A DNA stretch of 64,000 nucleotides from Rhodospirillaceae bacterium (lineage in GTDB: Bacteria > Pseudomonadota > Alphaproteobacteria > Bin65), in assembly GCA_009840595.1 (NCBI GenBank), contig VXNK01000122.1:1-64000 (forward strand), read 5' to 3'. Under the pieces are notes generated by a model. That model did no database searches and was not told the origin of the DNA. It was given only the letters and a program-made list of their open reading frames with translations. This document shows positions 1 to 64,000 of the stretch, piece after piece. Made by a program: the position numbers and the translations under genes. Each line of letters opens with the position of its first letter. Position 1 is the stretch's first letter.

Positions 1-210
1 TCCGTCGGCAGCGTCTTCTGTGTATCCGCGCGGCCCGCGCGGGCGGGGGGGCGCGCGGGGGGGCGGGCGCCCGCCGCGGCGGGCGGCGGGCCGGGGCCGG
101 GGAGCGCCGGCCCGGCCATGCGCGGCTGCCCGAAATGCGGCCAGCGCGCCCTGATCCGCCAGGAAGGCTGCGACATCTGCACCGGCTGCACCTACAGCAA
201 GTGCGGGTGA
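1..210 (+). CDS. nrdJ: Adenosylcobalamin-dependent ribonucleotide reductase, C-terminal end only
   Basis: Only the 3' end of the gene is in the window. The frame ending with TGA at 208-210 gives a C-terminal Cys-rich tail with CPKCG followed by CDICTGC and the ending YSKCG. This paired-cysteine ribbon is the usual C-terminus of class II (B12-dependent) ribonucleoside-diphosphate reductases, which reduce NDPs to dNDPs. The preceding part (1-117) reads as an Ala/Gly/Arg/Pro-rich linker and is almost pure G+C with long G runs; it may be a true low-complexity linker or an assembly-edge artefact. Assignment rests on the last 30 residues, so the family is likely and the upstream part is unproven. 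Confidence 0.7.
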   Translation, partial: SVGSVFCVSARPARAGGRAGGRAPAAAGGGPGPGSAGPAMRGCPKCGQRALIRQEGCDICTGCTYSKCG

Positions 211-254
211 GGGGGCGAAGCGAACGAATTTCCGATGCCGGCTGGAGAGGCGGT

Positions 255-2063
255 GTGGCGACGAGAAAATCAAACACATTGGAATTCCGAAACGCGGCGC
301 CGCCAAAGTCGGCGCTGGCGGGGATCGAAGAGGGGTCTTCGCGCGCCCGCGCATTGGCGTCGTCAGTCGAGCAGCAACATCGTATGGGCTTTGCGCGGCG
401 CGTGGTCTTCGGTGCGGTCTCCGCATACTGGCAACAGTTGCAGAGGGCGTCGGGCCGTATTCGGCCGCTGCCCAGACCGCCCTTGGATATCGACCTTTCT
501 TCGCTGCCGGAGGAGGCCGGAGAGCTGGCCGAGAACATCGGGGACGCTGCTGCGAAGCTGGATGCGATGGATGCCGGTTACGCGATCGGGGCGCTGTACA
601 CCGCGACGATGCCGGTCGGCTTTCGATCTCAAAACGGCGCCTATTATACGCCGCCGGCGCTTTGCGAAGTCCTGTTGGACATGGCGGCGGAAGCAGGGGT
701 GGATTGGCGAACGGCGCGGATTCTCGACCCGGCGTGCGGAGGCGGCGCTTTCCTGTCGCCGGTGGCCCGGCGCATGGCGAGGAGTTTGAGGGACTGCGAG
801 CCCAGGATTGCGCTGAAGAACATCGAGCAGCGGCTGCTGGGATTCGAACTGGATCCGTTCGCTGCCTGGCTATCGCAGGTGTTCCTCGAAGCGGCGCTCG
901 CCGACTTGTACCATGAAGCGGGGACGCGCCCGGATTCGGTGGTGCGTGTCTGCGACAGCCTCGAACAGGCGGTCGGGAGCGAAGGATTCGATCTCGTCGT
1001 CGGCAATCCTCCTTACGGACGTATCGGGCTCTCGCCGGAATTGCGCGAAAAATTCCGGCGCAGCCTGTTCGGCCATGCAAACCTGTACGGCGTGTTTACC
1101 GACCTGGCTCTTCGGTTCGCGCGGCCGGGCGGGGTCGTCGCCTATGTCACCCCTACGAGCTTCCTGGCTGGAGAGTACTTCAAGGCGCTCCGCGGTTTGC
1201 TGGGCCGGGAAGCGCCCCCGGTGAGCATCGGCTTTGTCGCGGAGCGGAAGGGCGTCTTCGCGGATGTGCTGCAGGAAACGCTGTTGGCGACATACAAGCG
1301 GGGCGGCACTTCGCGTACCGGGAAGGTCTATTTCATTTCGCCGGGACGGGACGGCTCTGTCGCGACAAGGGCTGCAGGTTCGTTCAACCTGCCCGAAGAC
1401 CCGGGTCGGCCCTGGCTGATGCCGAGAACGGAAGCGCAGAGCGCGTTGCTGAGGCAGGTCGACGAAATGCCCTGTAGGCTTGCCGACTACGGTTACACTG
1501 TCAGCACGGGGCCGCTGGTGTGGAACCGCCATAAAACGAGCTTGCGGGACAGGCCCGGCACGGGCCGCTATCCGCTGATCTGGGCCGAAGCGGTGCGGCC
1601 GGACGGGGTGTTTTCGTTCCGGGCGGAGAAACGAAACCACAAGCCGTATTTCGAGCCGAAGGCAAAGGAAAGGTGGGTGGTGACCGAGTTTCCGTGCGTG
1701 CTGCTGCAAAGAACGACGGCAAAGGAGCAATGCCGGCGGCTGATCGCGGCGGAACTGCCGGCGTCATTCCTCGCGGAGCACGGTGCGGTGGTAATCGAGA
1801 ATCACCTGAACATGATTAAACCGCTCAATGGCACCCCGAAGGTGGCGCTGGCAGCCCTGGCCGTCCTTTTTAACAGCGATGTCGTCGATCAGGTTTTCCG
1901 GTGCATCAATGGAAGCGTGGCCGTTTCGGCCTATGAACTGGAAGCCTTGCCTCTTCCGCTACCGGAGGATGTGGGGGAGATCGAGCGGCTGGTGAACGAG
2001 CGAGCGAACCGCGCGACGCTGGAGCGTGCGGTAGAACGCCTGTACAGCCGCGGTACCGGCTGA
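255..2063 (+). CDS. N6-adenine DNA methyltransferase of a type II R-M system
   Basis: A 602-residue class I methyltransferase. Motif I is DPACGGGAF at about residues 158-166 (AdoMet binding) and motif IV is NPPY at 251-254, the catalytic signature of N6-adenine methylases; GAYYTP before motif I is typical of the Eco57I/PstI-like group. The frame is open from 135, but I chose the GTG at 255 because GGAGAGG lies 4 bases upstream and the codons before it have no family character and overlap nrdJ. The next gene starts on the last base of its stop codon, so the two are translationally coupled. Its expected job is protection of the host from the neighbouring nuclease, acting on the same (probably CTGCAG-like) site. 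Confidence 0.87.
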   Translation: MATRKSNTLEFRNAAPPKSALAGIEEGSSRARALASSVEQQHRMGFARRVVFGAVSAYWQQLQRASGRIRPLPRPPLDIDLSSLPEEAGELAENIGDAAAKLDAMDAGYAIGALYTATMPVGFRSQNGAYYTPPALCEVLLDMAAEAGVDWRTARILDPACGGGAFLSPVARRMARSLRDCEPRIALKNIEQRLLGFELDPFAAWLSQVFLEAALADLYHEAGTRPDSVVRVCDSLEQAVGSEGFDLVVGNPPYGRIGLSPELREKFRRSLFGHANLYGVFTDLALRFARPGGVVAYVTPTSFLAGEYFKALRGLLGREAPPVSIGFVAERKGVFADVLQETLLATYKRGGTSRTGKVYFISPGRDGSVATRAAGSFNLPEDPGRPWLMPRTEAQSALLRQVDEMPCRLADYGYTVSTGPLVWNRHKTSLRDRPGTGRYPLIWAEAVRPDGVFSFRAEKRNHKPYFEPKAKERWVVTEFPCVLLQRTTAKEQCRRLIAAELPASFLAEHGAVVIENHLNMIKPLNGTPKVALAALAVLFNSDVVDQVFRCINGSVAVSAYELEALPLPLPEDVGEIERLVNERANRATLERAVERLYSRGTG

Positions 2064-3148
2064 TGCCATTGCCGCCGCTGCTGCCGGTCGCCGATATCCA
2101 CGAACGCCTGCAGACGATCTTTCCTGAGGGAACGGCGAACCGAAACTATGTGACCCGGGAGATCGCGGCCAAGACGATTTTTGTCATGCTTTATATCGGA
2201 GCGGTGGATGGCGAGGATTGCTGGCTACGCCCCGATCAGGTGACGCGAATGTCCGATGCCCAGGCGGCACTGGCAGACGACCCCGAACGGAAACGGTGGT
2301 TGCAGGTGTCCATGCGTCCGGCAGCGGGTGACATCGAAGGGAGGTGGTACGCCGCGAACACGCGCGAGCCGATCCGCGACGAAACCCTGCGCGAAGGACT
2401 GGTGCGAGTCGGCGCGGTGAAGGAAAGGGAGGGATTGCCGACAACATCGCCGCTTCCGCGCTATGCGCTGACGCCGGATTTCGCGGCGCTGTTCGACCCG
2501 ACTCTGACGGAAGAACAATTGCGACCGTCGATCGAGGAATGGCAGGCGACATACCTGTCCAGCGGTGCTTTGGCCCGGATCGCGATCATGCGCCGCGGCG
2601 CCGTCGCCCGCGAGGGAAACGTGCTCGTAACGTTTCCGAGCGGGGAGACACGGCAGATGGAGCCGGGCCCGAGTTCCGTAATCTCCAAGGCTGTGGTGGA
2701 AGAATTTGCGCCGCGGTTCCTGGGAAAGCCGGGGGTTATCTGGGTGAGCGAAAGCCGAAATCGGGTGGTGGCGCGGGACGACCGCCTGGCGCAGGACCTC
2801 GGCCTGACAATCGAGCCGGACAGGAATCTGCCCGACCTGATTCTGGCAGACCTTGGACCTGCCGATCCGATCTTGGTGTTTGCCGAGGTCGTCGCAACGG
2901 CAGGACCCGTCAGCGAAGCGCGCCGGACAGCGCTTCTGGCCATCGCGACAGAAGCGGGTTTCGGCGAAGATCAGGTTGCATTCCTGACTGCTTATGCGGA
3001 TCGGGACGATTCGGCCTTCAAGGCTTCCGTGAGCGAACTGGCATGGCGTTCGTTCGCCTGGTTCATGTCGGAACCGGATCACATCATGCTACTGCACATG
3101 GGCGCCGATGCAGAGCGAGCGCGTCTGTCGGACCTGATGCAAACATAG
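2063..3148 (+). CDS. BsuBI/PstI-type restriction endonuclease
   Basis: A 361-residue protein whose C-terminal third matches the BsuBI/PstI endonuclease family: LPDLILADLG at about 256-265 supplies the PD of a PD-(D/E)xK-like site, and LVFAEVVATAGPVSEARR at about 271-288 supplies the acidic residue E275 and the family GPV...R pattern. The N-terminal half (HERLQTIFPEGTANRNYVTRE, helical) fits the DNA-binding part of the family. The ATG shares one base with the methylase stop (TGATG), the standard M-then-R order. Founding members cut CTGCAG; whether this one does is inference. The gene looks intact. It converges with the pcm gene downstream. Confidence 0.83.
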   Translation: MPLPPLLPVADIHERLQTIFPEGTANRNYVTREIAAKTIFVMLYIGAVDGEDCWLRPDQVTRMSDAQAALADDPERKRWLQVSMRPAAGDIEGRWYAANTREPIRDETLREGLVRVGAVKEREGLPTTSPLPRYALTPDFAALFDPTLTEEQLRPSIEEWQATYLSSGALARIAIMRRGAVAREGNVLVTFPSGETRQMEPGPSSVISKAVVEEFAPRFLGKPGVIWVSESRNRVVARDDRLAQDLGLTIEPDRNLPDLILADLGPADPILVFAEVVATAGPVSEARRTALLAIATEAGFGEDQVAFLTAYADRDDSAFKASVSELAWRSFAWFMSEPDHIMLLHMGADAERARLSDLMQT

Positions 3149-3243
3149 CGGCGATGCCGAAAGGGCCGCGAGCGCGCCCGGGTCGTTTCGCAACGAGATG
3201 CTGCGCGCGGGGCCGGTGCGAAGCGGCGCGGCGGGAAATTCCC

Positions 3244-4218
3244 CTAGTTCCCGCCCCAGCGCGAGACGGTCCTGCCGCCCTGGTACTTGGTGAGCGCCAC
3301 GAAGTTCACCTTGCGCTTGCAGCGCTGCTTTTCCGCCCGGCTGCATTTTGCGGCGTAGATGTCGTGCCGCTCGATGCGGACGCGGCCGGTCTCGCTCCTG
3401 GTCTTGGTCAGCTTGAGCAGGGACTGGGCGCCGGGTGGGCCGACCGGAATGACCATGGTGCCGCCTTCGGCGAGCTGTTTCAGCAGCGGCGGCGGGATGT
3501 GGTCGATCCCGGCGGTCACGATGATCTTGGCAAAGGGCGCATGCTCGGGCCATCCGAAGTAGCCGTCGGCGGTCTTGCGCCGGATCCGGCCGTATTCGGG
3601 ATATTTGGCCGCGGTCAGCCTAGTCAGAATCCTGTCCGTCGCCTTGGAAAGCGGCGGGATGATCTCCACGGAATAGACGTGCGGCGTGAGGTAGCTCAGC
3701 AATGCCGCCTGATAGCCGGAGCCGGTGCCGATCTCGAGCACCTTGTCCGCCGGCCTGACATCCAGTTCCGAGGTCATGCGGCCGACGATATGCGGGCCGG
3801 ATATCGTCACGCCGCAGCCGATATCGAGGAAGGAATGGGCATAGCTCCGGCCGGCGTCCCGGGCGCGGGAAAATTCCTCGCGGGGCGTTGCCAGGAAGGC
3901 GCGCTTTTCCTTGTCCCGCCACAGGTCGAAATTCTCGATCATCGCCAGGTAGCGTTCCCATTTCGCGCGCAGGAAGTCCGGCTTGTCGCCCCGGGCCTTC
4001 TCCATGAAGGCGGCGAAGGCCTCGAAATCGTCCAGCGGCGGACTGAGGCTGTGATCGGAAACGCCCTCGGTCCCGGTCGCCGGTTTGCCGGTAACCAGTA
4101 TCGTGTCGGAAACCCGGGCACAGGCGAGGGCCTCGGACGTCATTCCGGCCGCCAGGATCCCGGCAATAAGGAAAGGGGCAGCAGCCGCCGCCCGGATGTG
4201 CGAAAGCGCAAATCCCAT
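3244..4218 (-). CDS. pcm: Protein-L-isoaspartate O-methyltransferase with signal peptide
   Basis: A 324-residue protein; residues about 155-280 are a PCMT domain with AdoMet motif VLEIGTGSGYQA at 160-171 and the later motif GGTMVIPVGPPG. PCMT methylates L-isoaspartyl residues to start repair of aged proteins. It is longer than cytosolic Pcm (about 210 residues) because of an N-terminal hydrophobic stretch (to about residue 32, ending ALA-C) and a helical insert at 60-125. The leader suggests export to the periplasm; the sequence before the cysteine does not fit a lipobox well, so signal peptidase I is more likely. It lies downstream of ettA on the same strand, 182 bases away. Confidence 0.85.
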   Translation of the reverse strand: MGFALSHIRAAAAAPFLIAGILAAGMTSEALACARVSDTILVTGKPATGTEGVSDHSLSPPLDDFEAFAAFMEKARGDKPDFLRAKWERYLAMIENFDLWRDKEKRAFLATPREEFSRARDAGRSYAHSFLDIGCGVTISGPHIVGRMTSELDVRPADKVLEIGTGSGYQAALLSYLTPHVYSVEIIPPLSKATDRILTRLTAAKYPEYGRIRRKTADGYFGWPEHAPFAKIIVTAGIDHIPPPLLKQLAEGGTMVIPVGPPGAQSLLKLTKTRSETGRVRIERHDIYAAKCSRAEKQRCKRKVNFVALTKYQGGRTVSRWGGN

Positions 4219-4400
4219 GAAACGCCTTTCCTAGCCGGAAATCTGCCGTTGCCGTCACCGACGCCCGAACGGCCTTATGGGGAGTGTCAGGATCGGCCGA
4301 AAGCCGGCAGAAATATGACGCCTCCCCCCGGGCCTGTCCATACGCCCCGACGCGGCGCCCCGGCGCGTCTTGGGGCGCGACCGTGGCGGGAATTCCGCCG

Positions 4401-6080
<1,680 letters not shown>

Positions 6081-6637
6081 GGTCCGGGGCGCGGTTCGGG
6101 GTCAACGGTTCGGGCGCGCGGGTCGACGGCGCCGGCGGGTTGCGGCGCGAGATAGACCGGAACGGAGGCGCAAAGCAGGCGCGGCGATGTCGCGCCGCCC
6201 CGGCCGGCGAGCAGGGCGGGCAGCAGGCGGGAGCGGAAGAACGGGCGCAGGCGCATCGCAATCTCCTTACAGGATCGCGGCCCCCGTCGGCGGTCGGGCT
6301 CCCCGGGCCGGCAACCGCCCCCACCATACCCCTCGAGCACAATGCCAGAGGAGGAGGCTATGCAGGGGTGAGCCAAAACAAACATGTCGCCCCGGACGCC
6401 CCGTAGGGGCGGTCCGGGGACCAGGGCTGCCCCGCACGGCTTCCGCCCGCGACTCTGGGCTCCGGATCGTCGCTGCGCTCCGTCCGGGGCGGCAACGAAG
6501 GGCGACTCGATGCGCATGCCGTTGACACGGTCGCCGCCGCCGCTATCGTCGTTCCCGGCAGGAGCGTCGGCGCCCGCCCCGCCGCCGCGCCAAGCCGGAA
6601 GGCGCGGTGCGGCCCCGGAAACCGAAGGGGCAATCCC
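6081..6637. other. Intergenic region between ettA and the AT-rich gene
   Basis: About 560 bases with no clear gene apart from the small ORF that enters ettA. The stretch 6375-6510 has the look of dispersed intergenic sequence (CCCCGGACGCCCC, GGGGCGGTCCGGGGACC, GCTGCGCTCCGTCCGGGG), similar in style to other repeat-derived spacers in the window. A sigma-70-like promoter for the gene at 6638 lies at 6522-6549. Confidence 0.5.
6522..6549 (+). promoter_or_regulatory. Predicted sigma-70-type promoter for the 6638 gene
   Basis: TTGACA at 6522-6527 and TATCGT at 6544-6549, separated by 16 bases. The -35 box is a perfect consensus match. It would give a leader of about 80 bases before the ATG at 6638. 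Confidence 0.5.
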
Positions 6638-8308
6638 ATGGCAGGAATCGGCATCGTCTGCTTCTTCCTAGGCGCCGTGATCGGTATTCTGAGCCATCTC
6701 TTTCTTGCATCGGCGGCTTTCAGGCATCGAAAGGGATTAACGGCTGCTCTTTGCGCAGCCCTTGGCGCCTTTCTTGTGCTGTGCCTGTATTCCACAACAA
6801 CTCTTCCCGGAGAGCACTTCTATGTCCTGAAACGGCTGACCTTCGGCGCTTTCGTGATGCAAGCCCTTTTCGGCGTTGCGTTCGGGTTCTTTTTCAGAAC
6901 AATGTTCACTTCCGAAAAATTTCATGCCGCAATGTCGAAGGGGGCAATACCTCGCCACTTCTACTATTCGAACATGGCCCTTCTTGCCTTGTTTGTGATC
7001 GGCATCTCGTTACAACCTCTCGGCCGTCTTCTTTCCACGGTGACTTTTATCCAAACTCCAGTTATAGGCCTCGAATTTGCAAAGAAATACCAAGAAACAC
7101 TCGACACTAGAGAAGCTGGTGGCAATGAATCTGTTTCCACGTCGGGGCTTTCTCTATCGTATTTGGTCAATATAGAAAAGTATATAAAAAGAGACTTGCA
7201 ATATATTGACTATCTTTATGATTCATCATCTGAAAAGTCAAATAAATTTTATGAATCGTCTAAAATTTCTCTAACAGAATGTAAGTTAAAAAATTTGAAC
7301 ATACCGGTGTTTTATATGATGATATCTCAGCTTGATGAGAATCTAAACGTCGATTATTTGCTCATGAAGTTTTACCGAGATATCTGCATAGATAAGGGAG
7401 CTAACTTCCCTGATGTAAATCGCTATCCATACCTTGCGCTTTCAGCGATGCATTTGCTTGATCTTTTGGGTAATCCCGAGGCCGGGGTAAAGATTATGAG
7501 TCGATGGATTGACTCAAGAATAGATGATGGAACCTTTCAAATGGAAAGCAAATCAAGGGATAAGAAGAGGAACAAGAACAAGCAGCTTCCGAGTTGGTAT
7601 CTTATCCGTTCTTTGGTACACTTATCAATTTTGGTTGATAGCCTCGGTAGACCAGGAAACGCCTATGCCGTACTTAAAAGAAGTTTATATAGCCTCAAAG
7701 AACTGTTTAAATCTAAATCGGAGAAAATTATTCCTTGGAAGAAATGGCCGGAGAAATGCTCTGAATTTATCGGAAAAAAAAGCAAAACAGAGATAAAAAT
7801 AGAGGAAGGAAAAATAGTAAAAAGAATCTATTTCACATATATGACGCAAGGCAATCTCTTTATCCGTGCCGCCCTTAGGAGTGCCGCTGGCGACGTGACC
7901 GCTTCTAGTCATCTCGAACCTCATGGCCCGGTCAGCAGTCAGCTTCTCGAATACGCAGAATACAACGCCTCAGTGCCCACGGATTGCTACCCGTCTTTGA
8001 CGCCTCCTAACATCATCAACCGGTACAAGGCAAACTTTTTGGCAAACTACGGTAAGCTGATCGTCGCCTTGGCCGGAAAGGGATACTATATCTCCTCGGA
8101 CGGCGGGACGGACCTCACAGCCTATCTCAACGCTCGAAAGCTTCTGATTCAAGCGTTGGAATTGTTGAGGCCCTTCGAAAAAATTGAATACACCGAAATC
8201 TCAAAAAGCGTCTATACAAACGCTCTCAAACCATATAACACACGCACCGAAATTGCCGGCGCGAAATTATATCTAACGCTCGCTGAAAGAGCACTTGGAC
8301 TACGTTGA
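6638..8308 (+). CDS. Unrecognised membrane protein with helical C-terminal domain, AT-rich
   Basis: A 556-residue protein I cannot assign. Four hydrophobic segments lie in the first 130 residues (about 3-25, 33-52, 66-86, 107-127), followed by a long soluble region of about 420 residues. Parts of that region (HLLDLLGNPEAGVKIMSRWI near 270, and LVHLSILVDSLGRPGNAYAVLKRSL near 330) have the spacing of TPR-like helical hairpins; this is a reading by eye. The start has AAGGGG 8 bases upstream. Base composition is sharply unlike the surroundings: about 7050-7850 is AT-rich with AAA/ATA/TTT codons, while the two ends of the gene are closer to host composition. This suggests transfer, or a mosaic gene. 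Confidence 0.8.
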   Translation: MAGIGIVCFFLGAVIGILSHLFLASAAFRHRKGLTAALCAALGAFLVLCLYSTTTLPGEHFYVLKRLTFGAFVMQALFGVAFGFFFRTMFTSEKFHAAMSKGAIPRHFYYSNMALLALFVIGISLQPLGRLLSTVTFIQTPVIGLEFAKKYQETLDTREAGGNESVSTSGLSLSYLVNIEKYIKRDLQYIDYLYDSSSEKSNKFYESSKISLTECKLKNLNIPVFYMMISQLDENLNVDYLLMKFYRDICIDKGANFPDVNRYPYLALSAMHLLDLLGNPEAGVKIMSRWIDSRIDDGTFQMESKSRDKKRNKNKQLPSWYLIRSLVHLSILVDSLGRPGNAYAVLKRSLYSLKELFKSKSEKIIPWKKWPEKCSEFIGKKSKTEIKIEEGKIVKRIYFTYMTQGNLFIRAALRSAAGDVTASSHLEPHGPVSSQLLEYAEYNASVPTDCYPSLTPPNIINRYKANFLANYGKLIVALAGKGYYISSDGGTDLTAYLNARKLLIQALELLRPFEKIEYTEISKSVYTNALKPYNTRTEIAGAKLYLTLAERALGLR

Positions 8309-8327
8309 CGATACGGGGCTGATACTT

Positions 8328-8414
8328 CTACGGGACGAACGCCACACCCGCATGGGCCAGAGCCGGAAAGCAAACGACCGCGAGCCACGCGGCAGCTACA
8401 GAAAAACGGTACAT
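8328..8414 (-). pseudogene. Signal-peptide-only micro-ORF, probable gene remnant
   Basis: A 28-codon frame from ATG 8414 to TAG 8328-8330 encodes a textbook signal peptide (MYRFSVAAAWLAVVCFPALA, then HA and the tail GVAFVP). The predicted cut after AHA leaves only six residues. It therefore looks like the 5' end of a secreted protein that lost its body, possibly when the foreign gene next to it arrived; a tiny secreted peptide is the alternative. The ribosome-binding site is weak (GAAGCG). Confidence 0.4.
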
Positions 8415-8500
8415 CGCTTCATATTCCCCGCCAAGTCCAAGCAGGTATATAGGCAATCCCCGCTTGATGTTGCAAGAGGCAACTCAAGATTATGCACATG

Positions 8501-8529
8501 GCACAATGAGGCGCAATGTCGCATTGTGC
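8501..8529. repeat. Inverted repeat downstream of hyuB
   Basis: GCACAATG at 8501-8508 and its exact complement CATTGTGC at 8522-8529 flank 13 bases. It lies 24 bases beyond the stop of the minus-strand hyuB gene, so it may end or stabilise that transcript; there is no T tract on that strand. Confidence 0.35.
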
Positions 8530-8552
8530 TACTACCCCTGCTCCGCCGCCCC

Positions 8553-10448
8553 CTATTCCGCGGCCAGCTTCATCGGCTGGGCCTGCATCCATTTCTGGAA
8601 GACGGGCTGGCGCGGCGGGTCGAGGCTGGTGTCGGCCTTGCAGCGCGCCTTGAGCTCCTCGACCGTGCCGCCGGTGTCGAACAGGGCGACGTCGCCGCGC
8701 TCGGCCGCCATGCGGCTGCGCAGGGTCTCGGTCTCGCGCGCATTCACGCTCAGGTCGTCATTCAGCACCACGCCGTAGCGCCGGGCGCCGTCGCGCGTCA
8801 CCAGGCTGCGACGCGTGTCCAGCGCGACCTGCTCGGCGTCGCGCTCCAGCGGGTCGCCCCAGCCGCCGCCGCCCCAGGTGTTGAAGTAGAGCGTGTCGCC
8901 GGGTTCGACATGGACACGGTCGCACTTCGATTCCATCCACTGCTCCGAACCGTCGGCGCGCACCATCAGCTTGGTGCTGCGCCGCCCCGGCAGGCCGCCG
9001 TTGACGCCCCAGGGATGAGTGAGCCAGCGGTCGTCGTGGACCGAGATTTCGCCCGGCTCGAGGAACTGGTAGCCCATCGAGAGACCGTTGCCGCCCCGGT
9101 GCACGCCGGGGCCGCCGCTGTCGGCGATCGTCTCGTATTTCACGATGCGCAGCGGGAAATAGGCCTCGAGGAACTCGTTCGGCACATTGGTGAAAGACGG
9201 CCACAGGGAATGGCCGTCCGGCCCGTCGCCCGCCGGCCGGCCCGGCACGCCGCCGAAGCCGATCTGGTAGAGCTGGTACCATTCGCCGTTCTTGTCGTAG
9301 CCCGAATACATGAAGTGCGGGCTGTCGGAGAAGCCGGCGGCGCACAGCGCGTCGGGCGAACCCTGGCCGAGCAGGCCGCTCATGATGTCGAAGATGCGCG
9401 CCAGCATGTGGGTGCGCGAAGAGAGCGCGGCCGGACGGATCGGTTTCAGGATGGTGCCGCGCGGAATGCGCACGTCGACCAGGTCGTAGAAGCCGTCGTT
9501 GAACAGGATCTGCGGGTCGAAAATGTTGATGAAGAAGGAGCCGAGGAACATCTTGAACATCTCCTCGTTGAGGAGAAAGTTCACCGAGCTGATCGACTGC
9601 GGATCGGTGCCCTCGAAATCGAAGATCACCTTCTCGCCCTCGCGCCACATGGTGCAGGCGATCTTGTAGGGGCCCATGCCGAGGCCGTCGTCGTCGATAA
9701 AGTCCTCGAAATACTGGCGCGATTCCGGGATCACCATCTGGAGGATCGCGCTCATCGCCCGCTTGTTGCGGTCGAGCATCTCGGCCATCGCCGCGTTGAG
9801 CTCGTCGACGCCGAAGCGCTCGGCCATCTCGTGCACCCGCCGCTCGGCGAGGCGCAGGGCGGCGACGACGGCGTTGAAGTCCGAGCGGTTCCAGTCCGGC
9901 AGGCGGCAGTTGCGCAGGATGAGTTCGAGGATTTCCTCGTTCAGCTTGCCCTGGCGGTAGATCTTGACCGGCGGGATCTGGATGCCTTCCTCGAAAATCT
10001 GCGCCGCGTCGGTCGGCAGGCTGCCCGGCACCTTGCCGCCGATATCCGTCATATGGCCGAACATGGCGGCCCAGGCGACGATCCGGCCGTCGATATAGAT
10101 CGGCATCATGGTCAGCCAGTCGTTGAGATGGCTGATCGCGCCGTTGCAGGAATAGGGATCGTTGGTCAGGAAGACGTCGCCTTCCTCGATGTCGCCGTCG
10201 TAACCCTGCTGGAAGCCCCAGAAGAAGGAGCCGAACTGGCCGACGACCATCTTGCCCTCGGCGTTGGCGATCATCGGGAAAGCGTCGTGCTGCTCGCGGA
10301 TGCCGGGAGACATGGCGGTGCGGAACAGGACGGCGTCCATCTCGGTGCGCGCGTTGCGCATCGCGTTCTCGATGATGTCGAGGGTGACGGGGTCGACCTC
10401 GACCTTCTTGAACGGCGCGGTGTTGCTCTGGATCAGGCGGGCTGGCAT
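8553..10448 (-). CDS. hyuB: Hydantoinase/oxoprolinase B subunit (HyuB family)
   Basis: A 631-residue HyuB-family protein that works with HyuA in ATP-dependent opening of cyclic amides (N-methylhydantoin, 5-oxoproline) or in related carboxylases. Conserved family motifs are present: GDVFLTNDPYS at about 90-100, a downstream His at 107 (ISHLND), GHMTDIGG at 131-138 and FEEGIQIPPV near 155. I chose ATG 10448, with GGGAGGAG 6 bases upstream, rather than the much longer open frame running into hyuA. It follows hyuA by 14 bases on the same strand and is the last gene of the unit. Substrate cannot be fixed from sequence. Confidence 0.88.
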   Translation of the reverse strand: MPARLIQSNTAPFKKVEVDPVTLDIIENAMRNARTEMDAVLFRTAMSPGIREQHDAFPMIANAEGKMVVGQFGSFFWGFQQGYDGDIEEGDVFLTNDPYSCNGAISHLNDWLTMMPIYIDGRIVAWAAMFGHMTDIGGKVPGSLPTDAAQIFEEGIQIPPVKIYRQGKLNEEILELILRNCRLPDWNRSDFNAVVAALRLAERRVHEMAERFGVDELNAAMAEMLDRNKRAMSAILQMVIPESRQYFEDFIDDDGLGMGPYKIACTMWREGEKVIFDFEGTDPQSISSVNFLLNEEMFKMFLGSFFINIFDPQILFNDGFYDLVDVRIPRGTILKPIRPAALSSRTHMLARIFDIMSGLLGQGSPDALCAAGFSDSPHFMYSGYDKNGEWYQLYQIGFGGVPGRPAGDGPDGHSLWPSFTNVPNEFLEAYFPLRIVKYETIADSGGPGVHRGGNGLSMGYQFLEPGEISVHDDRWLTHPWGVNGGLPGRRSTKLMVRADGSEQWMESKCDRVHVEPGDTLYFNTWGGGGWGDPLERDAEQVALDTRRSLVTRDGARRYGVVLNDDLSVNARETETLRSRMAAERGDVALFDTGGTVEELKARCKADTSLDPPRQPVFQKWMQAQPMKLAAE

Positions 10449-10462
10449 GGCTGCTCTCCTCC

Positions 10463-12895
10463 CTATCGGCCGTTCATCGGGCGGATGAGGATGTTGCCGA
10501 CCTCGTCCACGGCGCCGGTGTGGCCGTTCAGGATCAGGGTCGTCGAATCCATTTCGGTGACGATGGCCGGCCCGGCGATCCGGTCGCCGGCCTTGAGCAG
10601 GGCGCGGTCGTAGATCTGCGCCCGGTGCTCCCGGCCCTCGAAGTAGATCTGCGTCTGCTCGTGGATCGCACCGGAGGCGTCGCCGGTGCCCCGGGGCAGT
10701 TCCTCGGCCGTCGCCGCACTCTCCCGCCCCTGCACCAGGGCGCGCAGATTGTAGGACTCGTGCATGGTGTCGAGCCGGAAGGTGAAGAGTTGCTCGTGCA
10801 GTTCGTCGAAGCGGCGCGCGACTTCGCGCAGGCCGCCCTGGGCGAAGTCCTCCGGCGTCATGTCGACGGTGAGCTGCATGCCCTGGCCGTGGTAGCGCAG
10901 GTCGATCTGGTACAGCGTTGTCTGCTCGTTGCTGGGCACGCCCTCGGCATTGAGCGCCTCCGCCGCCTGCCGGGCCAGCGCCTCCAGCGCCTCGGCAACC
11001 TCGGCGTCCGTCGTCTCGTCGAAGCGGCGCACGAAGGTGCGGGACGCTTCGTCGCGCACCCGCGTGGTCGCATCGCCGTAGGCGCACAGCACGCCCGGCC
11101 CCGGCGGGACGATGACCGGCCAGGAATTCATCAGCCGGCCGAGCGCGTTGGCGTGCAGCGGGCCGGCGCCGCCGAAGCCGATCAGCGAAAATTCGCGCGG
11201 ATCGAAGCCCTGCTCGACCGAGACCAGCCGCAGGGCGCCGAACATGTTCTCGTTGACGATGTCGATGATGCCTTCGGCGGCGGCCTTGAGCGGCAGGTCC
11301 ATTGCCTTGGCGACCTTGCCGACCGCCTCCTCGGCGGCCCGGTAATCCAGCTGCATCTCGCCGCCGAGCCGGGCGCCGGACGGCAGATAGCCGAGCACGA
11401 CGTTGGCGTCGGTCACGGTCGGCTCGTCGCCGCCCTTGCCGTAGGCCGCCGGACCGGGCTCCGCCCCGGCGCTCTGGGGCCCGACGCGCAGCGCTTTCGT
11501 CAACTCCGGCACATAGGCGATCGAGCCGCCGCCGGCGCCGACCGTGCGGACATCGACCGACGACGCCCGCACCGTCACATCCGCAACCCGCGTCTCGCGC
11601 CGGGTCTGGGCGACGCCTTTCTGGATCAGCGCGACATCGGTCGAGGTGCCGCCCATGTCGAAGGTCAGCAGATTGTCGTAGCCGGCCTGGCGGGCCATCC
11701 AGATGGCGCCGGAAACGCCGCCGGCCGGGCCGCTCATCAACAGGTTGACCGGCGTCGCCTTGGCCGCGTCGGCGCTCGCCAGGCCGCCGTCGGAACGCAG
11801 GATGTGCAGTTGCACGCCGTTCATGCGCCGGTCGAGTTCGGCGTTGAGGCTCTCGATATAGCGGGAGACGACCGGGCGGATATAGGAGTTCACGACCGTG
11901 GTCTCGGTCCGCTCGTACTCGTACATTTCCGGCACGACCTCGGAGGAAATCGAGATCGGCACACCGGGCAGGATCTCCTCGGCGATGCGCCGGATGCGCT
12001 GCTCGTGGGTGCCGCTGGCATAGGCGTTCATCAGCGAGACGGTCAGCGCCTCGATGCCCTCGCCGCGTAGCGTCTGAAGGTCGCGGCGCAGCGCTTCCTC
12101 GTCCAGCGGCTCGACGATCTCGCCCTTCGCCCCGGTCCGCTCGTCGGCCTCGATCGTCAGCTCCAGCGGCGCCAGCGGATCGGTCTTGTTGAAGATCACC
12201 CAGCCGCCGAGGCCGCCCGGCACATAGGAGCGCGCGATCTGGAGCGTCTGCTTGTAGCCCTTGGTCGTCACCAGGCCGACCCGGGCGCCGCTCAGGGTAA
12301 GGATCGTGTTGGTTGCGACCGTCGTGCCGTGCATCACCGCACCGATATCTGTCGGCTCGATCCCGGCATAGCCGCAGATGCGCTCGATGCCGTTCAGAAC
12401 GCCCTGCGAGGAATCCTGCGGCGTGGACGGCACCTTGGCGGTCCAGGCGTGGCCGGTTTCCTCCTCGATCAGCAACAGATCGGTGAAGGTGCCGCCGACA
12501 TCGACGCCGAGCCGGTAGCCGCCGCCGCTGACGGCGCGCCGGCGCGGCCGGGCCATGGGGGCCGGACGGCGCCCGGCGACCGCGCTGTCCGGTACGGAGC
12601 GGGCCTCGCGGGCTTCGATCGCGGCGCCATCGCCATTGCCCCGGCCAATGTCGCGGCCAACGTCGCGGCCAACATCGCGGTCCGTCTCCGGAACGGGCTC
12701 GTGGACCGGTGCGGCAGGCGCGCGCGCCTCCATGTCGCCGTTCGTGCGCGCGGCGGGCGCAGGCGGCGGCACCGACAGATCGGGCTCCGGCGCGGGTCTC
12801 GCCGCCTCGCCGTTGCCCAGCTTGTCGATCTGCTCCTGCAGGTCGGCGAGTTTGCTGTCGAACCAGTTTGTCAGATCGCTGCCGGAACTGCTCAT
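10463..12895 (-). CDS. hyuA: Hydantoinase/oxoprolinase A subunit (HyuA) with N-terminal extension
   Basis: An 810-residue HyuA-family ATPase subunit. The nucleotide-binding fold is intact: VDVGGTFTD at 131-139, HGTTVATNTIL about 60 residues later, and DMGGTSTDV further on. Unusual is a 125-residue N-terminal extension: a short helix with coiled-coil character (residues 5-27), a Pro/Ala-rich linker, and a threefold RDVG/RDVG/RDIG repeat. The ATG at 12895 is the first start with this helix; its ribosome-binding site is poor. The neighbours (an N-carbamoylsarcosine-hydrolase-like protein upstream, HyuB downstream) favour N-methylhydantoin as substrate, as in creatinine breakdown, but 5-oxoproline is possible. 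Confidence 0.88.
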   Translation of the reverse strand: MSSSGSDLTNWFDSKLADLQEQIDKLGNGEAARPAPEPDLSVPPPAPAARTNGDMEARAPAAPVHEPVPETDRDVGRDVGRDIGRGNGDGAAIEAREARSVPDSAVAGRRPAPMARPRRRAVSGGGYRLGVDVGGTFTDLLLIEEETGHAWTAKVPSTPQDSSQGVLNGIERICGYAGIEPTDIGAVMHGTTVATNTILTLSGARVGLVTTKGYKQTLQIARSYVPGGLGGWVIFNKTDPLAPLELTIEADERTGAKGEIVEPLDEEALRRDLQTLRGEGIEALTVSLMNAYASGTHEQRIRRIAEEILPGVPISISSEVVPEMYEYERTETTVVNSYIRPVVSRYIESLNAELDRRMNGVQLHILRSDGGLASADAAKATPVNLLMSGPAGGVSGAIWMARQAGYDNLLTFDMGGTSTDVALIQKGVAQTRRETRVADVTVRASSVDVRTVGAGGGSIAYVPELTKALRVGPQSAGAEPGPAAYGKGGDEPTVTDANVVLGYLPSGARLGGEMQLDYRAAEEAVGKVAKAMDLPLKAAAEGIIDIVNENMFGALRLVSVEQGFDPREFSLIGFGGAGPLHANALGRLMNSWPVIVPPGPGVLCAYGDATTRVRDEASRTFVRRFDETTDAEVAEALEALARQAAEALNAEGVPSNEQTTLYQIDLRYHGQGMQLTVDMTPEDFAQGGLREVARRFDELHEQLFTFRLDTMHESYNLRALVQGRESAATAEELPRGTGDASGAIHEQTQIYFEGREHRAQIYDRALLKAGDRIAGPAIVTEMDSTTLILNGHTGAVDEVGNILIRPMNGR
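12644..12679. repeat. 12-bp tandem repeat inside hyuA
   Basis: Three near-identical units of GCCAAYRTCGCG encode the RDVG/RDVG/RDIG stretch in the linker of the HyuA extension. Copy number may vary between strains. Confidence 0.7.
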
Positions 12896-12908
12896 CGGGC
12901 GTCTCTCG

Positions 12909-13568
12909 TTATTTCGGCTCGTGGCGATTGCGGCCGCGCCACGCTTCGAGCCAGCCGATCGTCGAATCCGCGTCGGTAATATCACAATAGCGCCGGCCGA
13001 TGTCGCGGAGATTATCGCGGTGCGGCGCCTCGTGATGGTCGCCGACGCAATCCTCCGGGACAATGGTGCGGAAACCCCACTGGAAACTGTCGACCGCCGA
13101 GGCGCGCACGCAGCCGCTGGTCACGCAGCCGGTGACGATCACGGTGTCGACCCGCTCTTTCGCGAAGAGGGCGACCAGCGGCGTCTGGAAGAAGATCGAC
13201 GCGCCGGACTTGCAGAAGGCGACGTCGTAGGACGGATCGTGGATGCGCGGATCGAGCTGCGTGGACGGATGGCCGTGCACCAGGTCTTCGATCACGGCCT
13301 GGACCTTCCAGTAGGGCCGGTCCCGGCCGGTTGCCGAGTAGGCGGTATAGCAGGAGGCGACGGGCACGTCCGCCCGGCGCGCCACGTCCAGCAGACGCGC
13401 GGTGTTACCGACGGCGCGCTGGATCAGCGGCGCGCCGCCCAGCGCGTATTGCGCGTCGGTAAAGGCGGTCTGGAAATCGACGACGACAATGCCCGGCCGG
13501 TTTCCGTAGCCGATTCCGGCCGCTCCGTAGGTCCGATCGACGTAGGTTTCGCTCGATGCGTCTGTCAT
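12909..13568 (-). CDS. Isochorismatase-family cysteine hydrolase (N-carbamoylsarcosine amidase-like)
   Basis: A 219-residue cysteine hydrolase. The expected catalytic triad is visible: D31 (IVVVDFQTAF), K120 (AFCKSGASIF) and C153 (VTSGCVRASAVDS). The family includes isochorismatase, nicotinamidase and N-carbamoylsarcosine amidohydrolase; the genomic link to HyuA/HyuB favours the last, which turns N-carbamoylsarcosine into sarcosine, CO2 and ammonia. The start at 13568 has GGAGGAG just upstream. It is the first gene of a three-gene unit (this, hyuA, hyuB), with 13 bases between its stop and the hyuA start. No signal peptide, so cytoplasmic. Confidence 0.83.
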   Translation of the reverse strand: MTDASSETYVDRTYGAAGIGYGNRPGIVVVDFQTAFTDAQYALGGAPLIQRAVGNTARLLDVARRADVPVASCYTAYSATGRDRPYWKVQAVIEDLVHGHPSTQLDPRIHDPSYDVAFCKSGASIFFQTPLVALFAKERVDTVIVTGCVTSGCVRASAVDSFQWGFRTIVPEDCVGDHHEAPHRDNLRDIGRRYCDITDADSTIGWLEAWRGRNRHEPK

Positions 13569-13719
13569 GGCTCCTCCTCCCCCAACCCCGGGGGCCGGCG
13601 GCGGCGAACAGAAAACCAGATTGCCGGCGTCGAGTCCAAGCCGTTTGGCATTCGCGACCGAACCGGCTAACGTCCGCCCGCCGACACGGGGTCGGCCGCT
13701 TTCCCGGCACGGAATTTCG

Positions 13720-14781
13720 ATGGACGCCAGGTCGACCGCCTTTCTCGAAATCATGATCGGCATTGCCGTCGTCGGCGTGTTGGCGTTCCTGGTGCTGTTG
13801 CTGGCCGGCCGCATCCGCATGGCGACCTCCGCCGGCGCGCGGCAACTCAACATCCGCTGGCCGCAGGTCGCGTTGGCGCTCATCCTGTTGATCGCCGTCG
13901 CCGCGATCGTCGTGTGGCAATTCCCGCCGCTGGACGGCGACCCGGCCCAGGCGCAGGCCCGGCAATGGCGCAGCGACCCGGACGCGCTCGCCTTTTTCAT
14001 CGTTATGCTGGCGGTCGCCGGCGGCGCGGTCCTCGTCTTTCTGATAACCCTGGTCATCCGGGCCCATCCGCGGCTGAGCGCGCCGCCTGCCGACGAGGAA
14101 GAGGCGGCGGAAAAGGCCGTTCCCGCAACCGTCGAGGCGCCGTCGGCGGCGCGGCTGTTCGGCCTGCTTCTGCCGGTGGCGGCAATCCTGCTGCTGTGCT
14201 GGATCGCCCTCAAGCCGGGGCAGCAATACGCGCTGATGCTCTACCTGTTGTATCCGGCGTCGTTCGCGGTCGCCCTGGTCATGCTGTTCGACAAGGCGAC
14301 CCGGTCGTGGAGCGCGAAGAACGGCGGCGAATCCTTCCGCGAATGGCTGTTCTGCGACCTGCTCGTCTTTTTCCTGATTCTGGGTTTCCTGAACCTGCTG
14401 GAGTCGAACGCGGGCGCAAAATACGAAGCGCTGATCTGGGACATGCTGCACCTGGCGGCGTTTTTTCTGGTCTTCTGGCTGCTTGACCGCCGGCTGACCC
14501 GGCTCCGCTTTTTCGCCGCCTATCTCTATCTGGCGCTGCTGCCGGTCCTGCTGCTGATCTGGCGTGCGATGCAGGGCGTGCCGGCGGCCAAGGACCCGTC
14601 CTGGTGGGAGACGATCTGGCCGTTGTTCTCCCTCGGCGTGATCTTCTTCGTGCTGGAACTGATCGCCGTGATCGCATCGAGCGACCGGGAAAAACAGGCA
14701 GTGCCGGCGATCAAGGACGGCCTCTATGTCGTCCTCGTCGGGATCGTGCTGATCGTCGCGGTCCCGGCGGCCGAAGGATAG
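13720..14781 (+). CDS. Polytopic membrane protein, unknown function
   Basis: A 353-residue protein with about nine hydrophobic segments and an acidic loop (ADEEEAAEKAV) near residue 130. No catalytic or transport motif is recognised. I chose ATG 13720 because the frame upstream overlaps the divergent hydrolase promoter region and lacks hydrophobic character; the ribosome-binding site is weak (GGAA). It is divergent from the hydrolase-hyuA-hyuB unit and is followed after 8 bases by the amidase, so the two are probably cotranscribed. Confidence 0.72.
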   Translation: MDARSTAFLEIMIGIAVVGVLAFLVLLLAGRIRMATSAGARQLNIRWPQVALALILLIAVAAIVVWQFPPLDGDPAQAQARQWRSDPDALAFFIVMLAVAGGAVLVFLITLVIRAHPRLSAPPADEEEAAEKAVPATVEAPSAARLFGLLLPVAAILLLCWIALKPGQQYALMLYLLYPASFAVALVMLFDKATRSWSAKNGGESFREWLFCDLLVFFLILGFLNLLESNAGAKYEALIWDMLHLAAFFLVFWLLDRRLTRLRFFAAYLYLALLPVLLLIWRAMQGVPAAKDPSWWETIWPLFSLGVIFFVLELIAVIASSDREKQAVPAIKDGLYVVLVGIVLIVAVPAAEG

Positions 14782-14789
14782 GCGGCGCG

Positions 14790-16190
14790 ATGACCGAACT
14801 GGACTGGATGCCGATCGCCGACCTGGCGGAGAACATCCGGGCGAAACGGGTTTCGCCGGTCGAGGCCGTTCAGGCCTGCCTCGACCGGATCGAGCGGCTG
14901 AACGGCGGGCTGCGCGCCTTCATCTCGGTCTATCCGGAGCAGGCGCTGGCCGCCGCCCGCGCCGCCGAGGCGGCGGTCATGGCGGGCGGGAATACCGGGC
15001 CGCTGCACGGCGTGCCGCTGGCGGTCAAGGACCTGTTTGCCGTCCGGGGCATGGTGCGGACTTGCGGCTCGCGCCTGATCGGCGAGGGCCCGGGCGAAGC
15101 GGACGCCGAGGCCGTCGCCGCCCTGCGTGCCGCCGGAGGCATCGTCGTCGGCCTTGCAAACCTGCACGAATTCGCCTTCGGCCCGACCGGGATAAACCCG
15201 CATTTCGGCACGGCGCGGAACCCGTGGGACCGCAGCAAGGTGTGCGGCGGTTCGAGCAGCGGGTCGGGCTGCGCCGTGGCGGCCGGCCTGGTGCCGGGCG
15301 CCATGGGTACGGACACCGGCGGCTCGGTGCGCATCCCGGCGGCGCTGTGCGGCCTCGTCGGGCTGAAGCCGACCCATCTGCGCGTCAGCCAGCAGGGCAT
15401 CTATCCGCTGGTGGGCGAATTCGATACCGGCGGCCCGATGACCCGCTCGGTCGACGATACCGCGCTCATGATGGCGGCGCTCGACCCGGACGGCGGGTTC
15501 GGCGCCCACCGGGCCCTGCCGTCGCTGAAGGGGACCCGGATCGGCGTGCTGCAAGCCCTGTTCGAGGACGGTATCGACCCCGATATCGCCGTGCAGTGCC
15601 GCGCCGCCATTGCCGTTCTCGACTCGCTCGGCGCGGAGATCGAGGCTCCCGCCCTGCCGTTCGCGGACGATGCGGTAACGGCCTGGACGACGATCACCCT
15701 CGGCCGGGTCTACGCCCTGCACGGCGCGCGCGCCGAGGCAGCGGACAGCAAACTGGCGCCCAACGTGCGCGAGCGGGTCCTGACCGGACGGGACATTACC
15801 GCCGGCGATATCGAGAAGGCGCTGTCGGTCCGGCAGGCGGTGCAGGCGCAGGTCTCGGAACTCATGCAGCGTTACGATGCTCTCGTCCTTCCGATGACGC
15901 CGATTCCGGCCGTCGACGCCGCCGACGGGCAGGGCAGTCTGGATGGCGTGCCGGTCGACGGAGCCAGGGCGCTCGGGCGGCTGGCGCGCCTCGCGTCCTT
16001 CACCGGCCAGCCGGCGGTGACGGTTCCCTGCGGCCTGACCTCGGGCGGATTGCCGGCCGGTCTGCAGTTGATCGGCGAGCGGAACGGCGACGAAAGACTG
16101 CTCGGGATCGCAGCCTGTTACGAAGCGGCAAGCGGCTGGGACGGCCGGCGACCGCCGATGGCCGCCCCGGAAGACAGGCGGGCAGGCTAA
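14790..16190 (+). CDS. Amidase (amidase-signature family)
   Basis: A 466-residue amidase-signature enzyme. The Ser-cisSer-Lys triad is complete with the family spacing: K80 (VKDLF), S155 (GGSSSGSG) and S179 (TDTGGSVRIPA). These enzymes hydrolyse amides; they include GatA and many catabolic amidases. No gatB or gatC is adjacent, so a free-standing catabolic amidase is more likely than a tRNA amidotransferase subunit. The start lies 8 bases after the membrane-protein gene. With the nearby hydantoinase and N-carbamoyl hydrolase it fits a region that releases nitrogen from amides, though the substrate is unknown. Confidence 0.85.
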   Translation: MTELDWMPIADLAENIRAKRVSPVEAVQACLDRIERLNGGLRAFISVYPEQALAAARAAEAAVMAGGNTGPLHGVPLAVKDLFAVRGMVRTCGSRLIGEGPGEADAEAVAALRAAGGIVVGLANLHEFAFGPTGINPHFGTARNPWDRSKVCGGSSSGSGCAVAAGLVPGAMGTDTGGSVRIPAALCGLVGLKPTHLRVSQQGIYPLVGEFDTGGPMTRSVDDTALMMAALDPDGGFGAHRALPSLKGTRIGVLQALFEDGIDPDIAVQCRAAIAVLDSLGAEIEAPALPFADDAVTAWTTITLGRVYALHGARAEAADSKLAPNVRERVLTGRDITAGDIEKALSVRQAVQAQVSELMQRYDALVLPMTPIPAVDAADGQGSLDGVPVDGARALGRLARLASFTGQPAVTVPCGLTSGGLPAGLQLIGERNGDERLLGIAACYEAASGWDGRRPPMAAPEDRRAG

Positions 16191-16290
16191 TGCCGATTTG
16201 CCTAACCCATCCGTCTTCGGCTATTCAGCGGCACCGGCGGGAACGCGGCGCACGCGTCCGGCCCGGATGCGGCGACAAGGGAGGCAAACG

Positions 16291-16758
16291 ATGAGCGGTT
16301 GGGGGTGGTTCTGGACGCTCGTCGGCTTCCTCGTCTACATCGTCGTCCTGATTTTCCTGTTCTTCTACAAACCGTTCGAAGAACTGTTCAATTTCATCAT
16401 CGCGGACACGACCTTCGACAATGTCGTGTTCTGGGCGGCCCTGCTCACCGGCATCGTCGGCTTCTGCGGCTATCATTGGCGGGCCTACCGGCTGCATATC
16501 GTCGAACAGCGCAGCATGGAGAATATGGTGCTGAGTTCGCTGCGCGGCTCGACCTTCATCGCCATCCTGATCGGCGCGGGCGCGACCTTGCAATCGGTCC
16601 AGACCCTGATCGTCTACCTGGTGCGCGAGCCGGTCGTGCTGGGACCGGACCTCGGCAAACGGATCGCCGCCGTCCTGGCGTTGATCGTGCTGACCGGCGT
16701 GTTCTCGATCATCTTCTGGCTGCTGAGGCTGGTTCGCTTCCACACGGAGCGCGCCTGA
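16291..16758 (+). CDS. Small four-helix membrane protein, paralogue of 30648-31157
   Basis: A 155-residue protein with four hydrophobic segments and no known motif. It is clearly homologous, over most of its length, to the 169-residue protein at 30648-31157: both have a first helix ending in YxPFE(E/K)L, a second helix starting VVFW/IVFW followed by a His-Trp (YHW / AHW), a third helix, then VLGPDLGKR / VLDPVFGRK, and a last helix ending LxRxVRxF. The start has GGGAGG 6 bases upstream. It sits between the amidase and the polyamine-type binding protein. Each copy lies close to a hyuA/hyuB locus, which suggests a shared role. Confidence 0.75.
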   Translation: MSGWGWFWTLVGFLVYIVVLIFLFFYKPFEELFNFIIADTTFDNVVFWAALLTGIVGFCGYHWRAYRLHIVEQRSMENMVLSSLRGSTFIAILIGAGATLQSVQTLIVYLVREPVVLGPDLGKRIAAVLALIVLTGVFSIIFWLLRLVRFHTERA

Positions 16759-16818
16759 ACCGCAGCGGACACGCGCTGTTTCCGGCGGGCGGCTTTTCGG
16801 TTTGCGGAAGCCCCGTTG

Positions 16819-16838
16819 ACTTGTATGGTGTGACAAGT
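16819..16838. promoter_or_regulatory. Candidate operator upstream of the ABC importer
   Basis: ACTTGT and its complement ACAAGT flank 8 bases; the left arm overlaps a TTGACT box. The size suits a dimeric regulator (GntR or TetR type), but no regulator gene lies nearby. It lies about 90 bases before the binding-protein start. Confidence 0.35.
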
Positions 16839-16929
16839 TGCGCCGCTCCGCGGCGTCTTCCCGCCCCCGGGCGGGCCGGGCCGGCGGAGCGAGCCGGCTG
16901 TTTGGACCGAGTATGGGAGGATTGAAAGG

Positions 16930-18213
16930 ATGACCATGCCGAGAAAATCGACATTGCACGAAATGAAGACCGGGCTGTCGCGCCGTCGGTTCGTGCTAAC
17001 AACTGCAGGCGCCGCTGCGGCCGGAACCATGACCGGCGTGCCCGCCATCGTGTACGGTGCCGAATCGATCCGGACCATCGGGCTCGGCGTCAGCATCATC
17101 AACGAGATCCAGAGCAAGGCGTCGAAAGATACCGGCGACAAGATCCGCGGCCAGGCGCTCGGCTACGGCGCCATGATCGGCAAGATGCTGAACCAGAACG
17201 ACCAGTACGAAGTTGCCGAAGGCTACTTCAACGACATGGATCTGATGATCCCGGCAAAGGTCTGGCAGCCGATCGACACCAAGCGCATCAAGAACTGGGA
17301 CAAGGTCTCCAACCTGACCAAGACCGGGCGCCTGTCAGCGGGCTCGAGCCTGGGACAGGGCGATGCGCCGTTCCGCCATCTCTGGCTGAACAAGGACGGC
17401 AGCCGGGCCAGCGGGCCGACGCAGTACATCTCCATGCTGCCCGGCTGGCACAACGCCGATTCGATCGGCTACAACCCGGACGAGACCGGCCGCAAGATCG
17501 AGAGCTGGGCCGAGTTGTTCAGCCCCGATTTCAAGGGCAAGGTCGCGCTGGTCAACGCGCCGCAGATCGGCACGATGGACGCCGCCATGGCCGTCGAGGC
17601 CATGGGCCTGATGAAGTTCGGCAACAAGGGCGACATGACCCGGGCCGAAATCGACAAGCTGGTCAACTTCCTGATCGAAAAGAAGAAGGAAGGCCACTTC
17701 CGCGCGTTCTGGGAAACCTTCGGCCAGTCGGTCAACCTGATGGTGAGCGGCGAGGTCGCGATCCAGAGCATGTGGTCGCCGGCGGTCACCGCCGTGAAGG
17801 CCGAGGGCGTGCCCTGCATCTACGCAGCGCCGAAGGAAGGCATGCGCGGCTGGCATGGCGGCTGTGCCATTTCGGCAAGGGTTACCGGCAAGCAGCTCGA
17901 CGCCGCCTACGAGTATCTCAACTGGTGGCTCGACGGCTGGGCCGGCGCCTTCGTCGCCCGCCAGGGCTACTACATGTCGGTATGGAGCAACGTGAAGGAC
18001 CATCTCTCGCAGGAGGAATGGGACTTCTGGTACCTCGGCAAGCCCGCCGCCAAGGAGCTGAGCGATCCGTTCGGCACGCCGATCGTCAAGAAAGGCGAAA
18101 TCCGCGACGGCGGTTCCTACGAGGCCCGCTTCAAGAATATCGCCGTCTGGAACTCGCTCATGAAGGAAAACGACTACCTCGTGAAGCGCTGGACGGAATT
18201 CCTGAGCGCCTGA
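16930..18213 (+). CDS. Twin-arginine-exported ABC substrate-binding protein, polyamine type
   Basis: A 427-residue periplasmic binding protein (PotD/PotF-like group). The leader has a twin-arginine motif SRRRFVLTT at 17-25 followed by an Ala-rich core and a likely cut after VYGA (about 44), so it should be exported folded through Tat. The mature protein has group-typical stretches such as WAELFSPDFKGKVALVN and YEYLNWWLDGWAG. Two PotB/PotC-like permease genes follow. A strong hairpin in the 132-base gap probably keeps the binding protein in excess over the permeases. Ligand (polyamine, opine or other amine) cannot be fixed. Confidence 0.85.
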   Translation: MTMPRKSTLHEMKTGLSRRRFVLTTAGAAAAGTMTGVPAIVYGAESIRTIGLGVSIINEIQSKASKDTGDKIRGQALGYGAMIGKMLNQNDQYEVAEGYFNDMDLMIPAKVWQPIDTKRIKNWDKVSNLTKTGRLSAGSSLGQGDAPFRHLWLNKDGSRASGPTQYISMLPGWHNADSIGYNPDETGRKIESWAELFSPDFKGKVALVNAPQIGTMDAAMAVEAMGLMKFGNKGDMTRAEIDKLVNFLIEKKKEGHFRAFWETFGQSVNLMVSGEVAIQSMWSPAVTAVKAEGVPCIYAAPKEGMRGWHGGCAISARVTGKQLDAAYEYLNWWLDGWAGAFVARQGYYMSVWSNVKDHLSQEEWDFWYLGKPAAKELSDPFGTPIVKKGEIRDGGSYEARFKNIAVWNSLMKENDYLVKRWTEFLSA

Positions 18214-18254
18214 CGGGCTCAATCGCTCCGGCCTTCAGGGCCGAAACGGCATGG

Positions 18255-18281
18255 CAAGGGCGGGGCCTGTCCCCGCCCTTG
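18255..18281 (+). terminator. Intercistronic hairpin between binding protein and permeases
   Basis: CAAGGGCGGGG and CCCCGCCCTTG form a perfect 11-bp stem with a 5-base loop. Only a short T run (CTCTTT) follows, so it is better read as an attenuating or mRNA-stabilising stem than as a full terminator. Confidence 0.6.
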
Positions 18282-18345
18282 CGCCGCTCTTTAGCCTCTC
18301 TCTTCGTCCGCCCGGCCGCCCCGGCGGGCGCCGGCTGACGCCGCC

Positions 18346-19341
18346 ATGCTTCAGACTGCGCCACCGCATGCAAAACGGCATCACAGCGGCCTGATCGGCG
18401 ACCAGCCGGCGCCGCCGGCGCAGGACATCGCGCGGCTGAAGAAAACCAAGCGCGACCAGGCCATCCATCCCGGCTGGCTGGTCGCGCCGGCAAGTCTCTG
18501 GCTGATCGTCTTTCTCGTCGTGCCGCTGATCGGCATCGTGGTGTTCAGCTTCTGGACGCCGATCAGGGGCGGCATGACGCCGGACTTCACGCTCATCAAC
18601 TTCGGCAATTTCTTTCGGCAGGAAGGATTTTTCGATCCCGAACACCGCAATTTCCTGAAGCTCAGCATTTTCCTGACCACCCTGTGGACGACCTTCCGCT
18701 TCACCATCACCGTGATGGCCGTCTGCCTGATCATCGGCTACCCGATCGCCTTTTTCCTGGCGATGCAGGTGAAGAATTTCAAATGGCAGCTGGCGCTGTT
18801 CCTGGTGGCCATGGTGCCGTTCTGGACCAGCTACCTGATCCGCGCCGTGGCCTGGCTGCCGATGCTCGGCCGGCGCGGCCTGTTCAACAAGATGCTGATG
18901 AATCTGGGCATCATCGACAAGCCGAGTTCCTTCTTCCTGTATTCCGAGTTCGGCTACACGATGGCGCTGGCGCAGCTTTATGTCGTGCTGTGCATCGGGC
19001 CGATCTTCTTTTCGCTCGCCAAGATCGACAAGAACATCCTCGAAGCGGCGCGGGACATGGGGGCGAGCAATTTCCAGGTCTTCCGCGAAATCATCCTGCC
19101 GCTGTCCCTGCCCGGCGTCGCCATCGGCATGATCTTCCTGTTCGTCATGCTGATGGGTGAGTTCGCCACCGCCGTGGTCGTCTACGGCGGCAAGACATCG
19201 ACCACCGGCACCGTGATCCTGAACTACTACGCGACCGCCAACTATCCGTTCGCCGCGGTGAACGCGATCATGCTGATGCTGGCGATGATGATCGGCGTGT
19301 TCTTCATCCTGCGCGTCGTCGACATCCGCAAGGAGCTGTAG
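18346..19341 (+). CDS. ABC transporter permease, PotB-like
   Basis: A 331-residue inner-membrane permease with a cytoplasmic N-terminal tail of about 45 residues and six main hydrophobic segments. The EAA loop that contacts the ATPase is present (EAARDMGASNFQVFREIILP, around 230-250). It is the first of two permeases of a polyamine-type importer; its stop is 3 bases before the next start. No ATPase gene follows; the likely partner is on the other strand at 22289-23380. Confidence 0.88.
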   Translation: MLQTAPPHAKRHHSGLIGDQPAPPAQDIARLKKTKRDQAIHPGWLVAPASLWLIVFLVVPLIGIVVFSFWTPIRGGMTPDFTLINFGNFFRQEGFFDPEHRNFLKLSIFLTTLWTTFRFTITVMAVCLIIGYPIAFFLAMQVKNFKWQLALFLVAMVPFWTSYLIRAVAWLPMLGRRGLFNKMLMNLGIIDKPSSFFLYSEFGYTMALAQLYVVLCIGPIFFSLAKIDKNILEAARDMGASNFQVFREIILPLSLPGVAIGMIFLFVMLMGEFATAVVVYGGKTSTTGTVILNYYATANYPFAAVNAIMLMLAMMIGVFFILRVVDIRKEL

Positions 19342-19344
19342 GCG

Positions 19345-20172
19345 ATGGCGCGCTGGACCCGGCGGCGGACGAAGGCGCTGGCCGTGAAAACCGGCTTCAG
19401 CATCTATTACGTCCTGTTCATCGTCTTCATTTTCGGGCCGATGATCGCGATGTTCGCCCTGTCCTTCCAGGGCCGGCGCGGCGGCACCAGCTTCCCGATG
19501 CGCGGGTTCAGCACCTACTGGTGGGAGAAGCTGCTCGAGCCGTCCTCGATCGGCGATCTCCAAGGCGCGCTCGCCCGATCGCTCATCCTCGCGCTGGTCG
19601 TCATGGTCATCACGGCGCTGTTCTCGACCATGCTGGCGATGGCCTTCCGGCGCAAGTTCCGGGGCTCCAACCTGCTGTTCTACACGATCATGCTGGGCCT
19701 GATGGTGCCCGGCGTGCTGCTCAGCCTGGGCCTCGCCACCCTGATGCGCCAGATCGGCATTCCGCCGGCCTGGTGGTCGTCGGGCCTGGGCGTCCATGTC
19801 GTCTGGACCCTGCCCTTCGGATTTCTTGTGATGATGGCCGTCTTCAACCGGTTCGACAGCAGCCTGGAGGAGGCCGCCCGGGACATGGGCGCCGGCGAAT
19901 GGACGGTATTCCGGGAGATCACCCTGCCGCTCATCCTGCCCGGCATCGTGGCTGCCGGCCTGTTCGGCTTTACGCTGTCCTACGACGAGTTCGCCCGGAC
20001 GACCCTGCTGTCCGGCGAATACAATACCCTTCCGCTGGACATCAACGCCTCGATGACCCAGCGCATCCGCCCGACCCTGTTCGCGCTCGGCACCGCCTCG
20101 ACGATCTTCTCCTTCTGCCTGATCGGGCTGTTCATCGTGGTCTACACCATCCTGTACCGGCGCTCGCGGTAA
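19345..20172 (+). CDS. ABC transporter permease, PotC-like
   Basis: A 275-residue permease with six hydrophobic segments and a conserved EAA loop (EEAARDMGAGEWTVFREITL, around 175-194). It forms the second half of the membrane channel with the upstream gene, from which it is separated by 3 bases. The C-terminal region (SYDEFARTTLLSGEYNTLP) matches PotC-type proteins. It converges with the acyl-CoA dehydrogenase gene. Confidence 0.88.
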   Translation: MARWTRRRTKALAVKTGFSIYYVLFIVFIFGPMIAMFALSFQGRRGGTSFPMRGFSTYWWEKLLEPSSIGDLQGALARSLILALVVMVITALFSTMLAMAFRRKFRGSNLLFYTIMLGLMVPGVLLSLGLATLMRQIGIPPAWWSSGLGVHVVWTLPFGFLVMMAVFNRFDSSLEEAARDMGAGEWTVFREITLPLILPGIVAAGLFGFTLSYDEFARTTLLSGEYNTLPLDINASMTQRIRPTLFALGTASTIFSFCLIGLFIVVYTILYRRSR

Positions 20173-20208
20173 GCCGGACATGCCGGGCCGGAACGCTTGC
20201 CGGCGCCG

Positions 20209-21354
20209 CTACAGCGACCGCCCGATGATGTATTTCATAATTTCGTTGGTGCCGGCGTAGATCCGGTGCACGCGCGCGTCCGCCCAGGCCCGGGCGATCG
20301 GAGTCTCCCACATGTAGCCGTGGCCGCCGTGGAGTTGCAGGCATTCGTCGAGCACCCGGTCGGCAAGCTCCGTCAACGCGAGTTTTGCCATTGCGGCGCG
20401 TTCGGCGCTCAGTTCGTCCCGGGCCAGCAGGTCGATCGACTGGTCGACGAAGGGCCGCATCGCCGTGCAGGCCGTCGCTAGCTCCGCCAGCTTGAACTGG
20501 GTGTTCTGAAAATCGAAGATACGCTGGCCGAAGGCGGTTCGATCCTTGGTGTAGGCGACGGTCTGCTCGAGCGCGGCCTCGGCGATCGCCATGGAACGCA
20601 CGGCGACGACCATCCGTTCGCGGGCCAGGCCATGCATCAGCTGGCTCCAGCCCTGCTCCGAATCGCCGAGCAGCGCCGATCCCGGCAACCGGACGTCGTC
20701 GAAGAAGAGTTCGGCGGTGTCCTGCGCCTTGTTGCCGATTTTTTTCAGATTCCGGCCGCGGGTAATGCCGTCCGAATCGAGCGGCACGATGAACAGGGAT
20801 ACGCCCTTCGCGCCGCGATCCGGATGCCGGTTCGCCGCCAGAAGAACGAAATCGGCGATGTGGCCGTTCGTAATGAAGGTCTTCGAGCCGTTGACGAGAA
20901 AGCCGTTGCCCGATTCCGTCGCGCGGGTCCGCAGCGCGGCCAGATCGCTGCCCCCGCCGGGCTCGGTCAGGCCGATGCAGAAGATCGATTCGCCGGCCGC
21001 CATGGCCGGCAGGATTCGGCGCTTCTGCTCCTCTGTGCCGTGCGCGGCGATCATCGGTGCGATGATGTGCCCGTGCATGTCCCAGGCCGGCGCCGCGAGG
21101 CCGTATCGGCCCAGTTCCTCTATGACGATGGCGTCCCAGAGGAAGTCGCCGCCGGCGCCGCCGTATTCCTCGGGGATGCCGGTGCCGAGCAGACCCATCT
21201 CGCCGGCCCGCAGCCAGATGTCCCGCGGCGTGTATCCGGCTTCTTCCCAGTCCGCGTAATGCGGGACGACCTCGGCCTCCAGAAACGACCGGACGGAGGC
21301 GCGGAACAACTCGTGGTCCGGCGAAAAGAGCGTGCGGGGCAGGTCCGAAGGCAT
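20209..21354 (-). CDS. Acyl-CoA dehydrogenase
   Basis: A 381-residue flavoprotein of the acyl-CoA dehydrogenase family, introducing the alpha-beta double bond into an acyl-CoA. Motifs seen: FCIGLTEPGGGSDLAALRT (flavin-binding region, about 120-140), QRIFDFQNTQFKLAEL, and the C-terminal RIYAGTNEIMKYIIGRSL. The last motif holds the usual position of the catalytic base in long-chain types only in some members, so chain-length class is not given. ATG 21354 was chosen over the longer open frame because MPSDLPRTLFSPDHELF is the family-like start. No electron-transfer flavoprotein gene is nearby. Confidence 0.9.
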   Translation of the reverse strand: MPSDLPRTLFSPDHELFRASVRSFLEAEVVPHYADWEEAGYTPRDIWLRAGEMGLLGTGIPEEYGGAGGDFLWDAIVIEELGRYGLAAPAWDMHGHIIAPMIAAHGTEEQKRRILPAMAAGESIFCIGLTEPGGGSDLAALRTRATESGNGFLVNGSKTFITNGHIADFVLLAANRHPDRGAKGVSLFIVPLDSDGITRGRNLKKIGNKAQDTAELFFDDVRLPGSALLGDSEQGWSQLMHGLARERMVVAVRSMAIAEAALEQTVAYTKDRTAFGQRIFDFQNTQFKLAELATACTAMRPFVDQSIDLLARDELSAERAAMAKLALTELADRVLDECLQLHGGHGYMWETPIARAWADARVHRIYAGTNEIMKYIIGRSL

Positions 21355-21517
21355 GGTCAGGGTTCGTCCCGGAAGACCTCGAGGAAGAGGCGAAGGCGTC
21401 GGCGTTCCCAACCCGCCTCCGCAGGATCGGCCCGCCGGCGGTCCGGCCCGGCCGCATTCGCCCTGTTCTACCACGAATCCGCCCGGACGGCCCGGTGCAC
21501 CGCCCCCGAGCCGTCGC

Positions 21518-21546
21518 TTGATTGCATTGCTGGCATTCCGTATATC
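21518..21546 (+). promoter_or_regulatory. Predicted promoter of the toxin-antitoxin pair
   Basis: TTGATT at 21518-21523 and TATATC at 21541-21546, with a 17-base spacer, 30 bases before the antitoxin start. Such operons are usually repressed by their own antitoxin at this place. Confidence 0.5.
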
Positions 21547-21575
21547 CCGGGGTGCATGACGCGGAGGGAAGGGCC

Positions 21576-21821
21576 ATGGCGAGCATCACGATCCGAAAAC
21601 TCGACGATGACGTGAAGACCCGTCTGCGCATGCGGGCGGCCGGGAACGGCCGGTCAATGGAAGAAGAGGCGCGGGTGATTCTGCGCGAAGCGGTCGGGCC
21701 CGAACCCGGACCCGAAAAGGGCCTTGGCACATCGATCCACGAACTGTTCAAACCTTTGGGAGGTGTCGAACTCGAACTGCCGCCGCGCGGGCCGATGCGC
21801 GATCCGCCCCGGTTCGACTAG
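21576..21821 (+). CDS. fitA: FitA/VapB-like ribbon-helix-helix antitoxin
   Basis: An 81-residue protein. The N-terminal part (MASITIRKLDDDVKTRLRMR, then AAGNGRSMEEEARVILREAV) is a FitA-like Arc/MetJ ribbon-helix-helix domain, which binds operator DNA as a dimer. The C-terminal tail (HELFKPLGGVELELPPRGP) would wrap the toxin. A purine-rich GGAGGGAAGGG precedes the ATG. The PIN-domain toxin follows after 21 bases. Confidence 0.87.
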   Translation: MASITIRKLDDDVKTRLRMRAAGNGRSMEEEARVILREAVGPEPGPEKGLGTSIHELFKPLGGVELELPPRGPMRDPPRFD

Positions 21822-21842
21822 AATTCGTTCGACGCGGCGAAA

Positions 21843-22265
21843 ATGGTCGTGCTCGACACGAATGTGGTGTCGGAACTGATGCTCGACACTCCAAACTCGA
21901 GCGTTCTTTCCTGGGTCGATGGCGTTCCGGCCCTGGAATTGTTCGTAACGGCAGTAACGGAGGCGGAAATTCGCACTGGCATCGCCTTCCTGCCCGAAGG
22001 CGCACGCAGGCGAAATCTATTGTACGCTGCCGAACGCACGCTCGGCCTCTTGTTCGCCGGCCGGATTCTGCCGTTCGACAGCATCGCCGCCCGCGCCTAT
22101 GCGGAAATTGCCGCCGTTCGCCGGTCTGCCGGCCGGCCGATCGGGGAGGCGGACTGCCAGATCGCCGCGATCGCCCGCTCCCGCGGCATGGCCGTGGCGA
22201 CGCGCAACGTCCGCGATTTCGCCGATACCGGGGTCGAGACGATCGACCCGTGGGCGAGCGTCTGA
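21843..22265 (+). CDS. fitB: PIN-domain toxin, FitB/VapC family
   Basis: A 140-residue PIN-domain ribonuclease. The metal-binding acidic residues are in place: D5 (VVLDTNVVSEL), E40/E42 (TEAEIRTG), D104 (GEADCQIAAIA) and D125 (TRNVRDF). Such toxins cut RNA (tRNA or rRNA in known VapC cases) and are held inactive by the paired antitoxin. It follows the antitoxin by 21 bases, the usual order. The gene looks intact. Confidence 0.92.
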   Translation: MVVLDTNVVSELMLDTPNSSVLSWVDGVPALELFVTAVTEAEIRTGIAFLPEGARRRNLLYAAERTLGLLFAGRILPFDSIAARAYAEIAAVRRSAGRPIGEADCQIAAIARSRGMAVATRNVRDFADTGVETIDPWASV

Positions 22266-22288
22266 GGACGCCGGTTCTTTTCCAACCC

Positions 22289-23380
22289 CTACGGATTCTG
22301 CTCCAGCAGCACGCCGGCGTCGGCGGGCCAGCAGATCGTCTCGCGTTCGCCGGGCTCGTACATGCGGTCGTTGACGCCGCGATGCTGCTCGACCGAGACG
22401 TATGCGTCGGGCGCAATCTCGAACACATCGGTCTCCAGCGATCCCTTGAACTCGGTCGTGACGTAGGTGCCTTCGACCCGGTTCGCCATGTCCGGGTGCT
22501 GGCCGGTGTGCATGAGGTCGGCGCGCACCGAGAAATGCGCCTCGCGGTCGATATGGACGGCCGCGATATAGTCCGGCACGCGGACGTAGAACATCTTGCC
22601 GTGCGCCTCGACCAGCACGATCGAGCCGGAGCGCGAGCGCACCGTGCCGCGGAACAGGTTGTTGTTGCCGATGAAGGAAGCGACGAAGCTGGTGCGCGGC
22701 GATTCGTAGATCTCCCGCGACGTGCCGGTCTGCTGGATCAGCGCGTCGCTCATCACGATGACCTTGTCGGCCATCGACATGGCCTCCTCCTGGGAGTGGG
22801 TCACCATGATGAAGGTGATGCCGGTGTCGCGCTGGATCTTCTTCAGTTCGATGATCATCGACTGGCGCAGATTGTAGTCCAGCGCGCCGAGCGGCTCGTC
22901 GAGCAGGAGCACCGTCGGCTCGCTGATCAGCGCCCGGGCGAGCGCCACGCGCTGCTGCTGGCCGCCGGAAAGGTCGTGCGGCCGGCGGTCGGCGAGCGGC
23001 CCCAGGCCGACCATCTCCACCATGTCCCGGGTCCGGCGCGACCGCTCCTCCCTGGGCACGCCCTGCATCTTCAGGCTGAACTCGACATTCTGGTGCACGT
23101 TGCGGTGCGGAAAGAGCGCGAAGCTCTGGAACATCATGGAGGTGTTGCGCTGGGACGGCGGCAGGTCCGTCACATCCTTGCCGGCGAGCCAGATTTTGCC
23201 GCTGGTCACTTCCTCCAGGCCGCCGATCATGCGCAGGGTCGTCGTCTTGCCGCAGCCGCTCGGCCCCAGCATCGCGACGAACTCGCCGTGCCGGATTTCG
23301 GCGTTGAAATCGATCACGGCGCGCACGTTGCCCGGAAAGGTCTTGTTCACCCCATCCAGGACGACGTCATAGTCGGTCAT
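22289..23380 (-). CDS. ABC transporter ATP-binding protein, PotA-like
   Basis: A 363-residue importer ATPase. Walker A is GPSGCGKTT (about 39-47), signature LSGGQQQR (about 136), Walker B LLLDEPLGALD, and switch His in VTHSQEEA. Residues from about 235 onward form a TOBE-like regulatory domain, as in PotA and related proteins. Its probable partners are the binding protein and permeases at 16930-20172, but it lies 2.1 kb away on the opposite strand, separated by the acyl-CoA dehydrogenase and the toxin-antitoxin pair. The link is inferred from type and from the lack of any other candidate in the window. Confidence 0.88.
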   Translation of the reverse strand: MTDYDVVLDGVNKTFPGNVRAVIDFNAEIRHGEFVAMLGPSGCGKTTTLRMIGGLEEVTSGKIWLAGKDVTDLPPSQRNTSMMFQSFALFPHRNVHQNVEFSLKMQGVPREERSRRTRDMVEMVGLGPLADRRPHDLSGGQQQRVALARALISEPTVLLLDEPLGALDYNLRQSMIIELKKIQRDTGITFIMVTHSQEEAMSMADKVIVMSDALIQQTGTSREIYESPRTSFVASFIGNNNLFRGTVRSRSGSIVLVEAHGKMFYVRVPDYIAAVHIDREAHFSVRADLMHTGQHPDMANRVEGTYVTTEFKGSLETDVFEIAPDAYVSVEQHRGVNDRMYEPGERETICWPADAGVLLEQNP

Positions 23381-23435
23381 CGGCGGTGCCGCCGTCGCAT
23401 TGGCAACGGTCCCTCAGGCCCGGCGGGTGCCCCGG

Positions 23436-25994
23436 TCAGTCGGTCTTTTCCGTCAGCGCGGTCAACAGCGACCAGATCGTCTCGAACGGCACGTCGGCGA
23501 AGTCGCCCTGTGCCGCCACCTGCCTGAGCAGGCCGACGGCGCGCTGCTGCGCCGGATCGTTGCCGGCGGCATCCTCCAGCGTGCCGACCGCCTCGCCGAG
23601 CGGCGCCTGCCGTGCCGCCGCGGTGCCGAGTTCGCGGTCGACCAGGACCTTGAGCTGCCCGTGGGCCTGGAGCAGCAGGCCGCTGTCCGCCGGCCGGCCG
23701 AACAGGCCGCGCAGCCCGTTGGCGTTGAAGCGGTCGCGCAGGCCCTCCGGCATCGAATGGGCCAGACCCTCCATCGCCTCGCCCAGGCCGAAGCCGGAGT
23801 TGAACAGGCCGCGGATCGTGTCCATCGTGCCGTCGTTGCTGCCGCCATACATGCGGATATGCGCGCCCTCCAGGGCGTTGCCCATGGCCTTGGCCTGGTC
23901 GATATGGACGTCGCGCTCGGCCTCGATGAAGAGCTTCGAGAGCTCCAGGAACATCGCGGCTTCGTTGTATTTCTTGAGCGCGTCGGCCTTGGCCTCCATG
24001 CCGGCGGCCTCGGCCTTCAGCTTCTCCTCGGTCCGCTGGACGCGCAGCGCCTCGATCTCCATCTCGGCGCGGCCGCGGGCGCCGGCCTCGCGCTCGACGC
24101 CCTCGGCGGTGATCTTCTGCGCCTCGCTGTTGGCGTTGGCCTTTGTCAGCGTGGCCGCGGCCTCGCGCTCCGCCGCCTGTTGGCGCGCCTCGGACTGGGT
24201 GACCATGTGCATGCTGGCGATCTGCGCCTTCGCTTCTTCGGCGATCCGCTCGGCCGCGGCCTGCTTCTCGGCCTCGATGCGCCGGATTTCCTTCTCCGTC
24301 TCGGCGTCGGCGAGATGGCCGGCGGCCTCGGCGGCGTGGGTCGCCCGGATGCGGTCGGCGGTGGTGGCCAGCCGGTCGGCCTCGGCAGCTTCCAGTTCCC
24401 TGGTTTTCTGCTCCATCGCGATCTCGCGGTCGCGCTCCTCGATCTCACGCGCCAGGAAACGCCGGATGTCGATGGTCTCGCGCTCCTGTTCCTTGCCGAT
24501 CAGCGCGATTTCCCGCTCCCGCTCCTCCAGTTCGACGGCGAGCTGGCGTTTGATCTCGGCGGCTTCCTTCTTGGTGCCCTCGTCGATAATCGCCGCGTCC
24601 TTCTCGATCCGGGCGGCCTCATAGGCCCGCTCCTTCTCGATCTCCTCCTGCTGCACGGTCCAGCGCTGTTCGATGATGAAGCGCTGGGATTCGCTCATCG
24701 TCCGGGCTTTTTCGTTGGAGACTTCCTGCTCCTGGTTGGCAGCGGCGAACTCCTCTTCCTTGTCCAGTTCCAGCAGGTTCAGCCTCGTCGCCAGGCTGAG
24801 CCGGCGGGTCTCCAGCGCCGCCTGCTCGGCGGCCTTGTGGCGTTCGATCCGGGCCGACTCCTCTTCGGCGGCGACCGCCGTCGCCTGGGCGATGTCGGCC
24901 TTCTGGCGCTCGATCTCCTTCTGGATCAGGCCGATCTGCTTGTCCTTCTCGGCTTTCTCGCGCGCCAATGCGCGGTCGATCTCGGCCAGTTCCTCTTCCT
25001 TGGCCTTGGCGATGATGGCGATTTCCTTGTCGCGCCGTTCCTGCTCCAGCTTCAGGGCCTTCTGGATTTCCGACGCCTCGCGCTTCTGGGCCTCTTCCGT
25101 GATCGCCAGTTCGCGGTCGGTGCGCATCTTCTCGAGCTCGACCTCGTTGCCGATCTCCTGTTCTTCCACCGCCTTGCGCTGGTTCAGGATGAAAACCTGC
25201 TTCTCGCGCATCTGCAGGGCTTCCTCGTTCGAGATCGCCTTGTCCTGGTTGGCCCGGGCGGTCGCCTCCTGGCGCTCGATCTCCAGCAGTTCGAGCTGGG
25301 TATCCAGGTCCTTCTGGCGGATCGCGACCGTGGTGCGTTTTTCGGTGTCGTGGACCTTGCGCCGGGCGTCGCTGGTGATCTCGGTGATGATCTTCAGGCC
25401 TTCGGCGTCGAACACGTTGTCGGTCTTGAAATGCTCCTTGCCGGTCTGTTCCAGGGTGACGACAGTGACCTCTTCCAGCGTCAGGCCGTTGGCGTTGAAG
25501 CTTTCGGTCACGTTGGCCTTGATCGCCTCGGCCATCGCCTCGCGGTTCTCGTGCAGTTCCTTGAGCGACTTGGTGGCGGCATAGCTGCGCAGGGCGCCGA
25601 CCACCTTGGCTTCGAGCAGGGTGCGCACCTTTTCCGGATCGAAGGTCTTTTCGCCCAGGCTGCGCCCGGCGGTCAGCAGTTCCTGCTCGGTCCGGCCGAC
25701 ATGGGTGTAGAGCTCCGCCGCAACGTCGACGCGGACATTGTCGTGGGTCAGCACCGCCTGGTCGCGCGAGCGGCTGACGATCAGCTTGATCGTTTCCAGC
25801 GAGACCCAGGTCACCTCGTGGAACACGGGCAGGACGATCGCGCCGCGGCCCAGGCACACCTTGGTGCCGAGGAAGCCGGTGCGGATGAAGCCCATGTTCG
25901 ACGGCGCGCGCTTATACACCCAGATCGACAGGATGTAGACGATCGCAACGACGATGACCGCCAGCACAATGCCGACGATGATGTTTTCAACCAT
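23436..25994 (-). CDS. Giant flotillin-like SPFH protein with extended coiled coil
   Basis: An 852-residue membrane-anchored protein. One N-terminal hydrophobic helix (about 5-24), an SPFH/band-7 domain (about 27-200: SNMGFIRTGFLGTKVCLGRG, later LTLEEVTVVTLEQTG), then about 430 residues of charged heptad-rich coiled coil, and a C-terminal domain with FGLGEAMEGLAH. Flotillins scaffold ordered membrane domains; usual length is about 450-550. The coiled coil contains an internal duplication: ISNEEALQMREKQVFILNQR (about 255) is echoed by VSNEKARTMSESQRFIIEQR (about 430). No NfeD gene is adjacent. A 1681-codon frame on the other strand is its shadow. Confidence 0.85.
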   Translation of the reverse strand: MVENIIVGIVLAVIVVAIVYILSIWVYKRAPSNMGFIRTGFLGTKVCLGRGAIVLPVFHEVTWVSLETIKLIVSRSRDQAVLTHDNVRVDVAAELYTHVGRTEQELLTAGRSLGEKTFDPEKVRTLLEAKVVGALRSYAATKSLKELHENREAMAEAIKANVTESFNANGLTLEEVTVVTLEQTGKEHFKTDNVFDAEGLKIITEITSDARRKVHDTEKRTTVAIRQKDLDTQLELLEIERQEATARANQDKAISNEEALQMREKQVFILNQRKAVEEQEIGNEVELEKMRTDRELAITEEAQKREASEIQKALKLEQERRDKEIAIIAKAKEEELAEIDRALAREKAEKDKQIGLIQKEIERQKADIAQATAVAAEEESARIERHKAAEQAALETRRLSLATRLNLLELDKEEEFAAANQEQEVSNEKARTMSESQRFIIEQRWTVQQEEIEKERAYEAARIEKDAAIIDEGTKKEAAEIKRQLAVELEEREREIALIGKEQERETIDIRRFLAREIEERDREIAMEQKTRELEAAEADRLATTADRIRATHAAEAAGHLADAETEKEIRRIEAEKQAAAERIAEEAKAQIASMHMVTQSEARQQAAEREAAATLTKANANSEAQKITAEGVEREAGARGRAEMEIEALRVQRTEEKLKAEAAGMEAKADALKKYNEAAMFLELSKLFIEAERDVHIDQAKAMGNALEGAHIRMYGGSNDGTMDTIRGLFNSGFGLGEAMEGLAHSMPEGLRDRFNANGLRGLFGRPADSGLLLQAHGQLKVLVDRELGTAAARQAPLGEAVGTLEDAAGNDPAQQRAVGLLRQVAAQGDFADVPFETIWSLLTALTEKTD

Positions 25995-26102
25995 ACTTCC
26001 GCCCCTCCGTATCGGGCATACTCATGCCGCGGCGCGCGGCCGGTCGGTGTTTTCCCGTTTCCGGCCTTTGACGCCCGGTCGTTCGATTGGCGCCCGAAAT
26101 CA

Positions 26103-28376
26103 CTACGCTCCCCCGCCGGGGGACCGGCCGGGCGACATAGCGCGCGACCGGCCGAGCGTTTCGCGCATGTCCTGCGTCGCCGCTTCGTCCACCGTACAGG
26201 CCGCCGGACTGCCGGCGACGACCACACCATAGCGATCCCGGGCCGTAACCGTCGAGACCAGGCCGCTCCGGACGTCTTTCTGGACCCGTTCGGGCGCGCG
26301 GTCCAGCGGATTGCCCCATCCGCCGCCGCCCGCGGTCCGGAAAACGAGCCGGTCGCCGGCCGCCACCTTCACGCCATCGGCTTTCGAGCCCGGCTCTTCG
26401 CGCGACCCGTCTGTCCGGACGACGATCCTGGCCGACGAAGCCCCCGCCTCGCCGCCGTCGCGGCCCCAGGGCCGGGACCGGTCCCGGTCGTCGCGCCAGC
26501 TTACCTCGCCGGCAGCCCGGAAACGGTAGACCTTCTCGATCCCGCACCCGCCGCGCTGCGCTCCAGCGCCGCCGCTGTCGGCGATCGCCGCCACACGTTC
26601 CACGGTCACGGGATGATCGGATTCGAACTGCTCGACCGGACGGGTCCTGGCGCCGGACGACAGCGAGCGGCCGTCCTGCCCGTCCCGGCCGGAACGCGCC
26701 GGCCCGCCGCCGAAGAGGCGGTCGGTGAAGCGGACCGCCTGCCCGCCCGCGTCGCGACCGCTGAAGGTAACGAGCGGGCTCGATCCGTAGCCGGCCGCCG
26801 TCGCCGCCTCGCCGGCGCACTGGCCGAGCGCACCGTTCAGCACGTCGTAGACCCTAGCCAGGGTCTGCGCCCCGTTGCCCAGCGGCGCCGGAAAGTGCGG
26901 GCGCAGCAGGCTGCCCGAGGGAACGGTGATCCGGAAGGCGTCGAGCAGGCCGTCGTTCACGGCGATTTCCGGATCGAAGGCCCGGATCAGCAGCCCGCCG
27001 GCGAGATGGGCGAAGGCTGCATCGTCCAGCAGCAGGTTGACCGGTCCTTCCGCCTGGGCGGACGTGCCGGTCCAGTCGAAGAGGGCCCGGTCGCCCTCGC
27101 GCCAGACCGCCAGCTTGAGAGTAAAAGGCCCGTTGCCGCAGCCGTCGCTATCCAGCACGTCCTCAAACGATTTCGGCTCTTCGGGCAGGTGCGCCGCGAC
27201 AATCCTGCGCACTGCGCGTCCGGTGCGTTCTTGCGCCGCCGTGCAGGCCTGCCGGTAGCATTCGGTGCCGAAGCGAACGCACAGGTCGGCGATGCCCAGC
27301 TCGCCGGTCTGCGCCGCGGCGACCAGGGCCCGCAGCTCGCCGTGGGCCGCGTCGGGTTCGGGCAGGTTGTTCAGGATCACGTCCAGCGCCGCCCGGTTGG
27401 CCGCGCCGCGCTCGTGGATGAGGACCGGCGGAATGCGCAAACCTTCGCGGTGGACCGACGTCGCGCCGTTAGACCGGCTGTCCGGCGCCGTGCGGCCGTC
27501 CGGAATCGGGGCCGACGCCACACTGAAGCCGACGGGGTCGCCGGCCTCCGGGCCGAAGACAGGAACGATGGCGCACCACTGGCCCGCGGGCGCGCCGGCA
27601 TAGGGATCGCCCAACAGAAAGACGTCGCCGGGTTGCATGTCGCGCGACCGGTCGCGGACCAGGGCAGCGACGGCCGGCGCCGGCCTGCCGATCAGCGCGG
27701 CGCCGCGGGCGTCGGTCAGGGTCGCGGCGTCGGCCGCCTTCTGGCGCGCCGCATCGCCGAGTGCGCCCTGGGCCAGGGCGATGCCGGCCTCCTTGCGGAT
27801 CTGGCGCCAGGCCGACTCGATCCGGTCGAGCGTCAGCCCGTCCAGCGCGCCGCTCGGCGCCGCTGCGGCGCGCGGGCCTCCGGCCGGTCGGGTCGCGGGC
27901 GTGGCCGCCGGTGCGTGCGGCAGGTTGCGCTCCGCGGCGGGCGCCGACGGCTGCCTACCGTAGGCCAGCGCATCCGCCGCCTTGGCGAGCGCAGACCGGC
28001 GCGCCGCCTCCAGCGCCGCATCGCGATCGCCGTCCGCCGCCGCGTCGCCGAATTCCAGCGCCGAACGGCCGTCGACCGTCAACCGGTAGAGCGCCGACAG
28101 CCTGCCGCCGGTGATCTGGGTTTCGACCAGTTCGGCCGACCAGTCGTCGCCGAACCGGCGGTTCAGTGTTGCGTCGATGTCCGGGTCCGATCCGGCGGGC
28201 GGCTTAGCAGGCGCCGCCCCGACAGTCGCGGACGATTGCGCGGACGACGGCTGCCGGTTGCGCAGGCCGGCGGCGTCCGCCTGGCGCAGCCGGTCGGCGA
28301 AGGTCCGGTCGAACTGCTCGCGGGTCGATTGCAGCAGCGCATCGAGCGACGAGGCCGAAGGGCGGGGCGGCGTCAT
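26103..28376 (-). CDS. HyuB-like protein with degenerate site and long N-terminal extension
   Basis: A 757-residue protein whose residues about 180-757 are HyuB-like (DRIESAWRQI; GDVFLLGDPYAG at 250-261; HREGLRIPPV; final GGGGWGNPLDR). Compared with the intact HyuB at 8553-10448, NDPYS is GDPYA, the downstream ISHLND is lost and GHMTDIGG is replaced by SAPIPDGRT, so the presumed metal/catalytic site seems broken. Residues 1-180 are extra: helix, low-complexity linker, and a compact segment at 65-140 (RRFGDDWSAELVETQITGG, LEFGDA, a KAADAL helix) that recalls Rad52-type annealing folds by eye only. Its ATG overlaps the HyuA-like stop by 4 bases (ATGA), so the pair is translationally coupled. 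Confidence 0.78.
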   Translation of the reverse strand: MTPPRPSASSLDALLQSTREQFDRTFADRLRQADAAGLRNRQPSSAQSSATVGAAPAKPPAGSDPDIDATLNRRFGDDWSAELVETQITGGRLSALYRLTVDGRSALEFGDAAADGDRDAALEAARRSALAKAADALAYGRQPSAPAAERNLPHAPAATPATRPAGGPRAAAAPSGALDGLTLDRIESAWRQIRKEAGIALAQGALGDAARQKAADAATLTDARGAALIGRPAPAVAALVRDRSRDMQPGDVFLLGDPYAGAPAGQWCAIVPVFGPEAGDPVGFSVASAPIPDGRTAPDSRSNGATSVHREGLRIPPVLIHERGAANRAALDVILNNLPEPDAAHGELRALVAAAQTGELGIADLCVRFGTECYRQACTAAQERTGRAVRRIVAAHLPEEPKSFEDVLDSDGCGNGPFTLKLAVWREGDRALFDWTGTSAQAEGPVNLLLDDAAFAHLAGGLLIRAFDPEIAVNDGLLDAFRITVPSGSLLRPHFPAPLGNGAQTLARVYDVLNGALGQCAGEAATAAGYGSSPLVTFSGRDAGGQAVRFTDRLFGGGPARSGRDGQDGRSLSSGARTRPVEQFESDHPVTVERVAAIADSGGAGAQRGGCGIEKVYRFRAAGEVSWRDDRDRSRPWGRDGGEAGASSARIVVRTDGSREEPGSKADGVKVAAGDRLVFRTAGGGGWGNPLDRAPERVQKDVRSGLVSTVTARDRYGVVVAGSPAACTVDEAATQDMRETLGRSRAMSPGRSPGGGA

Positions 28377-30457
28377 GCGTCGGCGCTCCCGCTGCGGTCC
28401 GGTGCGATCACGAGGGCGCCGTCCGCTCCGACGGCGCCGGCATAACCGGGATGGACCGGCGCCGTCCAATCGCCGCCGGCGACGAGGGCCGGTCCGGCAA
28501 TCCGGCTGCCGGCCTCCAGTCTGCCGGCCGCGTAGACCGGCGCGCTCAGGAAAGCGCCCTCCAGATAGACGCGCTGCTCGCCGATACGCGCGGCCGAAGC
28601 GTCGCCCGATCCGGCCCGCCGGCCCGACGCCCGGCCTGAAGCCCGGCCTTGCGATCCGCCGTTACGCCGGTCCGCCGCCCGGCCGCCGGCGACGGCGCGC
28701 AGGCGGACCAGTTCGACCGGCGCGCCGAGGCGCACGCCATGCTGCTGCTCGAAGGCCGCGTGGAACCGGTCCTCCAGATCGCGCAATCCCCAGTTCGGCA
28801 GGTTGGCCGGATCGACCTCCAGGGCGAAATCGCCGCCCCCGCCGCGGAACCGCAAATCGGCCTCGAAGCGGAGTCGGCGGCCGGTCGCCGGCGCGCCTTC
28901 GCCGTCCAGCCAGTCATTCGCCCGTGCGCCCAGCCCGTCCAGAATTTCGCCGACCGCCGCGGCGTTGATATCGTCGAGCAGCCGCCGGCAGCTTTCGCCG
29001 AATTCCTGGCGCGGCGGCGCTTCGGCATAGCCGCGCGCCGACATCGCGCCCGGCTGCGCCGGCACGACAACCGGCCCGTCGCCGCACAGTATGGCCAGCG
29101 CGTTGCCGTGCAGCGGCCCGGCGCCGCCATAGGCGATCAGCGGCATCGAAGCGATATCGACGCCGTGCGCTGCTGCGGTCTGGCGCAGGGCGCCATACAG
29201 TTTCTCGATGGCCAGGTCGCGGATGCCCTGCGCCGCCTGGAAGGGGTTTGCGCCCAGCCGGTCGGCGAGGCGGGCGATGGCAGCTTCTGCAGCGGTGCGG
29301 TCGGGTCCCCGGTCCTGCCCGTTGCCGCTGTCCGGGCCGGCCGGGATCAGGCCAAGCACAAGATTTGCGTCGGTCAGCGTCGGTCCGTCGCCGCCGAAAC
29401 AGGCCGGGCCGCCATCTGCAGCCCCGGGGCCGACGCGCAGGGCGCCGTGGCCGGTCAGCCGGACCGCCGCACCGCCGCCGGCGCCTGCCCGGTCGACCGC
29501 GATCGACGGCAGGGTCAGGTTCGCGCCGGCGACCGGCGTCTTGCGCGTGACGACGGGCGCGCCGTTCCGGACGATGCCGATGGTCGCCATGCCGCCGCCC
29601 ATATCGAGCGCCAGCGCATCGCGGCAGCCGGCGTGCGACGCCGCTGCGGCTGCGGCAGCCACGCCGGCGGCCGGACCGGCATTGAGCGCATCGACCGGCG
29701 CATCCCCGGCATGCGCCAGCGACATGGACCCGCCGTCGGCGCGCGCGACCCGGACTTCTGCCGTGGACTCTAGGGCGCGCAGCGAATCGGTGAATGTTTC
29801 GAAATACCGGGTCAGCGTCGGGCGCAGGACGGCCGCCGCCACCGCCGCGACGGTCCGTTCGTAGTCGGCGGCTTCGCGGACGACGTCGCTCGACAGGGTC
29901 ACCGGCAGATCGGCGTCGATATCGCCGGCCAGCGCCCCGAGCGCCCGTTCGTGCGCCGGGTTGGCCGCCGCATGCAGCAGGGAAACCGCAATGGCCTCCG
30001 CGCCCATCTCACGCAGGGCCTGGATCGCCGCCCGGGCCTTCGCTTCGTCGATCGGCTGCTGCACCTGCCCGCGCGCATCCATCCGCTCGGCGACGCCGAG
30101 GGTCGCGACAATGCCGCCGGCCAGCGGGCTTGCGCCCTGGCCGCGTCCGAGATGGAGCACATGCTCGAAGCCGGCGGTGACCAGCAGGCCGACGGCCGGG
30201 CCGCCGGTCTTGGCCGGATCGAGGTCCAGGACGTCGTGAACGGGCGCGCCGTGAACGACCGTCGCGATGTCGCCCGGCGCCACGCCCGCTCCGTCGGCCA
30301 GCGCGCGGATACCGGCGGCAACCGCGGCAACCGGGTCGCCGGGGTCGTTGGGCATCTTTAGGGCGTGCGCCGTCCCCGACTCGTCGAGCAGCACCAGATC
30401 CGTGAAGGTCTTGCCGATATCGATTCCCAGGCGGTGGGGCATGGAGATTTCCGTCAT
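28373..30457 (-). CDS. HyuA-like protein with altered nucleotide-binding motifs
   Basis: A 694-residue HyuA-family protein. The fold is recognisable (YGGAGPLHGNALAIL; DANLVLGLIP; AGAGGG) but key motifs differ from the intact HyuA at 10463-12895: VDVGGTFTD becomes IDIGKTFTD (13-20), HGTTVATN becomes HGAPVHDV (69-76), DMGGTSTDV becomes DMGGGMATI (285-293), and the Asn-Tyr of NSYIRP is lost. ATP hydrolysis is therefore doubtful. The frame is long and undamaged, so it is conserved as a protein and not a fresh pseudogene. Start at ATG 30457 is uncertain; 30442 is also possible. It is coupled to the HyuB-like gene by a 4-base overlap. Confidence 0.8.
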   Translation of the reverse strand: MTEISMPHRLGIDIGKTFTDLVLLDESGTAHALKMPNDPGDPVAAVAAGIRALADGAGVAPGDIATVVHGAPVHDVLDLDPAKTGGPAVGLLVTAGFEHVLHLGRGQGASPLAGGIVATLGVAERMDARGQVQQPIDEAKARAAIQALREMGAEAIAVSLLHAAANPAHERALGALAGDIDADLPVTLSSDVVREAADYERTVAAVAAAVLRPTLTRYFETFTDSLRALESTAEVRVARADGGSMSLAHAGDAPVDALNAGPAAGVAAAAAAASHAGCRDALALDMGGGMATIGIVRNGAPVVTRKTPVAGANLTLPSIAVDRAGAGGGAAVRLTGHGALRVGPGAADGGPACFGGDGPTLTDANLVLGLIPAGPDSGNGQDRGPDRTAAEAAIARLADRLGANPFQAAQGIRDLAIEKLYGALRQTAAAHGVDIASMPLIAYGGAGPLHGNALAILCGDGPVVVPAQPGAMSARGYAEAPPRQEFGESCRRLLDDINAAAVGEILDGLGARANDWLDGEGAPATGRRLRFEADLRFRGGGGDFALEVDPANLPNWGLRDLEDRFHAAFEQQHGVRLGAPVELVRLRAVAGGRAADRRNGGSQGRASGRASGRRAGSGDASAARIGEQRVYLEGAFLSAPVYAAGRLEAGSRIAGPALVAGGDWTAPVHPGYAGAVGADGALVIAPDRSGSADA

Positions 30458-30647
30458 TCCCGGCGCGCGGCTGCGCACGCGGATAATTCCCAACCCGGCG
30501 CGCGGCGTCAACCGATGCCGCCCGCGCCGCGCCGAAGATCCGGCCAAACGCAGAGTCCAGTGCCCCGGTGCTGTGCGTCAGGGCTTTTTTTCGGATTCCT
30601 TGTATGCTGTACTGCCGCCGCTCCAGCAATTGCAAACCGGTGGACCC

Positions 30648-31157
30648 ATGGCGCAGGAAACCGAGGGCGTGCGTTCCCTACGATACTGGATCGTTGTTGT
30701 CGGCCTCGTGATCCTGGCGGTCTTCGTCTATTTCTATCCGCCGTTCGAGAAGCTGGTCAGCGACAGCATCCGCGGGCTCGCCTCGTCCACCATCGTCTTC
30801 TGGTTCGCCGCTTTCGTCGGCGTCGTCGCCTACGTCATCGCGCACTGGCAGTCCTTCCGGCAGCATTTCTTTCGCAGGGTCAACGATCTCGACGCCGAGG
30901 GGCTGGTGTTCGATACGCTGCAGGTGGCGCTGCTGGTGGCGCTGATCCTGTGCGCCGGCGGGATCCTTCAACTGATCGAGATGCTGAGCCTGCATCTGAT
31001 CGACAAGGGGACGGTGCTCGATCCGGTCTTCGGGCGCAAGCTGCTCGCCATGATCGTCGTGGTGATCCTGGCCATCGGCTTCTATCTGCTGCACCGCATG
31101 GTGCGCGCCTTCCGGCTCGGCCGCCGCCCCGGCCGCACCCCGCCGCGCCGCAGCTAA
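30648..31157 (+). CDS. Small four-helix membrane protein, paralogue of 16291-16758
   Basis: A 169-residue protein with four hydrophobic segments and a basic C-terminal tail (GRRPGRTPPRRS). It is the second copy of the protein at 16291-16758; shared points are FYPPFEKL versus FYKPFEEL, TIVFWFAAFVGVVAY versus NVVFWAALLTGIVGF, and VLDPVFGRKLLAMIVV versus VLGPDLGKRIAAVLAL. It is divergent from the degenerate HyuA/HyuB pair. Function unknown. Confidence 0.75.
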   Translation: MAQETEGVRSLRYWIVVVGLVILAVFVYFYPPFEKLVSDSIRGLASSTIVFWFAAFVGVVAYVIAHWQSFRQHFFRRVNDLDAEGLVFDTLQVALLVALILCAGGILQLIEMLSLHLIDKGTVLDPVFGRKLLAMIVVVILAIGFYLLHRMVRAFRLGRRPGRTPPRRS

Positions 31158-31180
31158 AGCGCTGATACCCTCCGGATCCG

Positions 31181-31216
31181 GCCCGGTCGGGTGCGGCCCG
31201 GTCGGGTGCGGTCCGG
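31181..31216. repeat. 15-bp tandem repeat
   Basis: Two exact copies of GCCCGGTCGGGTGCG and a partial third copy fill the gap between two converging genes. A short local duplication; no function is apparent. Confidence 0.7.
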
Positions 31217-31230
31217 TTCCTGCGGCCGCC

Positions 31231-32439
31231 TCAGCGGTCCGCTTCGGCGGTGAGCTGCGCTTCCTCCGCAAGCGCCCTGATGATGGCGTCCTTCGGCAAG
31301 ATGCCTTTCAGTTCGCGATTTTCGTTCAGCACCGCGACCGGGATATCCTCGCCCACCGTCATCGGCAGCACCTCTTCCAGAACCATGTCTTCGGTCGCCG
31401 TCGGCGCGGCTTCGGCCAGGCTGTCGACGGTCGGGATGTCGTCGCGCTGGCCCTGGCGGAGCGAAGCGGCTGTGACGGCGCCGACCAGCCTGCCCTCTGC
31501 GTCGACGACATAGGTAACGCGCAGGCCGCCCTCGCCGAGCTGGCGGAGCGCCTCGTCGGGAGTCGTGTCCTGCCGCACGATGCTGCACTCCAGCTTCACC
31601 GTGCCGGCGGTCAGGACCCGGCCGCGGTTCACGTCCTCGACGAACCGGCGGACATATTCCGTCTGCGGCCGCTGGAGAATTTCCTCGCCCGTGCCGATCT
31701 GTTCGATCGCGCCGTCTTTCATGATCGCGATCGTATCGCCGAGGCGCAGGGCCTCGTCGAGATCGTGGGTGATGAAGACGATCGTCTTGTGCAGGGTATC
31801 CTGCAACTCGATCAGCTGGTCCTGCATCTCGCGGCGGATGAGCGGGTCGAGGGCGCTGAAGGCTTCGTCCATCAGCAGGATATCGGCGTCGGTCGCCAGC
31901 GCCCTGGCGAGGCCGACGCGCTGCTGCATGCCGCCCGAAAGCTGGCTGGGATACTGGTCCTCGTAGCCGGTCAGGCCGACCTGGCCGATCCAGTGGCGCG
32001 CCGTCTCGCGGTTGGCGCGCTTCTCGGCCCGGCTGCCGCCCTTGATGTCCAGGCCGTAGGCGACGTTGTCGATCACCGTCTTGTGCGGAAACAGGCCGAA
32101 ACGCTGGAACACCATGCTCATCATCCGGCGCCGGAAATCCTCCAGCTCCCTGCCTTTGAGCGCGAGGATGTCCTGGCCCTCGACGATGATCTCGCCGGCC
32201 GTCGGGTCGATCAGCCGGTTGATGTGCCGGATCAGGGTCGACTTGCCCGAGCCGGACAGGCCCATCACGACCGTGCACTGCCCCGGTTCGACGGTGAGCG
32301 TCACGTCCTGCACGCCGATCGTGTGGCCGGTTTCGTTCAGGAGGTCGTCCTTCGACATGCCGCCGCGCACCAGCTCGATCGCGTTGTGCGGCCGGGGGCC
32401 GAAAATCTTGTAAACGTTGCTGATCTGAATTTGACCCAT
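31231..32439 (-). CDS. proV: Quaternary-amine ABC transporter ATP-binding protein (ProV/OpuAA type)
   Basis: A 402-residue ATPase of the glycine betaine/choline class. Residues 1-30 are the family N-terminal stretch (ISNVYKIFGP); Walker A is GLSGSGKST, signature LSGGMQQRVG, Walker B LLMDEAFSALDPLIRREMQ. The C-terminal 120 residues form two CBS repeats, which in this class can sense ionic strength or nucleotides. Start ATG 32439 is the family start; the open frame extends further only by chance. It is third in the order proX, proW, proV, 84 bases after proW. Confidence 0.92.
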   Translation of the reverse strand: MGQIQISNVYKIFGPRPHNAIELVRGGMSKDDLLNETGHTIGVQDVTLTVEPGQCTVVMGLSGSGKSTLIRHINRLIDPTAGEIIVEGQDILALKGRELEDFRRRMMSMVFQRFGLFPHKTVIDNVAYGLDIKGGSRAEKRANRETARHWIGQVGLTGYEDQYPSQLSGGMQQRVGLARALATDADILLMDEAFSALDPLIRREMQDQLIELQDTLHKTIVFITHDLDEALRLGDTIAIMKDGAIEQIGTGEEILQRPQTEYVRRFVEDVNRGRVLTAGTVKLECSIVRQDTTPDEALRQLGEGGLRVTYVVDAEGRLVGAVTAASLRQGQRDDIPTVDSLAEAAPTATEDMVLEEVLPMTVGEDIPVAVLNENRELKGILPKDAIIRALAEEAQLTAEADR

Positions 32440-32522
32440 TGCGCTTGGCTCGTGTCGGGTGCGATCCGGTTTGTCCCGGCAGCGGCCGCGATAGACGGCC
32501 TGAGGCAGGCCGCCGCGCCCGC

Positions 32523-33569
32523 CTAGTGGCTCACCGTCCGGTGCGTTTCCATGCGCCGGCCGTAGGACTGGGTGATGCGGTCGAGCACGATGGCGAGCAG
32601 GACGATCGACAGGCCGGCGATGAAGCCGGTGCCCGGCTCCTGCCGCTGCAGGCCGAACAGCACTTCCTGGCCGAGGCCGCGGACGCCGATCATCGACGCA
32701 ATCACGACCATGGCGAGCGCCATCATGATGGACTGGTTGAGGCCGGCCATGATGTTGGGCAGCGCCAGCGGGATCTGGATGTTGAACAGCTTCTGCCAGC
32801 GGCTCGCGCCGAACGACGTCGCCGCCTCCATGACCTCCTTGTCGACCAGCCGGATTCCCAGGTCCGTCAGCCGGATCAGCGGCGGCGCGGCATAGATCAT
32901 GGTCGCGATGACGCCGGCGAAATTCCCCAGGCCCAGAAGCATCACGACCGGGATCAGGTACACGAAGGACGGCATGGTCTGCATCATGTCCAGGATCGGC
33001 AGCATGATGGACCGGGCCCGGTCGCTCTGGGACATCAGGATGCCGAGCGGCAGGCCGAACACCACCGTGACCAGGATCGAGACGCTCATCAGCGACAGGG
33101 TCTGCATCGTCGGCTTCCACAGGGCCATCGACCAGATCAGCAGGAAGGCACAGGCGACGCCGACGGTGACGACGAAATTGCGGCTGGCGTGCCAGGCGAC
33201 TCCGGTGAACAGCAGGGTGAGCAGCGGCCAGGCGATCGACTGGTGCAGAAAGCGCTCGAAAAAGCCGATCTTGTGGACCACCCAGCGGTTCAGCTGGTCC
33301 AGCGGGTCGCCGACCTTGAGCAGCAGCCAGTCGACCGCGCCGTCGACCCACACGTCCAGCGGGATGATGGAGGTATCGAACTCCAGCCCGGTGAGGAATT
33401 TCCAGAGGCCGGCCAAACCCGGGACGAGCACGACCAGGGCGGCGCCGGCGCCGACGGCGTGCGCCCGGTACCCCTCGGCGAGCGCCTCATGCCGCCGGGC
33501 GGCGGCCCAGGCGATCCAGCCGACGATCGCGGCGCACAGGACGAGCGAGAAAATGCTGCTGGCATCCAT
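32523..33569 (-). CDS. proW: Quaternary-amine ABC transporter permease (ProW type)
   Basis: A 348-residue permease with about seven to eight hydrophobic segments and an EAA-type loop (EVMEAATSFGASRWQKLFNI). MGQTMPSFVYLIP-like and GVRGLGQEVLFGLQ stretches are typical of ProW/OpuAB. It carries betaine or choline across the inner membrane with ProV. It lies 128 bases downstream of proX with a terminator-like hairpin between them, so it is likely expressed at a lower level than proX. Confidence 0.92.
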   Translation of the reverse strand: MDASSIFSLVLCAAIVGWIAWAAARRHEALAEGYRAHAVGAGAALVVLVPGLAGLWKFLTGLEFDTSIIPLDVWVDGAVDWLLLKVGDPLDQLNRWVVHKIGFFERFLHQSIAWPLLTLLFTGVAWHASRNFVVTVGVACAFLLIWSMALWKPTMQTLSLMSVSILVTVVFGLPLGILMSQSDRARSIMLPILDMMQTMPSFVYLIPVVMLLGLGNFAGVIATMIYAAPPLIRLTDLGIRLVDKEVMEAATSFGASRWQKLFNIQIPLALPNIMAGLNQSIMMALAMVVIASMIGVRGLGQEVLFGLQRQEPGTGFIAGLSIVLLAIVLDRITQSYGRRMETHRTVSH

Positions 33570-33620
33570 GCCTGCGCCCCCCTATCGCCGGCCGCCCTCG
33601 CAGCGAGCGCCGAAATTGCC

Positions 33621-33661
33621 AAAAAGAAAATGCCCGCCGGGCGAAGGCGGCCCGGCAGGCA
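33621..33661 (-). terminator. Rho-independent-type terminator between proX and proW
   Basis: On the minus strand a 12-bp GC-rich stem with one mismatch (TGCCTGCCGGGC / GCCCGGCGGGCA, 7-base loop) is followed directly by TTTTCTTTTT. It lies just after the proX stop. Partial readthrough would give much binding protein and less permease and ATPase. Confidence 0.75.
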
Positions 33662-33697
33662 CTTCCAGTACGGATTCGAACGGTCGGACGACCGGCC

Positions 33698-34732
33698 CTA
33701 CAGCGAAGCCTTGATCTTCGCCGCAATGTCGGCGGGGACCCACTTGGTCCAGATCGTCTGGTTCTTCCTGAGGAAGTCCGCAGCCGCCTTCGCGCCCGTC
33801 TTGTCCTTGTTCTCTTTCATGAAGACGAGGGCCTTGGCCACCGAATCGCCATCCAGATGGTATTTGGACAGCATCGTGGTGATCGGGCCGGCCGCCTCGG
33901 CGAACTTCTTGTTCATGCCGATGATCACCTTGATCGTCGGATAGGCGGTTGCCTTCATGCCCTTGCCGGACTTGGCCTTGTCGAGCTTCTTCCAGATTTC
34001 CTCGTTATATTCCGGCTCCTTGAGCATCACCATGTCGTACTTGCCGAGCACCCAGGTCGGGCCCCAGTAGTAGGCGACGACCGGCTTGCCGCGCTTGTAG
34101 GCCGATGCGATGGCCGCGGCCAGCGCTTCGCCGGTGCCCGGACGGAAGTTGGTGAACGTCTTGTCCAGCCCGTAGGCCTGCAGCTTCTTTGTGTTCACCC
34201 GCTCGCAGTTCCAGCCGATCTTGCAGTTGTAGAAGCGGCCCTTGGCCGGCTCTTCCGGATCCTCGAACAGCTTGGCGTGTTTGGCGAGGTCGGCCACGCT
34301 CTTGAGGTCCGGCGCCGCGGCCTTGATGCCGCGTTTCTTGTCGCCCTCGATCATATAGCGCGGGACGTAGAAACCCTGGACCGCCCCGGTGATCGAAACG
34401 CCGCCCGGCTCCATGACCTTGCCGGTGGCCTTCATCTTGTCCCAGATTTCCCGGTTGTTGGCGTACCAGATTTCCATCGAGATGTGCAGGTCGCCCTTGG
34501 CCAGGGCGTTCAGACTCGGCGCCGTCGTCGTCGGAATCGACTCGGTCTTGCAGCCCCAGCCCTTCTCGACCATGTAGCTCGCCACGGAGACATGGAAATG
34601 GTTGGACGCCCAGTCCAAACCGGAGAACTTGATGGTATCCTTGACCGGGCAGCCGGCCGCCGCGGCCGGCGGCGCGGAAAAGGCGAAACCGGCAGCGACG
34701 ACCAGCGCGGCTGCCGACAGTTTTTTCAACAT
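33698..34732 (-). CDS. proX: Quaternary-amine ABC transporter substrate-binding protein (ProX/OpuAC type)
   Basis: A 344-residue periplasmic protein with a Sec signal peptide (MLKKLSAAALVVAAGFAFSA, cut near AAA-A at 26). The mature part is an OpuAC/ProX-like binding protein (KFSGLDWASNHFHVSVASYM; WYANNREIWDKM). The start is fixed by GGAGGAG 4 bases upstream. Placed back to back with choline sulfatase, it may bind choline, choline-O-sulfate or glycine betaine. A well-matched promoter lies about 200 bases upstream. Confidence 0.9.
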   Translation of the reverse strand: MLKKLSAAALVVAAGFAFSAPPAAAAGCPVKDTIKFSGLDWASNHFHVSVASYMVEKGWGCKTESIPTTTAPSLNALAKGDLHISMEIWYANNREIWDKMKATGKVMEPGGVSITGAVQGFYVPRYMIEGDKKRGIKAAAPDLKSVADLAKHAKLFEDPEEPAKGRFYNCKIGWNCERVNTKKLQAYGLDKTFTNFRPGTGEALAAAIASAYKRGKPVVAYYWGPTWVLGKYDMVMLKEPEYNEEIWKKLDKAKSGKGMKATAYPTIKVIIGMNKKFAEAAGPITTMLSKYHLDGDSVAKALVFMKENKDKTGAKAAADFLRKNQTIWTKWVPADIAAKIKASL

Positions 34733-35175
34733 GATCTCCTCCCTGGAGAAATTTTGCGATACGTCGGAAGGCTTCTCGCAACGGGACTTGGGGACCTCGC
34801 CCGCAGGCCCGTTAACGGCTTCTTCATTGGGGCCGATTCCACACGAAAACGCCCGTGTATTCGCGCCTCTACGAAATGGCCGGTGGAACGACCGGTATGA
34901 CCGGCAGATCCAACTGCCAGCGTGCGAAACAGCATAACCGGCATCCATTCGTTGTCAAATTCCGGTCCGGCGCCGGAAAGGCGACGCCGATTTGCGCGAA
35001 TCGGGGGCTCGCCGCCGCCCGCCCGGCTCAATCTGCGCGGTTTTCCCCGGACGATCGGGCCGGGAGCGATCAAAACCGCGTTACGGGCGCCGGAATCCGC
35101 CGGCATACCGTTCCTTCGGACCCCGGGTGTCTTTAGGACGGCGCGTTACGGATTCCTGCTGCAGGACATGCCGCC
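34733..35175. other. Divergent intergenic region between proX and betC
   Basis: About 440 bases with no convincing gene. It holds the predicted minus-strand promoter at 34931-34958 and should hold the betC promoter, which I could not place. Short arms such as CCGGTGGAACGACCGG near 34880 might be regulator sites, but no known box is recognised. Confidence 0.5.
34931..34958 (-). promoter_or_regulatory. Predicted sigma-70-type promoter for proXWV
   Basis: On the minus strand TTGACA (34953-34958) is followed after 16 bases by TATGCT (34931-34936). The -35 is perfect. It implies a leader of about 190 bases before the proX start at 34732. Confidence 0.55.
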
Positions 35176-36711
35176 ATGGCGAAACGTCCGAATTTCCTTT
35201 TCATCATGGCCGATCAGCTGGCGCCCCAGGTGCTGTCGGCCTACGGGGGTGCGCCGGTCCGGACGCCGCATCTCGACCGGCTCGCCGCGCAGGGCGTGGT
35301 GTTCGACAACGCGTATTGCAATTTTCCGCTCTGCGCGCCGGCGCGGTTCTCGCTGTTGAGCGGGCGCCTGCCGTCGCGCATCGGGGCGTTCGACAATGCA
35401 GTCGAATTCCCGGCCTCGGTGCCGACGTTCCATCACTATCTGCGCGCCGGCGGCTACCGGACCTGCCTTTCCGGCAAGATGCACTTCGTCGGCCCCGACC
35501 AGTTGCACGGCTATGAGGAACGGGTCACGACCGACGTGTATCCGGCCGATTTCGGCTGGGTGCCGGACTTCCGGCTCGACGGCGAGACCTGGCTGGAGTG
35601 GTACCACAGCATGCGCGCGGTGCTCGACGCCGGCCCGCATCCGCGCAGCGTCAACGTCGCCTATGACGATGAGGCGGAGTTCGAGGCCGTGCGCTGGCTG
35701 CACGACCACGCCGACAGCGGCGACGACCGGCCCTTCGCGCTCACCGTTTCGTTCATGTCTCCGCACGATCCCTATCTTCCGCCGGCCTTCTGGTGGGACA
35801 GGTACCGCGATGCCGAGATCGACCCGCCGCGCGTCGGCGATATCCCGCTTGCCGACCGCGACGCGCACAGCCGGCGGCACTGGTTCCTGACCGGCCGCCA
35901 TATCGACCCGGTCGGCGCAGCCGACATACGCCGCATGCGCCGGGCCTATTACGCGCTGACGAGCTATATCGATGCCAAGGTCGGCCGGCTGCTCGAGGCG
36001 CTCGCGGCGATCGGCGCGGCCGGCGATACGGTGGTCGTCTTCACGTCCGATCACGGGGATTCGCTGGGCGAGCGCGGCCTGTTCTTCAAGATGTCCTTCT
36101 TCGAATGGTCCGTTCGGGTGCCGTTGATCCTGCACGCGCCCTTCGCCTTCGCGCCGCGCCGGGTGGCGCAGAACGTGTCCCATCTCGATCTCTTCCCGAC
36201 CTTTCTCGAACTGGCGGGCGAGTCCGGCGCGCTGCCCGAGCTTGCCGCGCCCGTCGACGGCCGGTCCCTGGTCCCGCTCGCCGGCGGCGATGCGGCCGGC
36301 TGGCCGGACATCGTCTGCGCCGAATACACCGCCGAGGGTGCGCGCGAACCGATGCTGATGGTCCGCAAGGGGCCGCACAAGCTGATCTGCGGCCGGACCG
36401 ATCCGCCGCTGCTGTTCGATCTCGATGCCGATCCGGACGAATGCGAGAATCTCGCCGGCCGGCCGGACTGCGCCGGTGTGCGCGCCGAACTGGAATCGAT
36501 CGTTGCCGGCACCTGGGATATCGAAGGCCTGGAACGGCAGGTGCTGGAGAGCCAGGCGGTGCGGCGCGTTTTGGGCGGGGCGCGCGGCGCCGGGCGCCGC
36601 ACGAGCTGGGACTACCAGCCGCTGCGCGACGCGGCGCGCCTCTACTACCGCGATTCGGCCGACGTTCAGGCGGCCTACAGCGGCTCGGTTTCCGGCCCGT
36701 CTTCGAACTGA
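35176..36711 (+). CDS. betC: Choline-sulfatase
   Basis: A 511-residue sulfatase. The formylglycine site is C53 in CAPARFSLLSG (Cys-type), the N-terminal metal site is MADQ (11-14, with Gln as in choline sulfatases), and FTSDHGDSLGERG holds the second metal Asp. Choline-sulfatase-specific stretches are GKMHFVGPDQLHG and FGWVPDF, and the C-terminal tail after 470 (RRTSWDYQPLRDAARLYYRD) matches the BetC C-terminal domain. It hydrolyses choline-O-sulfate to choline and sulfate in the cytoplasm. Divergent from a quaternary-amine importer that would bring in the substrate or take up the same class of compounds. No betAB genes are in the window. Confidence 0.93.
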   Translation: MAKRPNFLFIMADQLAPQVLSAYGGAPVRTPHLDRLAAQGVVFDNAYCNFPLCAPARFSLLSGRLPSRIGAFDNAVEFPASVPTFHHYLRAGGYRTCLSGKMHFVGPDQLHGYEERVTTDVYPADFGWVPDFRLDGETWLEWYHSMRAVLDAGPHPRSVNVAYDDEAEFEAVRWLHDHADSGDDRPFALTVSFMSPHDPYLPPAFWWDRYRDAEIDPPRVGDIPLADRDAHSRRHWFLTGRHIDPVGAADIRRMRRAYYALTSYIDAKVGRLLEALAAIGAAGDTVVVFTSDHGDSLGERGLFFKMSFFEWSVRVPLILHAPFAFAPRRVAQNVSHLDLFPTFLELAGESGALPELAAPVDGRSLVPLAGGDAAGWPDIVCAEYTAEGAREPMLMVRKGPHKLICGRTDPPLLFDLDADPDECENLAGRPDCAGVRAELESIVAGTWDIEGLERQVLESQAVRRVLGGARGAGRRTSWDYQPLRDAARLYYRDSADVQAAYSGSVSGPSSN

Positions 36712-36739
36712 CGGCAACGGAAGGAACAATCCGGCAGGC

Positions 36740-37369
36740 TCAGGCCATGCCCTGCATCTTCAGGGCGTTGTGTACGCCCGGATCTTCCTTCATGCGCTTG
36801 TTGAAGGCCTTGAGGTTCGGAAAGGCATTCAGCCGGTCGGGCATGAAGCCGGCCCACACCGTGAAGACGAACAGGTAGGGATCGAGGATCGAGCGCGCGT
36901 CGCCGAGCATCCAGTCCCGACCGGCCATATGGTCCTCGATAACCCCCAGCTGGAAGGCGACTTCCCCGGCGGCATGGTCCTTGACCTCCGCCTTGGCCGC
37001 GTCGCTGTCGGCGTAGCGGTGGGTCATGAAATAGGGTGTGAAGCTGGTGTGCACGTCGCCGTTGAAATGGGACAGCCAGCGCTGCATCGCGTGCCGGGAG
37101 TCCGTGCTGCCGCCGTCGTTCGATTCCGGCCCCAGCCCGGCTGCCGGCCAGGTCTCGGCGATGTATAGCAGGACTGCGTTGACCTGGCTGACGCAGGTTC
37201 CGTCATCCAGCTCCAGCACCGGCACCTTGCCGGCCGGGTTCTTCGCCAGGAATTCCGGCGCGCGGGTCTGGCTGCGTTTCATTTCCGCCAGTTCATAGTC
37301 GGCGCCGGCCCATTCCAGCGCGATATGGGGCGCCAGCGCGCAGGAGCCCTGGAAATAGTGGAGTTTCAT
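36740..37369 (-). CDS. Glutathione S-transferase
   Basis: A 209-residue two-domain protein: N-terminal thioredoxin-like fold (MKLHYFQGSCALAPHIALEW; NPAGKVPVLELDDG with the cis-Pro; a glutathione-site Q/S in VSQVNAVLLYIAE), then an all-helical domain. Residues near SCALAPH suggest the beta-like bacterial class. It conjugates glutathione to electrophiles or has a related reduction role. It follows trpB2 on the same strand, but an exact 13-bp hairpin lies in the 85-base gap. Confidence 0.88.
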   Translation of the reverse strand: MKLHYFQGSCALAPHIALEWAGADYELAEMKRSQTRAPEFLAKNPAGKVPVLELDDGTCVSQVNAVLLYIAETWPAAGLGPESNDGGSTDSRHAMQRWLSHFNGDVHTSFTPYFMTHRYADSDAAKAEVKDHAAGEVAFQLGVIEDHMAGRDWMLGDARSILDPYLFVFTVWAGFMPDRLNAFPNLKAFNKRMKEDPGVHNALKMQGMA

Positions 37370-37404
37370 GCGTCCGTCCCGGCTGTTGCGAGGGAAAGCG
37401 GGCC

Positions 37405-37439
37405 GGCCTTCCCGGCCGCGGTTGCGGGCCGGGAAGGCC
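37405..37439 (-). terminator. Hairpin between trpB2 and the glutathione transferase gene
   Basis: GGCCTTCCCGGCC and its exact complement form a 13-bp stem with a 9-base loop, 15 bases past the trpB2 stop. No T tract follows, so it may act in mRNA stability or partial termination. Confidence 0.5.
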
Positions 37440-37454
37440 ATGCCCCGATGCCGG

Positions 37455-38816
37455 CTATGCCACCTTCGGCAGGGCGGCGAGCGCCATCGCCAGTTCCTGG
37501 TCGTTGTAGTCGTCGTCGGTCAGCTGGCCGGAGGCGTAGCTCTGGTAGGCCGCCATGTCGAAATTGCCGTGGCCGCACAGGTTGAACAGGATCGCCTTCG
37601 ACCGTCCGTCGCGCTTGCATTTCAGCGCCTCGTCGATCGCGCCCTTGACCGCATGGTTGGCTTCCGGCGCCGGCAGGATGCCTTCGGCCTTGCCGAACGC
37701 CACGCCGGCGGCGAAGCATTCGGTCTGGTGCCAGGCGGTCGGCCGGACATGGCCCTCATGGACCATCTGGCTGACCAGCGGCGACATGCCGTGATAGCGC
37801 AGCCCGCCGGCATGATTGGCCGGCGGCACGAAGCCCGAGCCCAGCGTGTGCATCTTGACCAGCGGCGTCATCTTCACGGTGTCGCCGAAATCGTAGGCGT
37901 ACTGCCCTTTGGTCAGCGACGGGCAGTTCGCCGGCTCGACGGCGACGATCTCGACATCCCGGCCGCCGCGCAGCTTCTCGCCCAGGAAGGGGAAGGCGAT
38001 GCCGGCGAAGTTGGAGCCGCCGCCGGTGCAGCCGACGACGATGTCCGGATAGTCGTCGGCCATTTCCATCTGCTTGATGGCTTCCTGGCCGATCACCGTC
38101 TGGTGCATCAGGACATGGTTGAGCACGCTGCCGAGCGCATACTTGGTGTCGTCGCGCTGGACCGCGCGCTCCACCGCCTCGGAGATTGCGATGCCGAGCG
38201 AACCGGTGCTGTCCGGGTTTTCCTTCAGGATCGCCTTGCCGCCCTCGGTCAGGTTCGACGGGCTGGCGTAGCATTTGGCGCCGAAGCTCTCCATGAAGGC
38301 CTTGCGGTAGGGCTTCTGCTCGAAGCTGATCTTGACCATGAAGACCTCGACCTCGAGGCCGAAAAAGGCGCCGGCGAGGGCGAGCGACGAACCCCACTGG
38401 CCGGCGCCGGTCTCGGTGGTCAGGCGCGCGACGCCTTCCTTCTTGTTGAAGAAGGCCTGGGCCAGCGCCGTATTCGGCTTGTGGCTGCCGGCCGGGCTCA
38501 CGCCCTCATATTTGTAGTAGATGCGCGCCGGGGTATCGAGCGCCTGCTCCAGCCGGCGGGCGCGGTGCAGCGGGCTCGGCCGCCATTGCCGGTAGACGTC
38601 GCGCAGCGCGTTCGGGATCTCGATATACCGCTCGGTCGAGACCTCCTGCATGATCAGTTCCATCGGGAACAGCGGCGCCAGATCGTCCGGCCCGCATGGC
38701 TGCAGCGTGCCCGGATGGAGCGGCGGCGAGGGCGGATTCTTGAAATCCGCCATGATGTTGTACCAGTCCTTCGGAATGTCGTTTTCGTCGAGCAGGTATT
38801 TGACCTGGTTGGACAT
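37455..38816 (-). CDS. Tryptophan synthase beta-like protein, TrpB2 class
   Basis: A 453-residue PLP enzyme. The PLP lysine is K113 in GSHKPNTALA, the catalytic Glu is E135 in ETGAGQWG, and GCTGGGSNF binds the cofactor phosphate. The length, the N-terminal extension before RPSPLHRARRL and the lack of a trpA gene nearby mark the TrpB2 class. TrpB2 makes tryptophan from indole and serine and is poorly activated by TrpA, so an indole-salvage role is thought likely. It is divergent from tryptophan 2,3-dioxygenase, which is odd: one makes tryptophan and the other destroys it. Confidence 0.9.
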   Translation of the reverse strand: MSNQVKYLLDENDIPKDWYNIMADFKNPPSPPLHPGTLQPCGPDDLAPLFPMELIMQEVSTERYIEIPNALRDVYRQWRPSPLHRARRLEQALDTPARIYYKYEGVSPAGSHKPNTALAQAFFNKKEGVARLTTETGAGQWGSSLALAGAFFGLEVEVFMVKISFEQKPYRKAFMESFGAKCYASPSNLTEGGKAILKENPDSTGSLGIAISEAVERAVQRDDTKYALGSVLNHVLMHQTVIGQEAIKQMEMADDYPDIVVGCTGGGSNFAGIAFPFLGEKLRGGRDVEIVAVEPANCPSLTKGQYAYDFGDTVKMTPLVKMHTLGSGFVPPANHAGGLRYHGMSPLVSQMVHEGHVRPTAWHQTECFAAGVAFGKAEGILPAPEANHAVKGAIDEALKCKRDGRSKAILFNLCGHGNFDMAAYQSYASGQLTDDDYNDQELAMALAALPKVA

Positions 38817-38993
38817 GAGCCTTTCTCCCTGAAGTCTGCGGGAACCGGCAGGCGCCGGCGCGATTTCGTACCCGGCGGGGTTTGTATCGGATATGCTGGC
38901 GCCGAGAAACCGGCAATCTTGGCGCGGTTGCCCGATGCGATTGGGGCGCGATTCGGGGGGCGGCGCCGGCCGGGAACGCGGGAAGGAGAGACC

Positions 38994-39899
38994 ATGACGG
39001 ACGGTGACGGCGACACGGCGCGGCGCGGCCCCTCCCGGACCGGGGCCCAGACCCGCGGCACGACTGCGCTGGGCGAGGACTTCGCCGGCGAGTCCTACCA
39101 TGCCGACCTCCGCGGCCAGCGCAGCTATCACGATTTCCTCGAGCTCGACAAAATCCTCAGCGCGCAACCGGTCATCACCGGCGAGCACGACGAGGCGCTG
39201 TTCTTCATCCTGCACCAGGTCAAGGAACTGTGGATGAAGCTCATGCTGCACGAGCTCGAGGCGGTGTTCCCGCATATCCGCAACGACGATCTCCGGCCCG
39301 CCTTCAAGATTTTCGCCCGGGTCAAGCGCATCCAGGAAAACCTGATCCAGGCCTGGCACATCCTGACGACCATGACGCCGGCCGACTATCTCGCCTTCCG
39401 CGACGGTCTCGGCCAGTCCTCCGGCTTCCAGTCGTTCCAGAACCGCTCGATCGAATTCATCTTCGGCAACAAGAACCGGGCGATGATCCGCACCTTCGAT
39501 CATCGGCCGGAAATCGCCAAACGCCTCACCGAACTGCTCGAACGGCCGAGCCTCTACGACGAGGTCATCATGCTGCTGGCGCGGCGCGGCTACGCCATCG
39601 ACGCCGGGGTGCTGGACCGCGACTGGTCGCAGAAGCGCGACGACAACGCATCCGTGATGGCCGCCTGGCGCGACATCTACTTCAACAGCGACAAGCACTG
39701 GGGGCTCTACGAGCTGGCCGAGGACCTGATCGACATGGACGACCTGTTCCAGACCTGGCGCTTCCGCCACCGCAACGCCGTCGAGCGGGTAATCGGCCAC
39801 AAGATCGGCACCGGCGGCACCAGCGGCGTCGGCTACCTCACCAAGGCGACGACCATCCGCCTGTTTCCGGAACTCTGGGCGGTGCGGACGGAACTGTAA
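38994..39899 (+). CDS. kynA: Tryptophan 2,3-dioxygenase
   Basis: A 301-residue haem dioxygenase that opens the indole ring of tryptophan to N-formylkynurenine. Family stretches: YHDFLELDKILSAQP, HDEALFFILHQVKELWMKL with the active-site His/Phe region, SSGFQSFQNRSIEF, and WRFRHRNAVERVIGHKIGTG containing the haem-ligand His; GTSGVGYL closes the pocket. The start has AAGGAGAG close upstream. No kynB or kynU is in the window. Confidence 0.95.
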   Translation: MTDGDGDTARRGPSRTGAQTRGTTALGEDFAGESYHADLRGQRSYHDFLELDKILSAQPVITGEHDEALFFILHQVKELWMKLMLHELEAVFPHIRNDDLRPAFKIFARVKRIQENLIQAWHILTTMTPADYLAFRDGLGQSSGFQSFQNRSIEFIFGNKNRAMIRTFDHRPEIAKRLTELLERPSLYDEVIMLLARRGYAIDAGVLDRDWSQKRDDNASVMAAWRDIYFNSDKHWGLYELAEDLIDMDDLFQTWRFRHRNAVERVIGHKIGTGGTSGVGYLTKATTIRLFPELWAVRTEL

Positions 39900-39967
39900 G
39901 GGGCAATGCTGTTTCCGGCACCCCACCCCGTGGTTTCGACCGGAACAGCGAAAACCGCCCCCAACGG

Positions 39968-40097
39968 CGTCATTTCGACCGGAGCGGCGCAGCCGCGTAG
40001 CGGAGAAATCTCTCACCTGCAAAGCGCGGTCCGGAGCGGAGTACCGGAAAAATACCTCCGCTCCGCAAACCTTCGGTTTGTTCCGGTCGATATGACG
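39968..40097. repeat. 130-bp inverted-repeat element (copy 1)
   Basis: Bounded by CGTCATTTCGACCGGA and, at the far end, its complement with one mismatch. Inside are further short arms (GCGGAG...CTCCGC). A second element of the same length and nearly the same ends lies at 62331-62459. Such non-coding palindromic units in spacers are typical of REP/MITE-like dispersed repeats. Confidence 0.65.
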
Positions 40098-40123
40098 GTG
40101 GAGGGATAAAGGAGGCGCGCAGT

Positions 40124-40918
40124 TTGGAGCGGTCCCCGATGGCGGATGCTTTCTTCGAACGCGGCTGGACCTGCTTCGGCGCCGATCCGCACATCCTGGA
40201 ATGGCTCTCTTCCGCTGAACCGGCGGCCCGCCGCAGCGTTGCCGATCCCGCCTTCAGCCGGTGGCATCGCTGCGGCGGCACCTGGTTCGCCGGGGTCAAT
40301 GCGCTCCCCAACGACGAAACCGGCGCGGTCGCCGGCGGTCCGCCGCTCCGCGGCGAAGCGGTCCGGTTTGCCGGGAAGCTGGCCGGCCGGCCCTTCGACT
40401 GGGACCGGGCCCAAGTCTCGGTCTGCTGGCCCGGTTATCCGAAGCGGGGCGAGGGCGAAAGCGACGCCGCCTTCGCCTACCGCCGCAGGCGCGACGCCGC
40501 CCATGTCGACGGGCTGCTGCCGGTCGGGCCGGAGCGCCGCCGCTTCCTGCGCGAGCATCACCGCTTCATCCTCGGCCTGCCGGTCGGCCCGGCGGACGCA
40601 GCAGCCTCTCCCTTCGTCCTCTGGGAGGGCTCGCACCGCATCGTACAGCAAACCTTCGCTGAAACCTTCGGCAACCGGCCGCCCGCGGCATGGCGCGATA
40701 TCGACGTTACGGACGTCTACCACGCGGTCCGCCGGCGCATTTTCGCGGAATGCCGGCGCGTGACGCTGACGGCCGGCCGGGGCGAAGCGTATCTGGTGCA
40801 CCGGCTCGCCCTGCACGGCATCGCGCCCTGGGGCGCCGGGGCGGCCGTTGGCGAGCGCACGATCGTCTATTTCCGGCCCGAATCCGGCGACCCCGCCGCC
40901 TGGCTGAACGCGCCTTAG
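40124..40918 (+). CDS. Putative Fe(II)/2-oxoglutarate-type oxygenase
   Basis: A 264-residue protein with a possible facial triad: H127-V-D129 (AAHVDGLLP) and H226 or H231 (LVHRLALHG), with R245 (ERTIVYFRP) placed like the 2-oxoglutarate-binding Arg of phytanoyl-CoA-dioxygenase-like folds. The family call is by motif reading only. I take the TTG at 40124 as start because AAAGGAGG lies 8 bases upstream, while the next ATG (40139) has no ribosome-binding site. Its 5' end abuts the repeat element. Confidence 0.55.
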   Translation: MERSPMADAFFERGWTCFGADPHILEWLSSAEPAARRSVADPAFSRWHRCGGTWFAGVNALPNDETGAVAGGPPLRGEAVRFAGKLAGRPFDWDRAQVSVCWPGYPKRGEGESDAAFAYRRRRDAAHVDGLLPVGPERRRFLREHHRFILGLPVGPADAAASPFVLWEGSHRIVQQTFAETFGNRPPAAWRDIDVTDVYHAVRRRIFAECRRVTLTAGRGEAYLVHRLALHGIAPWGAGAAVGERTIVYFRPESGDPAAWLNAP

Positions 40919-41010
40919 CCCGATACGGGGAAACGGGCGGATTTTTCCCACACACCGCCGGCCCGACCCGCTAATATCGCGCCCGTACGACCGGAACCAT
41001 CGGGGCTGAC

Positions 41011-42726
41011 ATGCGCCACTATCTCGATATCGATCTTGCGACCCGCACCGTGAAATCCCGCGAGCTGAAAGGCCGGGAGTTCGCCGAGGCCGGGCGCTAT
41101 TTCATTGCCAAGACCCTGCTGAACGACGGCGTCGCCACGGTCGATCCGATGTCGCCGGACAACCCGCTGATCTTCTCCGCCGGCCCCTTCGCCGGCACCA
41201 ACTTCTCCAATGCCAACCGGCTCTCGATCGGCTGCAAGAGCCCGCTGACCGGCGGGATCAAGGAATCCAACGCCGGCGGCACCTTCGCGCTCGCCATGGG
41301 CCATCTGCAGATCGCCGGCTTCACGCTGCACGGCGCGTCCGACGACTGGGTCGTCATCCATATCGACAAGGACGGCAATTTCAGCTGGGACACCGCCGAG
41401 CCCTACATGGGCAAGGGCAATATCGAGGCCGCCGCCCTGCTGCACGAGAAGTACGGCCGGAAGACCAGCGTCGCCCTGTGCAGCCCGGTCGGCGAATATT
41501 GCGGCCTGCTGGCCGGCATCGCGGTCAGCGACGCCGAGAACCGGCCGGTGCGCATCGCGGCGCGCGGCGGCGTCGGCGCGGTCATGGGCCTCAAGAAGGT
41601 CAAGGCGATCGTCGTCGACAAGACGAAGATGCCGCCGCTGCACGACCGCCCGAAGGTGATGGGCGCGATCAAGGAATACGGCGCCATGCTGCGCGAACAG
41701 CCGGCGGTCCAGAACATGTCGACCTACGGCACCGCCATGATGGCGGATTACACCAACGCCACGGGCGCCCTGCCGGTGCGCAATTTCAGCGCCGGCCAGA
41801 TCGTCGATCCGAAGGAGGAGACCTTCGAGGCGGGCGGCGACCACATCTACAACCTCAATACCGAGCGCGGCGGCGACCCCTCCCACGCCTGCATGCCCGG
41901 TTGCCTGATCAAATGCTCCAACATCTATAACGACGCCGACGGCAACGAGGTCGTCTCGCCACTGGAATACGAGACCATCGGCCTGCTCGGCACCAATTGC
42001 GGCCTGAAGGATCCGGACGATATCGCCCGGCTCAACTTCATCGCCAACGATCTCGGCATCGACACCATCGAGGTCGGCGCCATGCTGGCGATCCTGATGG
42101 ATCACGGCGAGGCCGAATTCGGCGACGTCGCCTTCATGGAGCAGGCGCTGGAGGATATCCGCGTCGGCAACGAGCGCGGCCGTATCCTGGCCCAGGGCAC
42201 CGCCCGGGTCGGCGAGCATTACGGCATCGAGCGGGTGCCGGTGATCAAGAAGCAGGCGATCAGCGCCTACGATCCGCGGGTCATCGAGGTGACCGGCGTT
42301 TCCATGATGCTGACCGCCCAGGGCGCCGACCACACCGCCGGCAACCTGCCGCACTACGACAGCAGCGGGAAGCCGATGAAGGACCTGGCCGAGAAAAGCT
42401 ACCAGGTCCAGATCAACAGCGCGGTCGCCGATTCCCTAGGCCTGTGCGTGTTCGGCCGCACGGTGACCGACGTCAACCGCAAGCTGATCGCCGACGCGAT
42501 CAACGATTCCTACAATATCGACATTCCGCCGGACTTCATCGACGAGATCGGCATCGAGACCCTGAAGCTGGAAAAGGAGTTCAACCGCCAGGCCGGCTTT
42601 ACGGTCGAAGACGACGAACTGCCGGAATTCTTCCTGCACGAGCCGCTCGCGCCGACCGACAAGACCGGGCGGCTGCACGCCGCAGAGGTCAACGCCGCGA
42701 TGGACGAGGTGGTGGCGGCCTGGTAG
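41011..42726 (+). CDS. Aldehyde:ferredoxin oxidoreductase-family protein
   Basis: A 571-residue protein of the tungsto/molybdo-pterin AOR family. The N-terminal domain has the pterin-contact stretches (NRLSIGCKSPLTGGIKESNAGG at 69-90, split here for length; ARGGVGAVMGLKKVKAI). Cluster ligands are C294, C298 and C302 (CMPGCLIKC) with the fourth Cys in GLCVFG near 473, a 4Fe-4S site. AOR proteins oxidise aldehydes to acids with ferredoxin, mostly in anaerobes; a free-standing copy in an apparently aerobic genome is notable. No ferredoxin or pterin-synthesis gene is adjacent. Confidence 0.87.
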   Translation: MRHYLDIDLATRTVKSRELKGREFAEAGRYFIAKTLLNDGVATVDPMSPDNPLIFSAGPFAGTNFSNANRLSIGCKSPLTGGIKESNAGGTFALAMGHLQIAGFTLHGASDDWVVIHIDKDGNFSWDTAEPYMGKGNIEAAALLHEKYGRKTSVALCSPVGEYCGLLAGIAVSDAENRPVRIAARGGVGAVMGLKKVKAIVVDKTKMPPLHDRPKVMGAIKEYGAMLREQPAVQNMSTYGTAMMADYTNATGALPVRNFSAGQIVDPKEETFEAGGDHIYNLNTERGGDPSHACMPGCLIKCSNIYNDADGNEVVSPLEYETIGLLGTNCGLKDPDDIARLNFIANDLGIDTIEVGAMLAILMDHGEAEFGDVAFMEQALEDIRVGNERGRILAQGTARVGEHYGIERVPVIKKQAISAYDPRVIEVTGVSMMLTAQGADHTAGNLPHYDSSGKPMKDLAEKSYQVQINSAVADSLGLCVFGRTVTDVNRKLIADAINDSYNIDIPPDFIDEIGIETLKLEKEFNRQAGFTVEDDELPEFFLHEPLAPTDKTGRLHAAEVNAAMDEVVAAW

Positions 42727-42774
42727 CCGCCGGCGCCCCGGCCGCTTTGGTCGCTTTGGTTTGGGGGGGCGTCG

Positions 42775-43482
42775 TCAGCCGGAACCGGGCTGCGGCGTCC
42801 GTTCCCGGATGGCGTGGAAGACGTGGGTCATGTAGGCCGCGGCGACGACCGGCATGATCAGGTTGAGCACCGGCACCGTCATCAGCATGGCGATCGCGAA
42901 ACCGGCGCGGAACACCCGCCCGCCGTTGGCGCGGCGCAGCGCGGTGCGCTCGTCCTTCGCCAGCCGGCGCATGGCGACCAGGTCGTAATATTCCCGGCCG
43001 GCGAGGTAGCCGTTCAGCGTCCAGGAAATCAGGAAGTTGATGCCGGGCAGCAGCAGGTAGAGCGGCAGGACCAGCAGGTTGAGCAACAGCAGCAGCCCGG
43101 TGAAGCGGAGCACGCCGGCGATATCCTCGGCGATCGGGATGTCCCGCGCGGCGGGCAGGTGCGGATAGTGCCGGCGCTCGACCGCCGCGACGACGTAGGA
43201 CAGGAAAAAGCCGGTAATCATCAGCAGCACGGCCGGGGCGACCAGCAGCGCGGCGAAAAAGATCGCCAGCTCGGTGAAGGTGTCGACGATCCAGTTGGCC
43301 CAGCCCCAGCGGAAGAATTCAAAGCCGGTCAGCAACCAGGCCATGACGGTCCACAGGATGGCCAGCGCGGCCACCGTCAGCACGATGCTGACCAGCACGA
43401 CCCAGCTTATCCGCGGGTTGAGCAGGGCGCCGAAGGCCCGGGCGAGCGACCCGGCGGTCTGGACGGCTTCGTTGGACGCCAT
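42775..43482 (-). CDS. EI24/CysZ-like membrane protein
   Basis: A 235-residue protein with about five hydrophobic segments and the EI24/CysZ-like stretch LPGINFLISWTLNGYLAGREYYDLVAMRRL near 150-180. CysZ is a sulfate transporter; many members of the wider group are uncharacterised. ATG 43482 with GAAGGGAAA upstream was chosen over a longer frame. It is divergent from adenosine kinase. Confidence 0.75.
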   Translation of the reverse strand: MASNEAVQTAGSLARAFGALLNPRISWVVLVSIVLTVAALAILWTVMAWLLTGFEFFRWGWANWIVDTFTELAIFFAALLVAPAVLLMITGFFLSYVVAAVERRHYPHLPAARDIPIAEDIAGVLRFTGLLLLLNLLVLPLYLLLPGINFLISWTLNGYLAGREYYDLVAMRRLAKDERTALRRANGGRVFRAGFAIAMLMTVPVLNLIMPVVAAAYMTHVFHAIRERTPQPGSG

Positions 43483-43612
43483 GGAGTTTCCCTTCTTCCG
43501 TCCCGGACGGCAGGATAACGCCGTCGCCGGCATCGCCGCTGTTGCGGCCGGCGCGCGCCGACTATAGTTGGTGCGGGTTGCGCGAATTACCACCGGACCG
43601 GACATCTTCCCG

Positions 43613-44605
43613 ATGAATGACGCCGCTTTCGATGTTGTCGGCCTCGGCAACGCCATCGTCGACGTGATCGCCCCGGCCGACGAGGCCTTCATCGCGCGGC
43701 AGGGGCTGCGCAAGGGCGGCATGACGCTGGCCGACACCGCGGCGTCGGAGGCGCTCTACGCCGCCATGGGCCCGGCCACGGAAATGTCCGGCGGCTCGGC
43801 GGCCAACACCATGGCCGGGATCGCCTCGCTCGGCGGCCGGCCGGCCTTTTTCGGCCGGGTGCGCGACGACCAGCTCGGCGCCGTGTTCGCCCACGACATC
43901 CGGGCTGCCGGCGTCAGCTACGACACCCCGCCGGTGCGCAACGGCGACGCGACCGGCCGCTGCCTGATCCTGGTCACGCCGGATGCCGAGCGCACCATGC
44001 AGACATGCCTGGGCGCGGCGGCGCAGTTCGGACCGGAGGATATCGACGAAGACATCGTCCGGCGTTCCGAAATCGCCTATCTCGAAGGCTATCTGTTCGA
44101 TCCGCCGCCGGCCCGGGCGGCCTTCTACAAGGCGGCCGAGGCGGCCCACGCTGCCGGGCGCAAGGTCGCGCTGTCGCTCTCGGATGCCTTTTGCGTCGAG
44201 CGGCACCGGGCTGAGATCCGCGACCTGGTCGACGGCCATATCGATATCCTGTTCGCCAACGAGGAGGAGATCGTCTCGCTCTACGAAGCGCGCGATTTCG
44301 CCGGCGCGCTGGAGGCGGTGCGCGGCAAATGCGGGATCGCGGCGCTGACCCGGAGCGAGAAGGGTTCCGTCATCGTATCGGGCGGAGACGCGGTGGACGT
44401 CGCCCCCGCGCCCGTCGCGGAGGTCGTGGACACGACCGGCGCCGGCGACCTCTATGCCGCCGGCTTCCTGCACGGCCTGTGCCGCGGCGACAGCCTTGCC
44501 GAGTGCGCCGGGATCGGCGGCCTGTGCGCCGCCGAGGTTATAAGCCATTTCGGCGCCCGGCCCGCCGTGCCGCTCAGGGAACTGGTAACGGAAAAGTTGG
44601 GTTGA
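43613..44605 (+). CDS. Adenosine kinase-like PfkB sugar kinase
   Basis: A 330-residue ribokinase-fold kinase. Substrate-side motif GGSAANTMAG near 62-71 and the PfkB signature 2 DTTGAGDLYAAGFL near 275-288 with the catalytic Asp. Alphaproteobacterial proteins of this type are annotated as adenosine kinase, phosphorylating adenosine to AMP; other nucleoside or sugar substrates remain possible. The next gene begins 67 bases downstream on the same strand. Confidence 0.87.
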   Translation: MNDAAFDVVGLGNAIVDVIAPADEAFIARQGLRKGGMTLADTAASEALYAAMGPATEMSGGSAANTMAGIASLGGRPAFFGRVRDDQLGAVFAHDIRAAGVSYDTPPVRNGDATGRCLILVTPDAERTMQTCLGAAAQFGPEDIDEDIVRRSEIAYLEGYLFDPPPARAAFYKAAEAAHAAGRKVALSLSDAFCVERHRAEIRDLVDGHIDILFANEEEIVSLYEARDFAGALEAVRGKCGIAALTRSEKGSVIVSGGDAVDVAPAPVAEVVDTTGAGDLYAAGFLHGLCRGDSLAECAGIGGLCAAEVISHFGARPAVPLRELVTEKLG

Positions 44606-44672
44606 CACGCTCCGGCCGCCGCCGGAAGCAGGGCCGCGCGCCGGGACGAACGGGCCGTCCGGAGAACGGGAA

Positions 44673-46118
44673 TTGACGAACGCATCGGAAAAACCGGCGC
44701 CGACATGGCGGCAGGCGCTCGGCGCCTATCGCGACCCGCGCGTCGTCACCATGTTCTTCATGGGCATCTCGGCCGGGCTGCCGCTCATCCTGGTGTTCAC
44801 CACGCTGTCGGTCTGGTTGCGCGATGTCGGCGTCAGCCGCACCGCCATCGGCTTCTTCAGCTGGGTCGCGCTGACCTACGGCTTCAAGTTCCTGTGGTCG
44901 CCGCTGGTCGACCGGTTGCAGCTTCCCGGGCCGCTCTCCCGGCTCGGCCGGCGCCGGAGCTGGGTCCTGCTGGCCATAGCCGGCGTGATCGCCGGCCTGA
45001 TCGGCATGGCGCTGACCGACCCGAAGAGCGACCTGTGGCAGATGGCCCTGTTCGCCTTCATCGTCGCGTTCAGCAGCGCGACCCAGGATATCGCGCTCGA
45101 CGCCTTCCGGATCGAGAGCGCGCCCGACCGTATGCAGGGCGCGACCGCCGGCGCCTACCAGGCCGGCTACATGCTGGCGGTCAAGATCGTCGGCGGCGCG
45201 CTGGCGCTCTATCTGGCCGAATATATCGACTGGGGCACTGCCTACGCCGCCATGGCCGCCTTCATGCTGATCGGCGTCGTCACCATCCTGATCCGACCGG
45301 AACCCGTGGCGGCGCGCACCGAGGCGACCGACGAACTGCTGGCGAAGATCCAGGCGGCCGCCGGCCTGCGCGGCGGCCGGCAGACCGCCCTTACCCGGAT
45401 CGCGACCTGGTTCAGCACCGCCGTGATCGGGCCGTTCACCGAGTTCTTCACCCGCAACGGCAGCTGGACTCTGCTGATCCTGCTGCTGATCGCGGTCTAC
45501 CGCCTGTCCGACATCACGTTGGGCGTCATGGCCGGGCCCTTCTATATCGACCTCGGCTTTTCCAAGACCGACATCGCCAACGCCACCAAGCTGTTCGGCC
45601 TGTTCGCGGCGATCGGCGGCGCCCTGTTCGGCGGCTTCGTCGTCGCCCGGATCGGCGTCCTGCCGGCGCTCATGGCCGCCGCACTCACCGTGATCGCGAC
45701 CAACCTGCTGTTCGGCTTCATGGCGCTGATCCAGACCGACAGCTTCTGGCTGCTCACCGCCATCGTCAGCGCCGACAGCATCGCCGCCGGCATGGCCGGA
45801 TCGGCCTTCATCGCCTATCTGTCGTCGCTGACCAACATCCAGTACACGGCGACGCAATACGCGCTGCTGACCTCGATCATGCTGCTGCCGGGCAAGCTGG
45901 TTGCCGGATTTTCCGGCGTGGTCGTCGACGCTGCGGGATATGTGCTGTTCTTCGCCTACGCCTCGGTCCTCGGCGCGCCGGCGGTCATCCTGATCCTCGT
46001 GCTGGCGCGCCTGGAGCGCCGGGGCGTCATCCGCCGCAAGCGCGAGAGTGCGCACCCGCCCGAGACAGGCCCGGAGCCCGCTGCGGATTCGCCGAAGAGC
46101 GTGCCCGGAACGTCCTGA
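44673..46118 (+). CDS. ampG: AmpG-like MFS permease
   Basis: A 481-residue major facilitator protein with about 12-14 hydrophobic segments. N-terminal MGISAGLPLILVFTTLSVWLR and WSPLVDRL, and the later SSATQDIALDAFRIE, are characteristic of AmpG, which imports anhydromuropeptides for cell-wall recycling. The start is TTG 44673 behind GGAGAACGGG; no better start exists. No beta-lactamase or ampD gene is adjacent. The C-terminal 35 residues are hydrophilic. Confidence 0.85.
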   Translation: MTNASEKPAPTWRQALGAYRDPRVVTMFFMGISAGLPLILVFTTLSVWLRDVGVSRTAIGFFSWVALTYGFKFLWSPLVDRLQLPGPLSRLGRRRSWVLLAIAGVIAGLIGMALTDPKSDLWQMALFAFIVAFSSATQDIALDAFRIESAPDRMQGATAGAYQAGYMLAVKIVGGALALYLAEYIDWGTAYAAMAAFMLIGVVTILIRPEPVAARTEATDELLAKIQAAAGLRGGRQTALTRIATWFSTAVIGPFTEFFTRNGSWTLLILLLIAVYRLSDITLGVMAGPFYIDLGFSKTDIANATKLFGLFAAIGGALFGGFVVARIGVLPALMAAALTVIATNLLFGFMALIQTDSFWLLTAIVSADSIAAGMAGSAFIAYLSSLTNIQYTATQYALLTSIMLLPGKLVAGFSGVVVDAAGYVLFFAYASVLGAPAVILILVLARLERRGVIRRKRESAHPPETGPEPAADSPKSVPGTS

Positions 46119-46121
46119 CGG

Positions 46122-46138
46122 CCGGGCGCCCCGCCCGG
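46122..46138. terminator. Weak hairpin between converging ampG and YHS genes
   Basis: CCGGGCG and CGCCCGG form a 7-bp stem with a 3-base loop in the 38-base gap between two converging genes. No T tract; a possible shared terminator. Confidence 0.3.
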
Positions 46139-46156
46139 GTCTGTTTCAGCCCGAAG

Positions 46157-46627
46157 CTATTTCAGCACGCCCGGCCAGTTTCCGTCGGCCTTGCGGATAT
46201 AGCCGGGAATGTCCCGTTTCCAGGTCCGCTGCACGCTGCGGTCGTAGTTGAGGTAGAGCTTGCCGTCGACGACCGACCACTGGTCGACCTCGATCTTGAC
46301 GGCGTAGCCCTGGGCGACGCCGTAGGCGCAATAGCCGCCGTATTGCGGCGCCCAGCGTTCGGGGTCGCTCCTGAACCTGTCCCGGTTGGCGGCGCTGGAG
46401 AAATACCAGGTCGCGCCTTTCCACTTGTGGGTGAATTCGGCCTTGCCGGCGACCGGTTTGCCTTCCGTGAAATAGGCCACGGGATCGTAGCCGCGGATCG
46501 CCTTGCCGCCCGGCGCGAAGATTTCCGGCTTGGCGGCTGTCGCCGGCGCGATGGCGTAGATGCCGGCAACGGCCGCGATCGGCGCGGCGAGGGCGGCGGC
46601 GAGAAGGAAGCGTCGGGAGAGGGTCAT
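46157..46627 (-). CDS. Exported YHS-domain protein
   Basis: A 156-residue protein with an N-terminal leader carrying two arginines (SRRFLLAAALAAPIA, cut after ATAA near 32), Tat or Sec. The mature part is a YHS-like domain (IRGYDPVAYFTEGKPVAGK; FSSAANRDRFRSDPERWAPQ), a fold linked to metal binding. Role unknown; periplasmic. Confidence 0.85.
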   Translation of the reverse strand: MTLSRRFLLAAALAAPIAAVAGIYAIAPATAAKPEIFAPGGKAIRGYDPVAYFTEGKPVAGKAEFTHKWKGATWYFSSAANRDRFRSDPERWAPQYGGYCAYGVAQGYAVKIEVDQWSVVDGKLYLNYDRSVQRTWKRDIPGYIRKADGNWPGVLK

Positions 46628-46864
46628 CGGAGCCTCGGCACGGGAACGGTTCGGGTTCGGCGCCTTATCTGGGTACTGCACGCGGCAATTTCAGCACAAA
46701 TCCGCATAACGCCTCTGTGAACGCAGCCGGGAAGCCGGCCAACGCGGCCGCGCGACGCGGCGTCATGGTTGATCTGCGGCCCGGCGCCTCTAAAACACAG
46801 GCCATCGAACGATCCTTTCCGCCATAAGCGGAGCGCGAAGGAGAACCTAGGGGGAGAACCCGGG

Positions 46865-47860
46865 GTGAGAGCCCGTCGCTGGGTCGGCGCCATGAGGCCG
46901 GGCGAGACGCCGGTCGGCCGGGGCCGCGCCGACAAGAAGGGAGTGGAGGCCGCGAACGGGCCCGCCGCCGATGCGGCCGGGCTGCGCGGCCGGCTGCGCG
47001 CTGTGATCGACGGGCCGCACTTCCAGTGGACGGTCACCGCGCTCATCACCGTCAACGCGCTCACCCTCGGCCTCGAGACGTCGAAAGTCGCCATGGCCCA
47101 CGCCGGTGGGCTGATCGCCGGGCTGGACCGGATCATCCTCGCCGTCTTCGTTGTCGAAATCCTGCTCAAGATGGTCGCCTTCGGGCCGCTCGGCTTCTTC
47201 CGGCGCGGCTGGAACGTGTTCGATTTCGTCATCGTCGGCATCGCGCTGGTGCCGAGCGCCGGCGCGTTTTCCGTTCTGCGCGCCCTGCGCATCCTGCGCG
47301 TCCTGCGGTTGGTCTCGATCGTGCCGGCCATGCGCAAGGTCGTGCTTGCGCTGCTGGCCAGCATTCCCGGCGTCAGTTCGATCATGATGCTGATGGTGCT
47401 GGTCTTCTACATCTTCGCCGTGATCGCGACGCGGCTCTACGGCGAGACTTTCCCGCAATGGTTCGGCACGGTCGGCGAGAGCATGTATTCGCTGTTCCAG
47501 ATCATGACCCTGGAAAGCTGGTCCATGGGCATCGTGCGGCCGGTGATGGAGACCTTCCCGAACGCCTGGCTGGTCTTCGTGCCCTTCATCCTCGTGACCA
47601 GCTTCGCCGTGCTCAACCTGTTCATCGCGGTGATCGTCAACGCCATGCAGGAGCAGCAGGCCTACGATCTTGAGGAAGCCCGCGATACGCTCGAACAGGA
47701 TATCGCCGAGCAGACCATGAAGCTGACCGAGGAAGCGAAGGCGCGGACCGAGAGCCTGGGCCGCAAGGTCGACGTTCAGACCGAAGAACTGACGGCGGAG
47801 ATCGGCGCGCTCAAGGCCGAGATCCGCGAACTCAAATCCCTGCTGGCGGAAAAACCGTGA
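46865..47860 (+). CDS. Voltage-gated sodium channel (BacNav), copy 1
   Basis: A 331-residue single-domain channel with six transmembrane segments. The S4 voltage sensor is RALRILRVLRLVSIVPAMRK, with Arg every third residue; the pore holds the sodium filter TLESWSM at about 215-221 (E217), the same as in NavAb-type channels. After S6 comes a long coiled coil (about 270-330), the usual tetramerisation neck. I chose GTG 46865 because AGGGGGAG lies 8 bases upstream; the N-terminal tail of about 48 residues is longer than usual. The stop overlaps the next channel gene by 4 bases (GTGA). Confidence 0.9.
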   Translation: MRARRWVGAMRPGETPVGRGRADKKGVEAANGPAADAAGLRGRLRAVIDGPHFQWTVTALITVNALTLGLETSKVAMAHAGGLIAGLDRIILAVFVVEILLKMVAFGPLGFFRRGWNVFDFVIVGIALVPSAGAFSVLRALRILRVLRLVSIVPAMRKVVLALLASIPGVSSIMMLMVLVFYIFAVIATRLYGETFPQWFGTVGESMYSLFQIMTLESWSMGIVRPVMETFPNAWLVFVPFILVTSFAVLNLFIAVIVNAMQEQQAYDLEEARDTLEQDIAEQTMKLTEEAKARTESLGRKVDVQTEELTAEIGALKAEIRELKSLLAEKP

Positions 47861-48702
47861 CCGCGCTGCCGGAGCCGACCTCGCCGCTCAACCGGGTGCG
47901 CCGCCGGGTCGGCGTCTTCATGGAGAGCCCGCGGGTCACGCGCGCGATCACCGCGGTGATCGTCCTCAACGCGATCACCTTGGGGCTGGAAACCTCGGCG
48001 AGCGTCATGGAGCGCGTCGGGCCGCTGCTGCTGCTCCTTGACGATGTCGTGCTGGCGATCTTCGTGATCGAGTTGCTCGCCAAGCTGTTCGCCTTCGGCT
48101 GGCGCTATTTCACCAACGGCTGGAACGTCTTCGATTTCATCATCGTCGGGATCGCGCTCGCGCCGGCAAGCGGCGACCTCACCGTGCTGCGTTCGCTGCG
48201 CATCCTGCGCGTGCTGCGGCTGGTCGCCATCGTGCCCTCGATGCGCAAGGTGGTGATGGCGCTGATGGCGGCGATCCCCGGCGTCTCCAGCGTGATCGCC
48301 CTGCTCGCGCTGGTCTACTACGTCTTCGCCGTAATGGTGACCAAGCTCTACGGCAAGGCCTTCCCGGACTGGTTCGGCACCGTCGGCGACAGCATGTATT
48401 CCCTGTTCCAGATCATGACCCTGGAAAGCTGGTCCATGGGCATCGTCCGCCCGGTGATGGAGCAGTATCCCGGCGCCTGGATGGTCTTCGTGCCGTTCAT
48501 CCTGATGACCAGCTTCGCCGTCATCAACCTGTTCATCGCCGTGATCGTCAACGCCATGACCGAACAGAGCCAGGCCGAATCCGCGGCGCTCAAGGAAGAA
48601 ATGCACGCGGTCACGGAGGCCGAAGCCTCCGCCCTGATGCAGCGCATGGAAGCCCTGCAGCGCCAGATGGACGAGATCAAGGGGATGCTGGAACGGCGTT
48701 AG
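47857..48702 (+). CDS. Voltage-gated sodium channel (BacNav), copy 2
   Basis: A 281-residue paralogue of the preceding channel. S4 is RSLRILRVLRLVAIVPSMRK and the filter TLESWSM lies at about 188-194 (E190). A short C-terminal coiled coil follows (about 235-281). It starts at GTG 47857 inside the stop of copy 1, so the two subunits are made from one message in coupled fashion. A 44-base stretch over the filter is identical in both genes (47492-47535 and 48403-48446), pointing to recent duplication or gene conversion. Hetero-tetramers are possible but unproven. Confidence 0.9.
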   Translation: MTALPEPTSPLNRVRRRVGVFMESPRVTRAITAVIVLNAITLGLETSASVMERVGPLLLLLDDVVLAIFVIELLAKLFAFGWRYFTNGWNVFDFIIVGIALAPASGDLTVLRSLRILRVLRLVAIVPSMRKVVMALMAAIPGVSSVIALLALVYYVFAVMVTKLYGKAFPDWFGTVGDSMYSLFQIMTLESWSMGIVRPVMEQYPGAWMVFVPFILMTSFAVINLFIAVIVNAMTEQSQAESAALKEEMHAVTEAEASALMQRMEALQRQMDEIKGMLERR

Positions 48703-48712
48703 CCCGGGTTCC

Positions 48713-49507
48713 TCACCGACTGCGGTCGCGGCGCATCCGGTCCAGATCGCCCTCCCAGCCCGATCCGCGAATGCGCCGGGCCTGATCGGGGCTGAGGGGC
48801 TCGGCGGCCTCCAGCAGCCGCGCGGCGGTCTCTTCCGGGTGCGAGATCATCAGGTCGTGCGGGCCGCCGATGCTGCGGCACAGCCAGCCCGGTTCGGACG
48901 CAACACGCGTATGGATCGCGTGGAAGGGCGAGGGGTCGTTGGCGCTCGCCAGGATATGCATCCTGCGGCCGACCGTCCGCCAGGCGCCGCTGAGCGGCAG
49001 GGGGTCGGTGAGACTGCGCAGAGGGTGCGGCGTCACCTTGGGCTCCACCCAGGCCCGCTGCGCCGGATCGTCGAGCCAGGCGCTCGCCGGCAGGGGCGGC
49101 ACCTTCCAGCCGTCGCCCCGTTCCGCGGCGGACCTCTCGAACGCCGCGACGCGCTCCGGCGGGGCCATGTCGTTGACGCACTGGCCGTCCGCCGGCACGA
49201 AGGCGTCGAGATAGACCAGCGCCCTGAGCCGCCCGGCCGCCCGGTCGGCGGCGCCGGTGACGACCATCCCGCCATAGCTGTGGCCGCACAGCACGATGTC
49301 GTCCAGCTCTTCCCATTCGAGCAGGTTGACGATGTCGAGGATGTGGATCTCCAGGCCGGTCTCGCGGGTCAGCAGGTGCGACCGGTCGGAAAGCCCGGTC
49401 AGCGTCGGCGCGTACACGACATGGCCGTCTGCGCGCAGCCGGTCCGCAACATCGCGCCAGCACCAGCCGCCGTGCCAGGCGCCGTGGACCAGAACAAAGG
49501 TCGTCAT
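48713..49507 (-). CDS. Alpha/beta-fold hydrolase (EstC/salicylate-esterase-like)
   Basis: A 264-residue hydrolase. Oxyanion-region HGAWHGGWCW at 9-18, nucleophile Ser in GHSYGGMVV near 74-82, and the catalytic His in GGPHDLMISHPEE near the C-terminus. This pattern is that of the EstC / methyl-ester hydrolase group. Its ATG overlaps the stop of the DenD-like gene by 4 bases (ATGA), so the two are coupled; it may open a lactone or ester linked to that pathway. Substrate unknown. Confidence 0.85.
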   Translation of the reverse strand: MTTFVLVHGAWHGGWCWRDVADRLRADGHVVYAPTLTGLSDRSHLLTRETGLEIHILDIVNLLEWEELDDIVLCGHSYGGMVVTGAADRAAGRLRALVYLDAFVPADGQCVNDMAPPERVAAFERSAAERGDGWKVPPLPASAWLDDPAQRAWVEPKVTPHPLRSLTDPLPLSGAWRTVGRRMHILASANDPSPFHAIHTRVASEPGWLCRSIGGPHDLMISHPEETAARLLEAAEPLSPDQARRIRGSGWEGDLDRMRRDRSR

Positions 49508-50514
49508 CGGCCGGTCTCCCCTTCGGCGCTGCCCCCGTCCCCTGGATCGTCCGCCAGATCGTCGGCGATGAAGGCGCGGACGATCTCGTCGATCGATGCG
49601 TCCGGCGCGATGCCGAGCGCCTCGGCCCGGGCGCCGCGGGCTTCGCCCGGCCAGCCGCCGACGATCCGCATGGTCGCCGGGTCCGGCGTCCAGCGGATTG
49701 CGCCGGTCCGGCGGTTGCCGGCGTTGCGCGCCACCGCATCGGCCATGTCCGCCGCCGTCGCCCGGATGCCGGAGAGCAGCAGCGTGCGCTTCAGGCCGAG
49801 CCGGTCGCCGGGCAGGTCGTGCACGGCGATGAAAGCGTCCGCCGTGCGCCGGGGCGACAGGCAGGCCATCGCGACATGAGGCTCGACCGGGCAGTCGTAA
49901 TCCTTGCCCTGCAACGGCTCGCGGATAATCGAGCTCGCCCAGGTCGAGGCGGCGCGGTTCGGCGCCGGCCGCACCATGATCGTCGGCAGGCGCAGCGCCC
50001 GGCCGTCGATATAGCCCTTGCGGGTGTAGTCGTGGATCAGCTGCTCGCCGACCAGCTTCTGGATGCCGTAGGAGGTCTGCGGCAGGGACGGGGTATCGTC
50101 CTCGATCGTCTCCGGCAAGTCTCCGCCATAGACCGCGATGGACGAGGCGAAGACCAGGCGCGGCGGCGCGGTCAGCCCCCGGCAGGCTTCGAGCAGGTTG
50201 CGCGTGCCGTCCAGATTGACCCGGTAGCCGAGGTCGAAATCCTCCTCCGCCCCGGCGCTGACGATGGCGGCGAGGTGGAAGACGCTGGCCGCATCGCCGC
50301 CGACCAGCCTGCGCACCGCTGCGGCGTCGCCGATGTCGCCGGTCACCGCCTCGGCCCGCCCGCCGAGATCGTCCGGCGTGACATTGTCGAACAGCACGAG
50401 TTCCGACACCGGGGCAGGCGCGCCGTCCGGTCCGGCGAGCGTACCGCGCTCCAGGATCGCCCGCGCCAGCTTCCGCGCGAGAAACCCGGCCCCGCCGGTA
50501 ATGATGACGCGCAT
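49504..50514 (-). CDS. denD: NAD-dependent epimerase/dehydratase, D-erythronate dehydrogenase-like
   Basis: A 336-residue extended short-chain dehydrogenase. NAD motif GGAGFLARKLAR at 7-18; active-site SSIAVYGGDLPE and YGIQK (Tyr-x3-Lys); the stretch VFHLAAIVSAGAEEDFDLGY is typical of DenD, which oxidises D-erythronate at C2 for tetronate breakdown. Partner genes of the known pathway (kinase DtnK/DenK, isomerase OtnI, aldolase OtnC) are not in the window, so the exact substrate is inference. Confidence 0.78.
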   Translation of the reverse strand: MRVIITGGAGFLARKLARAILERGTLAGPDGAPAPVSELVLFDNVTPDDLGGRAEAVTGDIGDAAAVRRLVGGDAASVFHLAAIVSAGAEEDFDLGYRVNLDGTRNLLEACRGLTAPPRLVFASSIAVYGGDLPETIEDDTPSLPQTSYGIQKLVGEQLIHDYTRKGYIDGRALRLPTIMVRPAPNRAASTWASSIIREPLQGKDYDCPVEPHVAMACLSPRRTADAFIAVHDLPGDRLGLKRTLLLSGIRATAADMADAVARNAGNRRTGAIRWTPDPATMRIVGGWPGEARGARAEALGIAPDASIDEIVRAFIADDLADDPGDGGSAEGETGR

Positions 50515-50647
50515 GAGTGCCGTTTCCGCCCGTTTGCTTCCGACGGGTTTTCTCTGACAGGCGCCGCCCGGTCAACCGTGCAAGGGGTTGGCGTTTGCCC
50601 GTCTCCTCCTGTAGGGAAACGGCGACCGAAATTTCAACCCTGCAGTC

Positions 50648-51808
50648 ATGACTCTCCCCGCCGACCGCATCCTCGCCACCCATGTCGGCAGCCTGCCTCG
50701 GCCCGACGACCTGATCGACCTGCTCGTCGCCAGGGACCGCGACCGGCCCTATGACGCTGCCCTGCTCGAGCGCCGCGTCGCCGAATCGGTGACGGAGATC
50801 GTGCGGAAGCAGGTCAAGTGCGGCGTCGACGTCGTCAGCGACGGCGAAATGTCGAAAATCTCCTACACCAACTATGTCAAGCACCGGCTCAAGGGTTTCG
50901 GCAATCCGGAGCCGCTGCGCTGGATGCCGTCGGACCTGAAGGCCCATCCGGACTACGCCGCCAGCATGCGCGCCAACGCCAAGCTGCCGAATCTCGACCC
51001 GCCGGCCTGCCGCGCGCCGATCGAGCCGGGCGATACCGGCCCGCTGGAGACCGACCTGGCGAACTTCCGCGCAGCAGTGGACATAGCGCAGCCGCCCGGC
51101 GCCTTCCTGAACGCCGCCTCGCCCGGCGTCGTCGCCCATTTCATGCCCAACGCATATTACGAGACGCGCGACGCCTATGTGCTGGCGCTCGGCGAGGCGC
51201 TGGCCGGCGAATACGAAGCGATCCACAAGGCTGGCTTCCTGCTCCAGATCGATTGCCCGGATCTCGCCATGATCCGCCACATGGAGTTCGCCGGCCGGTC
51301 CCTCGACGAGTTCCGCCACGCCGCAGAAGTCGGCGTCGAGGCGCTCAACCACGCGACGCGCAATATCCCGCCCGAAGCGATGCGCATGCACATCTGCTGG
51401 GGCAACTATCCCGGCCCGCACACCCATGACGTGCCCTTCGCCGCGATGGCGGACATCGTGTTCCGGGCCAGGCCTGCGGTCGTGCTGTTCGAGGGCGCCA
51501 ATCCGCAGCACGGCCACCAGCACGAGGACCTGGCGGACCTGCCGATTCCCGACGGTAAGATCCTGGCGCCCGGCGTGATCGACACCAACACCAACCATGT
51601 CGAGCACCCGAAGCTGGTTGCCCAGCGCCTCTGCGCCTACGCCGACATCGTCGGGCGCGAGCGGGTCCAGGCCGGCACCGATTGCGGCTTCTCCACGCTC
51701 GCCAGCCTGCCGCGGGTCTGGCCGAGCATCGTCTGGGAGAAGCTGCGCGCCCTGGCGGACGGCGCGGCGCTCGCGACCGACCGGCTGTGGGCCCGCCGGG
51801 CGGCGTAG
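50648..51808 (+). CDS. Short MetE-like (cobalamin-independent methionine synthase C-terminal) protein
   Basis: A 386-residue protein equal to the C-terminal barrel of MetE. Zinc ligands are visible as H-x-C in MHICWGNYPG, and the last Cys in GTDCGFST; an ILATHVGSLPRP start is typical of the short forms. Without the N-terminal MetE domain, such proteins transfer methyl groups from other donors or act on other thiols. The next gene starts 2 bases after its stop, so it heads a same-strand run (MetE-like, arylsulfotransferase-like, HDAC-like). No SAM or B12 riboswitch was seen upstream. Confidence 0.87.
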   Translation: MTLPADRILATHVGSLPRPDDLIDLLVARDRDRPYDAALLERRVAESVTEIVRKQVKCGVDVVSDGEMSKISYTNYVKHRLKGFGNPEPLRWMPSDLKAHPDYAASMRANAKLPNLDPPACRAPIEPGDTGPLETDLANFRAAVDIAQPPGAFLNAASPGVVAHFMPNAYYETRDAYVLALGEALAGEYEAIHKAGFLLQIDCPDLAMIRHMEFAGRSLDEFRHAAEVGVEALNHATRNIPPEAMRMHICWGNYPGPHTHDVPFAAMADIVFRARPAVVLFEGANPQHGHQHEDLADLPIPDGKILAPGVIDTNTNHVEHPKLVAQRLCAYADIVGRERVQAGTDCGFSTLASLPRVWPSIVWEKLRALADGAALATDRLWARRAA

Positions 51809-51810
51809 CG

Positions 51811-53076
51811 ATGGAGAACCCGCCCTTCCAAATTCACACGTGCATTCCGGAGCGGCGCGAACCCGGCTTCATCGTCCTGCCGGTCGGCAAGGCGGTGCGG
51901 GCGATTTCGCGCGATTCGGAGTTCGAGGCGCTGGTCGCGCTCGACCGTTACGGCAAAATCGCCTGGCAGTGGCGTTCGCCCGGCAACCGCTCGCTGATGG
52001 ACGTCAAGCGCACGCCGCGCGACACGCTGCTGGTCTTGACCACCGACGGCTGCATCCTCGAGGTCGCGCAGTCGGGCGAGACGATCCGCGCCTGGTCCTC
52101 GCCCGGCCGCAGCCCGCAGGCGGAGAACGCGGTTCCCGTCGATACCCTGTATTTCCACCATTCGGTGCAGGAACTGCCCGACGGCAATTTCGCCGCCCTG
52201 TCGCTGACGACGCGGACCTTCGACGATTACCCGCTGTCCGAAAACGACATCGCCGGGCCGCGCGGCCGGCGCGAGCTGGCCGGCGACACGGTCGTCGAAT
52301 TCACCGCCGACGGCACGGTGGTCCGCGAACACGATTTCTTCGACATCATCGACCCGCACCGCATCGGCTACGGCCTCGACGCGCCATTCTGGACCATCGC
52401 GGAGGTTGCGCCCGGCGCCGCCGACTGGACCCATGCCAACGGGCTGATCCACGATCCGTCGGACGACAGCTTCATCGTGACGGTGCGTCACCAGGACTGC
52501 GCCATCAAGATCGACCGGCAGAGCGGCGCGCTCAGATGGATCCTCGGCACGCCGGACGGCTGGCGCGAGCCCTGGGCGTCGAAGTTGCTCAAGCCCGCCG
52601 GCCGGCCGGACTGGTTCTGGCATCTGCACGATCCGAGCCTCATGCAGGACGGCTGCCTGCTGCTGTTCGACAACGGCGAAAGCGGCGCCTTCCCGCCGGC
52701 GCCCAAGCCGGACATCGACAGCCTGGTCAGCCGCGCCATCGCCTACCGGATCGACGAGCGGGCGATGACCTGCGCGCCGGCCTGGTCGTTCGAGGGACCC
52801 TATTCGATGTATGTCAGCGGCGCCTGCGAACTGCCGCAGACCGGCAATATCTTCGTCACCTTCGGCGGCATCACGCTGACCCGGCCGGACGGTAGGCGGA
52901 CCGACCTGCCGCCGAAAGGCTACGGCAGCGCTGAGGTGTTCGAGGTGACGCGGACGGACCCGCCCGAGGTGGTGTTCCACGCCGAACTGAACGACCGGGA
53001 CAGCGACGCCGCGCAAGGCTGGGCGATCTTCCGTGCCGAACGGGTCCCGCCCGACTGGTTCGGCGGCAGCGCATGA
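51811..53076 (+). CDS. Arylsulfotransferase (ASST)-like beta-propeller protein without signal peptide
   Basis: A 421-residue protein with ASST-family features: HHSVQELPDGNF, THANGLIHDPSDDSFIVTVR and WHLHDPSLMQDGCLLLFDNG, which hold the conserved His residues of the propeller active site. Classic ASSTs are periplasmic and move sulfate between phenols via a sulfo-His. This copy has no leader peptide and starts 2 bases after the MetE-like gene, so it is presumably cytoplasmic, which is unusual. Substrate unknown. Confidence 0.78.
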   Translation: MENPPFQIHTCIPERREPGFIVLPVGKAVRAISRDSEFEALVALDRYGKIAWQWRSPGNRSLMDVKRTPRDTLLVLTTDGCILEVAQSGETIRAWSSPGRSPQAENAVPVDTLYFHHSVQELPDGNFAALSLTTRTFDDYPLSENDIAGPRGRRELAGDTVVEFTADGTVVREHDFFDIIDPHRIGYGLDAPFWTIAEVAPGAADWTHANGLIHDPSDDSFIVTVRHQDCAIKIDRQSGALRWILGTPDGWREPWASKLLKPAGRPDWFWHLHDPSLMQDGCLLLFDNGESGAFPPAPKPDIDSLVSRAIAYRIDERAMTCAPAWSFEGPYSMYVSGACELPQTGNIFVTFGGITLTRPDGRRTDLPPKGYGSAEVFEVTRTDPPEVVFHAELNDRDSDAAQGWAIFRAERVPPDWFGGSA

Positions 53077-53125
53077 CGCGCGGCGCAGGCGCACGGCGGC
53101 GGCAGGGGAAACAACGGAGGCGGCC

Positions 53126-54244
53126 ATGACGACCGGCTTGGTCTGGGACGAGCGCTTCATGTGGCACGACACCGGCACGCGCTTCGGACCCATCGGCGGG
53201 CTCGACTGGATGGAGCCCATGGAACCGCCGGAGAGCGCGCCCGGCAAGCGGCGGATCAAGAACCTGCTCGACGCCAGCGGTCTGTCCCGGTCGCTGGTCA
53301 TGCTCGCGCCCGCGCCGGCCGGCGATGCCGACCTGCTGCGCGTCCATACGCAGGCGCATCTGGACCATGTCCGACGGGTGAGCGAAGCGGGCGGCGGCAA
53401 CGTCGCCCGCCGCTTCGCCACCACCCGGGTCGGCGCGGACGGGGAGGGGATCGCCCGCCTCGCCGCCGGCGCCGGGATCGCGGCGGTCGACGCCGTGCTC
53501 GCCGGCACGGTCGACAACGCCTATTGCCTGCACCGGCCGCCCGGCCATCACGCCGAGCCGGACGAGGCCATGGGCTTCTGCATCTATAGCAATGCCGCCA
53601 TTGCCGGCAGCTATGCGCTGGACGCGGCCGGGCCGGCGCGCATCGCCTTCGTCGACTGGGACGCCCATCACGGCAACGGCACCCAGGCGGCCTTCTGGCA
53701 CGATCCGCGCGCGCTCACGATTTCGCTGCACCAGGACTGCGCCTTCCCGCCGGACAGCGGCGCGGTCGGGGAAATCGGCGAAGGCGAGGGCGCCGGGACC
53801 AACATCAACATCCCGCTGCCGCCCGGCTCCGGCGAGGGCGCCTATCTGGCGGCGTTCGAGCGCGTCGTGCTGCCGGCGCTCACCGCCTTCCGGCCGGACA
53901 TGATCTTCGTGCCCAGCGGCTTCGATTCCGGCGGCCACGATCCGCTGGCGCGTATGATGCTGACCAGCGAGAGCTTCCGCCGGATGACGGAACTGCTGAT
54001 GGCGGCGGCGGACGACCTGTGCGGCGGGCGGATTATCATGCTGCACGAGGGCGGCTATGCGCCCCATATCGTGCCCTTCATGGCGCTCGCGGTGTTCGAG
54101 GCGCTGAGCGGGGAAAAGACGGACGTCGCCGACCCCTTCCTGCCAGCGCTGGCCGGCAGCCCCTGGCAGGCCCTCCAGCCCCACCAGGACCGCGCCATCG
54201 CCGCGGCGGAGGAAGCCGGGCTGGCCGCGCTGCTGGCACGGTGA
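53126..54244 (+). CDS. Class II histone deacetylase-like / acetylpolyamine amidohydrolase
   Basis: A 372-residue zinc deacetylase of the HDAC fold. Catalytic HH at 141-142 (RPPGHHAE), zinc ligands D179, H181 (VDWDAHHGNGT) and D267 (GFDSGGHDPLA). Bacterial members remove acetyl groups from acetylated polyamines or similar small amides. GGAGG lies 5 bases before the ATG. It fits in a region that also holds a polyamine-type importer, though 30 kb away. Confidence 0.9.
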   Translation: MTTGLVWDERFMWHDTGTRFGPIGGLDWMEPMEPPESAPGKRRIKNLLDASGLSRSLVMLAPAPAGDADLLRVHTQAHLDHVRRVSEAGGGNVARRFATTRVGADGEGIARLAAGAGIAAVDAVLAGTVDNAYCLHRPPGHHAEPDEAMGFCIYSNAAIAGSYALDAAGPARIAFVDWDAHHGNGTQAAFWHDPRALTISLHQDCAFPPDSGAVGEIGEGEGAGTNINIPLPPGSGEGAYLAAFERVVLPALTAFRPDMIFVPSGFDSGGHDPLARMMLTSESFRRMTELLMAAADDLCGGRIIMLHEGGYAPHIVPFMALAVFEALSGEKTDVADPFLPALAGSPWQALQPHQDRAIAAAEEAGLAALLAR

Positions 54245-54386
54245 GCGGCGGACGGCGCCCCGGATCCGAAGCGCGGCGGACCGGGCTTGCCGGCCGCGTC
54301 CTCGCCGCAGCATATCCGCCCATTGCGCTCCGGGGCAAAAATAGACACTCTCCCGGCGACGGCGATTCCCGAGGGACGAGGACGAG

Positions 54387-55466
54387 ATGAGCGACGACAG
54401 GACCAACGATTCGATGCGGGCAGCCCGCGCTTCCGGCGGCATCGGGCCGCGCTACCAGCCGCGCTCGCTTCTCGACCGGGGCGGCCGCGGGCCCGGAGGC
54501 GGGCCGCCGCTCGCCGCGCCGAACCGCCCCGCGCCGGCCGCGGCGGCCTCGGGCGGCGGCAAGAAGGACATATTGTGCGCCATCGGGGTCGACGTCGACG
54601 CGGTCGCCGGCTGGCTCGGCTCCTACGGTGGCGAGGATTCGCCCTGCGATATCTCGCGCGGCCTGTTCTCCGGCGAGATCGGCTCGCCGCGCATGGTCCG
54701 GCTGTTCGACAAGCTCGGCATCCGGACGAGCTGGTTCATCCCCGGCCATTCGATCGAGACCTTTCCGAAGCAGATGAAGATGGTGGTGGACGCCGGCCAT
54801 GAGATCGGCATGCACGGCTATTCCCACGAGAACCCGATCGCCATGACCCCGGAGCAGGAAGAGGCGGTCATGGACAAGTGCATCGAGCTGATCGAGCGGC
54901 TCTCCGGCCGCCGGCCGACCGGCTATGTCGCGCCCTGGTGGGAGTTCAGCCCGATCACCAACGAGCTGCTGCTCAAAAAGGGCATCAAGTACGACCACAG
55001 CCTGATGAACAACGATTTCCACCCCTTCTACGCCCGGGTCGGCGACAGCTGGACCAAGATCGACTATTCGAAGAAGGCGGAGGAATGGATGAAGCCGCTG
55101 GTGCGCGGCGTCGAGACCGACCTGGTCGACATTCCGGGCAGCTGGTATCTCGACGACCTGCCGCCGATGATGTTCATCAAGTCGGCGCCGAACAGCTTCG
55201 GCTTCGTCAACCCGCGCGATATCGAGGACCTTTGGCTCCAGCAGTTCGACTGGGTCTACCGGGAATACGATTACGCGGTCTACACGCTGACCATCCACCC
55301 GGACGTCTCGGGCCGGCCGCAGGTCCTGCTCATGCTGGAGCGGGTGTTCGACTATATCAACCAGCATGCCGGCGTGCGCTGGTGCACCTTCGACGAGATC
55401 GCCGACGATTTCATCCAGCGCTATCCGCGCGAAGGCGCGGCGCGGCCGGAATCGGTGCTCGCCTGA
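54387..55466 (+). CDS. Polysaccharide deacetylase-family protein (NodB fold, PgdA/PuuE-like)
   Basis: A 359-residue NodB-fold metal hydrolase. Metal ligands are expected at D71 (GVDVDAVAG) and H143/H147 ([10 protein letters not shown]); [25 protein letters not shown]-type wording is shared with Helicobacter PgdA-like and allantoinase-like (PuuE) members. There is no signal peptide, so a soluble amide such as an allantoin- or imide-like compound is as likely as peptidoglycan. Residues 1-58 are a Gly/Pro/Ala-rich tail of doubtful value; the true start may lie further in. Confidence 0.83.
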
Positions 55467-55509
55467 TCGGCCGGCCGCGCCGGGGCGGCCCCGCACGGGC
55501 AGGCCGGCC

Positions 55510-55830
55510 ATGTGCAGCCTGTGCGGCGTGCTCGGCGGGCGCGGCCACTGGACCGAGAGCAGCTCTTCGCCCGAGGCCTTCGCCAGCCGGCAGGAAGAGG
55601 TCACGCGGCGGCGCGAGCGCCAGGAGCGCATCCGCCTCGCCAACCGGATTCTCGGCCATTACGGCCTGAAGCTCGCGGATTTCAGCGGCGGTTCCTATGT
55701 GCTCTCGACCCGCACCGGCCGCTCGAAGATCGTCGACAACATCACCGAGGTCTGGATCGCGGCCGAAGCCATGACCGGCAACGAGTGCGATCCGCTCGAT
55801 CCGCGGCTGCTCGGCGGCCTGTCGGCATGA
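55510..55830 (+). CDS. Small CxxC protein preceding CobW GTPase
   Basis: A 106-residue protein with CSLCG right after the start (C2, C5) and H13, followed by an Arg/Glu-rich helix and a compact C-terminal part (SGGSYVLSTRTGRSKIVDN). No family is recognised. It lies 25 bases before the CobW gene and 43 after the deacetylase gene, so the three are probably one unit. The CxxC near a metallochaperone GTPase suggests a metal-binding client or partner; this is inference. Confidence 0.7.
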   Translation: MCSLCGVLGGRGHWTESSSSPEAFASRQEEVTRRRERQERIRLANRILGHYGLKLADFSGGSYVLSTRTGRSKIVDNITEVWIAAEAMTGNECDPLDPRLLGGLSA

Positions 55831-55855
55831 CGGTGCGGGCGCGGGGACAGCCGCC

Positions 55856-56902
55856 ATGACGGCCTACGACACGCTGATCCCGATCAACATCGTCACCGGT
55901 TTCCTCGGCAGCGGTAAGACGACCCTGCTGGCCCGGCTGCTCAAATCGCCCGCCCTGCGCGACACCGCCGTCCTCATCAACGAGTTCGGCGAGGTCGGAC
56001 TCGACCATCACCTGATCGAGCATGCCGAGGAAAGCGTCCTGCTGATGGACAGCGGCTGCCTGTGCTGCGCCATCCGCGGCGACCTGCAGGGCGCGCTGAG
56101 GGGCCTGTTCTCCCAGCGCGAGCGCGGCGAGATCCCGGCCTTCCGGCGCGTCGCCATCGAGACGTCCGGCCTCGCCGACCCGACGCCCATCGCCTATACG
56201 ATCCTCGCCGAGCCGGTGCTTCAGCACCATTTCCGGCTCGGCAGCGTCGTCACCGTGGTCGATGCGGTGAACGGGGTGGCGCAGTTGCAGCGCCATCCCG
56301 AATCGGTCAAGCAGGCGGCGATCGCCGACCGCTTCGTGCTGACCAAATCGGCGATGGCGGACGACGGCGGCCGGGCCGCCCGCGCCGCGGTGCGCGACAT
56401 CAACGCCGCCGCGCCGGTCCTCGACCTCGACGCCGAACCGCTCGATCCCGATGCCCTGCTGACCGGCGACCTTTACGCGCCCGGCGGCAAGCGGCGCGAG
56501 GTCGCCGGCTGGCTGGACGGCTTCGCCGGGGTGTCCGGCGAGGCTGCCGACCATACTCATGACCATACCCACGACCACAGCCACGACCACAGCCACGGGG
56601 TCGGCTCCTTCTGCCTGCGGTTCGACGGGCCGATGGACTGGACCGCGTTCGGCCTGTGGATGAGCATGCTGCTCAACCGCCACGGCGAGCGGGTCCTGCG
56701 CGTCAAGGGCATGCTGAACGTCGCCGGCGTCGCCGACCCGGTGCTGATCAACGGCGTCCAGCATATCGTCCATCCGCCGACCCACATGAGCGGCTGGCCC
56801 GACGGCGACCGCCGCTCGCGCATCGTCTTCATCGTGCAGGATATGGACCGCGCCGTGATCGAGGACTCGCTCGCGGCCTTCAACGCCCTGGCCGCGGCGT
56901 AG
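55856..56902 (+). CDS. CobW/COG0523-type G3E GTPase, His-rich metallochaperone
   Basis: A 348-residue G3E GTPase. Walker A GFLGSGKT at 15-22, the metal site CLCC at 68-71 (the CxCC hallmark), and a His/Asp-rich loop (DHTHDHTHDHSHDHSHG, about 239-255) before the C-terminal CobW domain. The guanine-specificity motif reads TKSA where related proteins have TKTD, so the Asp is missing. Such proteins insert or traffic zinc, cobalt or other metals. The likely client is the upstream deacetylase, also a metalloenzyme. It converges with the ECF sigma operon, 14 bases apart. Confidence 0.9.
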   Translation: MTAYDTLIPINIVTGFLGSGKTTLLARLLKSPALRDTAVLINEFGEVGLDHHLIEHAEESVLLMDSGCLCCAIRGDLQGALRGLFSQRERGEIPAFRRVAIETSGLADPTPIAYTILAEPVLQHHFRLGSVVTVVDAVNGVAQLQRHPESVKQAAIADRFVLTKSAMADDGGRAARAAVRDINAAAPVLDLDAEPLDPDALLTGDLYAPGGKRREVAGWLDGFAGVSGEAADHTHDHTHDHSHDHSHGVGSFCLRFDGPMDWTAFGLWMSMLLNRHGERVLRVKGMLNVAGVADPVLINGVQHIVHPPTHMSGWPDGDRRSRIVFIVQDMDRAVIEDSLAAFNALAAA

Positions 56903-56916
56903 GGCGGGCGCCGGCC

Positions 56917-57429
56917 TTACTCCACCCTGTCGCGCCGTTCGCCCCTGTCGCCCTTTTCGCCCTTGCGCCACTTGTGTTTCTTGCCGCGCGGCCGGTAGGC
57001 CTGGCTGTAGAAGCGCTGGCGCTGGTCCGGCGTCAGGGACTCGGCGATCTGCCGGACCAGGGCGTGCAGGGCGGCCTGGGCTTCGCCGCGGGCCCGTTGC
57101 AGGCTGCGGAAGCCGGACTCGACCGCTTCGGGCGATACGGCGCCGTCGCGGATGCGCCGCCTGAGATCCCGCCGCGCGGCGCGGATGGCCTGGATCTTGG
57201 CGCGGATCTGCGGATGCTTCTCTTCCAGCAGGGCGCGGGCGCGCGCGCGCTGCGGTTCGTCGAGGTCGTCGACCGCGCGGTACAGGCGGAAGGCCGTGCG
57301 CGGCCCGGGGCTGCGCCCGATTTCCGGTCCGCCCCAATGAGCGATGACGCTGGCCGCGATGATCCCGACGACGAACAGGTTCAGCGCGCCGGAAACGATC
57401 AGCAGAATGATGAGCGTGCGGCGGGTCAC
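56917..57429 (-). CDS. CnrX/Spy-like periplasmic helical protein (heavy-metal-sensor type)
   Basis: A 170-residue protein with an N-terminal membrane anchor (TLIILLIVSGALNLFVVGII, 5-24) and a helical, very basic periplasmic part ending in LTPDQRQRFYSQAY, the LTxxQ motif of CpxP/Spy/CnrX-type proteins. The start is GTG 57429, overlapping the upstream stop by 4 bases. In the CnrYXH system the CnrX protein senses metal and frees an ECF sigma factor; the same gene company here suggests a similar role. A highly charged tail (KHKWRKGEKGDRGERRD) follows. Confidence 0.75.
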   Translation of the reverse strand: MTRRTLIILLIVSGALNLFVVGIIAASVIAHWGGPEIGRSPGPRTAFRLYRAVDDLDEPQRARARALLEEKHPQIRAKIQAIRAARRDLRRRIRDGAVSPEAVESGFRSLQRARGEAQAALHALVRQIAESLTPDQRQRFYSQAYRPRGKKHKWRKGEKGDRGERRDRVE

Positions 57430-57935
57430 TCGGCAAAGCCTCCGAATCGGCCGGCGTCGCCGTTTTCCTCGAGCGCGGCGAGGGAGGCCAGTTCGGTCTC
57501 CAGGCCTGCCGCCCGGCTCTCGCCGATCCCGACGACCGGCACCGGCGACCACATGCCGACCATGACCCCCAGGAGCATGGCGCAGGCCAGGGCGCCCGCC
57601 GGCTTGAAGAAGGCAGGAGTCCAGATCGGCCCGGCCCAGCCGGCCAGACCGGGCCGGGTCCGTCGCGCCGCCTCGAGGACCGTCCCGGCCAGCGCGGCGG
57701 AGGGCGCGGGCGGCACCGTGCTGTCCAGCGCCCGATCCAGGGCGCGGGCGGCGCCCAGGGATTGCAGCGCCGCCGCGTCGCCGGAGTCGATGAGCGCCCA
57801 GGCGGCGGCGCGGCGCGGGTCTCCGGCCGGCCAGCGCGCCGGATCGGCGCCGTAGGCGTCGAGCAGGTCCTCGAGCGCCCGGACGGCCGCTTCCCTGCCC
57901 GGTTCGGTCCCGTTTGCGGTCCCGTTTGCAGTCAC
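57426..57935 (-). CDS. Single-span membrane protein, candidate anti-sigma factor
   Basis: A 169-residue protein: soluble N-terminal part (LEDLLDAYGADPARWPAGDP, then RRAAAWALI), one membrane span near 110-130 (AGALACAMLLGVMVGMW) and a short tail outside. It follows the ECF sigma gene by 10 bases, the usual place for an anti-sigma factor. It lacks the HxxxCxxC zinc motif, so it is not a ZAS-type anti-sigma. The first codons contain a 12-bp duplication (TANGTANGT). Confidence 0.65.
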   Translation of the reverse strand: MTANGTANGTEPGREAAVRALEDLLDAYGADPARWPAGDPRRAAAWALIDSGDAAALQSLGAARALDRALDSTVPPAPSAALAGTVLEAARRTRPGLAGWAGPIWTPAFFKPAGALACAMLLGVMVGMWSPVPVVGIGESRAAGLETELASLAALEENGDAGRFGGFAE

Positions 57936-57945
57936 GGCGCGGTCC

Positions 57946-58611
57946 TCACGATACGAACTCCTCGAGAAGGTCCGGTTTCAGGGCCGTCAGGCGCTGGCGC
58001 AGCGTCCGCCGGCCGCGCGCCAGCAGCGATTCCACCGCTTCGACGCTGACTTCGAGGACCGCCGCGGTCTCGCCGTTGCTCATCCCGTCGAAATGGACCA
58101 TGGCGATGGCCGCGCGCTGCCGGTCGGGCAGCGCCGCCAGGGCCCGGCGGACGATGGCGGAAACTTCCTGCGCCAGCAGGTTGCGCTCCGGGCCGGAGGC
58201 CGGGTCCTCCAGGTCCAGGTTGGCGACATCCTCGCCCGGCCGCGCCCGGCGGTGCAGGTCGATGCACCGGTTGTAGGCGACCCGGCGCAGCCAGGTGCCG
58301 ATCTGCGCCTTCGGCTTCCAGCGCGGCGCCTGGCGCCACAGCTTCAGCATGGCGTCCTGGGCGACGTCCTCGGCGGTCGCCCGGTCGCCGGCCAGGCGCC
58401 AGGCGAAGGCGACGAGGCCGGGCAGATGCCGGTCCATGACGGCGCGGTAGGCGGCCGGGTCGCCCGCAACGACCCGGCCCATCAGCGCCGCATCGGCGGC
58501 AATGGCCGCCTTGTCGGCCGCCGCCCGCGCAGGTGTCCCGGACAGCGTCATCCGGGACGGAAGATCCTGCGCCGGGGCGAAGGGCGCTGCGGACAGGGCG
58601 GTAGCACGCAC
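57946..58611 (-). CDS. ECF-family RNA polymerase sigma factor
   Basis: A 221-residue sigma factor with region 2 (LPGLVAFAWRLAGDRATAED, then VAQDAMLKLWR) and region 4 helix-turn-helix (LPDRQRAAIAMVHFDGMSNG, then ETAAVLEVSVEAVESLLARGRR). It would direct RNA polymerase to its own regulon, probably including this operon. The first 30-40 residues are poorly conserved and the true start may be an inner ATG near 58551. Order on this strand: EF-hand gene, sigma, candidate anti-sigma, CnrX/Spy-like gene. Confidence 0.9.
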   Translation of the reverse strand: MRATALSAAPFAPAQDLPSRMTLSGTPARAAADKAAIAADAALMGRVVAGDPAAYRAVMDRHLPGLVAFAWRLAGDRATAEDVAQDAMLKLWRQAPRWKPKAQIGTWLRRVAYNRCIDLHRRARPGEDVANLDLEDPASGPERNLLAQEVSAIVRRALAALPDRQRAAIAMVHFDGMSNGETAAVLEVSVEAVESLLARGRRTLRQRLTALKPDLLEEFVS

Positions 58612-58636
58612 GTCGGTTCCCGTTCGGTTGCCGCGC

Positions 58637-59314
58637 CTAGCGTCCGGATTCGGGGTGGTGGTCGCGGTGGTGGCCGTGGCGGCCGAAGTGCCGGCGCGCC
58701 TGCCGCATCTCTTTCCGGGTGACGGCGCCGTCGCCGTCGCCGTCCAGGCGCAGGAAGATCAGGCTGCCCAGCGCATCGAATTCCGCGCGGGTCACCTTGC
58801 CGTCGCGGTTCAGGTCCGGGCGGCGGTGCATCGCGCGGCGCTTGTGGCCGTGCCAGCGATGGTAGCGCTTGCGGCGGTCGCCGCGGCCGTAATACGCCAG
58901 CATGCGTTCGCGAACCTTCTCGAAGGCGGCGTCGAATTCCGCCTTGTCGACCGCGCCGTCCTTGTCGGCGTCGATCCGTTCGAAGGCCGCCTTGCGCCGG
59001 GCGACATATTCCTCGACGCCGAGCTTGCCGTTGCCGTCGCCGTCGAGCGCCTTGAACCGGGCGTCGCGGAAGCGCGCCGGCCAGGCCCGCCGCCACGCGC
59101 GCAGTTCGGATACCTCGAGCGCACCGTCCTTGTTCGCGTCGATCGCGGCGAACCGGGCGTTGCGCGCGGCGTCGAATTCGGCCCGGGTGACCGCGCCATC
59201 CTTGTCGGCGTCGGCCCGGTCGAACAGGCGCAGGCCGCGATGGGCGTCGGCGGGGGCAGCGGCGGCGGTCAGGCCGATCAGCCCGGCGGCGAGCAGGAGG
59301 GGAAGGGATTTCAT
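58637..59314 (-). CDS. Exported multi-EF-hand protein
   Basis: A 225-residue protein with a Sec signal peptide (MKSLPLLLAAGLIGLTAAAA, cut after ADA near 24). It has six DxDxDG-type loops: DADKDGAVTRAEF, DANKDGALEVSEL, DGDGNGKLGVEEY, DADKDGAVDKAEF, DLNRDGKVTRAEF and DGDGDGAVTRKEM, so it should bind about six calcium ions. A basic, His-rich zone (RWHGHKRRAMHRR) and a His-rich tail (GRHGHHRDHH) may bind transition metals. It precedes the ECF sigma gene by 25 bases and may be the first gene of that operon. Confidence 0.87.
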   Translation of the reverse strand: MKSLPLLLAAGLIGLTAAAAPADAHRGLRLFDRADADKDGAVTRAEFDAARNARFAAIDANKDGALEVSELRAWRRAWPARFRDARFKALDGDGNGKLGVEEYVARRKAAFERIDADKDGAVDKAEFDAAFEKVRERMLAYYGRGDRRKRYHRWHGHKRRAMHRRPDLNRDGKVTRAEFDALGSLIFLRLDGDGDGAVTRKEMRQARRHFGRHGHHRDHHPESGR

Positions 59315-59438
59315 GGCGAAGCGGTCTCCCGTGTCTGGTCCGGGCGGTCGAACCGGGGCGTCGACGACCCTCTGATCCCGGTACGCCGCGCCCGGCCGAT
59401 TCCGTCGCCGGATGGCGGCGCGGTCAAGTCCTGCGCAA

Positions 59439-60197
59439 TCAGGGCCGGCGCCGGGCAAGGCCGTGTCGGGCAACAACCGTCGGCCGGAAGCCGGCGCCGG
59501 CGATCTCCATGACCAGCTTCGCTTTCACGGCGTCGCCGAAGCTCTTGAAGCCGCGCGCCACGACGATGAAGGCGCCGGGCCCGCCGATCACCCGTTCGAA
59601 ATAGTAGCGGTCGAGGTCCTTCGGCGGCGGCAGGCCCCACGGGTTGGGCCGGTCGTTGACGATCGGCAGGCCGTTGATCGTCACGCCGGCCGCGAGGGCC
59701 CGCGCGCGCGCCGGCGCCAGCGGGCCGCCATTGTTGTTCCGGCCGTCGCCCGAAAGGTCGAGCACCTTGCGCGCCCCGCGATGGGGGTTGGCCCGGAACA
59801 GGCCGAGCGCGTAGTCGATGGCGGTGCTGATCGAGGTCCAGCGCTCGGTCGATACCGGGTATTCGGCGATCGTCGCGGCAAAGGCTCTGGCCGTCGCCAT
59901 GTCGCGCACCACCGTCCAGTCGGCGACGACATTCTGAAAATGCGCGCCGGCCCATTCCATGTAGGTAACGGCGACCCTGCGCCGCTCGCCGCTGGTGATG
60001 ACCCGGACGACCTGCGGGTCGACCAGCGCCGTCAGATAGCCCTGCCGCTGGAGCCGGGCCTCGACATGATCGACGCTGCCGGAAATATCGACGGCGAGGA
60101 CGAGTTCGAGATCGACGTCTTCGGCGAACGCGGGCGCAGGCAGCGCCGCCGGCAGCAGGCCGGCGAGAACGGCCAGGCAGCGTGCGGCGCGGCGCAT
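59439..60197 (-). CDS. DUF1194 protein with von Willebrand A-like fold
   Basis: A 252-residue exported protein: signal peptide to about residue 25 (PAPAFA-E), then a VWA-like domain with the metal-site motif DISGS starting at D37 and a later SGDGRNNNGG. DUF1194 proteins are common in alphaproteobacteria and unexplained; the fold suggests metal-dependent protein binding in the periplasm. It starts 2 bases after the msrP stop and should be cotranscribed with it. Confidence 0.87.
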   Translation of the reverse strand: MRRAARCLAVLAGLLPAALPAPAFAEDVDLELVLAVDISGSVDHVEARLQRQGYLTALVDPQVVRVITSGERRRVAVTYMEWAGAHFQNVVADWTVVRDMATARAFAATIAEYPVSTERWTSISTAIDYALGLFRANPHRGARKVLDLSGDGRNNNGGPLAPARARALAAGVTINGLPIVNDRPNPWGLPPPKDLDRYYFERVIGGPGAFIVVARGFKSFGDAVKAKLVMEIAGAGFRPTVVARHGLARRRP

Positions 60198-60199
60198 CC

Positions 60200-61168
60200 C
60201 TACCGGAACAGCACCTCGCCCTTCAGGTTGGCGTACATCGCGGCGACATAATCGCCATAGCCGTTCCAGGGCTTGGTGGGGATGCGCTCTCCGGTGCCGA
60301 TATCGCGCTCGGTCGCCTGGCTCCAGCGCGGGTGCGCGACCTCCGGGTTGACGTTGGCCCAGAAGCCGTACTCCCGGGCCTGCAGCTTCTCCCAGAAGCT
60401 GACCGGGCGCTTGTCGGTGAACTCGAAGCGCACGATCGACTTGACGTGCTTGAAGCCGTATTTCCACGGCACGGCGAGGCGCAGCGGCGCGCCGTTCTGC
60501 TTCGGCAGGGGCTTGCCGTAGAGGCCGGTCACCATGAAGGACAGTTCGTTGACCGCCTCGAACATCGTCAGCCCCTCGGTATAGGGCCAGGGATACCAGA
60601 TCTGGCGCTGGCCCGGCGCGACCTTCGGGTTCTTGAAGGTCTGCATGACGAGATATTTCGCGCTGCCCAGCGGCCGGGCGAAATCGACCAGCGCCTTGAG
60701 CGGGAAGCCGGACCAGGGCACGACCATCGACCAGGCCTCGACGCAGCGGTGGGCGTAGACCCGCTCCTCCAGCGGCATCTTCTTCAGCAGGGCGTCGATA
60801 TCGATCTTCATCGGCTTTTCGACCGCGCCGCCGATCTCGACGATCCACGGCCGGGTCTCCAGCCGCTGCGCCGCCCGGGAGATCTGTTTGTGCGAGCCGA
60901 ATTCGTAGAAATTGTTGTAGGTCGTGGCGATGCGCTCCGGCGTCAACGCCCGGTCCACCGTGTATTTCGGGTTGCGCTCGACCGGATAGAGGCCGGCGCT
61001 CGGATCGGAGGCGGCAAAGGCGCGGCCGGCGCCGAGCAGCGGCCCGGCGGCGGCCAGGATCGGCCCGGCGGCCAGCGTCTTCGCCAGGGTGCGGCGCTGC
61101 AGGAAGATGCTCTCGGGCGTGGCCCGGTTTTCGGGGATTTCCCATCCCCGGCGGCGATGAACGAACAT
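60200..61168 (-). CDS. msrP: MsrP, catalytic subunit of periplasmic methionine-sulfoxide reductase
   Basis: A 322-residue molybdopterin protein (former YedY). The leader holds QRRTLAKTLAAGP, a twin-arginine motif at 24-30. C142 in AHRCVEAWSMVVPWSG ligates molybdenum, and WYPWPYTEGLTMFEA and the C-terminal RIPTKPWNGYGDYVAAMY are family stretches. MsrP repairs oxidised methionine in periplasmic proteins with electrons from the membrane haem protein MsrQ. No msrQ gene follows here; a DUF1194 gene takes its place. Confidence 0.94.
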   Translation of the reverse strand: MFVHRRRGWEIPENRATPESIFLQRRTLAKTLAAGPILAAAGPLLGAGRAFAASDPSAGLYPVERNPKYTVDRALTPERIATTYNNFYEFGSHKQISRAAQRLETRPWIVEIGGAVEKPMKIDIDALLKKMPLEERVYAHRCVEAWSMVVPWSGFPLKALVDFARPLGSAKYLVMQTFKNPKVAPGQRQIWYPWPYTEGLTMFEAVNELSFMVTGLYGKPLPKQNGAPLRLAVPWKYGFKHVKSIVRFEFTDKRPVSFWEKLQAREYGFWANVNPEVAHPRWSQATERDIGTGERIPTKPWNGYGDYVAAMYANLKGEVLFR

Positions 61169-61408
61169 GGGTGTCGGTTTCCTCGTCTCGGCGCGGCGCG
61201 CGCACGCCGCCGTTTCGGTGATTCTATACTTAGAACCGGCGCGTTTCACGACAATTCAACGCTTCGTCAGGAGCCCGGAGCCGGCGCTGTGCGACTGCCC
61301 TCCACGAGCGCCCCGCGACCGCCCCGCGATCGTTCCACGACCGGGCTTCCCGGCGCCGGGCAGTATCCCTATAACCGGCGGGATTGCCCGTTGCCGGAGA
61401 TTGCCGCC

Positions 61409-62044
61409 ATGAAATTCTACGATTGCTCGACCGCGCCCTCGCCGCGCCGCGCCCGCATCGCCCTTGCCGAGAAGGGGCTGCTGGACGACATCGAGGTCGT
61501 CGAGGTCAACCTGCGCGAAGGCGAGCAGCGCAAGCCCGAATTCGCCGCCGTCAACCCGTATCTCACCGTGCCGGTCCTGGAACTGGACGACGGCCGGCGG
61601 ATCGCCTCGTCGACCGGCATCTTCCATTTTCTCGAAGCCGCAATCCCCGAACCGCCGCTGATGGGCCGCACGCCGGCCGAGAAAGGCCTGGTCGGCGATC
61701 TCGAATGGCGCATCGAGATGGACGGCTTCATGGCGATCGGCGAATGCCTGCGCAACACCGCCAAAGGCATGGCCGGGCGGGCGCTCACCGGCAGGCACGG
61801 TTACGAGCAGATCCCGGAACTGGGCGCGCGCGGCCGGCTGCGCATCGAGCGCTTCTTCGAGGATTTCGACGCCCTGGTCGGCGGCAAGCGCTTCCTGGCC
61901 GGCGACGATTTCACCATCGCCGACATCACTGCCCTGGTGACGGTCGATTTCGCCAAATGGGTCAAGGTGGGCCTGCCGGAAGACGCCGCCAACGCGCAGC
62001 GCTGGTACGAAACGGTGTCGGCCCGGCCCAGCGCCGCCCGGTAG
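61409..62044 (+). CDS. Glutathione S-transferase-like protein
   Basis: A 211-residue protein with an N-terminal thioredoxin-like domain (MKFYDCSTAPSPRRARIALA; NPYLTVPVLELDDGRRIASS with cis-Pro and the Ser-Ser pair) and a helical C-terminal domain (FLAGDDFTIADITALVTVDF). The active-site residue is S8 or S11 rather than Tyr. Substrate unknown. It is divergent from msrP. Confidence 0.88.
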   Translation: MKFYDCSTAPSPRRARIALAEKGLLDDIEVVEVNLREGEQRKPEFAAVNPYLTVPVLELDDGRRIASSTGIFHFLEAAIPEPPLMGRTPAEKGLVGDLEWRIEMDGFMAIGECLRNTAKGMAGRALTGRHGYEQIPELGARGRLRIERFFEDFDALVGGKRFLAGDDFTIADITALVTVDFAKWVKVGLPEDAANAQRWYETVSARPSAAR

Positions 62045-62097
62045 GCCGGCGGCGGGGGCGGAACGCGCAGGCGGGCCGGCCGTCATTCAGACAGGTC

Positions 62098-62125
62098 TTG
62101 ACGCCCTTTTATGGAACATTATATG
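62098..62125 (+). promoter_or_regulatory. Predicted sigma-70-type promoter of the micro-ORF
   Basis: TTGACG at 62098-62103 and TATATG at 62120-62125 with a 16-base spacer, in locally AT-rich sequence (CCTTTTATGGAACATTATATG is the end part, 62104-62125). It sits 39 bases before the micro-ORF start. Confidence 0.5.
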
Positions 62126-62163
62126 AACAACGGAGCCGTCCGGCCTCCGGCAGGGAGGCCGAA

Positions 62164-62265
62164 ATGCAAAAAAACGCTATAGAAAGACCGGTCTGTCTAG
62201 CCAAATGGCCTGGATGCGGGAGCGCGAAAGGAGGGGCCATCGCAGCGGAACATGACAAAACATGA
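62164..62265 (+). CDS. 33-residue micro-ORF with its own promoter
   Basis: A short frame (MQKNAIERPVCLAKWPGCG, then SAKGGAIAAEHDKT) starts at ATG 62164 with GGGAGG 5 bases upstream and a well-matched promoter before it. It has two Cys and ends inside a CATGAC repeat. Too short to assign; it may be a peptide gene, a leader, or the carrier of a small RNA. The good signals are its only support. Confidence 0.35.
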   Translation: MQKNAIERPVCLAKWPGCGSAKGGAIAAEHDKT

Positions 62266-62279
62266 CATTTCATGACGCA
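62251..62279. repeat. CATGAC repeat, copy 1
   Basis: CATGACAAAACATGACATTT followed by CATGACGCA. Contains palindromic TCATGA and is preceded by GAAAGGAGGGGCCAT. Two more copies lie at 62523-62550 and 62612-62648. Confidence 0.65.
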
Positions 62280-62330
62280 TACGGGACGCCTCTCCCTCGC
62301 CGTCATTTCGACCGAACGCAAACCCCAAGC

Positions 62331-62459
62331 CGTCATTCCGACCGGAGCCCCGGATTTAATCCGGGGCGTAGTGGAGGAATCTCGTCGCTGGCTTCCGGGT
62401 TCCCGTTGTCGGGATCGAGTCGAGATTCCTCCACTCGCTTGCGCTCGGTCGGAATGACG
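62331..62459. repeat. 129-bp nested inverted-repeat element (copy 2)
   Basis: Outer arms CGTCATTCCGACCG (62331-62344) and their exact complement (62446-62459); inner arms GTGGAGGAATCTCG (62371-62384) and their exact complement (62421-62434); and a palindrome CCCCGGATTTAATCCGGGG (62348-62366). Size and ends match the element at 39968-40097. It can fold as a long hairpin on either strand, like REP/MITE-type dispersed repeats. Confidence 0.75.
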
Positions 62460-62522
62460 GGTGGGGTTTGCGGTTTCGGTGTCCGGCTCGGAACAGCGGG
62501 CGGGGGCGGAAAATGGGGCCGC

Positions 62523-62550
62523 CATGACGAATCATGACATTTCCTGACAC
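62523..62550. repeat. CATGAC repeat, copy 2
   Basis: CATGACGAATCATGACATTT followed by CCTGACAC, a diverged copy of the unit at 62251-62279, again right after GGGGCCGC. Confidence 0.6.
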
Positions 62551-62611
62551 ATCCGCCGGCCCCCTGCCTCGGCCGGACGGAGTGACGGGAGAGGACGAAG
62601 AAAGGAGCGCC

Positions 62612-62648
62612 TATGACAAAACATGACGAATCATGACATTTCATGACG
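62612..62648. repeat. CATGAC repeat, copy 3
   Basis: Extended copy with four CATGAC-like steps, after GAAAGGAGCGCC. It lies close to the end of the FAA hydrolase gene. Confidence 0.6.
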
Positions 62649-62684
62649 CCTCGCGGCAGTCCGCGGCGCCCGCGGCCCCGGCGC

Positions 62685-63677
62685 TCACGCCGGCGGGGTG
62701 TAGCGCACCACCTGCTGCTCGATGGCGCCGAAGATGGAGGCGCCGGCGTCGTCGAACATCTCGACGCGCACGGTGTCGCCGAACGCCATGAAGGGCGTTT
62801 GCGGCTTGCCGTGCTCGACGGTCTCGATGGCGCGGATTTCGGCGATGCAGGAATAGCCGTCCTTCGGGTCGACGTTGGAGACCGTGCCGGAACCGACGAT
62901 CGTCCCGGCGCCGAGCCGGCGGGTTTTCGCGGCATGGGAAATCAGCCGCGGCAGGCTGAAATTCATGTCCACGCCGGCGTTCGGCCGGCCGAATTCCCGG
63001 CCGTTCCAGTGGGTGACCAGCGGCAGGTGGACCTTGCCGTCGCGCCAGGCGCCGCCGAGTTCGTCGAGGGTGACGGCGACCGGCGAAAAGGCCGTGCTGC
63101 CCTTGCCGTTGAGGAAGCCGAAGCCCTTGGCCAGCTCGGCCGGGATCAGGCCGCGCAGGCTGACGTCGTTGAGGATCGCGGCGAGGCGGATGCGCCCGGC
63201 GCACTGTTCCGGCGTCGCGCCCATCGGCGTGTCGTCGACGATGACGGCAACCTCGGATTCGAAGTCGATGCCGTAGCTCTCGCTTGCCATCGGAATGTCG
63301 TCGCGCGGGCCGTAGAAGGCGTCGCTCTCGGCCTGGTACATCAGCGGATCGTCGAGGAATTCCGGCGGCATCGACGCGCCGCGCGCCTTGCGCACCAGCG
63401 CGACATGGTTGAGGTAGGCGCTGCCGTCGACGAACTGGTAGGCGCGCGGCAGCGGCGAGGCGCAGGCCGCCGGGTCGAAGTCGAACGCGCCCGGCGCGCG
63501 GCCGGCGTTGAGGTCGTCGTACAGGCCTTGCAGCGGCGCTTCCGTCCCCGCCCAGTCGTCCAGCGCCGCCTGCAGGGTCGGCGCGACGCCGGTCGCCCGC
63601 ACGGCATGGGCCAGATCGCGCGAGACGACGACGAGCGTACCGTCCCGGCCGCCTTCCTTGAGCGTTCCGAGTTTCAT
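62685..63677 (-). CDS. Fumarylacetoacetate hydrolase-family protein
   Basis: A 330-residue FAA-hydrolase-fold protein. Metal-binding acidic residues are in GIDFESEVAVIVDD (E-x-E), and TIVGSGTVSN matches the substrate-loop of fumarylacetoacetases. With hpd upstream on the same strand (78-base gap) it probably cleaves fumarylacetoacetate to fumarate and acetoacetate, the last step of tyrosine breakdown. At 330 residues it is shorter than the eukaryotic-type enzyme (about 420), as in many bacteria, so other beta-diketone acids are possible. Confidence 0.87.
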   Translation of the reverse strand: MKLGTLKEGGRDGTLVVVSRDLAHAVRATGVAPTLQAALDDWAGTEAPLQGLYDDLNAGRAPGAFDFDPAACASPLPRAYQFVDGSAYLNHVALVRKARGASMPPEFLDDPLMYQAESDAFYGPRDDIPMASESYGIDFESEVAVIVDDTPMGATPEQCAGRIRLAAILNDVSLRGLIPAELAKGFGFLNGKGSTAFSPVAVTLDELGGAWRDGKVHLPLVTHWNGREFGRPNAGVDMNFSLPRLISHAAKTRRLGAGTIVGSGTVSNVDPKDGYSCIAEIRAIETVEHGKPQTPFMAFGDTVRVEMFDDAGASIFGAIEQQVVRYTPPA

Positions 63678-63755
63678 GCGAGGGGCCCTTTCCGAGGTGG
63701 ACTGCGGCGCGGCCGGCGCAACAGGATGGCGCAAAAAGAGGCCGGGCCGGCGGCG

Positions 63756-64000
63756 CTATGCCTTCAACACGCCGCGGCGCAGCTGGTCAAGCTCGATGCT
63801 CTCGAACAGGGCCTGGAAGTTGCCCTCGCCGAAGCCTTCGTCGCCCTTGCGCTGGATGACTTCGAAGAAGATCGGCCCGATGGCGTTTTCGGTGAAGATC
63901 TGGAGCAGCCGGCCGCCGTCTTCGGTCGGCGCGCCGTCGATCAGGATCTGCAGGCGCTTCAGTTCGTCGACCGGCTCGCCGTGACCGGGCAGGCGCGCCT
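63756..64000 (-). CDS. hpd: 4-Hydroxyphenylpyruvate dioxygenase, C-terminal part
   Basis: Only the last 81 codons lie in the window; the gene runs in from the right edge. The C-terminal signature is clear: [20 protein letters not shown], then [21 protein letters not shown] and RRGVLKA. The Glu in FFEVIQRKG is the third iron ligand. The enzyme turns 4-hydroxyphenylpyruvate into homogentisate in tyrosine catabolism, fitting the downstream FAA hydrolase gene. Confidence 0.93.

Follow-up and report, generated by a model that had tools for sequence, protein, structure and literature searches.

A putative two-subunit pseudoenzyme of the HyuAB family within a hydantoinase-transporter-SPFH gene cluster

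Why would a bacterium keep both genes of an ATP-dependent metalloenzyme after much of the active site that they encode has gone? The question is raised by a stretch of 64,000 nucleotides from a Rhodospirillaceae bacterium (contig VXNK01000122.1, positions 1 to 64,000, hereafter the window), which carries two gene pairs of the HyuAB family, the family of CapAB caprolactamase, N-methylhydantoinase and 5-oxoprolinase. One pair, A1 (10463..12895, minus strand, 810 aa) and B1 (8553..10448, minus strand, 631 aa), is intact, and B1 has all four metal ligands. The other, A2B2, combines open frames with eroded motifs, and the original prediction, made from the sequence alone, took it for a conserved pseudoenzyme pair and not for decay. 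Intact frames, purifying selection and the absence of the metal ligands from every complete B2 uphold that view. Catalytic death under continued selection is well supported at the sequence level, and the reading of A2B2 as a conserved two-subunit pseudoenzyme strongly so. We also lean, with modest assurance, towards a present role of the pair as a scaffold or regulator in the cluster that surrounds it.

Our literature search returned no paper joining hydantoinase with pseudoenzyme. What appears new is that a whole A+B pair died together, that constraint shifted within B2 and that B2 carries an undescribed N-terminal module. Both halves of the enzyme would have died together, and apparently active orthologues occupy the same cluster elsewhere, so that before and after can be compared directly by experiment. 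There is a practical side as well: the genus appears to be sponge-associated, the N-methylhydantoinase genes of sponge symbionts have been read as creatinine degradation (PMC6742649), and HyuAB annotations in such genomes can count dead pairs as enzymes.

The pair and its catalytic-site positions

A2 (28373..30457, minus strand, 694 aa) starts with ATG at 30457 and stops at 28373; B2 (26103..28376, minus strand, 757 aa) starts with ATG at 28376 and stops at 26103. The A2 stop and the B2 start overlap as ATGA (in GCATGACG), and the claim of two full-length frames coupled in this way thus stands. A2 matches Pfam Hydant_A_N (1.5e-27) and Hydantoinase_A (3e-53), B2 matches Hydantoinase_B (1e-102, aa 227-690), and the Hydantoinase_A and Hydantoinase_B families span the full length of these adjacent genes above the Pfam cut-offs, which places the pair in the HyuAB fold family. 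A2B2 resembles the (alpha-beta)2 CapAB-type enzymes in its full-length subunits, domain order, A-B operon order, interface fingerprint and GGGGWG segment; unlike them, it has none of the four metal ligands, has lost parts of each phosphate loop and carries an extra N-terminal module on B. The hydantoinase-B core of B2 (26142..27842, minus strand, aa 179-745) compares with the caprolactamase-type structure 6yra_B at Z 14.5 in a low-confidence model; beyond the N-terminal domain the full-length model is of poor quality (mean pLDDT 52), and we do not interpret the core from it. Local GC over 26103-30457 is 74%, against about 67% around it, an excess due to raised codon positions 1 and 2.

What has been lost is best judged against caprolactamase, which requires CapB D41, H99, D102 and H124 together with CapA D11 and D295: alanine at any of the four CapB positions abolishes activity, and D11A and D295A are nearly inactive (PMC8453981). 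We compared motifs in an alignment of 24 sequences and scored losses by alignment columns, since these motifs vary and a regular-expression count over-called their loss. In every complete B2 all four metal ligands are gone, with A, G or N at D41, H99 and D102 deleted or replaced, and P at H124. In the window, on the minus strand, the region of ligand 1 (27732..27746) reads RQKAA against canonical REQHD; that of H99 and D102 (27576..27611) reads GDPYAGAPA-GQW against SDPYKCGGAISHINDW, four residues including H99 being deleted and the D102 position lost; and that of ligand 4 (27495..27512) reads APIPDG against GHMMD. The polyglycine segment GGGGWG is kept in the core. The same ligands are present in each of about 65 other HyuB proteins wherever the columns align.

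In A2 the damage is uneven. Phosphate loop 1 (30398..30421, minus strand) reads DIGKTFTD for canonical DVGGTFTD, keeping D and TFTD with G replaced by K (by A in G006), and loop 2 (29579..29605, minus strand) reads DMGGGMATI for DMGGTSTDV, keeping the first D and losing T and the last D. Neither DIGKTFTD nor DMGGGMAT matches the DxGGTxTD and DxGGT patterns of active HyuAB. HGTTVxTN has become HGAPVHDV (30230..30253, minus strand) in a stretch that is variable and gapped in orthologues, the SGPAGG motif is changed, and an 11-residue loop is deleted.

Most of the motif changes that the original prediction had listed are thus real in alignment: those of loop 1 and HGTTVxTN in A2 and, in B2, the disappearance of SHxND through the four-residue deletion and of GHMMDVGG, now SAPIPD-GR. 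Others need correction. The loss in loop 2 is genuine but had been given as GGMATI; NDPYS went only in part, GDPYA retaining D-P-Y; and the phosphate motifs of A2 were called lost although the first Asp of both loops and the ATP-contacting Lys equivalent to K32 remain. The intact pair at 8553-12895, to which A2B2 had been compared, does differ in these motifs but is a paralogue (about 36% identical) and not an orthologue.

The residues that remain in A2 raise the possibility of another chemistry, in which A2 binds or hydrolyses ATP through its kept Asp despite the G-to-K change in loop 1, or B2 uses a metal-free site. The equivalents of CapA D11, T15, D18, K32 and D295 are indeed retained in all or nearly all copies, so by sequence the ATP site is damaged rather than erased, and A2 may possibly still bind nucleotide. 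Yet the changes to the loop 2 Thr and last Asp, HGTTV, SGPAGG and the 11-residue loop would fall on the substrate side, B2 has no metal ligand left, and a single D11A or D295A replacement cripples caprolactamase (PMC8453981). The former active-site positions also drift freely. Conservation of the changed residues is not strong: the HGTTV and GGTSTD positions differ from one orthologue to another. Because the former motifs differ among eroded copies, we take the site to have been released and not remodelled or rebuilt. We consider a new chemistry improbable.

Such losses occur in 7/7 genus members; on the same columns, the other proteins aligned (about 62 HyuA and about 65 HyuB) show none. Among universally invariant columns, 71/242 in A and 64/233 in B are lost in every eroded copy, and 122/242 and 119/233 are kept in all of them. 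The alpha-beta interface fingerprint of the family, R/KERiDsxG (described in PMC5214803), is retained in the eroded pair (ERMDARG to ERVGADG, with ER and G kept), as is the glycine-rich segment TAGGGGWG in all copies aligned. These retained features suggest that A2 and B2 would still fold and pair.

Orthologues, gene cluster and selection

Is this pair a peculiarity of one genome? The other six genomes of the genus (G001-G006) carry A2 at 94, 80, 80, 80, 78 and 55% identity without stops, and B2 likewise in all members, the copies in G003 and G004 being split by contig ends. Both pairs are absent from the other genera of the same family that were examined. When we searched with a profile of the B2 N-terminus, the gene turned up in three more families (G011; G195 and G288; G202 and G294), and the A2 and B2 of these five genomes are canonical, with every motif present including D-H-D-H in B2. 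These canonical copies are 69-76% identical to those of G011, and the genus copies only 41-43% identical to their canonical orthologues, against about 69-72% for A1.

A conserved cluster of about 22 kb recurs in the window, G002, G006, G011, G202 and G294, and both hydantoinase pairs are parts of it. It begins with a small membrane protein gene divergent from A2 (30648..31157, plus strand), followed by A2, B2 and, directly downstream of B2, an SPFH/Band-7 membrane protein with a long coiled coil (23436..25994, minus strand; PF01145 1.9e-14), which is syntenic in all cluster-bearing genomes. Then come a PotA-like ABC ATPase (22289..23380, minus strand), two PotB/PotC-like permeases and a solute-binding protein (16930..20172, plus strand), a second small membrane protein (16291..16758, plus strand) that is a paralogue of the first, a syntenic amidase-signature hydrolase (14787..16190, plus strand), a membrane protein, a syntenic isochorismatase-family amidohydrolase upstream of A1 (12909..13568, minus strand; PF00857 3.9e-31), and finally A1 and B1. 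In G195 and G288 the A1B1 pair is found on a separate contig. Positions 21522-22265 of the window, which separate the PotA gene from the permeases, hold a small gene pair that looks by eye like a FitA/VapC-type toxin-antitoxin system and is found also in G002 and partly in G001. A GC-poor membrane protein gene (6638-8308, about 45-50% GC) adjoins the intact pair and is unmatched in those regions of the relatives that were compared.

In the protein tree the eroded clade has support 100/100 and a stem of at least 1.6 changes per site; with such long branches and three groups the tree alone cannot place this clade, and orthology comes from synteny and the common N-terminal module. Even G006, which diverges most within the genus, is eroded, and orthologues in three other families retain all motifs in the same cluster; loss on the stem, before the crown, is therefore most likely. 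Starting from a pair that by sequence was a complete ATP-dependent hydantoinase, in the same cluster, B shed its whole set of metal ligands on this stem, and A parts of its ATP site and the 11-residue loop, after which both frames stayed open under purifying selection.

The presence of a dead and an active pair in one conserved cluster recalls the trypanosomatids, in which dead paralogues of deoxyhypusine synthase and of AdoMet decarboxylase, the latter called the AdoMetDC prozyme, are kept beside the active enzyme and activate it (PMC3663545, PMC5201418). By analogy A2 and B2 could join mixed heterotetramers with A1 and B1, activating or stabilising them allosterically, and the kept interface fingerprint fits such pairing. 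The family itself offers a precedent in the acetophenone carboxylase core complex (alpha, alpha', beta, gamma; PMC5214803), with two duplicated HyuA-type subunits in one complex; in that complex each A-type subunit has its ATP module, whereas here the whole A+B pair has degenerated. The trypanosomatid activators have other folds and come from other organisms. Moreover, A1 and A2 share only about 36% identity, their duplication is older than the erosion, and canonical A2B2 looks complete on its own, so that its ancestry does not require pairing with A1B1. We hold an activating partnership to be rather unlikely.

Open frames could also mean simply that dispensable genes are decaying slowly, the frames being open either as GC-rich DNA has few stops or as the SPFH and PotA genes further downstream depend on translation through them. 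Some relaxation is evident: GC1/GC2 of the eroded pair is 0.80/0.57 against 0.70/0.49 in A1, GC3 is lowered, and omega is about 2-3 times that of active relatives. Within the genus, a MGK+F3X4 codon model gave omega of 0.158 for A2 and 0.172-0.174 for B2, unchanged without G006, compared with 0.074 and 0.095 for canonical A2 and B2 and with 0.057 and 0.055-0.059 for A1 and B1 of the genus; pairwise NG86 values agree. Setting omega to 1 costs 442 (A2) and 386 (B2) lnL units, and neutrality is rejected; kappa was fixed at 2.0 in this null and not fitted, which cannot account for a gap of this size. When the genes of G000 were left to drift neutrally in simulation, at dS 0.3-1.2, stop-free copies survived in 0-5% of runs per gene, compared with 7/7 genomes.

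The omega values argue strongly against slow decay. Open frames alone would not keep amino acids, but omega stands at 0.16-0.17, and 122 and 119 invariant columns persist. Constraint has, besides, tightened in one particular domain of B2, as described below, and slow decay is to our mind very improbable. The refutation checks run on the original prediction thus all came out in its favour, with orthologues present and free of stops in all other genus members and dN/dS (0.158 for A2, 0.172 for B2) far below 1. Since catalytic residues are lost while the protein is held by purifying selection, A2B2 qualifies by its sequence as a pseudoenzyme.

The N-terminal module and the shift of constraint

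The original prediction had not mentioned that B2 carries an N-terminal extension of about 175 aa, made up of a helix (aa 9-38) and a globular domain (aa 65-140), each followed by a linker, with the enzyme core beginning at aa 179. The helix (28263..28352, minus strand; AlphaFold2) bears the motif SLDxLLxSxxxQFDxxF, conserved in all families. The domain (27957..28184, minus strand) is predicted by AlphaFold2, at pLDDT of about 90, to have an alpha-beta-beta-beta-alpha, Rad52-like fold. Its model best matches RAD52 8rj3 (VIA Z 9.8, rmsd 1.7, 75 residues; Foldseek E 3.4e-4 to the Rad52 fold), followed by Mgm101 and then, about 2 Z units lower, by dsRBDs (Z about 7) and ribosomal proteins. At the sequence level the domain matched no Pfam family, nor Rad52/Mgm101 or dsRBDs among PDB profiles, PF04098 (the Rad52 family) has no match in G000, and an hhalign comparison with a single bacterial Rad52 lent no support (E 0.09 over 9 columns); weak PDB profile matches to uS19 and HflC (E 0.03-1) are not believed. 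The domain is thus modelled as a Rad52 fold resembling the annealing domains of Rad52/Mgm101 and dsRBDs, here seated on an enzyme subunit, and a common fold does not show DNA binding.

What makes this module telling is where selection now acts. In eroded B2, omega is 0.14 for the N-terminal domain and 0.24 for the core; in canonical B2 it is 0.32 and 0.08. The ratio of dN in the domain to dN in the core is 0.69 (0.47-0.97) in eroded copies and 4.8 (3.6-6.4) in canonical ones, with overlap in 0/2000 bootstraps, although the canonical pairs in this comparison are more distant and the close pair G195/G288 reaches only 1.2. At comparable depth, canonical pairs reach 3.8 (G202/G294) and that same 1.2, and eroded pairs 0.74-0.75, so that the choice of pair affects how large the shift is but not which way it goes. 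Constraint on the eroded core is about 3-fold weaker than in canonical orthologues. Constraint has therefore been inverted, the N-terminal domain being tighter and the catalytic core looser than in canonical orthologues, and this points with unusual clarity to a changed function. From this move we infer a regulatory or structural job for A2B2.

Possible roles within the cluster

Our preferred reading is that the A2B2 complex would act through its N-terminal module as a scaffold or regulator of A1B1, the transporter and the SPFH protein. A1 too has an N-terminal helix (aa 7-27), followed by a Pro/Ala linker of about 100 aa. The helix, DLTxWFDSxLxDxxxxxDxL, and linker occur in cluster-bearing genomes where the A1 start is covered and are missing in most genomes with A1B1 alone, and among 240 sampled genomes only those with the cluster have close orthologues of the SPFH protein. 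This link between the N-terminal extensions of A1 and B2 and the SPFH protein is suggestive, coming as it does from a single clade and not from independent evidence.

One may take the scaffold further and envision a membrane-anchored metabolon, proposed because known SPFH proteins form membrane-attached cages (PMC11260169, PMC12624060). An SPFH cage or dome would sit at the transporter, and the pathway enzymes (A1, B2 and small proteins that partner isochorismatase-type amidohydrolases) would dock to it through helices at their N-termini, borne on long disordered linkers; within the genus, the second hydantoinase would have given up catalysis and become a pure scaffold subunit with a Rad52-fold docking domain. 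This elaborate version we consider quite unlikely.

Short proteins encoded directly downstream of isochorismatase-family genes open with the B2 helix motif, [FL]DDLLAxNxxQFD, and several end in SGTANGIPFTLK. They lie at L106:12525-13103 (minus strand, G017), L055:12174-12510 (minus strand, G011), G202:C29 near 57.5 kb and G294:C55 near 116.3 kb. In G017 the B2-type module, helix plus Rad52-fold domain, stands alone as a protein next to an isochorismatase-type gene, and the short frames at the like position in G011, G202 and G294 start with FDDLLAxN or FDDMLASN. Helices of this kind might have been tags for cargo. We rejected encapsulins, as PF04454 is absent from 8 genomes, and bacterial microcompartments, as G006 and G011 carry the same N-terminal helices but PF00936 was not found there. 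Two microcompartment shell genes do exist at G000:C77:69577-71158 (L066, L067) and are present in six genus members, not in G006. Elsewhere in the window, the protein encoded at 54387-55466 resembles polysaccharide-deacetylase-like neighbours in G011, G017, G202 and G294, and an RYxPR pattern in its N-terminal stretch recurs in the equivalents of these four genomes.
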